Shown: piece by piece, positions 1-35,932 of the stretch
Layout: every line of letters begins with the position of its first letter
Position numbering within the stretch: position 1 is the first letter of the stretch
Source: a virus
DNA: 35,932 nt
IMG/VR virus record: IMGVR_UViG_3300029448_000158
Coordinates: 1 to 35,932 of that record
Strand: one strand, 5' to 3'
Notes under the pieces: model-generated
The model's database searches: none
What the model was told of the DNA's origin: nothing
What the model saw: only the letters and a program-made list of their open reading frames with translations
Position numbers and translations under genes: made by a program

Positions 1-35
1 TTGATCCAGCTGAAATAAAGGAGGTGTTCCATTGA
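1..35 (+). CDS. 3' end of a 75-aa unknown protein (partial)
   Basis: The first 35 bases match the last codons of the complete 75-aa gene at 34358-34585. The readable tail is FDPAEIKEVFH, ending at TGA 33-35. The stop overlaps the TTG start of the DUF1289 gene, as it does in the complete copy. The 5' part lies outside the window. Function unknown. Confidence 0.8.
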   Translation, partial: DPAEIKEVFH

Positions 36-343
36 GTAATTATAAAAAAATGAACGTAATAAAAGGATACGCAACTTCGTTAGCTGACAATCCTTGTATT
101 AATATGTGTGGCAATTTGACAGTAGGTGGCAATGCTAGCTGCAAGTATTGTGGTAGAACACAAGAGCAAATAACTCATTGGCAAGAGTATCCAGTAACAG
201 TTAAAAAATTAATTAACTTAGAGAATTACGATAAGCACGCTTCTAGACAAAGAATAACTGCCCTTGCACAAGAGTACGATATATCTTTTGAAACTGCCAG
301 ACAGATATTTGCAGTTGATGGGCATTTAAGTTCTATTAATTAA
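32..343 (+). CDS. DUF1289-like cysteine-rich protein, left copy
   Basis: This 103-aa protein carries the pattern DNPCINMCGNL followed by CKYCGRT and a Trp (residues about 20-50). That matches the small DUF1289 family of proteobacterial proteins with a C-x3-C, C-x2-C cluster, likely metal-binding; the family has no firm function that I can name. The C-terminal half (about 60-103) is helical and HTH-like (SRQRITALAQEYDISFETARQIF), which is inference. The start is TTG at 32. A textbook AAGGAGGT lies about seven bases upstream, and the stop of the preceding gene overlaps it, indicating translational coupling. The next in-frame ATG (50) lacks a ribosome site. Its stop overlaps that of the convergent gene at 340-343. 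The protein is identical to the right copy. Confidence 0.8.
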   Translation: MSNYKKMNVIKGYATSLADNPCINMCGNLTVGGNASCKYCGRTQEQITHWQEYPVTVKKLINLENYDKHASRQRITALAQEYDISFETARQIFAVDGHLSSIN

Positions 344-561
344 CCCTCGCACTCCACAATATCGTTATACAGTTCCCTTCTGATTTCCGTTCTTAATTCT
401 TTTGGAACTTCACTAAGGATCTTTAAATCGCTTATCTTAGGCTTGAAAGTTTTGTGCTTATTAGCTTCATGGTCGGACTCATCTTTCCATCGCCAGCGTA
501 TCTCCTCTGGATGCAGCTCTGATTTAAAATAGAACGAATAACGTAATGGTTCACTCTTCAT
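340..561 (-). CDS. Unknown 73-aa protein, left copy
   Basis: This small charged protein (MKSEPLRYSFYFKSELHPEE...) contains Trp/Arg and Lys-rich stretches and has no domain that I recognise. It is the last gene of the long minus-strand array. It overlaps the convergent DUF1289 gene by four bases (stop against stop) and starts inside the end of the 53-aa gene (11-base overlap). A second copy at 34890-35111 differs by one residue (P to S), with most base changes silent, so it is a translated gene under selection. Function unknown. Confidence 0.75.
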   Translation of the reverse strand: MKSEPLRYSFYFKSELHPEEIRWRWKDESDHEANKHKTFKPKISDLKILSEVPKELRTEIRRELYNDIVECEG

Positions 562-712
562 TGTCTACTTCTAGAATTACATCGCCCAAACGATCCTTTG
601 CTTCACCAATAACCCTTGCGTACTCTATTTGATCTACTGGTACGTTAGTAGCTTCGGTGTGTGCTAGGAATTGCTCTAATCTATTGTGTATGCGTTTTAG
701 TTCTTCTAACAT
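551..712 (-). CDS. Unknown 53-aa helical protein, left copy
   Basis: This protein starts MLEELKRIHNRLEQFL and is predicted to be two helices, with an Asp/Glu-rich C-terminus. The ATG at 710-712 has GGAGAG about six bases upstream. The stop lies at 551-553, inside the first codons of the downstream 73-aa gene. A homologue with several amino-acid changes (A to T, E to Q, Q to P) and a different C-terminus is at 35547-35702. There the extra gene has been inserted directly downstream. Function unknown. Confidence 0.7.
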   Translation of the reverse strand: MLEELKRIHNRLEQFLAHTEATNVPVDQIEYARVIGEAKDRLGDVILEVDNEE

Positions 713-966
713 TTTTTCTCTCCATAAAATTTAATTTTTTCAAGAAACCATCTAAAAGGATTAGAGTCTATTAAATCTCTCCTACGTTCCTTTCTTGGTT
801 CTTGGGTTACTTTACCAGTTCTAATGTCGGTAAAAGTTCTGCTTCCATCATTAAAGACTTTTGTTGATATGTAGTCGTTGTAATGATGATATTTAAGTTG
901 CTTCGCCCATTTATTGTAGGCTTGCAATCCTCTTTGCTTTTCTACTGCGTCTCTAAATTCAGTCAC
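706..966 (-). CDS. Unknown 86-aa basic protein, left copy
   Basis: The protein is rich in Lys, Arg and Tyr (AYNKWAKQLKYHHYNDYIST, then EPRKERRRDL) and resembles a small nucleic-acid-associated protein, but no family is recognised. The start is GTG at 964-966, overlapping the integrase stop (GTGA), with GGAGGAAC just upstream. It is therefore coupled to the integrase gene. The stop overlaps the start of the 53-aa gene by seven bases. A truncated second copy ends the window (35695-35932). Confidence 0.7.
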   Translation of the reverse strand: MTEFRDAVEKQRGLQAYNKWAKQLKYHHYNDYISTKVFNDGSRTFTDIRTGKVTQEPRKERRRDLIDSNPFRWFLEKIKFYGEKKC

Positions 967-2024
967 TTTGTTCCTCCCATAATCATTTTACTAATATTGT
1001 CTGAAGTCTTTTGAGCGTTCTCCTGGTTCTTGTCTGCCATTAAATGCGAGTAGCGTTTAGTGGTTGATGTATCGGAGTGACCTAACAACCCAGCCACTTC
1101 TTCTAAAGTAAATCCGTTGCTTACCATTTGGCTACCAAAGGTGTGTCTCAAATCATGGAAGCGGAAATTAAAAATTTCTGCTTCCTTTAATATTCGCTTC
1201 CACCACTTTTGAGGTGATGATGCAAAACCTATAATTTTTTCTCCATCTTTAGGTAAGTTATCCAAAAGCTGCATAGCTTGATTGGATAAAAAGATCTTAC
1301 GATCTATGCCCTTGTGGTCTGTCTTGTGTTCGGTAAGCGTTAAAACATTACCTTCTAAGTCTGACCACCTGGCTTTTAACAACTCACCAATTCTTGCTCC
1401 AGTAAACAGTAGCAACCAAATTAAAGTGGTTTGCTTTTGTTTGAAGGGTGCTTCTCTATTAAGAACGACAGTCAAGCGTGCCAGCTCTTCTTGAGTTAAG
1501 TAACGCACTCTTTTGTATTCTTTATTCATGCGAAACTTCTTAGGAAAAGGATTGGGTGATAGTTCGCCAATGGATTCCATGTAGTTAAATAATGTCCTTA
1601 GTAAACGCAGAACTGCGTTAGCACGATAAGGCCCATTGTTGTTAGTTAAGTCGGTGTGTAGCGTTCTTAAATCCGAGTATTTTATGGTTCTAATATCTCT
1701 ATCTTTAAGGTAAGGAAAAATAACCCCCTCAAACATCTCTACATCGTGTTTGCGAGACTTTTTTTGTAAACCTATATCGCCACTCCATAATAACCAAACC
1801 TCGCTTATATTGAGTTTCTGTGGCTTGGGTATTTCTTGGGTTTGATTGCGTGTCTCTATCGCTTTGTATCGTGCTTCTTTCCAACCAAAGTTATTGGTTA
1901 GTTCTCCAAGTTTAACCTTGCGTCTTTTACCTTCAATTGTGTAATCCAAGTAAAAGGATTTGCTATAGTCAAACTCTCTAAGGTGTAAGCCACGAACTTG
2001 TTTATCTCTCGTTATGGTTTCCAT
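963..2024 (-). CDS. int: Tyrosine recombinase / phage integrase
   Basis: This enzyme performs site-specific integration and excision of the phage genome. All catalytic features are visible in the 353-aa protein. There is an N-terminal arm-binding part (to about residue 70), a SAM-like core-binding domain (about 75-165) and a catalytic domain. The catalytic domain holds TGARIGEL (Arg I), HKTDHKG (beta-hairpin Lys), HDLRHTF (His-x2-Arg) and LLGHSDTSTTKRYSHL (His and nucleophile Tyr). The length is typical of P2/P4-like phage integrases. An ATG at 2028-2030 is possible, but AGAGGA abuts it directly; the ATG at 2022-2024 has proper spacing and is preferred. The gene lies downstream of three microprotein genes and a non-coding region that may hold attP. 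Confidence 0.95.
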   Translation of the reverse strand: METITRDKQVRGLHLREFDYSKSFYLDYTIEGKRRKVKLGELTNNFGWKEARYKAIETRNQTQEIPKPQKLNISEVWLLWSGDIGLQKKSRKHDVEMFEGVIFPYLKDRDIRTIKYSDLRTLHTDLTNNNGPYRANAVLRLLRTLFNYMESIGELSPNPFPKKFRMNKEYKRVRYLTQEELARLTVVLNREAPFKQKQTTLIWLLLFTGARIGELLKARWSDLEGNVLTLTEHKTDHKGIDRKIFLSNQAMQLLDNLPKDGEKIIGFASSPQKWWKRILKEAEIFNFRFHDLRHTFGSQMVSNGFTLEEVAGLLGHSDTSTTKRYSHLMADKNQENAQKTSDNISKMIMGGTK

Positions 2025-2038
2025 AATCATTCCTCTAG

Positions 2039-2197
2039 TTAGGCTTGAGAGCCATAAAGAGTTAGAGAGGTTCTATAAGTTTCCATGTGGCAATCAGCAC
2101 AAAAATGTGAACCCTTTTTTCTGCGATTATTACAATCTGTATATTCGCAATACATTTTTCCCCTTATCCCTGTTTCATATTTTTCTTTATTACTCAT
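2039..2197 (-). CDS. 52-aa putative zinc-binding microprotein
   Basis: This short ORF starts MSNKEKYETGIRGKMYCEY. Four cysteines are arranged as C17-x4-C22 and C33-x2-C36, with His37 following, like a small zinc ribbon. GGAGAGG lies just upstream of the ATG. Its ATGA overlaps the stop of the preceding 45-aa gene, a coupling signal typical of real phage genes. It ends 15 bases before the integrase start. A role in regulation or as an inhibitor of a host protein is plausible but is inference only. Confidence 0.65.
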   Translation of the reverse strand: MSNKEKYETGIRGKMYCEYTDCNNRRKKGSHFCADCHMETYRTSLTLYGSQA

Positions 2198-2331
2198 AAA
2201 CCTCTCCTTTGCTTTTTGCGTTTGATACGCTTTTTTTTTGCCCTATCTTGGTCTGTAAGACCATAACTTTTGTGCATTTGATTGATGCCCATACCATGCA
2301 AATTTGGTTCTATGGTTGTAAATTTAGACAT
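2194..2331 (-). CDS. 45-aa basic microprotein
   Basis: The protein starts MSKFTTIEPNLHGMGINQMH, and its last 16 residues are almost all Lys/Arg (AKKKRIKRKKQRRGL). A GGGGGG purine run sits about six bases before the ATG. The stop overlaps the next start by four bases (ATGA). The basic tail suggests nucleic-acid contact, as inference. No family recognised. Confidence 0.55.
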   Translation of the reverse strand: MSKFTTIEPNLHGMGINQMHKSYGLTDQDRAKKKRIKRKKQRRGL

Positions 2332-2334
2332 TGT

Positions 2335-2451
2335 TTACCCCCCTAATTGAAAAAGAAATAAGAACATAAATCCTAATAAAAGAAGGCAGTAAGCCATCTG
2401 ATATAAGAAGTTATGTAACTGTGGGAATCGTTTTCTCCTCATGTCTCTCAT
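2335..2451 (-). CDS. 38-aa single-pass membrane microprotein
   Basis: After a basic N-terminus (MRDMRRKRFPQL) the sequence is a continuous hydrophobic helix (about residues 18-35, AYCLLLLGFMFLFLFQLG). This predicts a small inner-membrane protein with a cytoplasmic N-terminus. AGGAGAG lies six bases upstream of the ATG. It is the first gene after the non-coding region 2452-2631 and so heads the integrase operon. It could act in superinfection exclusion or as a holin-like peptide, but nothing decides this. Confidence 0.55.
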   Translation of the reverse strand: MRDMRRKRFPQLHNFLYQMAYCLLLLGFMFLFLFQLGG

Positions 2452-2526
2452 TTTTTCTCTCCTAAATTATTATTAAATTTCCTCAACTATGTAGTGAATG
2501 AAAGTGTTGTTTAATTAACTACAATG

Positions 2527-2532
2527 ATTATA
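2527..2532 (-). promoter_or_regulatory. Candidate -10 box for the microprotein-integrase operon
   Basis: A TATAAT sequence on the minus strand lies about 75 bases upstream of the first microprotein start, in the only gene-free stretch before the integrase operon. No good -35 hexamer is seen at the usual spacing (TAGACA is 20 bases away). It may need an activator or be a chance AT match. Confidence 0.3.
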
Positions 2533-2533
2533 T

Positions 2534-2577
2534 TAAAGACTTATTCCTAATCTGTCTACTCTTTTCGTAAGTCTTTA
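2534..2577. repeat. 10-bp perfect inverted repeat in the int upstream region
   Basis: The arms TAAAGACTTA (2534-2543) and TAAGTCTTTA (2568-2577) are perfect complements separated by 24 bases. The element lies in the gene-free stretch upstream of the integrase operon. It could be an operator, an integrase core or arm site within attP, or an RNA hairpin. No tRNA-like segment was found that would identify the attachment core. Confidence 0.5.
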
Positions 2578-2610
2578 TATACCAATGTTTTAGGGGAGTT
2601 GGAAAGCTGG

Positions 2611-2642
2611 TTGGTGCGTGTTGGTGCTTATTTAAGCACCTA
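2611..2642. repeat. Cluster of TWGGTGC motifs with palindrome
   Basis: TTGGTGC occurs at 2611-2617 and 2621-2627, and its inverse GCACCTA at 2636-2642. The last two form a near-perfect palindrome with 8-bp arms (2623-2640) that spans the stop codon of the nuclease gene. The same heptamer is found four times in the iteron region at 27815-27871, suggesting a common DNA-binding protein. Confidence 0.5.
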
Positions 2643-3024
2643 ATATGTCTAATATGTTTTCTATGGGGTTACTGTCTTTCATTTCTTTATCTTGGATAGT
2701 TATGTTGATAGCTTTACTAGGTTTGCGAAAGACTACGTTCATGTGTTCCAAAGACACAAAAGCAAAGATGTCTATAGATCCATCTTCATAGTTACGATTC
2801 TTGGTGTGCGATCCTCTTCGCATATCAAACCGCCAGTTGGCTCTGTGCTTTTCTATTTTGGTTTTGGTTTTAACCTGGACTTTATAAAGGATGTTGTCGT
2901 GCTGAAATAATATATCAGCTTCAGCTGAGTGGGGAACAATAAGTACGGTATCAGAGATTTGACAGAGAAGTGATGCCACGAAATACTCGCCAGAACGACC
3001 AACACGTTCTGTAGTTCTTGACAT
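2632..3024 (-). CDS. PD-(D/E)XK endonuclease-like protein
   Basis: This 130-aa protein shows the compact nuclease fold found in PDDEXK group I-intron-type and resolvase-like enzymes. GRSGEYFVASLL supplies the helix with a conserved Glu (about residues 9-20). AEADILF gives the metal-binding Asp (about 38), and YKVQVKTKT holds the Q-x-K catalytic strand (about 47-55). It would cut DNA with Mg2+. It sits after the ejection proteins and before the integrase control region, alone between two intergenic gaps. It may act as a resolvase-like or homing-type nuclease, or in host DNA degradation; the family does not settle this. Confidence 0.7.
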   Translation of the reverse strand: MSRTTERVGRSGEYFVASLLCQISDTVLIVPHSAEADILFQHDNILYKVQVKTKTKIEKHRANWRFDMRRGSHTKNRNYEDGSIDIFAFVSLEHMNVVFRKPSKAINITIQDKEMKDSNPIENILDILGA

Positions 3025-3063
3025 AACTATTCAAATTTCTTTTCCTTGTTAGACATGGGGTTT

Positions 3064-4665
3064 TTATGGAGTTCTTGATTTTCTAAAATCTTCTAATATT
3101 TTTTGTTTTTCTTTATCGGAATCTATTTCATCATCTGCTGCACCAATTACTCTGCTTGTTCTTAATATTGGAGCATAGTTTGGTTTTAAAATTGTATTAA
3201 TATTATCAATATTTGTTAAAGCTGGACTTGCTAGTCTTTTAGCTTGACCAACTTTTATTGCGGTTTCTCCTAACAAACGAGGAGAAGAAGCTCCAGCATT
3301 TAAAGCAGCCATAAATGCAAAAAGTGGATTGGATGTAGCAACACCAGCTCCAACTCCAGCTGCTCCTACACCTCCAGCTGTATATCTTCCCAATCCTCTT
3401 GGAATAAATGTATCTGCTGATTGAGCGGCAAGTTGATATGGAAGGTTTGGCTGACCTCCTATTTCTGATATTTCATCTAATAAATTTCCTCTTAAACCAA
3501 AACTTGTATTTGCATTGTTTCTTGTTGTGGATTGTAATTTTCTTGCAATACTTTCAACATCTTCTATTTTTCCAGAACCTAATGCTTTTTTTATTTGTTT
3601 TTCTAACGTCTTAGACTGTTCATAGGCTTGCATTACAGGGCCATATTCTGGAGAATTATCTAAAATAGTCTTTCTAAGACTGTTTCTGTAAGAAGTTACT
3701 AAAGCTCCTGTTCTATCCATAGATGTTGCGTCTGGCATAAAATCATCAAGAGATTGTTTTAAAAAATCCAAACCATCAACTGTATGTAATTCTGGTGATT
3801 TTACCCAATCATCAACCAAATTATTTATTTCTTTAATTTTTGCGTTTATTTTAGGAGTTCCAACCTGACCTCGTTTAGTTGATTGTGTAAATTCTTTTAT
3901 TGTTTTGTTTAAATTATTTTTTACAACTTTAGGATCAATTTTAATTTTTTCTAAACCAAGATTCTCCATGCTGTTTAAATATTCTTTTTTTCTAGCTTTT
4001 GCTACATTCTGCAACCCTTCCATATAACTATAAACAGGCTGTAGGGTTGTTTCTAAAGTTTTGTTAGCAGACATTTGAGATCTTATTGCATTTAAAACAT
4101 CACCGCCTTTTTCTCCACCTTTAGCTAAAGTAGTTAAAACTCCATCACCAAGACCAGATTGCCCTTTTATAATATTGCCTACAGTCGCTTCTGTAATGCC
4201 CTTAACAGCGCCAGGTGTTTTTTGTAACCCTTTCATTAAAAGAAGCGTTGGATCAACTGCTTTGGTTGCCTTACTAATTATATTGCTAGATTTAAGGGGC
4301 GCTCTTGCAAGGCTTAAAGGAACTGCTAAATCTGCCAAAAATCCTACAGGATCATTTTTTAAAGTGTTGGCAACTTTGCTTTTAACTTCATTAAAATCTT
4401 TACCACCATATCTATCATAGTAAAATTTCCCAACCGCCCTTGCAGCTTCTTCACTTGGCTGTTCACCAGGTGTATATAGATTGTAAATTCCTTTTCCTAA
4501 TTCAACTAAATTTTTAGCTGTTTCTATAGGACTTAATAAAGGCGTAATAGTATCACTAGCAAATTTATATGCGCTTGAAGGAACATTTCCAAGAGTTTCT
4601 AAACCACTATCAAGAACACTTAATTGTTCTTCTTTTTCTTTTTCTAATTGTTCCAAAGATTTCAT
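3064..4665 (-). CDS. Putative internal virion / ejection protein (533 aa)
   Basis: This long, largely helical protein carries many Lys and Glu residues (about 1-420). A Gly/Ala-rich hydrophobic stretch follows near residues 428-460 (AGGVGAAGVGAGVATSN). That layout is typical of phage ejection proteins that form a channel through the host envelope. No enzymatic motif is seen. It is the third of three tightly packed genes after the tail hub (346, 409 and 533 aa; three bases between the last two). This matches the ejection-protein cassette of podoviruses. The assignment rests on position and composition, not on a recognised domain. Confidence 0.5.
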   Translation of the reverse strand: MKSLEQLEKEKEEQLSVLDSGLETLGNVPSSAYKFASDTITPLLSPIETAKNLVELGKGIYNLYTPGEQPSEEAARAVGKFYYDRYGGKDFNEVKSKVANTLKNDPVGFLADLAVPLSLARAPLKSSNIISKATKAVDPTLLLMKGLQKTPGAVKGITEATVGNIIKGQSGLGDGVLTTLAKGGEKGGDVLNAIRSQMSANKTLETTLQPVYSYMEGLQNVAKARKKEYLNSMENLGLEKIKIDPKVVKNNLNKTIKEFTQSTKRGQVGTPKINAKIKEINNLVDDWVKSPELHTVDGLDFLKQSLDDFMPDATSMDRTGALVTSYRNSLRKTILDNSPEYGPVMQAYEQSKTLEKQIKKALGSGKIEDVESIARKLQSTTRNNANTSFGLRGNLLDEISEIGGQPNLPYQLAAQSADTFIPRGLGRYTAGGVGAAGVGAGVATSNPLFAFMAALNAGASSPRLLGETAIKVGQAKRLASPALTNIDNINTILKPNYAPILRTSRVIGAADDEIDSDKEKQKILEDFRKSRTP

Positions 4666-4668
4666 TAT

Positions 4669-5898
4669 TTATTTTCCTGTTCTTCTAAGAATCTCTTTTT
4701 TAAGAACAGACTCCCACACAGAATCTTTTTTAGCTTTTTTGTAAGCATTTTCTATTGCATTATCGTCTAAATCTTTAGCGTCTAAAAAATAATCTTTGCT
4801 TAAATCTCTTATAAAAGATTCTGAAGTATATTCTTTGCCTTTATACCCACGCATAGATTTATTATTGTTTTCATAGTAATCAACTGATTCTTTCTCTGTT
4901 TCTATTAACTGTTGTGATTGTGCTTTTAAATCAAGTAATCTTTCTAAATTTTCTTCAGGTGAAAGACTAGGGTTGTAACCTCTTCTAATTAAGGCTTCAC
5001 CTTCTCTTTCTGAGAATTGACCACCTAAAATTTCTTTTAAACTTTGTTGAATAACACTAGCAACTCTTTCTTCTACCATTAAACCTTGTTCATTAAAATA
5101 CGCAGCTAATTTTGGAAAATCAGATAACATACCAGCGCTTACACCAGAAATAGCAACTCCGTTTTTGGCTGCTGTTTCTAAAATAAGCTGTGCATCTTCT
5201 AGTCTTTCTAAATTAGCAACATTTTTTGCACCCCTACCATCATCAATGTATTTTGTATAAATGGTAGCAAATTTCTCATCGGTAGAAATTTCACCTTTAT
5301 TCATAGGTCTTTCGCCAAAACCCAATCCTTGAACAGCAGCCGTTTCGGCTACTTTTTTATCATAAGTAATTTTTGGATCATATTTACCAACAGAGCCAAG
5401 ACCCATAACATCATTAATCTGTTGTTGAAGATTTGCTTTTTTGGCTGGATCTGTTTCTAGCCTTAATTGTGTTCTTAATTCATTAAGAAAATTTGCGTTT
5501 GTAATTAAAGTAGATCCATCTTTTCCACTAAACTGACTTTCAAATTGATATTTAGCAAACAACTCTGGGTTTGCTTTAGCCAATTCTTTTTGTGCTGCGT
5601 TTAAATTAGAACCATCTATTGCTGCATTTAACTTAGCAGCATTATCCCTAGCAGTACGCAACTGTTCGTTTTGCTGAAGCATAGCCATATCTTGCGACAT
5701 ATCATTGCCTTTTAACGCACCACCAAGAAGATAAAGCATTTTAGTTAATCCTTGTTTTTTTTCAGGTGTCATGTTTCTAAATCTGTCACCAAATCTTTTT
5801 GGTTGTGGGGGAGTAACAGGTGTAGGAAGATTTACAGGATATTGTTGTTTTATATTTCCCAATATTTGTTGCATATTTAATAAATTATTTATTGCCAT
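4669..5898 (-). CDS. Putative DNA transfer / ejection protein (409 aa)
   Basis: The N-terminus is Pro/Gln-rich (NLPTPVTPPQPKRFGDRF), and the rest is helical. A C-terminal segment, LGGQFSEREGEALIRRGYNP then SPEENLERLLDLKAQ (about residues 295-335), resembles a segment I recall from podoviral DNA-transfer proteins. It lies directly between the S74-tailed protein (adjacent, no gap) and the 533-aa protein (three-base gap). A virion protein injected with the genome is the likely role; this is inference from context and partial similarity. Confidence 0.5.
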   Translation of the reverse strand: MAINNLLNMQQILGNIKQQYPVNLPTPVTPPQPKRFGDRFRNMTPEKKQGLTKMLYLLGGALKGNDMSQDMAMLQQNEQLRTARDNAAKLNAAIDGSNLNAAQKELAKANPELFAKYQFESQFSGKDGSTLITNANFLNELRTQLRLETDPAKKANLQQQINDVMGLGSVGKYDPKITYDKKVAETAAVQGLGFGERPMNKGEISTDEKFATIYTKYIDDGRGAKNVANLERLEDAQLILETAAKNGVAISGVSAGMLSDFPKLAAYFNEQGLMVEERVASVIQQSLKEILGGQFSEREGEALIRRGYNPSLSPEENLERLLDLKAQSQQLIETEKESVDYYENNNKSMRGYKGKEYTSESFIRDLSKDYFLDAKDLDDNAIENAYKKAKKDSVWESVLKKEILRRTGK

Positions 5899-6939
5899 TT
5901 ATAAAACTCCATAATTGACTTTGTAGTAACCATTAGCGTCTTGAATAACCGCTTCAGGCATGTACTTTTTAACTTCTTGAGCAATAACACCAATGGTTGA
6001 AGTGTTGACTCCTAACTCTTTGGCTTTGTCGTTCCAATCCCAAGTATATAAATTGTGTCCGTTTTCAGACTTACCAATAGGTTTAATGTTTTCTTTTAAT
6101 CTTTCGTCAGACCAAATAACAGCAGCTAACTGAGCAGCTGTACCCAACACATCACCAACACCAGTTTGTTGTTGACCTGTTTGTGTTGTGGTGCTTTGTT
6201 GTGGTATTAATCCAGCTGCTTGTGATAACAAACCAAGTTGCTTTTGACCATAACCCATAGCATCTGCGTATTGACCATAAGCTTGATTAAGAGCTTGTTG
6301 CTGGAATTGTTGTTGTTGTCCACCTATGCCAGACAATAAACCAAGATTGTTGTATTGATCTGCTAATTGGTTGCCAAATAAACCAGCTTGGAAACCTCTG
6401 TTGCCTATTTCTCTGTTTATATCTTGTCCAGCTAGTGATGTAGCTCTATCAAAACCACCTTGTCGTAAGCCAGCAGCGGTTCTAGCTGCTTGGTCTGCAA
6501 ATGCTCTGTTGGTTTCTGCTTCTAATACTCCACTTCTTGAACCACCAAAAGCACCAGCTCCTATAGCTCTGTCTTGATCTCTACTAACTGCCATTTGCCT
6601 AGATCTATCTAAATCAGCCAACGTAGTATCTACAACTTGCTGTGTGTATGGATTTTGATAAGCACCAATGTCTCTATCTAAAATACTAGGTGCGCTCATG
6701 CTAGCCAAAGCGTTTAATGAACCTCTAGGATCGTAACCCATAGATTGACCAAACATATTTCTGGTTGCATCAAAACCTGTTAATTGGTCTGGATTAAAGC
6801 CAGCCACACGAGGGCCTGTGTATGGAAGGTATGGTTGATTAGCAATAGTTTTACCTGTGTTGTAGACATCTTTGTATATTGCCATTAATTGAGGATCAAT
6901 CGCTGTTGACTGAGTTGTTGTATTTTTTCCTTTGCTCAT
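5899..6939 (-). CDS. Gln/Gly-rich virion protein with S74 chaperone domain
   Basis: The first 270 residues are rich in Gln, Gly and Ala and contain YQNPYTQQVVDTTL and GAFGGSRSGVLEAETNRAFADQ, which I associate with podoviral virion proteins. The C-terminal 70 residues form an intramolecular chaperone of the Peptidase_S74 type. They begin WSDERLKENIKPIG, with the conserved Ser-Asp at the self-cleavage point, and include IGVIAQEVKKYMPEAV. Such domains assist trimer folding and then cut themselves off. It heads the ejection-type cassette. Unlike the fibre gene (9404-10720), its body is not fibre-like, so the mature role is open. Confidence 0.65.
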   Translation of the reverse strand: MSKGKNTTTQSTAIDPQLMAIYKDVYNTGKTIANQPYLPYTGPRVAGFNPDQLTGFDATRNMFGQSMGYDPRGSLNALASMSAPSILDRDIGAYQNPYTQQVVDTTLADLDRSRQMAVSRDQDRAIGAGAFGGSRSGVLEAETNRAFADQAARTAAGLRQGGFDRATSLAGQDINREIGNRGFQAGLFGNQLADQYNNLGLLSGIGGQQQQFQQQALNQAYGQYADAMGYGQKQLGLLSQAAGLIPQQSTTTQTGQQQTGVGDVLGTAAQLAAVIWSDERLKENIKPIGKSENGHNLYTWDWNDKAKELGVNTSTIGVIAQEVKKYMPEAVIQDANGYYKVNYGVL

Positions 6940-6942
6940 AAT

Positions 6943-7371
6943 TTATTCCAGTTCTTTTCTAATCATGTGTTCTTCCACAAACCCATGTTTTTTTAAAAAT
7001 CTTTGCCATCCTTTTCTTCCCCCTCCGTAAAGACGAGAACACCCAAAAAAAGTGGCAAATCTTTCAAACTCTGGCAACATTGCTAAGAGTTCTTCTACGT
7101 CACCACCACAAAACAATAAGTTCATTATACGTTTTTGTGGGTAAGTGACCACTTCCGTTATCATTATTGACTCACTTGCTGGCCAAAGTTGAAACTGTCC
7201 ATTCTCTATGCCATCTTCTATATCTTCAAGAGCATAAAGGTCTTGTAACTCAATAGCTGGAACTAATAAGTGTCTTAGCCTTAACCAATGAGGTTTCCAG
7301 TCCTCACTATGATACTGCTGTTGTACTGAGGTTTCCACTATTGTCCGCTTGTATTTTAAACTTAGAGCCAT
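6943..7371 (-). CDS. GNAT-like phage protein (T7 gp13-type)
   Basis: This 142-aa protein has a GNAT-fold signature known from phage internal or assembly proteins. QFQLWPASESIMITEVVTYP forms strands. LPEFERFATFFGCSRLYGGG then RKGWQRFLKKHGF gives the C-terminal helix and strand (about residues 95-135). Acetyltransferase activity is not assured; the relatives that I know are needed for particle assembly. The start at ATG 7369-7371 has GGTGAG upstream and makes the gene overlap the preceding small gene by 65 bases. A GTG at codon 12 would shorten the overlap. Confidence 0.6.
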   Translation of the reverse strand: MALSLKYKRTIVETSVQQQYHSEDWKPHWLRLRHLLVPAIELQDLYALEDIEDGIENGQFQLWPASESIMITEVVTYPQKRIMNLLFCGGDVEELLAMLPEFERFATFFGCSRLYGGGRKGWQRFLKKHGFVEEHMIRKELE

Positions 7372-7534
7372 CAGGACTCACCAAAACTATTTCTGTCTGA
7401 TCGCCACCATTGGCTTCAATGCGTTCACCTTTATTAAAAGTTAAGCCTGATTGGTATTCTAATTCAGACACCAAATAGTTTTGATATTCCCTATCATATT
7501 GTTCACCTGGTCTTGTAAATGCCTTTCTCGCCAT
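7307..7534 (-). CDS. Unknown 75-aa protein behind the tail hub
   Basis: This small soluble protein starts MARKAFTRPGEQYDREYQNY and ends with a predicted beta hairpin (SPDGSKFKIQADNSGNLST). No family recognised. Its ATG overlaps the stop of the 504-aa gene (TAATG), and its 3' end overlaps the GNAT-like gene by 65 bases. It is therefore translated with the tail genes and is probably a minor virion or assembly component. Confidence 0.65.
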   Translation of the reverse strand: MARKAFTRPGEQYDREYQNYLVSELEYQSGLTFNKGERIEANGGDQTEIVLVSPDGSKFKIQADNSGNLSTTAVS

Positions 7535-9048
7535 TACCTACGACCTCTGTTCCTTAAATCTAATCTTATAGCACCCACTTCAAAATCTTGTGTCGTTTCA
7601 CCTGTAACTTTCATCTGTACCTGTCGAGCTGTAAACCTTGCATCCGTATATCCATCTGCTGAATCAAAAGTAAAAGAGCCAAAATCTGTTTCAGGCCCTA
7701 GCGGTGTAAACTTTCCTTTAAAACTAAGGGTTACGCCAGGTAGTGTGTTAGCTTCTGAATCTGGAATAATCTGATTTACTTGCACACAACGATCTCCATT
7801 ACCTATTTCTATAGGCCCTGATTGTGCAAAAGGTACAGAAGCTCCCAATGAAGGAGAGTTGTTCAAAACAACGCTTTCATGTTGGTAAACAAAACCAGCG
7901 TTATCCGCAGCAATAGGATAGTCAAACACCCCTTGATCCACCCAACAACCTCTGTCCATAGATCCAATACTCCAGCTGTTATCTAAATAATTCCAAACAA
8001 CGTATTTTTCTGGTTTTAAAGAATCGGTTGATGGAAAGAACCACCATATTTCATTAAAGTTAGAGTTATGTCCTCCAGCTATGGTTTTTCTATAACTGTA
8101 ATTAAGATCGTCAAATATATAATCATGTACTTCACAGGGAATCTCTTTAACAGAACCATCAAAAACAAAGAAACTGTTTTCACCCATCCATGCTAAGAAA
8201 TTACCAGCACTAACGATACCTCTTGTTGATATGGCTTTACAGTTTGTGCCAGCATCTTGAATACCATATACAAATGGCTGACCAGTATAATAAAGACGTG
8301 CAATTCCTGTATCGGTAAACAAAATAACGTCTGTTTGCCATTTAACAGCACCTATAACTCTTCCACCTGTAGGTACTTGTAAGTCACCAGCCGTATTAGT
8401 CGCTGCTGCTGTCCAAGTAGTTAATGCTTCTCTTGATGACCAAGCAATCTTTCTTGGATCTCCACCAGAACCAATCGCTAATATATGCCTTTCATTAGTG
8501 ACCACAACACCTAGATTACCTGTCGGTGCATTTGTGATAGCAGTTCCAGCTGCATCTGGAGTGTTTGTTCCTCCACCATGAGGTCGCCATTGATAAATCT
8601 TGCCATCTGATGCGGAGCAAAATATTAAATATTCACCCCAGTTATCAAATGAAAAAGATGTTGTGTTAAAAAGTAATCCTGATTGAGAACGAGCATCACC
8701 ATAATCTTCTACGTTGTAATTGTATGCACCAAACCCTAAAGGATCAGCAGAAGCGTCTGTTACAAAACCAGATGGTGTTATGTCATACCAAGTGTTTCTA
8801 GTTAAAACATAAACCTTTTGTCTTGTACCAACCGCTAGAATTGGATTGCCAGCGTTATCTGAATAAGTAAAAAGAGCTGTGGGTGTGCCTGTTAGTGCTG
8901 TGCTTTTTAACTTTTCCCAACCACCAATGGGCCTTAAATTTCCATTTTGGAAACGAACTAAATCACCATCAGTCCAGCGACCTTTATTACTGTACGCTGT
9001 ACCGTTGGTAACAATTCCTGGAGGTGGAGTTATTGGGAGTAATGCCAT
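7534..9048 (-). CDS. P22 gp10-like tail hub / stabilisation protein
   Basis: This 504-aa protein opens MALLPITPPPGIVTNGTAYS and has repeated beta-strand blades (VLTRNTWYDITPSG; YLIFCSASDGKIYQWRP; VILFTDTGIARLYYTG; FLAWMGENSFFVFDG). The pattern matches the beta-propeller hub proteins that plug the tail of P22-like podoviruses and keep DNA inside the head. The length fits the family (about 470-520). It lies between the fibre-region genes and the small genes that precede the ejection cassette. Confidence in the structural role is good; the exact ring position is inferred from relatives. Confidence 0.7.
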   Translation of the reverse strand: MALLPITPPPGIVTNGTAYSNKGRWTDGDLVRFQNGNLRPIGGWEKLKSTALTGTPTALFTYSDNAGNPILAVGTRQKVYVLTRNTWYDITPSGFVTDASADPLGFGAYNYNVEDYGDARSQSGLLFNTTSFSFDNWGEYLIFCSASDGKIYQWRPHGGGTNTPDAAGTAITNAPTGNLGVVVTNERHILAIGSGGDPRKIAWSSREALTTWTAAATNTAGDLQVPTGGRVIGAVKWQTDVILFTDTGIARLYYTGQPFVYGIQDAGTNCKAISTRGIVSAGNFLAWMGENSFFVFDGSVKEIPCEVHDYIFDDLNYSYRKTIAGGHNSNFNEIWWFFPSTDSLKPEKYVVWNYLDNSWSIGSMDRGCWVDQGVFDYPIAADNAGFVYQHESVVLNNSPSLGASVPFAQSGPIEIGNGDRCVQVNQIIPDSEANTLPGVTLSFKGKFTPLGPETDFGSFTFDSADGYTDARFTARQVQMKVTGETTQDFEVGAIRLDLRNRGRR

Positions 9049-9054
9049 TCACTT

Positions 9055-9399
9055 TTAACCGATTGTTTTTGTAACTGATGTTGGTGTAATCTTTTTTGCT
9101 ATCTGTCCATCTAAGCCTGATTTAAGTTCAGTAACTTCATCAGCACCCATAGCAGCTTCTACCCAACCTTGTACTTTAGCAGCGTCTAAACTTCCAAAGG
9201 CTGTGAAGCTAGAGATACTATCTGTATCTAAGGCTTGGCTTCCATAAACACTTGCTGTCCAGTAGTTACCTTTTGAATCTTTGTTAGTGCCATCTGTTGC
9301 TGTTAGTCTCCAATGTACGTTGTGCACGACATCAGCGTTGCTGTCTTTTGTTGGGTAAGTGTCAACTGTACTTACATCCCATGCGTATGAAATTGCCAT
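9055..9399 (-). CDS. Small conserved tail-region protein (114 aa)
   Basis: The protein starts MAISYAWDVSTVDTYPTKDS, with HNVHWRLTATDGTNKDSKGN and a helix-rich middle (LDAAKVQGWVEAAMG). I have seen this type as a short hypothetical protein beside fibre genes in marine phages, but I cannot name its role. It sits four bases after the S74 fibre stop and six before the hub start. It could be a fibre adaptor or accessory. Confidence 0.6.
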   Translation of the reverse strand: MAISYAWDVSTVDTYPTKDSNADVVHNVHWRLTATDGTNKDSKGNYWTASVYGSQALDTDSISSFTAFGSLDAAKVQGWVEAAMGADEVTELKSGLDGQIAKKITPTSVTKTIG

Positions 9400-9403
9400 A
9401 TCT

Positions 9404-10720
9404 TTATCCTTCTAGTGTTTCTATTCTAGATTTTAAATCATCTATTATTGTTTGTTGTTCTTGGATTGCTTTAGTTAATACTGATGTTAGTTGTCCATAA
9501 ACTATTCCTTTTGAGCCATCTTCTCCATTTACAACTTCAGGAATAATTGACTCTATTTCTTGTGCTATAAATCCTATGGCATTTGAGTTATCAGCTTTAA
9601 CTTTATATTTTCTTGGTTTCATAGCTTTAACTGCATCAAGTCCATAAGTAATATCAGCTATATTTTCTTTATACGCCACGTCTGAAGCATCAGACCATGC
9701 ACCAGCTGATGTTAGTTTGGCTGTATTTGCTGCTGCATCAAAATATAAATAACCTGGTTCTGAACCATGTGTAGATGGCAAATAATATATTCTTCTATAT
9801 TGATTAACGCCGTTGCTATGTCCTATACCTATTCCGCCAGCATTACTTGAGTAAACTGAAAGATTGACTGTAGTACCAGTAACATCAGATGTTGCTCCGA
9901 TACATAATGTTCCATCACTTTCAATACGCATTCTTTCTGCACCAAAAGTGCCTGTGTGGTTTTGATAAGTTGCAAAACGTAAATTATTACTATCATCCCA
10001 CCCTATAGTTGAACTAGGATTTGCAGAATGACCACCGAATAAAAGTATAAAGTCACTCATATCAGAGTTACCTACTGCAAAATAAGCATCATTATCTGTT
10101 GCACTTGAGCGAATACTAGATGTCTCCACCCCAGTATGATTTACTTGAAATCTATCAGAAGGACTCGTAGTTCCTATGCCTACTTTTCCTGTGCTTCTAA
10201 ACACTACAGAATGACTTGTGCCAGCATCTTTACTAAAATATAAATCACTATATTGTATTAATAAGTTACCAGAACCTGTGTCTTTTATGTATGAGTCTGA
10301 AGCATCGTGGTATATTGTTAAATCTGAACCAGCACCAAATATGGCTTGTCCATTATCAGGTAATTTTATATCGTGATTAAATGAAGCTGTTCCAGCATCC
10401 GATATATCAAGAGTAAGAGCAGTAATATTTGTACCACCATCGTTGCCTTGAAAAATAATATCTTGGTCGCTTGTTGCACCTTTAATGTAATTGTTAGAAC
10501 CATCGTGATATATCTCCAAATCATCTCCAGTTCCAAAGATAGCTTTTGCATTGTCATCAAAGTTTGCTGAAGCAAATTTGACATTAACTGCTGTGCCAGT
10601 AGCACTAAATATCGCATCTATTGTGTCAAGATCCGTATTTAGCTTAGTTCCCCAAGTATCTGTAGATGCTCCGACCTCTGGTTTGGTTAAACTTAAATTT
10701 GTTGTAGTTGTATCTGCCAT
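9404..10720 (-). CDS. Tail fibre with C-terminal S74 intramolecular chaperone
   Basis: This 438-aa fibre begins with a virion-binding segment, [20 protein letters not shown] (about residues 9-28), common at the N-terminus of phage fibres. Repeated short beta motifs follow ([45 protein letters not shown]). The C-terminal 100 residues form the S74 chaperone: [17 protein letters not shown] with the Ser-Asp cleavage point, then [16 protein letters not shown] and a coiled coil. It is therefore the likely host-recognition protein, trimeric after self-cleavage. Confidence 0.85.
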
Positions 10721-10732
10721 AATTCTTATCCT

Positions 10733-11506
10733 TTATGCTGCTTCTGACCAATCGGTTGATGGGTTTGATTGTTCAGACCATGTTGTAGTTGAAACTGTCT
10801 GTTCCGTGAAGGTGGTTGTCGAAACAGTTTGCGTCTCCCATTTTATGCTACCAATCGCAGAAAAACTAGAGGTTTGTGCGATGGTTGATGCGCCAGCATA
10901 TATTATGCCAGCCAAAGCTGTTACGTTACTGGTTTCTTCTATCGTTGAAGCAGCTCCAATTATAAATTTACCAGTTGCAGTAAAGCCTGAAGTTTGAGCA
11001 ATCGTTGATGCTCCAACTTTAATAAGTACGCCAGCTGAAGTAAATCCGCTGGTTTGTGCAATCGTTGCTACACCATCAAGAACAATTAAACCTGTGGCTG
11101 TAAAGCCTGATGTTTGCGCTATTGTGCTTGCACCTAACTTAATAACGTGACCTGTTGAGGTAAAGCTAGACGTTTGTGCTATCGTGGCTTCTCCACGATC
11201 TATTTGTCTGCCTGTAGCTGCAAACCCTGAAGTCTGAGCTATGGTTGCAGATCCAAGTTTTACAATTCTTGCACTTGAAGCAAAACCAGACGTTTGAGCA
11301 ATGGTACTCGCACCAAGTTTTACAATTTCTCCTGTAGAAGTAAATGCAGAAGTTTGAGCGATTGTTGCTTCACCTCTAACAAATTGTATTCTTCCAGTAG
11401 CAGTTGCTCCTGAAGTCTGTGCTATTGTTGCAGACGCAAAGTGATATGTGGGAGTGCCATAATCAGCCTTCCCATAATCATATTGACCGTAGCCAATACT
11501 TGCCAT
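10733..11506 (-). CDS. Virion protein built of ten 20-residue repeats
   Basis: The 257-aa protein has a Tyr/Gly-rich head (YGQYDYGKADYGTPTYHFA), ten tandem 20-residue repeats (about residues 24-223) and a tail with three shorter repeats (TVSTTTFTEQ, TVSTTTWSEQ, NPSTDWSEAA). The repeat unit is close to ASTIAQTSGFTATG followed by IVKLG. Such regular alternation of Thr/Ser and hydrophobic residues predicts a beta-solenoid or a chain of small beta modules. It lies between the fibre gene and a small head-tail gene, so a fibre or decoration role is likely. No catalytic motif is seen. Confidence 0.65.
   Translation of the reverse strand: MASIGYGQYDYGKADYGTPTYHFASATIAQTSGATATGRIQFVRGEATIAQTSAFTSTGEIVKLGASTIAQTSGFASSARIVKLGSATIAQTSGFAATGRQIDRGEATIAQTSSFTSTGHVIKLGASTIAQTSGFTATGLIVLDGVATIAQTSGFTSAGVLIKVGASTIAQTSGFTATGKFIIGAASTIEETSNVTALAGIIYAGASTIAQTSSFSAIGSIKWETQTVSTTTFTEQTVSTTTWSEQSNPSTDWSEAA
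10838..11437 (-). repeat. Ten tandem 60-bp coding repeats
   Basis: The DNA repeats with a 60-bp period, each unit encoding ATIAQTS or STIAQTS near its start. Codons differ between units (third positions have drifted) while the peptide core is kept. The array is therefore old and held by selection on the protein. Only unit nine is strongly diverged (STIEETSNV). Confidence 0.8.
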
Positions 11507-11509
11507 TGA

Positions 11510-11905
11510 TTAAGCTAGTGTTATATCTAAGTCACCAGCATCAAATCTGAATACGTCTCCGCTTGCTACTGTCTTAGATGCAGTTAATGCAGCCCATGCC
11601 ATTAAGTTACCACTTGATGCAGCATCAAATACTCCAACGTGGGTAACTGTACCCCATGCACCAGTTGCCGTTACAAACTCTACTGCTGCACCATTAGTTG
11701 CAGTTGTAGGGGATGTTCCGCTTACTGTCATTGCTGCCATACTTTTTCTAGCGTAAGAACCGCCAGAACATTCTGTTCCACCACCTGTATCTGAAGGTGC
11801 TGCTGTGAATAAACCAACATATAGAGTGCCTGGTGCTGTATAAGCACTTCCACCGAATACATGGTCTAAAACTTTATCTTCTAAATAATCGCTAAATCCA
11901 GCCAT
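11510..11905 (-). CDS. Conserved phage structural protein (131 aa)
   Basis: It starts MAGFSDYLEDKVLDHVFGGS, with APGTLYVGLFTAAPSDTGGG and a beta-rich C-terminus. The combination of an N-terminal helix with a following beta sandwich recurs in short phage virion proteins next to fibre genes; I recall no assigned function. It precedes the repeat protein and follows the head-tail adaptor, so a baseplate-like or fibre-attachment role is possible. Confidence 0.65.
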   Translation of the reverse strand: MAGFSDYLEDKVLDHVFGGSAYTAPGTLYVGLFTAAPSDTGGGTECSGGSYARKSMAAMTVSGTSPTTATNGAAVEFVTATGAWGTVTHVGVFDAASSGNLMAWAALTASKTVASGDVFRFDAGDLDITLA

Positions 11906-11914
11906 TTTTTACTC

Positions 11915-12568
11915 CTATGAATTACTTGCGTAATATGTTTTTGTTCTTGCCTTATGTCCATAAGTCCGAACTCGTTTAATTAAAGAACCATCTGAATACT
12001 TAGCTTTTTCATTAGCATCTTCTAAATCAACTAATGCTTTTAAGTAAGCAGCTTCAAACATTGGTACTCGTTCATCTTCCATTAAAAACACGCTTGCGTG
12101 TTTTAAACATCCATACAAATAAATATCAGGATGTGAAGTAGATAACCAATTTGTTGTGTTACTAGAACTCAATGCTGGTATCTTTGAATAGTATACCAAT
12201 TCTAATGTCGAGCTAGTAGATGGTGTTGGTATTAATTCCAAAGTTCCATCAACAACAGAAAAATAAGAGGGCGCACCTGATATATTATCTTGTGCGTTTC
12301 TAAATACGTCTCCTGTTTCTATTGATACTTGAAATAAGGGCCTGTATGTTCCTGTCTTAATCTTTACGTTAATAGCTTCAAGCCAATCAGTCGGTAAAGT
12401 TAAATATTGTTCATCAGCAGTAGCATCAGATCTTTTAATCATGTCTCTGTGCCTGATGTTACGATTAAATTCTGCTTCTGCGTTGTCTATAAAAGTATCG
12501 TAATGACTAGTTAAATCTGTTCTGTTTAACCAATTTCCTATTGCTGTTTTTAATTCATCGTAAGTCAT
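11915..12568 (-). CDS. Head-tail adaptor, P22 gp4/SU10-like
   Basis: The 217-aa protein begins MTYDELKTAIGNWLNRTDLT and includes FIDNAEAEFNRNIRHRDM, then LTLPTDWLEAINVK. The helical start with a beta insert (SYFSVVDGTLELIP) and a helical tail is typical of the adaptor ring that docks under the portal in P22- and SU10-like phages. Its ATG overlaps the preceding stop (ATGA). Position after capsid and before fibre genes agrees with this job. The family name is from memory of the pattern. Confidence 0.65.
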   Translation of the reverse strand: MTYDELKTAIGNWLNRTDLTSHYDTFIDNAEAEFNRNIRHRDMIKRSDATADEQYLTLPTDWLEAINVKIKTGTYRPLFQVSIETGDVFRNAQDNISGAPSYFSVVDGTLELIPTPSTSSTLELVYYSKIPALSSSNTTNWLSTSHPDIYLYGCLKHASVFLMEDERVPMFEAAYLKALVDLEDANEKAKYSDGSLIKRVRTYGHKARTKTYYASNS

Positions 12569-12873
12569 ACTTTACCTTCCCATACTCTAAATACTTTATT
12601 ATCTGGATTGTTTAACCATTCTTTCATTTTAGCTTTGTCGTTAAACCAACCCTCACGCATTGCCTTTTGAACAACCACCATTGGAATTTCTGCAACGTGG
12701 CGGAGGTCTTTTCCTGGTGTTGTTACTTCAGATAACATCTTAACATTATCTATTACAGGCTGTACGTTTTGTTTGGTGTGAATATGGTAAACACCATCAT
12801 CGTCTAAATCTTGTGTGACAAGTTTAGATTCAAAATTCTTTTTATATTCTGCTACGGTTTCTTTTTTTGCCAT
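12565..12873 (-). CDS. Unknown 102-aa protein between capsid and adaptor
   Basis: This small charged protein (MAKKETVAEYKKNFESKLVT) has a C-terminal HEIPMVVVQKAMREGW-like segment that reads AEIPMVVVQKAMREGWFNDK. It is common as an uncharacterised gene after capsid genes of related phages, and I know no function. It is the first gene after the capsid terminator and overlaps the adaptor start by four bases. Confidence 0.6.
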   Translation of the reverse strand: MAKKETVAEYKKNFESKLVTQDLDDDGVYHIHTKQNVQPVIDNVKMLSEVTTPGKDLRHVAEIPMVVVQKAMREGWFNDKAKMKEWLNNPDNKVFRVWEGKV

Positions 12874-12875
12874 GC

Positions 12876-12915
12876 TAAAAAAATGTGGGGGCGAATGGGT
12901 GAAAACACCCCCACA
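12876..12915 (-). terminator. Rho-independent terminator after the capsid gene
   Basis: On the minus strand an 8-bp GC-rich stem (TGTGGGGG at 12884-12891 pairs with CCCCCACA at 12908-12915) is followed by a run of seven T (12877-12883 as A on the plus strand). It lies between the capsid stop and the next start. Partial termination here would give more capsid than tail transcripts. Confidence 0.85.
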
Positions 12916-12924
12916 CTAATTTAC

Positions 12925-13887
12925 TTATGAAGTAGTTAAGTCAGCAACTACACCATTTGCAGCTTCGTTCTTCATTTCCAATCCGAACTCTGTGTAAATA
13001 GCTTTAGTTTCTGCGTCACCGATTGCTCCTAAATCTTGAGATTCAAAAGCTCTCAAGTAAGCAACACCAACGTACTCAGGATCAACTAAAAGGGCCGATC
13101 TAGCTCTTGAGAAGTTAGATGGGACTACTTTAATGTCACCGAAGTCACTTGTGTATACAGAAACAGCCGCTTGAACGTGATCCCCTGGGATACCTTCAAG
13201 TGCTACCGCTTGTGTAGCAGATGCTCTACCAGTAAAAGCTGAAACAGCTTGCTTGTTAAAAGCACCAACTATCATTACTGATGGTGAAGCACCATTTCCA
13301 AAACAAGTTGAAAGGACACCTTTCAAGATTGTTTCAGTAAACGCTCTTTGCGTTCCATCAGTAGGAGCAGAACTTTCGTTTGCAGCATTTGCACCAGCTG
13401 TTCCAGAAGTTGCTCTGCCAGCGTTAGTAGTGATCCAAGATTCAAAACCTCTTGTCGCTCTAACTGTAGCAGCAGCTCCGTTGTTTCTACCTTGTTGTCC
13501 ACAGATAGTTTTTTCAACGTCTCTTTTCAGCGCACGCCCTATAACAGACATTTGGTGAGCCATTTCTGACTTCTTAGCAGCTGGATCTGACGCTTGTTGT
13601 GAACCAGTAACAGTTGCGTTTCTGGTGTTAATTTGACAAACATTAGCAGCTCTTACTGTAGCAGTAGAAGCTGATCTTGAAATTTCACCACCTTCAAGCA
13701 CACCTGTTGATGTAGCTGCTGGTAATGACTCTGTTTGCCAGTCGAATTGAACATTTTTGACACTTCTTTTGCCACCAAGAGAAACCATAGGGGTTTCCAT
13801 AGGAGAGATGTTGTATATCACATTGGATAGATCTTCCCTGTCTGAAGTAGCTGTGTAAGTATCAAAAGCATTTGTAACTTTAGCCAT
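12925..13887 (-). CDS. Major capsid protein, SU10/DUF5309-like
   Basis: The 320-aa protein forms the head shell. MAKVTNAFDTYTATSDREDL, then NVIYNISPMETPMVSLGG, then VQFDWQTESLPAA are the start pattern of the SU10-type major capsid family (HK97 fold). RALKRDVEKTICGQQG marks the spine helix. The rest includes IKVVPSNFSRARSALLVDPEYV. It follows the scaffold gene, has AAGGA before its ATG, and is followed by a strong terminator, as expected for the most abundant virion protein. Confidence 0.85.
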   Translation of the reverse strand: MAKVTNAFDTYTATSDREDLSNVIYNISPMETPMVSLGGKRSVKNVQFDWQTESLPAATSTGVLEGGEISRSASTATVRAANVCQINTRNATVTGSQQASDPAAKKSEMAHQMSVIGRALKRDVEKTICGQQGRNNGAAATVRATRGFESWITTNAGRATSGTAGANAANESSAPTDGTQRAFTETILKGVLSTCFGNGASPSVMIVGAFNKQAVSAFTGRASATQAVALEGIPGDHVQAAVSVYTSDFGDIKVVPSNFSRARSALLVDPEYVGVAYLRAFESQDLGAIGDAETKAIYTEFGLEMKNEAANGVVADLTTS

Positions 13888-13915
13888 GATATTTTCCTTA
13901 TATTATTATTAATTT

Positions 13916-13931
13916 AATGCTTTAAAGCATT
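13916..13931. repeat. 16-bp perfect palindrome at the scaffold stop
   Basis: AATGCTTTAAAGCATT is self-complementary and spans the scaffold stop codon, just upstream of the capsid ribosome site. It may mark an RNA processing or translation-control point between scaffold and capsid, or be chance in AT-rich DNA. Confidence 0.35.
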
Positions 13932-14938
13932 GATTCAAACACTTTAGTTGCATCTGACATCTTGCCAGACTTCGCTAATCTCTGACGGAGACGTTTTCCT
14001 TTATGTGGAGTTACAGGAACATTTGAAGTGCCTGGTCTGGCTACTTTAGCTTTGGTTGCAACTACAGGTTTCTTTTTAACACTCTCTTGTGTTTTATCAT
14101 GTAGCATCGCTTTTCTAATTGCTAGAACAGCTCTGTGATCGTAAATCTGGTTTAATTCATTTTCTGAAAAACCAAGTTCAGTAATCGCATACTGTTTTAA
14201 CTCTGCTCTTCCGTTGGCTGCCTTTTTAGGATCTTGCCACTCTGGAATCGCATTTACTAAAAGCTGTGCTTCATTTTGCACTTGAGCTTGTAAGTTCTGC
14301 ATTTGCTCTTGCTGGCTTTGTTGCAACATTCTTTGTTGCTCCGCTAACACCGCATCTTGCTTTTTCTTGTTTTCTTCCCAAGACGCTCGTTGCGAGTTAT
14401 AACCAACAGGATCGTTCTCCGCTAAAGCTACCCAATCAGGTTCATTTTGCATACCAGCTTCTAACTGGTTACGCATTTGATCTAGTAACTGCGTATAAAT
14501 TGCACGCTCCTCTCGGACTGCATTAGTTTCGGCTTCAGCGTTTTTTCGCTGATTAGCCAATTCTTGCGTTTTCCGAGTGTAATCAGATTGCCTACTGTAT
14601 CCGCTTTTAAGTTCATCGAGCGTGACCTCTTGTTCTACTCCATCAACACTTATAGTGTAAATGGAGGGTTGCTCTTCACCTTCTTCTTCTACTTGGTTAG
14701 CTTCTAATTCTTCTTCGAGTTCGTCATCGTATTCTTCATCTTCTAACTCTTCTACTTCTTCTACTTCTTCAGTAGCTTCTGCTTCAAGTTCTTCAGGTGC
14801 TTCTTCGACAACTTGCTCTTCTTTTGCTTCGATGCTTTTTTGAGATTCTTCTTGTTGAGTCAATAGAGCTTCGATAGCTTCTTTGCCATTATCTAAACTG
14901 GAGTTAAAACCAGTCGCATTTGCGTTGTTGGTACTCAT
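13922..14938 (-). CDS. Capsid scaffolding protein
   Basis: Scaffolds guide capsid assembly and leave the head. This 338-aa protein shows the usual build. The N-terminal third is extremely acidic (Glu-rich, about residues 40-90). A DELKSGYSRQSDYTRKTQEL motif (about 105-125) follows, which is widespread in phage scaffolds. Then comes a long Gln-rich coiled coil (about 125-220) and a basic C-terminus (KGKRLRQRLAKSG) that binds capsid protein. ATG 14936-14938 is preferred with GGAAATT upstream; a TTG four codons earlier lacks a site. It directly precedes the capsid gene. Confidence 0.85.
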   Translation of the reverse strand: MSTNNANATGFNSSLDNGKEAIEALLTQQEESQKSIEAKEEQVVEEAPEELEAEATEEVEEVEELEDEEYDDELEEELEANQVEEEGEEQPSIYTISVDGVEQEVTLDELKSGYSRQSDYTRKTQELANQRKNAEAETNAVREERAIYTQLLDQMRNQLEAGMQNEPDWVALAENDPVGYNSQRASWEENKKKQDAVLAEQQRMLQQSQQEQMQNLQAQVQNEAQLLVNAIPEWQDPKKAANGRAELKQYAITELGFSENELNQIYDHRAVLAIRKAMLHDKTQESVKKKPVVATKAKVARPGTSNVPVTPHKGKRLRQRLAKSGKMSDATKVFESML

Positions 14939-14969
14939 AGTAATTTCCAATAATTAAACTAAGTCTATA

Positions 14970-15239
14970 TTATGCAATATTTTTCTTAATTTTGACAATT
15001 TGATTTTTCTTTATTATTCCTTTCTCTACAATTATTCTTAATTGTCTCTCAAATTCTGGTATTAATTTCATTGCCATCCACAATCTTTCTCTCTCTTCTG
15101 ATTCTTCTTGTTTAGTGGAAGCCCATATTTTTTTATATTCATCCTCAAGCATTTCCATAGCTTCTTGAAATATTTCATTGTTAAGAATGTCTTGAGCGAT
15201 ACGACCTCGCTCGATGTCTCTTCTATTATTATCTGCCAT
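14970..15239 (-). CDS. Small conserved phage protein (89 aa)
   Basis: It reads MADNNRRDIERGRIAQDILN with a helical EMLEDEYKKIWASTKQEESE segment and an aromatic MAMKLIPEFERQLR. This helical type is often found between portal and scaffold or capsid genes in tailed phages; I know no assigned function. The ATG follows the stop of the 495-aa gene without a gap. Confidence 0.65.
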   Translation of the reverse strand: MADNNRRDIERGRIAQDILNNEIFQEAMEMLEDEYKKIWASTKQEESEERERLWMAMKLIPEFERQLRIIVEKGIIKKNQIVKIKKNIA

Positions 15240-16727
15240 TTATCTATTCAATAAACCGTAAGAAGGAGTTGCTGCTACGACAGGAGAAAAACTAGATTCT
15301 ACAGGAGAGTTTAATAAACTTGGTGGCAATATATTTGGTGAGGATGAAACAGAACCACCTAACAAACTAAGAGTTTCCGCCAGAGTTTCATAGTTTAATG
15401 GTTCAGAATAAGGTAACGGTACTGCGTCAGTATTAGCCATAGGTTCAACCATATTTATTATTGGATCTTGATAAATAGGTTGGTTGACCATAGGACTAGC
15501 TTCTATTTCTGGAAGTGTTATTGGAAAATCAACTTGTGGATTTGGAGTGTTTAACAAACCACTAAAATCAATATCGTTTATGTACGTTGTGTCTAAACTT
15601 CCAAGTGGAGATACGGTTGCTGGTCTTGTATCTACTATTGGTGCTGGATTTATTACTGGTGCTGGATTGTTTAAATTTAATATTTCTTCAAGTAATAAAT
15701 CTTCTAATGGGTTTTCAATTCTGTCTTGTAAAGCAAAAAGATTGACATTTTCACGATCATAGTCTGAAAGTAGTGCCAAAGCGTCTCTTTCTTGTTGCTC
15801 GGCTAGTTCATCAGCATAACGATTTTCAATGCTGTAAGGATCGATATAATCTAGGTTAGGATTTACATTGGGATTATTAACAACACCTTCTGGCGGTTGA
15901 TAACTAGGAAAAGGAACAGCTGAAGCTCCTGGTGCGGTGTATCCCATTGGTTGATCCATACTATAAGAAACGCCTGGTGCAATCATGGAAGGCACAGCTT
16001 GACCACCAGATATAAGACCAGCGTATGCTTGCCCACTTAACATAGGGTTTGTATAAGGAGGTAAATTTACAGGCGATGGATTTTGTGCGTTTGTTATCCA
16101 ATCTGGAGTTCCTGAATATGGCATTGAACGAACTGGCCCATCAATCGTCACACCAGGAGGTGCGTAAGGCATTTGGTTAGGTATTGAATCGTAAGCTCCT
16201 TGACCTGTAGTTAAATCTAAAAATGGTGCTTCTTCTAAAACTGGTGTTAAACCTAAATCTTCTCCTCCTAATAAACCCAAAGAAGGAGCTAAATCAACTC
16301 CATCATTTCCTCCCTTAACAGGTCTTGGAATAGCGTCTGCTATTGATTGAACACTTGTAGAAAAATTAAAATCCTCTCTATCGTCTCTACCTGTTAAATA
16401 ATCATCCCATGATGGAAGATTGTCCCATTGGGATTCAAGTCCAGGAGGGAGTGGTGTATCGCCTTCTTTATTAGGAATAACAGAAATATTGTTATCCTGT
16501 AAATATTTCTTCATGTAAACAGCTTCTTGCTTATCTCTTGCTGTTATTCGTTCTCCAGTTGCTTCATTAATCCCTAAAAAAACACCTGGCTCGTACATAC
16601 CTCTACGCTCTATACCTTTCCAGTTGTTCTGTAACCACTTATAAGGATCAGAAGTTTTCCAAAATTCATTAAACGTCTGTCCACCCCAGAGTTGATCTTG
16701 TCTTTGTTTGCCAGTCATTCTTGCCAT
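15240..16727 (-). CDS. Pro/Asn-rich, probably disordered protein (495 aa)
   Basis: The first 120 residues have aromatic and charged content (FNEFWKTSDPYKWLQNNWKG). The remaining 370 are rich in Pro, Asn, Ser and Leu with few charges (MPYAPPGVTIDGPVRSMPYS; PAPVINPAPIVDTRP), predicting disorder. No domain recognised. It lies between the lysis genes and the small helical gene before the scaffold, so it is probably a virion or assembly protein. The low complexity makes homology searching hard. Confidence 0.55.
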   Translation of the reverse strand: MARMTGKQRQDQLWGGQTFNEFWKTSDPYKWLQNNWKGIERRGMYEPGVFLGINEATGERITARDKQEAVYMKKYLQDNNISVIPNKEGDTPLPPGLESQWDNLPSWDDYLTGRDDREDFNFSTSVQSIADAIPRPVKGGNDGVDLAPSLGLLGGEDLGLTPVLEEAPFLDLTTGQGAYDSIPNQMPYAPPGVTIDGPVRSMPYSGTPDWITNAQNPSPVNLPPYTNPMLSGQAYAGLISGGQAVPSMIAPGVSYSMDQPMGYTAPGASAVPFPSYQPPEGVVNNPNVNPNLDYIDPYSIENRYADELAEQQERDALALLSDYDRENVNLFALQDRIENPLEDLLLEEILNLNNPAPVINPAPIVDTRPATVSPLGSLDTTYINDIDFSGLLNTPNPQVDFPITLPEIEASPMVNQPIYQDPIINMVEPMANTDAVPLPYSEPLNYETLAETLSLLGGSVSSSPNILPPSLLNSPVESSFSPVVAATPSYGLLNR

Positions 16728-16970
16728 TTATTTAACCTCGAATAATTTATCTATTTTTTGTTCCATTTTATCTAAAACCTCTAACACTCTACCTATGTCC
16801 ATTTGTTGTTGTGATTTAGTCACATACAGCGTTGGTATTTCTTCTCTTGTTTTATTTAATAAAATGTCCACTCTTTTTATCTCACTTGCATTAGATCTAA
16901 TGTTGTACATTAGAGGTGCAACAACTAATGTTAAAAGAATATTCCAAAATAATATAGGATTAATGTCCAT
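16728..16970 (-). CDS. Membrane-anchored coiled-coil protein (80 aa)
   Basis: An N-terminal membrane segment (about residues 5-22, PILFWNILLTLVVAPLMY) is followed by a charged helix with heptad pattern (IGRVLEVLDKMEQKIDKLFE). The build recalls small phage lysis accessory proteins (holin regulator or i-spanin). It sits three bases after the endolysin stop. A spanin or antiholin role is inference. Confidence 0.55.
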   Translation of the reverse strand: MDINPILFWNILLTLVVAPLMYNIRSNASEIKRVDILLNKTREEIPTLYVTKSQQQMDIGRVLEVLDKMEQKIDKLFEVK

Positions 16971-16973
16971 TTT

Positions 16974-17366
16974 TTAATAACTCCACAAGTGAGGTCTTGG
17001 TCTATTTACTTCTGATTCTGCTATGTCCAAATGTATAAATCGCCCACTTCCTTTTTGATTAACTCCAATACCTGGCAGATTTCTCTGTATTGCCAATTTT
17101 AATATTATATATGCTTTTTCGTGTGACGCACCAATATCAACTGCTAGTCCTGAAGTATGAACGCCTGGTGATGATTTCTTTTTCTCTATAGGGTGTTCAA
17201 TACACCTATAACCAGACGTAATAATAAAAGGAAAATCTGCTTCCTCTCTTATCCTTTGAACCACATCAACAATTCTTTCATCTATGCCATGCTCACCACA
17301 ATGCTGACAAGCAAACTCTTTTTCAGAAAAATTTGGGAATCTATCCCAATCTATTTGCCTGTCCAT
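16974..17366 (-). CDS. Endolysin, peptidase M15-type
   Basis: This 130-aa Zn peptidase should cut the peptide bridges of host murein. FSEKEFACQHCGEHGIDERI opens the domain, and IITSGYRCIEHP is the conserved loop. VHTSGLAVDIG gives the Zn ligands His and Asp (H-x6-D). RFIHLDI gives the second His, and RPHLWSY is the usual C-terminus. It has no signal peptide, so it needs a holin, and the holin-like genes lie just upstream. The start overlaps the 38-aa membrane protein gene by 16 bases. Confidence 0.85.
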   Translation of the reverse strand: MDRQIDWDRFPNFSEKEFACQHCGEHGIDERIVDVVQRIREEADFPFIITSGYRCIEHPIEKKKSSPGVHTSGLAVDIGASHEKAYIILKLAIQRNLPGIGVNQKGSGRFIHLDIAESEVNRPRPHLWSY

Positions 17367-17467
17367 TTATTAAAAAAATCAATAACTTTTTGAACGTGAG
17401 CAGATTGTTTACGATCTACAACTATACCTACCGCCAAACCTATTAAAAATATTATTAAATATTCCAT
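17351..17467 (-). CDS. 38-aa membrane microprotein in the lysis block
   Basis: The sequence MEYLIIFLIGLAVGIVVDRK is a hydrophobic helix followed by a basic, helical tail (about residues 20-38). AGGAGT lies five bases upstream of ATG 17465-17467. The ORF overlaps the endolysin start by 16 bases and sits right after the 3TM holin, so a pinholin, antiholin or holin-partner role is likely. It is short enough to be missed by gene callers. Confidence 0.6.
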   Translation of the reverse strand: MEYLIIFLIGLAVGIVVDRKQSAHVQKVIDFFNKWTGK

Positions 17468-17504
17468 TTTAACTCCTATAAATAATTAAATAAAAATACA
17501 ACTT

Positions 17505-17528
17505 AATGCTTGTTAATAATAAAGCATT
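17505..17528 (-). terminator. Possible weak terminator after the holin gene
   Basis: A 7-bp stem (AATGCTT, 17505-17511; AAGCATT, 17522-17528) overlaps the holin stop. On the minus strand it is followed by a T-rich stretch some ten bases on, not directly. The stem is AT-rich, so function is uncertain. Confidence 0.3.
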
Positions 17529-18006
17529 ACTTGTCCTCTTTGTGGCTTGCACCAAAATAAAATGAAATAACAGCACTAGCAAGACCACCTAAGTAGCCAA
17601 GCACTAAGTTGATTAATGCTTCTGAATTTTGTTCAGGTGGCTGTAGAGTTACTAAAAATATATATCCCATAAAGCCACCAACAACTGCTGTTCCCATTAT
17701 ACGAGCAGTCCAGTCTTTACTAAACTTTCCTCTAGCATCCTGAGTGTCAGCCACCTCAAGTTTAAATACATCTACTTCAAGCTCTTTCATCTGAACTTCA
17801 AAGGCTTGTTCGGCTTTTTTAAGCTCAAGCATTTGTTCAGGTGTAGCTTCTTGAACGGCTTTCTCTATTGCTTTAGGTGTATTAGGAACTCCCAATACTT
17901 CAGCTATCATATTGGCAGCCATTCCTCCCATTGGGCCACCTAAAGCAGTACCTAGAGTTGGTGCAACTGCGCCAACAACACTTTTTAATAATCCACCTAT
18001 TTTCAT
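17527..18006 (-). CDS. Holin, 3TM type
   Basis: Holins form membrane holes that release the endolysin. This 159-aa protein has a hydrophobic Gly/Ala-rich N-terminus (about 4-40). A charged helix follows (AFEVQMKELEVDVFKLEVAD, then TQDARGKF), with two clear membrane segments near residues 102-122 (IMGTAVVGGFMGYIFLV) and 128-153 (LGYLGGLASAVISFYFG). The mid-part with VADTQDAR matches what I know of the 3TM holin family of phages and gene transfer agents. It lies upstream of the endolysin on the same strand. Confidence 0.75.
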   Translation of the reverse strand: MKIGGLLKSVVGAVAPTLGTALGGPMGGMAANMIAEVLGVPNTPKAIEKAVQEATPEQMLELKKAEQAFEVQMKELEVDVFKLEVADTQDARGKFSKDWTARIMGTAVVGGFMGYIFLVTLQPPEQNSEALINLVLGYLGGLASAVISFYFGASHKEDK

Positions 18007-18008
18007 AT

Positions 18009-18377
18009 TTACTCCGATAATGGGTTTTTGTTATCTTCTTCTAACTTTTTAATGTCTTGTAAAATTCTTTCTACTTGACCATCTAATTTAGTAATTGATG
18101 TTTTTAAATCAACTATGTCTTTTTCACTAAAGTCCAATCTTGGTATTAAATTTTCATCAATACTTTTTTCAACGTAATTGACTGAACTTTCTAAAGACTC
18201 AAACCTTTTTTCAATCTCACCTAAACCATCATCAGTTTCTTGTGTTTTTTCTATTTTAGCTTCTAGGTTCTCTAACCTATTAACGTAAGTAGCTCCTGTG
18301 TAACCAAAACCAGCTAAAGTACCCACAATGGACACCAAAGCTATCAACTGTGTTGTTTTGTTTTCAAACCATTCCAT
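18009..18377 (-). CDS. Membrane-anchored coiled-coil protein (122 aa)
   Basis: A membrane helix (about residues 10-28, LIALVSIVGTLAGFGYTGA) is followed by a long coiled coil (about 32-115), with heptads such as LENLEAKIEK and LKTSITKLDGQVERILQDI. It precedes the holin by two bases. The topology fits a lysis regulator or i-spanin, but no lipoprotein partner is seen, so the role is unresolved. Confidence 0.6.
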   Translation of the reverse strand: MEWFENKTTQLIALVSIVGTLAGFGYTGATYVNRLENLEAKIEKTQETDDGLGEIEKRFESLESSVNYVEKSIDENLIPRLDFSEKDIVDLKTSITKLDGQVERILQDIKKLEEDNKNPLSE

Positions 18378-18385
18378 AAGTTCTC

Positions 18386-20620
18386 CTAAAGACTAGGTTG
18401 TAATTCTATCATTTCGCTTAGTGTATTTAAACTCGTTGAAGCTAATCCGTAAAAAGCATTGGTATTATCAGACATAACCACATTGCTGTAGATCTCTCTG
18501 GGTTTATACCAAGTTTCTTGTTTAGGCATTTCATAAGTTTTATAAACTTCAAACGCTGGCACATAACCTAAGTACGCAACCAATGTTGATTGGTCTGCGT
18601 ATTGACCTGTTTCTTGTGATTGTTCTTGTATTTCTTGTTGCTCTTTAATGTTATTAGAAATAATTTGATCTGCTATCTGGTCTGCTTCACTAGCTGTCAT
18701 TACACCAGAAACAGCTGTGTTTATTTGACCTTGCATATCTTGTACTTGCACTTCTGCCATAGCTACTTGTGGATTGTCGTTAAGAGAGGGCATTGGAGTA
18801 ATAATTGTGGTAACACTACTAACTGTTTGTGAACTTCCTCCACCTGTATCGGTTGTGTCTTGACTTAAAGAAAGGATTGTATTCGTTTGCACATTAGCTG
18901 ACGTTATTTGGTCTGACATACTAGGAGAACTGCTAGTGCTTACGCCAGATACAGAAGAGTTAGCTGTATTTGTAGTAGACGTTGTGCTGTTAGACGCTGT
19001 TGAGCTGTATCCTTGCGAGCTAGAACCACCAGAAGAATAACCACTACTTGACACGCTGTTAGCAGCTGCTCTTACGCTATTGCTAACTACGTTAAGCATG
19101 GTTGATGTTATACCACTACGGCTAGGGCCTTCTTCTGCTATTAATTCTATTTCTTCCTCTATCTCTTCTTCTATTTCTTCTTCGGTGTTTTCTTCGGCTT
19201 CGGCAAGAAGCTCTTCACGACTTTCTGTAATCTCGTTGATTTCATCAGCTTGTTGTATTTCTTCCAACTCTTCTTCAAACCACTCTTCCAACTCTTCCAA
19301 AGTTTCAAAGCTTTCTCTTTCGTTTGTTTCATCATTTCTAACATAATCATTTATTTCCTCTCTAATTATTGTTTCAAATTCATATAAACTTATAAGTTCT
19401 TCACTTGGATTTATAAGTATTGTTTCAACTTCGTAATCATCAAAAGAGATTAAAAATTCAGGTTCTTCGTAAACTTCTATATCGGTAAACCTTTCTTCAA
19501 TCACGTTAAAGTCTGGAAGTGGATCTATGTCGCCTATACTATATTCTTCAAAATCCAATTCAAAGAATATTTCCTCTGTTTCAAAAAAGACCACTTCTTC
19601 ATAAGGTTCTTCAAAGAAAAACTCTTCTTCATAAGCAAACATATCTTCTTCATAAAATGTTTGTCCTGTTTGGGTATTAATATCTTCTTCGTAACCATAA
19701 TCAAAGTTATCTTCTATGAAATAAGCTACTGACGCTTCTTGTGTGTAACCAGGACAGAAAGGTGCGTATTGTGAATCTTCACTACATTGTTGGTCGTCAT
19801 AGGCTTCCCAATAAGAAGGACAAGATTCGCTGTGCAATTGTGTAATATTGCATTGTTGGGTTAGATAAGCAGCTGCGTAACCAGCACAACTAGAATTGTT
19901 TAAGGGATCGCTGCAATCAATAGTGTTGTCTGAACCATCGCTGTATAAAGAACCACCATTTTCTAATGTGGTGTTGTAGGTCGTGTTATTCCAATTAGTA
20001 TTGACGCAAGTTCCTGATACGTTGGTTGTGCCTGTGCTACATTCATCGTGAAAAAGATATGTGTATATTTGTGAGGTGTTTCCTTGCTCTCCTATTAGTA
20101 CATCATGGTTAATAACGTCTAATGCACCATACCTAAATTCATAAGAGTTATTATTCCAAAGGATTACTTCAAAGCTATTGTCTGTATTACTCCTGTTATA
20201 TTCTCTAAGGTTATACCAACCAAAAACAGACTTATCGGTAAAGTTTTTACCAAGCATTTTTGAACCACTATCTCTAATTAAATCAGTCCAAAAAGGAAAT
20301 AGTGTGTTGGTGTATTGAGGGAGTGGATCAGGTGTGTAATCACCACAATAGTTATTGTAGTTTACATTTCCTGTTCCCAATCCAAAGTGTAAACAACCAT
20401 TGGTTGCCATTCTTGCTGAATCATAATCATTGCCATAAAAAGTAAACGTATTGTCTAAATTAAAAGCACTAGATAGTTGGTCGTCACCAACATTAAAGTT
20501 AGTAGTTCCTGTTTGATTGGTTAAATCAAAAAGGTCTTGGTTGTTTTCATAGATGTACGCAGCTTGAAGAAAGTTGCACGCTAAGAGTAAACAACTAGCT
20601 TGCCATAAACTCTTTAGCAC
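18386..20620 (-). CDS. Large secreted protein with nidogen-like domain
   Basis: This 744-aa protein has a signal peptide (hydrophobic residues about 5-20, cleavage after LQA near 21). A NIDO-like domain follows at about 50-185, with ARMATNGCLHFG, NTLFPFWTDLI and SFEVILWNNNSYEFRYG. Next are a Cys-containing region (about 190-295, ten or more Cys), a very acidic Phe/Glu-rich stretch (about 300-505) and a Ser/Thr linker (about 520-610). The C-terminal domain holds YLGYVPAFEVYKTYEMP. The start is GTG (20618-20620) with AGGAAG upstream, inside the end of the preceding gene. Export from the infected cell is inferred from the signal peptide. The C-terminal motif recurs in marine phages as I recall. 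Confidence 0.7.
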   Translation of the reverse strand: MLKSLWQASCLLLACNFLQAAYIYENNQDLFDLTNQTGTTNFNVGDDQLSSAFNLDNTFTFYGNDYDSARMATNGCLHFGLGTGNVNYNNYCGDYTPDPLPQYTNTLFPFWTDLIRDSGSKMLGKNFTDKSVFGWYNLREYNRSNTDNSFEVILWNNNSYEFRYGALDVINHDVLIGEQGNTSQIYTYLFHDECSTGTTNVSGTCVNTNWNNTTYNTTLENGGSLYSDGSDNTIDCSDPLNNSSCAGYAAAYLTQQCNITQLHSESCPSYWEAYDDQQCSEDSQYAPFCPGYTQEASVAYFIEDNFDYGYEEDINTQTGQTFYEEDMFAYEEEFFFEEPYEEVVFFETEEIFFELDFEEYSIGDIDPLPDFNVIEERFTDIEVYEEPEFLISFDDYEVETILINPSEELISLYEFETIIREEINDYVRNDETNERESFETLEELEEWFEEELEEIQQADEINEITESREELLAEAEENTEEEIEEEIEEEIELIAEEGPSRSGITSTMLNVVSNSVRAAANSVSSSGYSSGGSSSQGYSSTASNSTTSTTNTANSSVSGVSTSSSPSMSDQITSANVQTNTILSLSQDTTDTGGGSSQTVSSVTTIITPMPSLNDNPQVAMAEVQVQDMQGQINTAVSGVMTASEADQIADQIISNNIKEQQEIQEQSQETGQYADQSTLVAYLGYVPAFEVYKTYEMPKQETWYKPREIYSNVVMSDNTNAFYGLASTSLNTLSEMIELQPSL

Positions 20621-21668
20621 AAGTTCTTCCTGACTTCTTTTTACCTTCTGAATTACGAGTTTGTTTACATTTGCTTATGTATTTTGATCTAACGTCATCG
20701 TAGTCTGGTCTATCCATTTTATTAGATGCCCAAGCTCGTTTAGCTTCTTTACCTACTTTGCCTTGATATGGGCATGGAGTTCCAGCCATTTCCATAGCTT
20801 TAAACACTCTCTCGTCTTGGCAAAGAATAGCTACAGACGCTACTTTCATGCCAGTATCGTATAAGTATTTAGATAACTTTAAGCGTTCACAGTTCTCATC
20901 TCTTACAGTTCTACCTGTAGATATACCAAACACTTGGCCCTGAAACGCTCCTGATCTACCAACAGTACAAAGGTCTTGTGAATAAGACATGATGCTTGGT
21001 GCGATAGCTGAAGCTGGGGGTGCTTTATTTTTTATATTTTGATTTATAGTTTGTGTTGAGTTCGATTCATTTATATTTCTATTTGTATTGTCTGATTTTG
21101 AATTGTTGTTGTTCTGATTTACGTTATTTGTTTGTACGTTTGATTCAGACTTACTTTCGTTTTTATTTACGTTTGTGTTGTTACTAACGCTGTTACTGGT
21201 CGATTGATTGACGTTTGTGTTGGTATTATTTGAGGTGCTAGTGTTATTAACAGTTTGATTAACAGTTGAATTTACTGTGGAATCAGATGTTGAAGTATTA
21301 ATATTTGTATTTTCGTTACTATTATTTGTCGTTGCTGTTGAGGTTGTAGTTGCAGTCGTAGTATTGACGTTATTATTAGAATTAGTCGCAGTCGAGGTTG
21401 AAGTATTTACATTTGTGTTGGAATTATTCGCAGTAGATGTTGAGGTGCTAGTATTGTTATTCGTTGAAACATTTGTGTTGGAATTTGTATTCGTAGAAAC
21501 GTTAGTGTTGGAATTTGTATTACTATTGGTATTATTCGTGGTCGTAGTATTGGTTGTTTCTAAACTATTCTGTTCACAATACTGTTCTCCAGCTGTGCAA
21601 TCACCTGTTTGGTCTGCAATAGCAATAAAGGGTAAAAATAACACCCCTAAAATAAATATCCTTTTCAT
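20595..21668 (-). CDS. Secreted Asn/Thr/Ser-rich protein with Cys domain
   Basis: A clear signal peptide (MKRIFILGVLFLPFIAIAD, cut near residue 18) precedes a 180-residue stretch almost only of Asn, Thr and Ser with some Val (NTNSNTNVSTNTN type), about residues 36-215. The C-terminal 140 residues are globular, with six or more Cys (QDLCTVGRSGAFQGQVFGIS; ENCERLKLSKYLYDTGM; AILCQDERVFKAMEMAGTPC). I know this C-terminal pattern from marine phages without function. The gene overlaps the nidogen-like gene by 26 bases and its start overlaps the 41-aa gene stop (ATGA), so the two secreted proteins are made together. Confidence 0.65.
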   Translation of the reverse strand: MKRIFILGVLFLPFIAIADQTGDCTAGEQYCEQNSLETTNTTTTNNTNSNTNSNTNVSTNTNSNTNVSTNNNTSTSTSTANNSNTNVNTSTSTATNSNNNVNTTTATTTSTATTNNSNENTNINTSTSDSTVNSTVNQTVNNTSTSNNTNTNVNQSTSNSVSNNTNVNKNESKSESNVQTNNVNQNNNNSKSDNTNRNINESNSTQTINQNIKNKAPPASAIAPSIMSYSQDLCTVGRSGAFQGQVFGISTGRTVRDENCERLKLSKYLYDTGMKVASVAILCQDERVFKAMEMAGTPCPYQGKVGKEAKRAWASNKMDRPDYDDVRSKYISKCKQTRNSEGKKKSGRTCAKEFMAS

Positions 21669-21790
21669 TTTTTCTTTTTATATCCAGAAGCATATATAGC
21701 TCTGCCTTGTTTTTTAGCTTTCGCTTTAGACTTGTAAGTCTTTCCTGACTTACCAAACTTATATCCGCCTTTTGTTTTTTTAACTGGCAT
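21665..21790 (-). CDS. 41-aa very basic conserved microprotein
   Basis: It reads MPVKKTKGGYKFGKSGKTYK and ends GRAIYASGYKKKK, with about 40% Lys/Arg. Close relatives are common as short unnamed genes behind portal genes in many phages. The start overlaps the portal stop (TAATG) and the stop overlaps the next start (ATGA). DNA binding or head assembly is possible; unproven. Confidence 0.7.
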   Translation of the reverse strand: MPVKKTKGGYKFGKSGKTYKSKAKAKKQGRAIYASGYKKKK

Positions 21791-23949
21791 TACTGAACAA
21801 CATCAGGTTTTATTAAACCTTGTGCTTGTATCTTAGCAGCTTGTCTTAATACCTCTCTGTCACGTTCCATAAGGCTCTTAATCTCTGCTACGTTAATCTG
21901 CGCTCCATATTTTGCTTGAAGTTCTGCACTTTTCAGCATCATGTCCGCTTCAATTTCGTCTCTTCTTCTATCATCTTCCATAATTAGTTTTAGACGATCT
22001 GTTTCTGCGTCAATAATAGCTTTCTGCGCTGATACTTGAGCTTTTTGTATCTCTGCTTCCGCTAACAACGCAGCTGGATCTTGCTGTGGTGGTTGCGGTG
22101 GCATTGGAGGGAAGTTTGAATTAACAAACTGGTTGGAGTCTTTAAATCCAGCCATTTCAATCATTTTTTGTAGTGTGTGAGCGTACATTTGAGGTGTAAC
22201 CATAGGGTTTTGAGGCCCTAATTGAGTCATTATTTGCTCTTGTTTTTGAGATACCATCATCAATGTTTGTACTCTTTCCTCGTCACTTGAGTTAGTTATC
22301 GCTACATTAACCACTATGTCTTTGTCTGCATCCCATACTCTAGGATCTATTGGTATAAAGTTATTATTTAACCTAACCATCTCTTGTTGGTCTTGGTGTT
22401 TAACAATTAAACGATTAACCAATCTAAATAAATCAGTCATGCCTTGTTCAGCAAATATACGAGCAATCATTTCAACTCTACCTTGAGCTGCGCTCATGGT
22501 CGCTGCTACCGCAGCTTTAGTTGTGCTTTGTAACGCTTCAGCGTTCATACCCATAGACGCTTTAGAAACACCTGTCCTTTGTTCTTTCGCTTCGTCTAAA
22601 TAATCCAATACTGGAAAAGCAGCTGCTCCCACAAAGGGAACAGTAAAGGGTTGCACCATCCCTGGTGCGCGCATCCTGATCGGTTGTCCAATGTCGGAAT
22701 TAAGTACATCGTCAATATTAACTTGACCTTCCACTACACCATATCTGGGGAAGATAGAGTGTCCGAGCGAATCGAGAGTATCTCTCATAATTTGTGACTT
22801 TGCTCGTTGTAGTGGCATGACGTAATCCGCAATGGAAGTACCGATTGCAGTATGCGGTTCTGGATCAGGGCAAAATAGGACTATGGGGAGATCGTCCCAT
22901 TGCATCACGTTAGCTATGGTTAAACCACTACCAACGGTGCAAACTCTTATGCGCTCTGCAATTCCATCACCATCCAAATCGTAAAACAAATAGTGTTCTA
23001 CATATAAACAATTCTTTGAACCAGGATCACTTCTATCAGCTGCGTAAACATCATCGTAAGGTTGACGCGCTTGTTGGTTATCCCATTCATCTTCATCAAA
23101 TTCAGTATCGCCACCGCCAGCGTTCTCACTTATAAAATCGTAGTCGTAACCCATAGCTACTAAATCGCTTACAGTTTTCATCATTCTGTGAGCAACGTAA
23201 GAGCTGGATTTAATATCTCTAGCGTCTCTCGCTATTAATACTTCTTCTGGTGGGATAGCTTCGATGCAAACCTTATTAGCTTTCTTAACTCTTCTAATAA
23301 TTACATCGTATTCAACAGGGAACTCTTGCTCTACTTGTTCACCTGTCATTTCATCTAAAATAAATTGCGTTTCGTATTTAACGCTTTCCTCAACAACTTC
23401 AACGTCTGGATCTGAAACCAACGCCATGTATTGTTCTCTATTAAGTCCTGTGTAGTCGTATGTGGAAGAAGTAACTGAATCATCCCAAAACGCCTTGACA
23501 AATCCTGTTTTCCTTACGAGCGCATCTTTAAACGCATCGTATAAAACTTGGAAGCCATGATTCTTTTCTTGGATAACGTGGTTAATGTAATCGGTTTGTT
23601 GTTCCGCTAAAGGTATATCTTCAGGGCCACTAGGTACAAACTCGACCACCCTTTTAGTACCAAAGAAAGTACGCAGTAGAGAGGGAAGCATATAGAGAAC
23701 TGAATCTCTTACGTCTGTTGATATGTATTCGGATTGTAAATCACTACCACCTTCAGGCTCATCGCCCATGTAGTATTTAGTTGCTTCGGCACGATCTTCG
23801 CCTATTGCATCGATAAAGTCTTGAGCATCGTCAAGTTCAGATTTAAGAACGCCTTGTAGCTGTTCTAAATCTACATTTTCTTCTTCGTTAGTTTCCTCTC
23901 GCTCTTTTTTTTCTTCTTTAATTTCTTCTTTAGCGTATTTATCTGCCAT
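21790..23949 (-). CDS. Portal protein, P22-like
   Basis: The 719-aa protein forms the dodecameric ring for DNA entry and exit. An acidic N-terminus (KEEIKEEKKEREETNEEENV) is followed by EYISTDVRDSVLYMLPSLLR and FFGTKRVVEFVPSG, typical of P22 gp1-type portals. Later blocks include ALVRKTGFVKAFWDD, VLIARDARDIKSSSYVAHR and GMNAEALQSTTKAAVAATMS. The helical C-terminus with EIQKAQVSAQKAIIDAETDR forms the barrel. The length fits this family (about 700-730). GGAA precedes the ATG. It follows the large terminase gene. Confidence 0.9.
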   Translation of the reverse strand: MADKYAKEEIKEEKKEREETNEEENVDLEQLQGVLKSELDDAQDFIDAIGEDRAEATKYYMGDEPEGGSDLQSEYISTDVRDSVLYMLPSLLRTFFGTKRVVEFVPSGPEDIPLAEQQTDYINHVIQEKNHGFQVLYDAFKDALVRKTGFVKAFWDDSVTSSTYDYTGLNREQYMALVSDPDVEVVEESVKYETQFILDEMTGEQVEQEFPVEYDVIIRRVKKANKVCIEAIPPEEVLIARDARDIKSSSYVAHRMMKTVSDLVAMGYDYDFISENAGGGDTEFDEDEWDNQQARQPYDDVYAADRSDPGSKNCLYVEHYLFYDLDGDGIAERIRVCTVGSGLTIANVMQWDDLPIVLFCPDPEPHTAIGTSIADYVMPLQRAKSQIMRDTLDSLGHSIFPRYGVVEGQVNIDDVLNSDIGQPIRMRAPGMVQPFTVPFVGAAAFPVLDYLDEAKEQRTGVSKASMGMNAEALQSTTKAAVAATMSAAQGRVEMIARIFAEQGMTDLFRLVNRLIVKHQDQQEMVRLNNNFIPIDPRVWDADKDIVVNVAITNSSDEERVQTLMMVSQKQEQIMTQLGPQNPMVTPQMYAHTLQKMIEMAGFKDSNQFVNSNFPPMPPQPPQQDPAALLAEAEIQKAQVSAQKAIIDAETDRLKLIMEDDRRRDEIEADMMLKSAELQAKYGAQINVAEIKSLMERDREVLRQAAKIQAQGLIKPDVVQ

Positions 23950-23966
23950 TGGTTATTCCTATGTAA

Positions 23967-25499
23967 TTAACTAATCCGTATAATACGGCTCTTCAATGGC
24001 TTCTTGAAAGAGTAGCCACTAAAAGAAAGTGATCCAGAGAAGTTGGCGGCATCTGAAGCCATTGTTAATGCTAATGCGTCTGCTAAATCAGGACTTTTTA
24101 TGCCCCTTCTTTTCATGGACTCTTTGCTTTCTAATTTTATTTTACCACTACTTGTATACTCGTAGCTAGGTGAAACTAATTGAGCCATTAAATCATCATC
24201 TGGTGGTAGTCTGCAATCCCTTTGTGCTAACCAGTCTTTAATTTTAAACCACAGTTCCGCACGCAAGTTCAAATAGTTTTTATTAGTCGAGGGAGATTCT
24301 GAAACATTGATACCTCTAACTGGCAAATCCAACTCTCGCAATCTATCAACCACACCACTTCCCAAACCAATAACATCCACCAATATTTCTTGTGGTTTAT
24401 TTTCAAACGTGGCGTTGTCGTATTCAGCTTTAACCGCTCCGCACAGTTGCATTAGATCCATAGACTTATAAGTTTGTATTTCTAAAACAGTATTACCTTG
24501 ACGTTTACAAAGCGCAGAATTATCGCCACCAAATCTCGCTACATCCAATCCCCATAAAATAGCTTGCTCGGTGGTTAGCGATACCTCTCTGTCAATCGCT
24601 GCTCTTACCAAGTCCATTGGAATAACTGTATCGTCATCTGATTTAGGGAACTCACCCAATACCTCAACTCTGGATACAGTAGAGTCCTCTCCGTATTGGT
24701 CGAGCATTTGTTGGAATACTTTTTTATCTGTGCCTTCTACTTCTCTACTGTCTATTTGAGCGTTGTTCCAAAAAGATTTAGCACCATGAAAGCTGTCATA
24801 GAAAGGGCCTTGATTTCTTCTAGGGTTGGAGAAAGCGAACCAAAATCTATTTTCGGTGGGTTCTGAAAAGAACCCCTCCGCTACTGAATAGATAGGAGCT
24901 GGAATACCTGATGCTTCATCCATGATTAAGCACACGCCATAGTTACTGTGAATACCAGCAAAGGCGTCTGGGTTTTCTTCCGACCAAAGTTGTGCTTGTC
25001 CGTAGTAATAGCCTGTGTCTATTTGTAGGTCTTTTTTAAGACTGGCTTCAAACCAATCAACAGGTTTAAGCGTGGTTGCAGTTTTATTAAACCAATGTCC
25101 ATTAATGGATAGCGTTAGCCACTTACCAAGTTCCGCCCATGTTCTTGAGCGCAGCTGTTGTTCGGTGTTAGCAGTTACAATTACAGTCGATCCGAGACGA
25201 GTCGATAGCATCCACAATATAATCCACGCAACCAAAGCGGATTTACCGATTCCACGACCAGATGCAACTGCCAACCTAAACATATTGGGATCAAACTTCC
25301 CAGCGTTCTTTTGAATATGGTTTGCCAAATCTCGTAAAATTTTCTCTTGCCACTTGCGAGGGCCTTTAAATCCTTCGAGGGGTGTTCCTTCTTGATCCCA
25401 GGGGAAAACGTATTTTACAAAGTTAAGGGGATCGTCTTTTATATTGGCAGTCCATAGATCTGCCATTAACTCTTCTTCTTGTTTTGCGCTGTATTTCAT
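23967..25499 (-). CDS. terL: Terminase large subunit
   Basis: This is the packaging motor and nuclease. The ATPase domain has a Walker A-like ASGRGIGKSALV (about residues 78-89), Walker B VCLIMDEASG (about 187-196) and a coupling motif in FAFSNPRR. The RNase-H-like nuclease begins with ILWGLDVARFGGDNS (Asp), has EILVDVIGLGSGVVDRL and ends with DLADALALTMA (Asp). The 510-aa length is typical. AGGATAAA precedes the ATG. It lies directly behind the PAPS-reductase-like gene, which separates it from the small subunit. Confidence 0.95.
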   Translation of the reverse strand: MKYSAKQEEELMADLWTANIKDDPLNFVKYVFPWDQEGTPLEGFKGPRKWQEKILRDLANHIQKNAGKFDPNMFRLAVASGRGIGKSALVAWIILWMLSTRLGSTVIVTANTEQQLRSRTWAELGKWLTLSINGHWFNKTATTLKPVDWFEASLKKDLQIDTGYYYGQAQLWSEENPDAFAGIHSNYGVCLIMDEASGIPAPIYSVAEGFFSEPTENRFWFAFSNPRRNQGPFYDSFHGAKSFWNNAQIDSREVEGTDKKVFQQMLDQYGEDSTVSRVEVLGEFPKSDDDTVIPMDLVRAAIDREVSLTTEQAILWGLDVARFGGDNSALCKRQGNTVLEIQTYKSMDLMQLCGAVKAEYDNATFENKPQEILVDVIGLGSGVVDRLRELDLPVRGINVSESPSTNKNYLNLRAELWFKIKDWLAQRDCRLPPDDDLMAQLVSPSYEYTSSGKIKLESKESMKRRGIKSPDLADALALTMASDAANFSGSLSFSGYSFKKPLKSRIIRIS

Positions 25500-25502
25500 T
25501 TT

Positions 25503-26255
25503 TTATCCTGGTTGTTTCATACAAAATATTCCACATTCAAAATCATAATTTTTTAACGGTCTGCCTTTTGCGTTCAAGGGCAATGTGTCTAAATAAATCC
25601 TTTCCCCTTTATGTCTTACAAGTTTAGCTCCTATTTCTCTTGATTGTTTGGCTCTTCTCTCAAAAACCTCTGGGAAAGTTTTTCGTACTAAATTCCAATA
25701 AGTAGGAGACGTTGCTTTTACACAACCAATGCAATTAGCATTAGGATAACCAAGTTCGTATATTTTAGGCTTTTCTATGCCAGCTTCGTTTAATATATCA
25801 AAGCAATCTTGCTTCGTTATATTTTCATCTACCAATACAGGAATAAGGTTGTCCTTTTCTACCTCTTTAAACCTTATCGCTCTTTTTTCTTCATCAGCAG
25901 TAAAACCAAGCACTAAATAGTCTGTAATATTTTTAGCTTCCCATTCTTGTCTTGCGTTCTTTTTTAAATGCAAAGTGCATGGCGCACCAGAAACTCCAGA
26001 CATATACTGCCTAACATCCCAAACTGTTTCAGCTGAACAATCTGGAAACTTGGAGTTTATAGCGTATTCGATTTCTACTCCCAACCACTTTTCAACGTCT
26101 TTTAAAAATCTTTGATTATCTTCATGCTCTTCTACAACAGGGTTATTAACAACTCTTATATTGTTATCTTTGCCATATTTCTCTAGCGTAATCTTAGCCG
26201 CCACAGCTGAAGCAGCACCGCACGAAAACCAAACAGTTATTTCTTTATCTCTCAT
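25503..26255 (-). CDS. PAPS-reductase-like PP-loop protein with Cys motifs
   Basis: This 250-aa protein belongs to the adenine-nucleotide alpha hydrolase superfamily of PAPS reductases and DndC-like enzymes. VWFSCGAASAVAAKITLEKY is the PP-loop in its phage form (S-C-G-A-A-S, residues 9-14). APCTLHLKKNARQEW is the conserved Cys-Lys block. NANCIGCVKA and FECGIFC supply further Cys for an Fe-S cluster. Such genes are frequent in phages, and their reaction is unproven there: sulfate assimilation, nucleic-acid thiolation and other roles are proposed. The gene overlaps the YozE-like stop by four bases and sits inside the packaging operon. Confidence 0.75.
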   Translation of the reverse strand: MRDKEITVWFSCGAASAVAAKITLEKYGKDNNIRVVNNPVVEEHEDNQRFLKDVEKWLGVEIEYAINSKFPDCSAETVWDVRQYMSGVSGAPCTLHLKKNARQEWEAKNITDYLVLGFTADEEKRAIRFKEVEKDNLIPVLVDENITKQDCFDILNEAGIEKPKIYELGYPNANCIGCVKATSPTYWNLVRKTFPEVFERRAKQSREIGAKLVRHKGERIYLDTLPLNAKGRPLKNYDFECGIFCMKQPG

Positions 26256-26455
26256 TTTTTATCCAAGTAGGCTTTATAAGAATCCGCTAGAGCTAGTATT
26301 GCTGTTAGCGGTGCGTTTTGTTCTTCCAAGTATTTTAGTTGAACCAAGTAAGGTTTGTTAGAGGGATAGTTGCAATCATCGAGAACGTGCTTTGCAAATG
26401 TTCCTGTTTTATCGTCTCTATCTACGTTCTGTAACAGGAAGTGATAGAAGTTCAT
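26252..26455 (-). CDS. YozE-like SAM domain protein (67 aa)
   Basis: It reads MNFYHFLLQNVDRDDKTGTF, then AKHVLDDCNYP and LKYLEEQNAP, ending ALADSYKAYL. This is the pattern of the YozE/DUF1250 sterile-alpha-motif-like fold: an aromatic N-terminus, an Asp before Pro, and a C-terminal W/Y-x2-Y. Function unknown in the family. ATGA overlaps link it to both neighbours. Confidence 0.65.
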   Translation of the reverse strand: MNFYHFLLQNVDRDDKTGTFAKHVLDDCNYPSNKPYLVQLKYLEEQNAPLTAILALADSYKAYLDKK

Positions 26456-26601
26456 CCTTGCCCTCTGTATTTCTTTCTATCGTTACGTTTGTTTTTGCCA
26501 GATCCAAAGCTGTTTTTAGAATTGCCAATGGATGTTCTTTTATAGCGATGGCGAGATATATCTCTTGCTGATACTGATTTAAAGGTTGCTTTTCGTACCA
26601 T
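26452..26601 (-). CDS. 49-aa basic conserved microprotein
   Basis: It reads MVRKATFKSVSARDISRHRY and continues KRTSIGNSKNSFGSGKNKR, with many Lys, Arg and Ser. I recall near relatives as tiny unnamed genes in marine and Rhizobiales phages. The stop overlaps the YozE-like start (ATGA). No clear ribosome site precedes its ATG, so it may rely on coupling to the 25-aa ORF upstream (TAATG). Confidence 0.55.
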   Translation of the reverse strand: MVRKATFKSVSARDISRHRYKRTSIGNSKNSFGSGKNKRNDRKKYRGQG

Positions 26602-26678
26602 TATAAAAAAATAAAATAAGCGACAAGTAATCCAAAAGTTAAATTTACAAATAAAAGGGTTAGTTCAGGTCTATTCAT
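26601..26678 (-). CDS. Possible 25-aa membrane peptide
   Basis: The ORF encodes MNRPELTLLFVNLTFGLLVA then YFIFL, a single hydrophobic helix. Its stop overlaps the next start (TAATG), which favours a real leader-like peptide. The upstream AT-rich DNA has no purine-rich ribosome site. It may be a chance ORF. Confidence 0.35.
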   Translation of the reverse strand: MNRPELTLLFVNLTFGLLVAYFIFL

Positions 26679-26713
26679 AAAAAATATAAAAAATTTAGTT
26701 CATAGCTACCAAA

Positions 26714-26746
26714 ATTATACCCCCCAACTTTTTTTGGAGGGGGGGG
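26714..26746 (-). promoter_or_regulatory. G/C-run hairpin abutting a TATAAT box
   Basis: A C run (26720-26725) can pair with a G run (26739-26746), helped by inner CCAA/TTGG. On the minus strand it directly precedes TATAAT (26719-26714), a perfect -10 hexamer, without a recognisable -35. It lies between the small terminase gene and the next operon. It could be a late promoter needing an activator, or part of a terminator. Confidence 0.35.
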
Positions 26747-26782
26747 TGACTAGAAGATTTAAAACTCTGGAGATAGTGTAGA

Positions 26783-26805
26783 GAAAAAGACGATCTTCTA
26801 ATCGT
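26783..26805 (-). terminator. Candidate terminator after the small terminase gene
   Basis: On the minus strand ACGAT and ATCGT (26801-26805 and 26790-26794) form a 5-bp stem with a 6-base loop, followed by C and five T. It lies about 27 bases after the small terminase stop. The stem is short, so termination would be partial at best. Confidence 0.4.
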
Positions 26806-26831
26806 GAAGCAGCTGAGGAGGAGAGAGAGCT

Positions 26832-27332
26832 TCATGTCTTTTGGGGTTTGTCTGATTTTTTATCTGTTGATCCTGGAGCGGAAAGCCTTATGTCAGGCAC
26901 TTTCTCGCCTTCTATAATATTCACTGGTGCATCTAAGGTGCGTAATCTGGCATTATCAAGGGCCGAACCAATGGAGAGAGTGTGATTGGTTTCTACTCTG
27001 TCTTGCCAGTTGTCAGGATCTCGGTTCTTTAAATAGAAGATTTGAGAAGTGGTGTTCATGTTTTGAGTTGCGTTTAAAAAAAGCGCGGAAGCCACAGCGT
27101 CAAGAGCTTTCGTTCTCCCCCCTTTTATAGCTTTATCAAATTTGTCAGAATCCCTTTTTCTGCGAGATATAGTTGCCAATGAAACGCCCATGCTATCAGC
27201 AATTTTCTGTTCTGATATTCCCATACCAATCATTCTGCTAACTTCCTCAAGTTGCTCATCTGTGAACGAAATACGCTTCCTTCCAGCTCGTTTAGGCTTA
27301 CTTTCAGTCATCTTTGTGCTATTTATCTCCAT
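26832..27332 (-). CDS. terS: Terminase small subunit
   Basis: This 166-aa DNA-recognition subunit has a basic start (KPKRAGRKRISF). A helix-turn-helix follows (EEVSRMIGMGISEQKIADSM, then GVSLATISRRKRDS; about residues 28-63) and then a helical part with DAVASALFLNAT. The block IFYLKNRDPDNWQDR (about 108-122) is typical of many small terminases. It overlaps the winged-helix gene by 14 bases. It is separated from the large subunit by four short genes, unlike the usual direct pairing. Confidence 0.8.
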   Translation of the reverse strand: MEINSTKMTESKPKRAGRKRISFTDEQLEEVSRMIGMGISEQKIADSMGVSLATISRRKRDSDKFDKAIKGGRTKALDAVASALFLNATQNMNTTSQIFYLKNRDPDNWQDRVETNHTLSIGSALDNARLRTLDAPVNIIEGEKVPDIRLSAPGSTDKKSDKPQKT

Positions 27333-27738
27333 TTCTTAGTGTATATCCTAACCCAACCAACAGAAAATGTGTATGCTCGCCAGCTTTAGGCAAGCGCAAC
27401 TCATTCTCTGCTGTATATTTTATTATATTCTTTGCAATTAACCTATCCACACTTCGCTTCACAGTATTCCTGTGCATCCCTGTCGCTTTAGCCAAATAAG
27501 TAATGCTATCCCTCACACTCCAGCTCGCCAATCGCCACCTATCCACCATGATCCACAATACCAACTTATCCGCTGGCAACAAATCAGTTCGCCCCACCCT
27601 CGCTTTGAACCAATCCTTCCACAACGCTCGCTTCACCACCCTAAAATCAGAGTACCTCGCTACATACTCCACCCTCACTAAAGCTGAGTTCTCCTCCCTC
27701 TCTATATTCCCCAACACCATCCATTTATACTCCATCAT
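27319..27738 (-). CDS. Winged-helix DNA-binding protein, initiator candidate
   Basis: The 139-aa protein has LPADKLVLWIMVDRWRLASW and a clear winged helix with SITYLAKATGMHRNTVKRSV, then DRLIAKNIIKY (about residues 75-112). Such HTH_36-like folds occur in plasmid and phage replication initiators and regulators. The adjacent 21-bp iterons (27823-27876) make it a good candidate for the iteron-binding protein; this is inference. GAGGGTGA precedes a double ATG (27738 or 27735). A UUCG-loop hairpin lies 18 bases before the start and may control translation. Confidence 0.6.
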   Translation of the reverse strand: MMEYKWMVLGNIEREENSALVRVEYVARYSDFRVVKRALWKDWFKARVGRTDLLPADKLVLWIMVDRWRLASWSVRDSITYLAKATGMHRNTVKRSVDRLIAKNIIKYTAENELRLPKAGEHTHFLLVGLGYTLRNGDK

Positions 27739-27755
27739 TCACCCTCGCAATGCTT

Positions 27756-27777
27756 GCTCCCCACCTTCGGTGGGAGC
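27756..27777 (-). promoter_or_regulatory. TTCG-tetraloop hairpin before the winged-helix gene
   Basis: GCTCCCCACC and GTGGGAGC enclose TTCG on the plus strand (GAAG on the minus-strand transcript), and the arms can be extended outward by TGCTT/AAAGCA with one indel. It lies in the leader, 18 bases upstream of the ATG. It may act on translation, as an attenuator without a T run, or as part of the origin. Confidence 0.5.
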
Positions 27778-27787
27778 AAAGCATAGG

Positions 27788-27876
27788 TAGTATAAGTAGT
27801 ATAATAGGATATAAGCACCTAGTAGGTGCATCAAATGACCAGATAGGTGCATCAATCGACCTAGTTGGTGCATTAA
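27788..27876. other. Candidate replication origin with 21-bp iterons
   Basis: Three copies of TWGGTGCATYAA begin at 27823, 27844 and 27865, exactly 21 bp apart (two helical turns). An inverted GCACCT at 27815-27820 faces the first copy. Beside them is an AT-rich tract with 9-bp direct repeats (AGTATA at 27789 and 27798), like an unwinding element. The region is non-coding, between the methyltransferase/35-aa genes and the winged-helix gene. Iterons beside an initiator-like gene and near the primase-helicase fit an origin. An operator for autoregulation is the alternative. Confidence 0.55.
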
Positions 27877-27877
27877 A

Positions 27878-27985
27878 CTATTTCTTTTCACCCTTCTTTT
27901 TGGGTTCTTTCTTCTTAAATATCCGATCAAATTCCTTGTCGAACTTCTCTTTATTGAAGGGCCTGTAGTCTGATCCTTTACTCAT
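27878..27985 (-). CDS. 35-aa charged microprotein
   Basis: It reads MSKGSDYRPFNKEKFDKEFD and ends RIFKKKEPKKKGEKK. The ATG overlaps the methyltransferase stop by eight bases, with AGGAGAG at proper distance inside the methyltransferase end. Similar tiny ORFs (SDYRPFN...F) occur in other phages as I recall; no function is known. Its end borders the iterons. Confidence 0.6.
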   Translation of the reverse strand: MSKGSDYRPFNKEKFDKEFDRIFKKKEPKKKGEKK

Positions 27986-29279
27986 CTATCTCTCCTAAAA
28001 TAGCTAAAGCAATCCAGTATGCCACTTGTGGAACTATGGCATTACCGAGTGCTTTTAAACGATTGGCTCTGTTCTTTGGATTGGTGGTAACTCTGTCTAT
28101 TCCTCGTTCCCAAGATCCGTCCACCCATGAGGATACCCCATCAGACCTTCCACCCAGGTAGGATTCAAAGCTCCTGATTTCTCCGAAACCACCATCGAAA
28201 GGTTTAACTGCTTCCCCTTCTCCGCTCGTCTCTTGATCGCTGGAGTTGATAAGTTCCCCCTGTCTCGATTGTCCGAGTGTGCTGGAGTTGGCCACATCCT
28301 CATATGTACTTCCGCTGTTAATGTTGGTGTTTTTCTCGTGAACTCCGCTGGATATGCTCCCTCCTTCGATAAGTGAGCTGTCGGAGTCGGCCACATATTC
28401 TGTTCCGCTTCTTGAACTGCTACCGTTAGAGGTTTCCCCCCTTGTGCGTAGTTCTTCGTTCTCTCCGTTGCTGAATCCGTTGTTGGTGTTGGCCACATCT
28501 GTACTTCCTGACTCAATGGAGGTTTCTGTCCTCCTCCCTTGTGTTTCTTTCTCGGCTTCATTATGTTGTTGGAATCGAAAGCTGTTGGTGTACTCCACAT
28601 ATTCGGTTTCCCTGACTTCTGTATCTCCTCCGTTGGCCAGAACTTCACGAACCGATCCAGACTCACGCTCTTGCCTGTCATTGGATTCATTGTCTCCTTG
28701 CTCGTTGACTCCCTTTCTATGTGATCGCTCGCTGTTGGAGTTGGAATCCTCTTGCGTGTCTTGGGCGATAACCCAGACTCTATCTCTGCGGTGGTGGGCG
28801 TTGACGGAAGAAGCTGGAAGTACAACCGCCCTTGCGGAGTAGCCTTCGCTTTCCAAGTCAAACAACACATTGTCGAGTCCCAATGTGATGTGACCAGCAA
28901 CGTTTTCTGCCACGATAAACTTGGGTCTTTTCTGTTTAATAATTTCAAGCATGAACGGCCAGAGGTGGCGGTCGTCCTCCTCGCCTTTGCGCTTCCCAGC
29001 TTGACTGAATGGCTGACAGGGGTATCCCCCTGTGAGGATGTCACATTCAAGGTCTTGCCATTTTCCTTGTCCCCAAATAGGTCTTGTTGATTCATTTCTT
29101 ACTAACTCCGTAATGTCATTATAAATTGGAACACCGGGAAAGTTCTTTTTCAAGACCTTCTGTGGATATTCCTCTATTTCACAAAAGGCTACAGTCTCTA
29201 TCTTTTGAGTTGAATCAAAAGCCAAACTGAAGCCACCGATACCGCTAAACAGGTCTATATGTTTAAGTTTACTCATCAT
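27978..29279 (-). CDS. dcm: C5 cytosine DNA methyltransferase
   Basis: The 433-aa enzyme transfers methyl groups to cytosine in DNA, probably to resist host restriction. Motif I is DLFSGIGGFSLAF (about 9-21), motif IV GGYPCQPFSQAGKRKG with the catalytic Cys (about 88), motif VI VAENVAGH and motif VIII AHHRRDRVWVIA. Motif IX is RLKALGNAIVPQVAYWI near the end. Between VIII and IX (about 175-385), where the target-recognition domain should be, the sequence is a hydrophilic Glu/Ser/Asn/Gly-rich string with repeats such as VANTNN and VADSDS. That part coincides with the nested ORF in another frame. No restriction partner is seen. Its start overlaps the primase-helicase stop by 11 bases. Confidence 0.85.
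   Translation of the reverse strand: MMSKLKHIDLFSGIGGFSLAFDSTQKIETVAFCEIEEYPQKVLKKNFPGVPIYNDITELVRNESTRPIWGQGKWQDLECDILTGGYPCQPFSQAGKRKGEEDDRHLWPFMLEIIKQKRPKFIVAENVAGHITLGLDNVLFDLESEGYSARAVVLPASSVNAHHRRDRVWVIAQDTQEDSNSNSERSHRKGVNEQGDNESNDRQERESGSVREVLANGGDTEVRETEYVEYTNSFRFQQHNEAEKETQGRRTETSIESGSTDVANTNNGFSNGENEELRTRGETSNGSSSRSGTEYVADSDSSLIEGGSISSGVHEKNTNINSGSTYEDVANSSTLGQSRQGELINSSDQETSGEGEAVKPFDGGFGEIRSFESYLGGRSDGVSSWVDGSWERGIDRVTTNPKNRANRLKALGNAIVPQVAYWIALAILGEIDE
28097..29095 (-). CDS. Nested WPTPT-repeat protein inside dcm (alternate frame)
   Basis: A 332-aa ORF lies wholly inside the methyltransferase gene, on the same strand in another frame. It starts MNQQDLFGDKENGK, with GGAG ten bases upstream. 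It holds CLTWKAKATPQGRLYFQLLP (about residues 78-97), then five to six spaced motifs (IPTPTASD, MWSTPTAFD, MWPTPTTDS, MWPTPTAH, MWPTPAHSD), and ends LNPTWVEGLMGYPHGWTDL. I recall proteins with this order of motifs next to or over phage C5 methyltransferases, so it looks like a real family and not a shadow. Trp and Pro sit in a regular pattern while the dcm frame is low-complexity. A function in target recognition is a hypothesis; expression is unproven. Confidence 0.65.
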   Translation of the reverse strand: MNQQDLFGDKENGKTLNVTSSQGDTPVSHSVKLGSAKARRTTATSGRSCLKLLNRKDPSLSWQKTLLVTSHWDSTMCCLTWKAKATPQGRLYFQLLPSTPTTAEIESGLSPKTRKRIPTPTASDHIERESTSKETMNPMTGKSVSLDRFVKFWPTEEIQKSGKPNMWSTPTAFDSNNIMKPRKKHKGGGQKPPLSQEVQMWPTPTTDSATERTKNYAQGGKPLTVAVQEAEQNMWPTPTAHLSKEGAYPAEFTRKTPTLTAEVHMRMWPTPAHSDNRDRGNLSTPAIKRRAEKGKQLNLSMVVSEKSGALNPTWVEGLMGYPHGWTDLGNEE

Positions 29280-31128
29280 CCTCCCAGGGATTACCCTTCA
29301 CATACTCATTACGAGTTTCTTCTAACAATTCTAAAACTGCATCTTTTCTAAAGAGCGTCTTAGTTCTCATGTCCGTTTGCGAATTGGATTTAACCATTGC
29401 AAATCGCACCAATCTATTTGGATCGTAGTCCACACCATATCTCGTACACACAAACTCTGCTTCTTTCTCTGGCCCGTGATACATAACCGCTGCCCATCTC
29501 TGTGAGTCCACTAGCGAGCTTGCTCCTCTGATGCTGGCTCTATGAAGCATTGGATCATCACTCTTACCTAACGAAACCTTGCTCATGTGATGTATGGAGA
29601 TAACACTACAAGCTAATTTGGAAGCCATACTTGCACAATACTGCCCCCACACTTGCCCTACCTCGTTTGAATTGACTGGCGCACTTATCATCGCTTGTAA
29701 TGGATCAAATACAACTAGAACTGGATTGTGAGACTTTATCTCCTCTAATAATTCAAGTGCGGTTGGTGTAAAACCCAACCCACCGCTATCTTCTTTAACC
29801 AATGTCAAAGGTTGTGGTAAATCAGGCACAGTCACACAAAATAAATCGTGGAGTGCGTCTTTCCTTGTGTTGCTTGGATCTATTAACGTCAATCTACGCC
29901 ACAACTCGTTTCTATCATCCTCTGCGTTGACAAAAACCACGTTCCCTCGCTGTGTAACGTCTTTGCCCATCCATTGACCACCACTAATGCAAGCCATAGA
30001 CAGCTTGAGCATCTCCATACTCTTACCGATACCACCCACCGCTGCTAAAACGCCTGGAACTGCCATAGGAATTAAACCATCTATTAACCACTCACGCTCT
30101 GGAGGAGAGGAGGAGAGATTACGAACAGCAAATTGACGGATACCTATGACAGTCCTTTGTATTAATTCGTTCCTTACATATTCAATACCATGTTCTAAAT
30201 ACGCATCGTTCCAATCACCTTTCTCTGGTGGTATGCGTAATATTGCGTTGCTAACTGCCTTTGCAGTCTCGTTAGCGCATTTCTCACCAACGCCATTGCT
30301 ATCATTATCCAACGCTAAAATAAGTTTCGCCTGACTAACCTTTCTAATCTCACTACACGCTTCTAAACAAAAGGGAGCAGCGAACACTACTGCTACTGGC
30401 TTATTAGTTGCTTCCGCAACACTAACGCCAGTTGCGTAACCTTCGGTCACATATATTTCTGACAAATTGGGTAAGGAATTGTGGTCGCATCCAATTAAAA
30501 AGATACCACCCTTAACTTTGGAGCAAGTGGCAAACTTTTTTTGCCCTTTAGGTGAAATGGTCTGTAATGATTCGATCTCCCCTGATATACTGCGAATCGG
30601 TATCAACAGCTCGTTTCTGTTGTTAATTTTTAACCCTACATTTTTAACTTTTTTGGAGACTAAATATTTATGTTCCTTGCTAAGCTCATGTCCTTTTTCA
30701 AATCTTTCACTACACTCTTTTGCGACCTCTTCTTGCCTTTCTTTGCGATTAGCTTTTGCCCTCTCATTAGCTATTTGCACTTGTCTGGAGAGTTCGGCTT
30801 GCTGTGAAGGGGATAAATTGGATACCGCTTTGTTAGACCATTTCCAGGTTAGATTAGATCTCCAATTACCATAAACACAGACCATTAACTGATCCGTTTG
30901 AAAGAAAACGTAATAACCAGAACGCTCACCTGAACGATCTGCCCTTACGCTTGTCGTGGCTACTACAGGTACTCTCTGTAGCTCACCAGTCGTGTCTATG
31001 TAATCTACTCTTAATCCGTCATTGTTCATTTGCCGAACTAGGTCGGTAATATCACCAGCTGTGTTCGGAAAAGCTATATCATCAGAAAGAGCAAGACCAC
31101 CTTCAAAGTAATCTTCTACGTCTTTCAT
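29269..31128 (-). CDS. Primase-helicase (TOPRIM plus RepA-like ATPase)
   Basis: The 619-aa protein joins two activities. Residues about 60-330 form a primase-like part with the TOPRIM motifs EIYVTEGYATGVSVAEAT (Glu) and KLILALDNDSNG (Asp-x-Asp). Residues about 345-600 form a RecA-like hexameric helicase with Walker A AVGGIGKSMEM, Walker B VLVVFDPLQAM and SVISIHHMSK. No zinc-binding domain is seen at the N-terminus. It would unwind and prime at the origin for host polymerases, since no phage polymerase is found. The N-terminus DVEDYFEGGL matches that of the SSB-like protein. TAATG overlaps link it to the upstream gene. Confidence 0.85.
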   Translation of the reverse strand: MKDVEDYFEGGLALSDDIAFPNTAGDITDLVRQMNNDGLRVDYIDTTGELQRVPVVATTSVRADRSGERSGYYVFFQTDQLMVCVYGNWRSNLTWKWSNKAVSNLSPSQQAELSRQVQIANERAKANRKERQEEVAKECSERFEKGHELSKEHKYLVSKKVKNVGLKINNRNELLIPIRSISGEIESLQTISPKGQKKFATCSKVKGGIFLIGCDHNSLPNLSEIYVTEGYATGVSVAEATNKPVAVVFAAPFCLEACSEIRKVSQAKLILALDNDSNGVGEKCANETAKAVSNAILRIPPEKGDWNDAYLEHGIEYVRNELIQRTVIGIRQFAVRNLSSSPPEREWLIDGLIPMAVPGVLAAVGGIGKSMEMLKLSMACISGGQWMGKDVTQRGNVVFVNAEDDRNELWRRLTLIDPSNTRKDALHDLFCVTVPDLPQPLTLVKEDSGGLGFTPTALELLEEIKSHNPVLVVFDPLQAMISAPVNSNEVGQVWGQYCASMASKLACSVISIHHMSKVSLGKSDDPMLHRASIRGASSLVDSQRWAAVMYHGPEKEAEFVCTRYGVDYDPNRLVRFAMVKSNSQTDMRTKTLFRKDAVLELLEETRNEYVKGNPWEDDE

Positions 31129-31358
31129 TAGAACGGCACTTCAGATTCTTTCTTTTTGTACGCTCTAATAATTACGCTAATAAATTTAGATACTGTACTT
31201 TTATCCCATTTGTTTAAATGAGGGCCATGTTCCTTAATAAAGGGAGCAGCTTGTTTGATTGCGTAATCTCTACAATCATCACTAACCACAAAACCATTCT
31301 CATTTTTCTCTGGCAATTCTCCTCTAAGTCCATTCTTTAATAAGTCTAAGTGACTCAT
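31128..31358 (-). CDS. Unknown 76-aa protein, possibly longer with Zn motif
   Basis: From ATG 31356-31358 (AGGAG eight bases upstream) it reads MSHLDLLKNGLRGELPEKNE and is helical and charged. The frame stays open upstream to a TGA at 31494, and the extra codons encode CGICFRGCSG and IGACS. Joined to the CSMSH at the start, these look like a zinc ribbon, so the real protein may begin further up. ATG 31407-31409 would add 17 residues; no ATG, GTG or TTG precedes the first Cys codons. It lies between the SSB-like and primase-helicase genes. Confidence 0.6.
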   Translation of the reverse strand: MSHLDLLKNGLRGELPEKNENGFVVSDDCRDYAIKQAAPFIKEHGPHLNKWDKSTVSKFISVIIRAYKKKESEVPF

Positions 31359-31462
31359 ACTGCACGCTCCTATTGCTTTTGAATTTCTATCACTTGGATC
31401 TCGATACATCAGACCTGAACATCCACGAAAGCAGATGCCACAAGCTGATGGTCGAGTATCTC

Positions 31463-31933
31463 TTATTGATCCCAGGGGTTCTTCTCGGAATCTTCACTAA
31501 CAGGCTCACTAGCTTGTGGTTTAGTATCTTTTGCAACAGTCCAACGCTTTATGTCGTTATACCCATTCTTATTAATACTAACTGTAAACCCAGCTTGCTT
31601 ACCAATCAGTTGATCCCAGCTAGTAAGTGAACCAATCTCTGTTGCGCTCATTAAACGCATCAGATCTTGTTTACCCCACTCAACGTAGTCTGCGTTGTTG
31701 TCAACCAAAGTAATATTTTTCCAAAGGTGTCTGCCCTTGCTTTGTTCACTTGTGATTTCAAACTCAATCTTTAAATGTTCTCCATCTGACCAAGATTCAG
31801 GGTTAATTTCAGCAGAAGCATTGACGATCTTGCCAATGTATTTGCCCTCTGGAACTGGTGAATTATCGTAAGTAGGTGTTTCCATACCTTCTGTAGTTAA
31901 TCCATCTTTGAAGTAATCTTTCACATCACTCAT
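31463..31933 (-). CDS. ssDNA-binding protein, DUF669-like
   Basis: The 156-aa protein carries VPEGKYIGKIVNASAEIN, then GEHLKIEFEI, GRHLWKNITL and an OB-like strand pattern ending FTVSINKNGYNDIKRW. That is the DUF669 pattern, a phage SSB-like family. The acidic tail (SEPVSEDSEKNPWDQ) resembles SSB tips that recruit partners. The first residues, DVKDYFKDGL, are nearly repeated in the primase-helicase. It overlaps the ATPase stop by four bases, within the recombination-replication block. Confidence 0.75.
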   Translation of the reverse strand: MSDVKDYFKDGLTTEGMETPTYDNSPVPEGKYIGKIVNASAEINPESWSDGEHLKIEFEITSEQSKGRHLWKNITLVDNNADYVEWGKQDLMRLMSATEIGSLTSWDQLIGKQAGFTVSINKNGYNDIKRWTVAKDTKPQASEPVSEDSEKNPWDQ

Positions 31934-32685
31934 TTTTTATCTCCGTTTTTCATTGAATTTAAAATGGCATCCCAAGAGAAATCTATTTGCTCTTCCATAC
32001 CATATCTATTTTTTGCCAACCAAGCTGGCTTCTCTTGTGTCCATAGTTTCCTCTCACCGCTAGATACAGCTCGCTTTTCTTGCTTACCCATCTTGCCTTG
32101 TGACTTCACTAAGTTCACATCATAGTTACCAAACATTAATATATCGCTATGCTCTTGCAGTTTCGCTGAAGCTGCCTTGTGCAAAGCAATCTCATAACGA
32201 TCATAACTCTCTCCGTCTGGCGGATAAAAAGTTCTGATATTTGTATGAGCAAGTTGCATGATAATCATGTTCTTTTCGTTTCTAAGTTGGTTAAGATAAT
32301 CAATATATTTTTGCCAAAGCAAAACAGCTAACTTATAGCCTTTGCCATAGGCAATGTTATCTATCGAATCTACCTTCTCGTTTTCACAAACCTTTTGCCA
32401 TATAAGAGCTTCCAACCAATCTAGGCTGTCAAGCGCTACGGCTTTATAGTCGTGTTTTTCGTTTATTAACTCATGTAATGCAGACATTACATCTTCATAA
32501 GATTTAGCTAATGGAAAGTGAGGTACATCTGCCACCCCAGCTAATCCATCTTCGGTTTGAATGAAGATCACACCTGGTATTGATGCAGCTAGTGTGGTTT
32601 TACCCAATCCAGCAGTTCCATGAATTAAGATACGAGGGGGTTTCCTCTCTATCTTCTCTTTTATATCACTAAGTTTAAAAGCCAT
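31930..32685 (-). CDS. RecA-fold ATPase, AAA_24-like
   Basis: The 251-aa protein has Walker A ILIHGTAGLGKTTLAA (about residues 20-35), Walker B YKAVALDSLDWLE (about 75-87), sensor-like MIIMQLAHTNI, and a C-terminal IDFSWDAILNSM. This matches the phage nucleotide-binding AAA_24 family (Sak4-like), single-strand annealing or recombination ATPases. AAGGAGGA precedes ATG 32683-32685; a start 14 codons earlier lies in the previous gene. It sits between the coiled-coil gene and the SSB-like gene, as in other phage recombination cassettes. Confidence 0.8.
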   Translation of the reverse strand: MAFKLSDIKEKIERKPPRILIHGTAGLGKTTLAASIPGVIFIQTEDGLAGVADVPHFPLAKSYEDVMSALHELINEKHDYKAVALDSLDWLEALIWQKVCENEKVDSIDNIAYGKGYKLAVLLWQKYIDYLNQLRNEKNMIIMQLAHTNIRTFYPPDGESYDRYEIALHKAASAKLQEHSDILMFGNYDVNLVKSQGKMGKQEKRAVSSGERKLWTQEKPAWLAKNRYGMEEQIDFSWDAILNSMKNGDKK

Positions 32686-32695
32686 ATTTTCCTCC

Positions 32696-32950
32696 TTATT
32701 GCTTGGTTTCTGTAATGATTTCAGCATCTTCAGCGTCTTTATCAGACACCGCTAATGATGATTCTAATGCAGCTATCAAACGATCTTTGTGATCCAATCT
32801 CGTTCCTAGCTGAAGATCTAAACTTTCAATTTCAGGTTGTAATGTTTTGAGCATTGTCAACATTCGAGCTTCATTTTTATTTAAGTCAGCTTCAAAATAT
32901 TCCTTATCGTTGATAGTTAATGTGGGTTTGGGTTCTTGGTTATCACTCAT
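32696..32950 (-). CDS. Coiled-coil protein, DUF6447-like (84 aa)
   Basis: From ATG 32948-32950 (AAAGGAGG at ideal distance) it reads MSDNQEPKPTLTINDKEYFE. A helix follows (ARMLTMLKTLQPEIESLDLQ) and an acidic tail. The strand-helix order fits what I recall as DUF6447, a small phage protein of unknown role. It overlaps the nuclease gene by eight bases. Confidence 0.65.
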   Translation of the reverse strand: MSDNQEPKPTLTINDKEYFEADLNKNEARMLTMLKTLQPEIESLDLQLGTRLDHKDRLIAALESSLAVSDKDAEDAEIITETKQ

Positions 32951-33659
32951 TGTTTCCTCCTTTATTATGTAATGGACAAGTGAATTGTTTGGCTGGACAA
33001 AATCTACAATGATCGCCAGCAAAAGGTTCAGGTTCTAATTCAAAACAGCGTTCAGCTGCTTCTTTTAGATCGTTCAATCCCCAATGTAGTAACCCCATCA
33101 AGTCGTGCTTCTGCGAGCTAATCTTAGGATTAACTTTTGGTTGCACTATGGTTGTGATTACATCTTCGGTTTTATCCGATCCAAATTCTTGTAGGCAAAG
33201 CAACATATATATTTTTAATTGAGAACTGCTTGGTTCTACTTTCCACTTGCCTGTCTTTAAATCTATTATTTCTATGTTGTTGCCATAGATGATAGTTGCA
33301 TCCGCAGTTCCAAATAACTCTGGATGTATTTCATCGCTTGAGCGATACCTTCTTTCTAAATAAAGTTCGCCTTTGGTTTCTTCTAATCTTTTCTCTATGT
33401 AGTCGGTGTAAGTTTTGATGATGTCTATATCTTCTTGTTCAATAATAATCTTATGACCTTGTACTTTATGAACTGTGCCTAAAAATTCTTCAGGCGTACT
33501 TCTTTTGTATAAAAATGATTCCGCAGCTTCGTGATTGATTGTTCCCCTAAGTGCTGCAACGTGGGTGGGTTGTTCTTCTGATATGCTAGATAGGTAAGGT
33601 GATGCTGGACAATTTGACCAGCGTTCAAATGATGATGGCGCAATACTACTATGATCCAA
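32943..33659 (-). CDS. Cas4/RecB-like PD-(D/E)XK exonuclease (DUF2800-like)
   Basis: The 238-aa nuclease shows SSFERWSNCPASPYL (first Cys), RGTINHEAAE (motif I His), ELFGTADATIIY (Asp), IEIIDLKTGKW (D-x-K core) and QLKIYMLL. GDHCRFCPAKQFTC at the C-terminus completes the four-Cys Fe-S cluster as in Cas4/AddB types. It would resect DNA ends for the neighbouring ATPase and SSB-like proteins. The start is TTG 33657-33659, supported by GAGGAGAG five bases upstream and the absence of an ATG nearby. DUF2800 is named from memory. Confidence 0.8.
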   Translation of the reverse strand: MDHSSIAPSSFERWSNCPASPYLSSISEEQPTHVAALRGTINHEAAESFLYKRSTPEEFLGTVHKVQGHKIIIEQEDIDIIKTYTDYIEKRLEETKGELYLERRYRSSDEIHPELFGTADATIIYGNNIEIIDLKTGKWKVEPSSSQLKIYMLLCLQEFGSDKTEDVITTIVQPKVNPKISSQKHDLMGLLHWGLNDLKEAAERCFELEPEPFAGDHCRFCPAKQFTCPLHNKGGNNE

Positions 33660-33687
33660 TGTTTCTCTCCTCTAATCTCCTTTCGTT

Positions 33688-33882
33688 TTAAATTTCTATG
33701 AACTCCGTTTGCTCTTGTTCATACGCTTCAACATCATCAAGGCGATAATAAACTCTGCCAGTATCTTTGCGTTTTATATAACGTGGCCCTTTCTTTGGTT
33801 TAGCGGTTCTCCAATTACAAAGTGTGCCTTTGCTCATTTTAAACCTTTGTGCCAACTCACCTGTACTTAACATCTTGACCAT
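33688..33882 (-). CDS. Excisionase-like HTH protein (64 aa)
   Basis: MVKMLSTGELAQRFKMSKGT then LCNWRTAKPKKGPRYIKRKD and VYYRLDDVEAYEQEQ is the winged MerR/HTH_17 type seen in excisionases and AlpA-like regulators. It is the first gene after the strong minus-strand promoter, so a lysis-lysogeny or excision role is likely. AGGAGATAGGA precedes the ATG. Confidence 0.7.
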   Translation of the reverse strand: MVKMLSTGELAQRFKMSKGTLCNWRTAKPKKGPRYIKRKDTGRVYYRLDDVEAYEQEQTEFIEI

Positions 33883-33934
33883 GTTCCTATCTCCTAAAAA
33901 TGTTTTTGATTTTATTCGGTGTTAATTATTCTAA

Positions 33935-33964
33935 ATTTTAATTTATTCTAGTTAATCGTGTCAA
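33935..33964 (-). promoter_or_regulatory. Strong sigma70-type promoter for the minus-strand array
   Basis: On the minus strand TTGACA (33964-33959) is followed after 18 bases by TAAAAT (33940-33935). A perfect -35 with a 4/6 to 5/6 -10, in very AT-rich DNA, about 55 bases before the excisionase-like start. It should drive the early and replication genes. Confidence 0.7.
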
Positions 33965-34045
33965 CCGATTATCAAAAATTAATTAAAATTAGTATAAATT
34001 ATGAACTCCTCATTTCTCTCTGCTATATCTAACAACAAAAGAAAG

Positions 34046-34051
34046 TATAAT
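34046..34051 (+). promoter_or_regulatory. Candidate -10 box of the plus-strand operon
   Basis: TATAAT lies 23 bases before the ATG of the DUF3310 gene. No clear -35 is seen at 17 bases (CTATAT). It faces away from the minus-strand promoter, so the two transcription units diverge from 33883-34073. Confidence 0.45.
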
Positions 34052-34073
34052 GCAAGAATGTTTATGAACTAAA

Positions 34074-34358
34074 ATGAACATGGGTAAAAGGATCAATGAT
34101 ATAACTCCTGAAGAGTGGGATTCTCTAAAATGGGGCAATTCTAAAGCAACCGAGATCCAAGTCGGAGGAGATCACTACGCTAAACAAAAGGAATACCAAC
34201 CAGCGGAAGTGATACAAAAACTAAAACTGTCCTGGTGTAAATCAAACGCAATCAAATATATTTTACGAGCTGGCAACAAAGGGCCAGCCACAGAAGATCT
34301 AAAAAAAGCAATTCATTATTTAGAACTTGAGCTAGAAATAGAAGCGGAGAAAACATAA
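34074..34358 (+). CDS. DUF3310 phage protein (94 aa)
   Basis: VGGDHYAKQKEYQPAEVIQK, then SNAIKYILRAGNKG, and EDLKKAIHYLELEL are the hallmarks of DUF3310, small phage proteins sometimes called nucleotide kinases without proof. They are common among nucleotide- and replication-related phage genes. It is the first gene of the plus-strand operon and its stop overlaps the next start (TAATG). ATG 34074 or 34080 is possible. Confidence 0.8.
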   Translation: MNMGKRINDITPEEWDSLKWGNSKATEIQVGGDHYAKQKEYQPAEVIQKLKLSWCKSNAIKYILRAGNKGPATEDLKKAIHYLELELEIEAEKT

Positions 34359-34585
34359 TGCCACCATTTATTGTTGCTGATGATTCTTACATAGATTTCT
34401 TAATTTTTTGTTTTATGAAATGGGTAGGAGAAATAAACGACCAAACAACTACAGTTTCTTTTCGTGATTATTTTGAAAATCCAGTAAGGAAATTAAAACT
34501 TGAAAAAGAATTTACTGCTAATTCAGATGGCGAACCTTTAGACATTTGGTTTGATCCAGCTGAAATAAAGGAGGTGTTCCATTGA
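34358..34585 (+). CDS. Unknown 75-aa protein
   Basis: It starts MPPFIVADDSYIDFLIFCFM and has a hydrophobic first half, with an acidic tail (DIWFDPAEIKEVFH). No family recognised. It is linked by TAATG to the DUF3310 gene and its end covers the ribosome site and start of the DUF1289 gene. The last 35 bases recur at the window start. Confidence 0.6.
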   Translation: MPPFIVADDSYIDFLIFCFMKWVGEINDQTTTVSFRDYFENPVRKLKLEKEFTANSDGEPLDIWFDPAEIKEVFH

Positions 34586-34893
34586 GTAATTATAAAAAAA
34601 TGAACGTAATAAAAGGATACGCAACTTCATTAGCTGACAATCCTTGTATTAATATGTGTGGCAATTTGACAGTAGGTGGCAATGCTAGCTGCAAGTATTG
34701 TGGTAGAACACAAGAGCAAATAACACATTGGCAAGAGTATCCAGTAACAGTTAAAAAATTAATTAACTTAGAGAATTACGATAAACACGCTTCCAGGCAA
34801 AGAATAACTGCCCTTGCACAAGAGTACGATATATCTTTTGAAACTGCTAGACAGATATTCGCAGTTGATGGGCATTTAAGTTCTATTAATTAA
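34582..34893 (+). CDS. DUF1289-like cysteine-rich protein, right copy
   Basis: The 103-aa protein is identical to that at 32-343, although the DNA differs at seven third-type positions (for example TCG/TCA, AAG/AAA, TTT/TTC). Purifying selection is thus directly visible. TTG start, AAGGAGGT and overlapping upstream stop are preserved. Role unknown; see left copy for motifs. Confidence 0.8.
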   Translation: MSNYKKMNVIKGYATSLADNPCINMCGNLTVGGNASCKYCGRTQEQITHWQEYPVTVKKLINLENYDKHASRQRITALAQEYDISFETARQIFAVDGHLSSIN

Positions 34894-35111
34894 CCCTCGC
34901 ACTCCACAATATCGTTATACAGCTCCCTTCTGATCTCCGTTCTTAATTCTTTTGGAACTTCACTAAGGATCTTTAAGTCGCTTATCTTAGGCTTAAAAGT
35001 TTTGTGCTTATTAGCTTCATGGTCGGACTCGTCTTTCCATCGCCAGCGTATCTCCTCTGAATGCAGCTCTGATTTAAAATAGAACGAATAACGCAATGGT
35101 TCACTCTTCAT
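34890..35111 (-). CDS. Unknown 73-aa protein, right copy
   Basis: It differs from the left copy by one residue (HPEE to HSEE). Stop-to-stop overlap with DUF1289 is kept. Its start lies within the last 11 bases of the inserted 149-aa gene, exactly as in the left copy it lies in the 53-aa gene. Function unknown. Confidence 0.75.
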   Translation of the reverse strand: MKSEPLRYSFYFKSELHSEEIRWRWKDESDHEANKHKTFKPKISDLKILSEVPKELRTEIRRELYNDIVECEG

Positions 35112-35550
35112 CTTTCACCCCTACAACGTAGCCATGAATTAATTTTATATTAGTAAATCCTTGCTCCCTAAGTGCTTTGGCTTCTTTGTTCCTTTTGGTC
35201 AACTTAGAGTATTTTCTTTGTCTTTCTTCTATGTTAAGTCTGTTATGCGGAGAAGCATATTCAAGGTTGTAGATTGTTACGTCACCACGATTTCCAACCC
35301 ATCCAATTTCAACATTATTTTTATCTCTAAGTATCCAACCACCACTTTTTTGTGTTGATTTTCTTCTAAAGGGTTTGCTAATAAAAGGAGAGTATAACCA
35401 TTCAGTATTTTTACGTTTTTCATTAAATAAATTTACTGCTTGCTTATAGGTGTGTTTAACAGTTTTATCTATAACTGTGCCTATCTCTATTCTTTTCCTT
35501 TTATATACGCTTTTATGTGGATAAATTACTTTTATTGGTAATACATTCAT
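35101..35550 (-). CDS. Inserted 149-aa unknown protein
   Basis: This gene is present only in the right copy. The protein is basic (VYKRKRIEIGTVIDKTVKHT; KPFRRKSTQKSGGWILRDKN) with a possible beta core and a DVTIYNLEYASPHNRLNIEE segment. No HNH, GIY-YIG or other nuclease motif is clear. GGAGGAGG precedes the ATG and the start overlaps the upstream stop (ATGA). It therefore slots cleanly into the operon. It may be a recently gained accessory gene. Confidence 0.7.
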   Translation of the reverse strand: MNVLPIKVIYPHKSVYKRKRIEIGTVIDKTVKHTYKQAVNLFNEKRKNTEWLYSPFISKPFRRKSTQKSGGWILRDKNNVEIGWVGNRGDVTIYNLEYASPHNRLNIEERQRKYSKLTKRNKEAKALREQGFTNIKLIHGYVVGVKDEE

Positions 35551-35702
35551 TTTTCCTCCTCCAAAATTACATCTCCCAAACGATCCTTTGCTTCACCAAT
35601 AACCCTTGCGTACTCTATTGGATCTACTGGTACGTTAGTTGTTTGGGTGTGTGTTAGGAATTGCTCTAGTCTATTGTGTATGCGTTTTAGTTCTTCAAGC
35701 AT
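35547..35702 (-). CDS. Unknown 51-aa helical protein, right copy
   Basis: Homologue of the gene at 551-712, from ATG 35700-35702 (MLEELKRIHNRLEQFL) with GGAGAT upstream. The C-terminus ends EEEK and differs from the left copy, where the inserted gene is missing. An upstream start would add ten residues inside the neighbouring gene and is less likely. Confidence 0.65.
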   Translation of the reverse strand: MLEELKRIHNRLEQFLTHTQTTNVPVDPIEYARVIGEAKDRLGDVILEEEK

Positions 35703-35932
35703 TGTTATCTCCATAAAATTTAATCTTTTCAAGAAACCATTTAAAAGGATTAGAGTTTATTAAATCTCTCCTACGTTCCTTTCTTGGCTCTTGGGTTACT
35801 TTACCAGTTCTAATGTCGGTAAAAGTTTTGCTACCATCATTAAAAACTTTTGTTGATATGTAGTCGTTGTAATGATGATGTTTAAGTTGCTTCGCCCATT
35901 TATTGTAGGCTTGCAATCCTCTTTGCTTTTCT
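35695..35932 (-). CDS. Unknown basic protein, right copy (5' end cut off)
   Basis: Homologue of the 86-aa gene at 706-966, with a different C-terminus (YGDNNA instead of YGEKKC) and a few substitutions (K for R, N for D). The start lies beyond the window end. Function unknown. Confidence 0.7.
   Translation of the reverse strand, partial: EKQRGLQAYNKWAKQLKHHHYNDYISTKVFNDGSKTFTDIRTGKVTQEPRKERRRDLINSNPFKWFLEKIKFYGDNNA

Follow-up and report, generated by a model that had tools for sequence, protein, structure and literature searches.

A phage dcm-type locus that very probably encodes a split C5-cytosine DNA methyltransferase in two overlapping reading frames

In the two-polypeptide C5-cytosine methyltransferase M.EcoHK31I, the beta gene lies within the alpha gene, in another reading frame. 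The large subunit of this enzyme (target YGGCCR) carries motifs I-VIII and X and was assigned the target-recognition domain by prediction, and the small subunit carries motif IX (PMC3404938). In M.AquI, a split C5-methyltransferase for CYCGRG, the second polypeptide bears the distal variable region and motif IX (PMC3404938). Multispecific phage C5-methyltransferases contain several target-recognizing domains, as cited for M.H2I of phage H2 (PMC8936443). Both split C5 enzymes and multispecific phage enzymes are thus known already, and the locus analyzed here shares features with each of them.

The window (IMG/VR virus record, 35,932 bases) encodes portal, terminase and integrase and contains a gene of the annotated dcm type (alpha; 27978..29279, 433 aa) with matches to PF00145 (2.4e-45) and TIGR00675 (4.4e-37); this and all other window genes and gene parts with coordinates below are on the minus strand. 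The order in alpha was catalytic motifs I-VIII, a linker of 188 aa and motif X. The catalytic domain including PCQ was present according to the PF00145 match and the alignment with M.HhaI, which placed motif IV with the catalytic PCQ (GGYPCQPFSQAGKRKGEED) at 28974..29030; the PF00145 match reached only profile position 251 of 324. Motif X (RLKALGNAIVPQVA) was recognized from its sequence at 28020..28061, and a search for the motif IX pattern in the window alpha found none. The linker (28197..28760), the dcm-frame reading of the module array described below, is rich in Ser, Glu, Gly, Asn and Thr and is weakly constrained in the alpha frame. Variants of alpha were observed in relatives: the catalytic PC motif in the dcm frame of EBPR siphovirus 2 (L006, 491-2986) seems to be interrupted by a large intein-like insertion, with the nested beta downstream, and L005, L008, L249 and related loci have an insert ahead of motif VIII (e.g. 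GREESLFGEVDRKRILHRQEY in L008). In the beta frame the latter follows LKW/LRW (e.g. FSEKITEKEYCYDKSMLSK in L005), and the two readings co-vary.

The preliminary description of this DNA had reported a 332-aa protein nested wholly inside dcm, and the ORF coordinates confirmed it: an ATG-initiated ORF (beta; 28097..29095) in frame +1 relative to dcm, with a match to PHROG 1008 (1.7e-29). All motifs quoted there for the nested protein were present. The repeated word noted in the same description, GTTGGCCACAT, did occur, and its positions (28287, 28488 and, with one mismatch, 28386) differ by a few bases from those quoted; it was only mildly enriched window-wide (13 matches with two mismatches or fewer, vs 7 expected), and its relevance is only that of a marker of module starts. 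The N-terminal domain of beta (residues 1-116, 28748..29095; TSGRxxL...LTWKxKATPxGRLxFQL), delimited by alignments and predicted to form two helices and a beta-hairpin, is overprinted on alpha motifs II-VIII. Near the other end, motif IX in the beta frame (ALNPTWVEGLMGYPHGWTDL, 28112..28171; pattern LNPxWVExLMGYP) is in the same register as LTPRECARLMGF of E. coli Dcm, and the C-terminus of the window beta, LNPTWVEGLMGYPHGWTDL, is spaced as in Dcm motif IX.

The beta family was not found in Pfam or NCBIfam; one faint match to DUF5869 (E 0.039) was set aside. Profiles of solved structures, searched with beta, returned chance matches only, and Foldseek with the model of beta alone, itself weak (AlphaFold pLDDT 60.7, poor fold), returned no match. 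The IX-X fragment alone matched nothing in Pfam or NCBIfam, and its profile gave nothing significant against E. coli Dcm or a phi3T-type enzyme; the motif IX call therefore rests on the Dcm register, on its place between the target-recognition-domain (TRD) modules and motif X, and on the end-to-end fold match given below. One alignment (A4), in which beta fragments were misplaced, was excluded. Elsewhere in the window, three 19-nt direct repeats (ACCTAGTAGGTGCATCAAA) with a spacing of 21 bp lie at 27817-27877 between dcm and an HTH/replication-like gene and are iteron- or operator-like. A PAPS-reductase-like gene (phrog_424, 25503-26255) is located about 1.7 kb from the methyltransferase, and of 356 related loci, 21 had a similar gene in the flanking DNA retrieved with them, among them C72C1 and Bacteroides phages.

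A tblastn search with the window beta yielded 75 phage records, each below 60% identity; with the EBPR siphovirus 2 beta as query, the yield was 209, coliphage N15 among them. The loci inspected belong to phages of Paenibacillus, Lacticaseibacillus, Bacteroides, cyanobacteria, Rhodobacter, Xanthomonas, Komagataeibacter and E. coli, and the first scan of IMG/VR gave at least 517 confirmed relatives. A beta-like ORF was present in 249 of the 250 related loci compared. Overlapping alpha/beta pairs numbered 258, of which 256 were in frame +1; the two off-frame pairs involve a neighboring or fragmentary dcm ORF. When viral loci were fetched by alpha alone as a control for bias, 35 of 36 had the nested beta; the gene that did not (L351) carries an internal deletion. 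Fourteen control genomes contained dcm-family C5-methyltransferases in ten cases and the beta family in none, indicating that the double gene is a property of one dcm subfamily and not of dcm generally. The overlap is the rule for this subfamily and is more widespread than had been guessed; the earlier proposal of a conserved dual-coding methylation module was borne out by the same-frame pairs and by the alpha-only relatives, and no intact homologue with a closed nested frame was found. The second product had also been suggested to be uncharacterised; beta does have some annotation, in PHROG 1008 and in some records, the latter as 'g55 internal gene', 'Mte8-like' or a second 'DNA methylase'. 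Searches of E. coli genomes and plasmids led to phage-related loci where inspected. The closest E. coli loci were considered as restriction-modification systems and rejected as such, the three inspected being prophage loci; a prophage copy in E. coli Ec1117 (L251, 2863-4032) is annotated as two pseudogene pieces.

Pattern searches across 239 loci revealed motif IX in beta in 228 cases and in alpha in one, and motif X in alpha in 231 cases and in beta in none. Judged by these motif patterns, each chain appears to supply what the other is without. This layout resembles that described for M.EcoHK31I, with motif IX on the small polypeptide and motif X on the large one (PMC3404938). The TRD of M.EcoHK31I is predicted to be on the large subunit; in the window, the modules at the TRD position are on beta, and alpha has only a hydrophilic linker there. 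Natural REARRANGEMENTS, single chains in which one frame comprises motifs I-VIII, the modules, IX and X, were found in L245 (a Pelosinus MAG) and in two viral contigs, L254 and L260. The model of the L254 chain (pTM 0.70; module region pLDDT <50) superposed end to end on M.HhaI (Z 25.7, 224 residues, rmsd 2.7). The location of the modules between VIII and IX in the single chains, together with this superposition, shows that they occupy the position at which C5 enzymes have their target-recognition domain. In L260 (1482-2714), an extra module-like stretch (LWPTHTAGQHS...) was observed between motifs IX and X.

Split forms of another kind were found in L037 (Brevibacillus), L246 (Alicyclobacillus), L255 and L258, in which alpha ends after motif VIII and beta carries X in addition to modules and IX. 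The genes of Mycobacterium phage Romney and Streptomyces phage Samora are divided in this way too, with an overlap of only 23 and 32 nt. These six, with motif X also on beta, match the M.AquI layout. Unlike in M.AquI, motif X of the window is on alpha, and the window beta is nested rather than downstream.

Because beta has motif IX and modules at the target-recognition place, the nested product most likely completes the enzyme as its other half and is not an unrelated second product. The locus is very probably one heterodimeric split C5-cytosine DNA methyltransferase made from two overlapping frames, with modules that most likely recognize targets. Alpha would give the catalytic domain with motifs I-VIII and also motif X, and beta would give motif IX and, most likely, the tandem short target-recognition modules; the two chains are expected to form a physical complex. 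That beta is instead a real but separate protein, an independent regulator or anti-restriction factor that happens to sit in dcm, is very improbable. Its N-terminal domain has no recognized relative, and in the single-chain loci, where modules and IX are fused to alpha, a short separate nested ORF comprising this domain and one module is retained, as an independent protein might be. The N-terminal domain therefore has an additional role; however, the near-complementary distribution of motif IX across the loci and the natural single chains, which place modules and IX between VIII and X, both argue against an independent beta.

How beta is produced is suggested by its start. A Shine-Dalgarno-like GGAG (29106..29109) was identified in the sequence 10 nt upstream of the window beta ATG, and an SD-preceded start was found in 178 of 240 betas vs 18 in a control frame, a rough control since its search interval was set by the beta ORF. 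These counts favor initiation of beta on its own, and beta is probably translated from its own start within alpha.

The +1 frame in dcm is open for 333 codons. When the synonymous codons of dcm were shuffled 20,000 times with the protein kept, the +1 frame stayed open for at most 272 codons (mean 89) and never for 333; shuffles with the codon usage of the window's other genes gave a maximum of 213 (mean 61), and again none reached the observed length. The nested open frame is not due to chance. Across 80 loci, the profile score of the +1 frame averaged 190 bits vs 48 in synonymous shuffles, and the observed score was not matched by any of 20 shuffles per locus.

Codon differences were compared by alpha position (1/2/3) in well-aligned codons of 90 non-overlapping locus pairs, with a local filter that picks similar stretches, so that the absolute values are low by construction and the contrast between positions is unaffected. 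The 5' flank (.073/.032/.257) and the 3' flank (.061/.034/.251) showed ordinary single coding. Where beta lies over alpha motifs II-VIII, the values were.092/.045/.176; the suppression of silent alpha changes shows dual coding across these motifs. In the module region (.150/.045/.056), the freest base was alpha position 1, which is the wobble position of beta; this reversal was seen in 40 pairs against 3, and the same trend, with alpha position 1 again the most variable, was obtained without the local identity filter. Amino acid identity in the module region was 92% in the nested frame, 84% in alpha and 81% in the third frame. Conservation in the middle third is thus that of the nested frame, with the annotated dcm frame as a passenger. 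Selection on the dcm frame only, which the preliminary description had named as evidence against a second gene, is contradicted, selection in the middle third being mainly on the nested frame. Across the module region, alpha would then cross as a soluble linker to reach motif X, with selection acting on the beta frame.

These data bear on two further readings. Programmed frameshifting, by which ribosomes translating alpha would shift into the beta frame once past motif VIII and produce a single fusion protein, would with a +1 shift bring I-VIII, modules and IX together, and single chains of this kind do occur naturally; nevertheless, this is very improbable, given the frequency of SD-preceded beta starts, the conservation of the upstream N-terminal domain of beta with depressed silent changes in alpha, and the second shift that motif X would need. 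A by-product reading, in which the conservation of the nested frame is only apparent and imposed by the dcm protein and by codon bias, can draw on the part of the beta profile score that persists in the shuffles and on GC-rich third positions that help to hold the frame open, but is extremely improbable and is already contradicted by the codon pattern, with alpha-silent sites almost frozen and beta-silent sites variable in the modules, as well as by both shuffle tests and by the enzyme without motif IX that it would leave.

The split two-frame enzyme thus remains the preferred reading, and its central part was analyzed module by module. The window beta has five modules of about 33-50 aa each, with starts of the form (I/W)-x-T-P; in the family, cassettes typically start W-P-T-P and precede motif IX. 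Module 1 (IPTPTASDHIERE..., 28598..28747) had copies at 77-78% in L035 and L021, module 2 (WSTPTAFDSNNI..., 28496..28597) at 73-79% in L055, L048, L043, L047 and L062, and module 3 (WPTPTTDSATER..., 28394..28495) at 87% in L047. Module 4 (WPTPTAHLSKEGAYPAEF..., 28295..28393) was protein-identical in L011, with 96% nucleotide identity over 99 nt; the DNA upstream was unrelated and that downstream partly similar. Module 5 (WPTPAHSDNRDRGN..., 28172..28294), which is of the terminal type and adjoins motif IX, was assessed by comparison of its tail (24-28 aa), which was 79-92% identical to terminal-module tails in L019, L016, L014, L032 and L072. The best copies of all five modules (for module 5, of the tail only) were thus 78-100% identical, in viruses whose alphas are 31-54% identical.

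Across the family, 580 modules (median 39 aa; 0-7 per beta) were cut from 204 betas by an automatic splitter that misses some modules. There were 97 module clusters spanning several loci and 1,076 module-sharing pairs between loci with alphas less than 60% identical. By these sequence comparisons, the modules are recombining cassettes that move between viruses with unrelated alphas. Several clusters were always last in the array, adjoining motif IX, and terminal and internal modules may have different roles. We consider it somewhat more probable than its opposite that the modules form a combinatorial array, with a separate DNA site read by each W-P-T-P cassette, swapping of cassettes between phages as DNA blocks, and overprinting that ties specificity to the catalytic partner. 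Recombination of cassettes would allow a phage to change or add methylated DNA sites, presumably evading host restriction. It is the position of the modules, the literature on split and multispecific enzymes, and the recombination pattern that suggest recognition of targets by the modules, multiple specificities and an anti-restriction use.

M.EcoHK31I is a single-target restriction-modification enzyme, whereas the present genes are found in phages with variable module arrays. In being phage-borne, with short exchangeable modules of about 40 aa arranged in tandem where the variable region or TRD would be, they are like the multispecific phage enzymes; the latter, however, have their modules in the catalytic frame of one chain, whereas here the array is overprinted and on a separate subunit. 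PHROG 1008, which was matched by every other beta tried as well as by that of the window, is named 'DNA methyltransferase', a name silent on its members being nested in, and complementing, another methyltransferase gene. The literature on overlapping phage genes covered here, with few subscription papers included, does not mention the alpha/beta pair, and we have not found described a large phage family with an exchangeable module array and motif IX overprinted on the catalytic subunit.

A very common class of phage genes, usually annotated as single-chain Dcm, thus appears to be two genes, and in the middle third of such a gene the annotated frame is the passenger and the unannotated frame the real coding one. 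To our knowledge, few same-strand overlaps of phage genes are as long and as widely conserved as that of alpha and beta, and this one has a clear reason to exist. Since coliphage N15 and laboratory mycobacteriophages carry the double gene, these proposals are testable at once. If the combinatorial array is real, one gene of about 1.3 kb would be a multi-target, rapidly re-programmable methyltransferase in phages of several bacterial phyla. Should the modules act as recognition units, the shuffling seen in nature would amount to a large library for reading a target-recognition code of cytosine-5 methylation, and would explain how phages keep pace with host restriction.

Follow-up and report, generated by a model that had tools for sequence, protein, structure and literature searches.

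Diverged ends of a metagenomic phage contig are two versions of one locus, best explained by an assembly path through two strains

The two ends of the IMG/VR record IMGVR_UViG_3300029448_000158, positions 1-943 and 34551-35932, represent one and the same locus in two alternative forms. The window, meaning the whole stretch of DNA that was analysed, is the entire record: one contig of 35,932 bp, classed as linear. The best explanation, which we consider highly likely, is a population-level assembly path that runs over a circular phage map and passes through two strains. This was one of three causes listed in a preliminary description of the sequence, whose view that the window joins two related genotypes is supported, the ends being evolved alleles of a single locus. 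Their divergence is ordinary metagenome strain diversity and not a new kind of phage end, and in all probability the record covers a complete phage genome map, its diverged overlap being hidden at the ends.

The Phage Encoded by the Window

The window encodes a temperate phage that is podovirus-like. A terminase, portal, major head protein, primase and Sak4-like annealing protein are recognised, and a DUF2800/PD-(D/E)XK nuclease, a C5 methylase and an M15 peptidase are also encoded (see Table 1 for the main features). Uncultured Manatee Spring phages, phiM5 and Microcystis phage MJing1 are among the phage records that best match the portal and capsid, with identities below 50% throughout, and a near DNA search of positions 1-12000 against phage records gave no match. 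Phage DSL-LC05 (OR003940.1) has a circular record, like the window's map, with a related large terminase (46%) and M15 peptidase, and it also carries a gp10-type packaged-DNA stabilisation protein and DNA-transfer proteins. However, only three window proteins find a match within the 26-kb stretch of this record that was fetched, and the capsid and portal have none there.

A PAPS-reductase-like gene (25503-26255) and a C5 cytosine methylase gene (27978-29279) are present in the window and absent from a close relative, L004. At both sites the flanks in L004 are 97-98% identical to those of the window and are joined directly. The two genes would thus be accessory, gained or lost as whole units.

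Table 1. Features of the two versions of the locus and of neighbouring or diagnostic genes in the window.
Feature	Coordinates	Strand	Remarks
Left version, block 1: tail of 75-aa ORF, DUF1289 gene (32-343 +), 73-aa ORF (340-561 -)	1..561		14 mismatches to 34551-35111
53-aa ORF of the left version, immediately next to the 73-aa ORF; "empty" cassette state	551..712	-	L004-like sequence minus 115 nt
Left version, 86-aa ORF adjoining the integrase	706..966	-	9 mismatches in 226 nt between left and right copies
Tyrosine integrase, next after the locus	963..2030	-	Pfam PF00589, E 3e-23
Large terminase	23967..25499	-	PHROG 2; best phage-record matches 46-49% identity
Right version, block 1: DUF1289 gene (34582-34893 +), 73-aa ORF (34890-35111 -)	34551..35111		Alignment to left end
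149-codon ORF, right version only	35101..35550	-	C-terminal ~40 residues stand alone as a 41-44-aa ORF in L004-L007
Right version, block 2: 51-aa ORF and part of 86-aa ORF, reaching the contig end	35565..35932		19 mismatches in 368 columns to 575-943

One Locus in Two Versions

Alignment confirms that 1-943 recurs at 34551-35932, with the coordinates originally given, and resolves the repeat into two blocks. The first (1-561 against 34551-35111) aligns without gaps and differs by 2.5%, while the second (575-943 against 35565-35932) contains one 1-nt gap and differs by 5.2%. Over both blocks, 33 of 929 aligned positions differ (3.6%). The divergence of "about 2.5%" first reported therefore holds for the first block and is an understatement for the overlap as a whole. 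There is no exact terminal repeat in the window, since its ends differ at these 33 positions and by a cassette. The longest exact match between them is 95 nt, with no common k-mer for k of at least 96, and the exact match at the contig start is 78 nt long.

The DUF1289 gene, whose Pfam match (PF06945) scores 26.4 bits, just under the 27-bit cut-off, encodes an identical protein in both copies. All seven of its differing sites are silent, as had been noticed from the sequence alone, an excess with P = 9e-5 when the silent fraction expected of random changes is 0.26. The neighbouring 73-aa ORF has six silent changes and one replacement (P = 0.002). Because the DUF1289 changes are all silent, the differences are evolved alleles and not noise. 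On the far side of the cassette spot, the adjoining small ORF has a different 3' end in the two versions, so that it measures 53 aa on the left and 51 aa on the right.

Variation and Apparent Recombination Among Strains

Related viral contigs were retrieved with DUF1289 and the integrase as queries. Within block 1 the left end of the window differs from L004, L005, L006 and L007 at 6, 19, 24 and 23 sites, respectively, and the right end at 12, 23, 27 and 24, as compared with 14 sites between the two ends. The left end thus has fewer differences from L004 than from its counterpart at the other end of the window. Since the gap between the ends falls within the range seen between contigs, it is ordinary divergence for this group. 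In a four-gamete test, 66 of 153 informative site pairs fail, with six haplotypes, which suggests that recombination occurs at the locus. With variants common to other contigs, a divergence within their range and these failures, the ends look like segregating alleles of a population.

Four states have been seen of the cassette spot that lies between the 73-aa and 53-aa ORFs, and this spot, beside the integrase, changes between close relatives. It is empty in the left version of the window, holds a 41-aa ORF in L004 and a pair of ORFs of 82 and 44 aa in L005-L007, and is occupied by the 149-aa ORF in the right version. Because the L004 sequence, once 115 nt between a pair of CATC repeats are taken out, matches the left end with 1 mismatch in 110 nt, the empty state looks like the result of a loss or deletion, rather than the right state being a simple gain. 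The "one gained gene" of the preliminary description is therefore correct in that the extra ORF occurs on the right only, and its gain is better read as one of several cassette states. As a point against the two-strain path, neither the left nor the right cassette joint turned up in a second record when viral contigs were scanned for exact matches, although nearly identical records may be missing from that set. No match to the 149-codon ORF was found in Pfam, PHROG, NCBIfam or PDB, and its single-sequence structure model (mean pLDDT 47.7) is too poor for a structure search. Its residues 110-149 are 95% identical in L028. The long protein may have arisen by fusion, or the short ORFs of the relatives may be what is left of it.

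The integrase carries a C-terminal patch of its own, at about 1075-1215 in the window (approximately residues 272-320), which includes the HDLRH motif. This patch resembles a more distant relative (L021, 85% identical) and not the nearest relatives L016 or L024. A recombinant origin of the patch, which lies in the catalytic domain, is likely.

A Circular Map

The right end of the window continues into its left end in about ten independent related records. L004, L005/L016, L006, L007, L008-L010 and L012-L014 run without interruption from the side of the window at 29-35 kb via the DUF1289 locus into the integrase, and onward to the structural genes. On the right side of the window, the alignments cover window positions 29273 to 35219 for L004 and 29276 to 35111 for L005. 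Every related locus having the DUF1289 gene holds exactly one copy of it, and the gene order on both sides of that single copy corresponds to the right flank of the window followed by its left flank.

A more distant relative, IMGVR_UViG_3300020440_000003 (G011; also L059/L060), is a 32,578-bp record opened inside the major capsid gene, with ends that overlap by exactly 77 nt. Across the window's joint, its order of exonuclease, integrase and nuclease is the same as in the window. Direct terminal repeats of 55, 77 and 99 bp are likely to be assembler k-mer remnants of circular templates (CheckV; PMC8116208), and G011 looks like the complete circular map of a phage, 32,501 bp in length. The record itself is classed as linear despite its terminal overlap. 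Since relatives have the two ends of the window side by side and G011 can be closed to a circle, the window is one turn of a circular map plus a self-overlap. The length of the map is about 34,550 bp when the left version is used or about 34,990 bp with the right one, for a self-overlap of 0.94 or 1.38 kb, respectively.

How Two Alleles Would Come to Lie on One Contig

The following course of events can be proposed. Many strains of a podovirus-like temperate phage would coexist, and the overlap falls in a highly variable place of their map, the small-ORF cassette spot beside the integrase. Assembly would enter via the allele of one strain, circle once, and exit via that of another. To an assembler with a larger final k the two ends would look unrelated, so that the circle would not be closed and the alleles would not be collapsed. 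As no exact word longer than 95 nt is common to the ends, the alleles would have been neither collapsed nor taken for the overlap of a circle, which would have left the record in the "linear" class. We infer both that the joining took place in silico, rather than within one DNA molecule, and what the assembler's k would be. The 78-nt match at the contig start is near the usual assembler k of 77 without being equal to it, and at k = 77 the ends of the window would have 21 k-mers in common. Given this match, the contig ends are by themselves no proof of a graph fork. Reading the assembler's k from the ends was tried and set aside, as the 78-nt match hints at a value of about 77, while the 95-nt inner match requires at least 96 if no graph node is common.

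Of the other readings, the one that survives best is a recombinant concatemer of two co-infecting strains, packaged by headful, which would leave one linear molecule with allele A and allele B at opposite ends. P22 packages its DNA by headful, and the large terminase of the window also matches that of the P22-type record BIS08P22 (38% identity over 90%), so that headful packaging might be supposed here too. The excess of 1,382 nt on a map of about 34.6 kb (4%) fits the size of a headful redundancy, and the haplotypes of the locus appear to recombine. Terminal-redundancy heterozygotes of T4 are, moreover, classical genetics. They likewise present two alleles at the ends of one genome, although theirs is a single physical molecule, while the window is an assembled contig. 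They also qualify the premise of the preliminary description that a single genome with terminal redundancy would have identical ends, which is right for a clonal phage. A literature search on terminal-redundancy heterozygotes yielded nothing usable. Against a heterozygous virion, circular permutation would put the ends anywhere, and bulk assembly would lose the ends of any one virion. The overlap coincides instead with the cassette hot spot, where assembly forks are expected, and none of the data require one molecule. We therefore regard this reading as unlikely. The mixed concatemer from co-infection that was originally put forward, although possible, has found no supporting evidence and is not needed. 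There is a slim chance that the contig is a real molecule from a wild headful virion, heterozygous in its terminal redundancy for two diverged cassette states of the integrase-side spot. If so, it would show directly how co-infecting strains recombine, at the moment of packaging.

Tandem prophages had also been suggested; two related strains would then lie in the chromosome of one host, with the window spanning a complete unit and running into a second, and the integrase gene does adjoin the locus. This is very unlikely, however, as no host flank was recognised in the window and no tandem unit in its relatives. The window contains no tRNA and no recognised host gene, there is no second unit, and each related record has a single copy of the locus. 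A non-systematic look at the unit boundary revealed no att site, and no integrated close relative was found among 84,980 species represented by one genome each. The matches in this survey were two terminases, one 75% identical, on a 19-kb contig from a Pelagibacter bin, and the other at 48%. The Pelagibacter-binned contig, L061 (CAJQJC010000020.1), carries structural genes of the window's phage group. The genes recognised in the 15.9 kb that were fetched are all phage genes, none of them host, and L061 is possibly a hint to the host or possibly a misbinned virus.

A real duplication, in a phage genome of more than 36 kb with two paralogous copies of the locus, would account for both copies being on one contig, and it is highly improbable in view of the single copy in every related record, the flank order around that copy and the closure of G011 at 32.5 kb. 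The chance that one copy was altered by sequencing or assembly error is practically nil, since this is refuted by the silent excess (13 of the 14 changes in block 1), several variant bases recur in other contigs, and the last 40 codons of the right-only ORF are present in relatives.

Concluding Remarks

The diverged ends are real, and their cause is ordinary. Metagenome-assembled circular or permuted contigs with direct terminal repeats of k-mer length likewise consist of one turn plus a self-overlap (CheckV; PMC8116208), and G011 is a textbook case. Unlike theirs, the overlap of the window extends over about 1 kb and its two alleles differ by 2.5-5.2%, apart from the cassette, so it is missed by exact-repeat tests. 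Microdiversity is described as hindering the assembly of full viral genomes (PMC8018248), and strain microdiversity and hypervariable islands at which viral assemblies break similarly place within-population variants and gene-content islands at the contig end (VirION2, PMC8018248; COBRA, PMC10914622). Those contigs usually stop, whereas that of the window continues into a second allele.

Circularity checks miss this record because its ends are the alleles of different strains. It should be trimmed to one allele, and not taken for a phage whose ends are unusual or duplicated. For this group of phages, the integrase-side cassette spot is marked as a place where strains differ.
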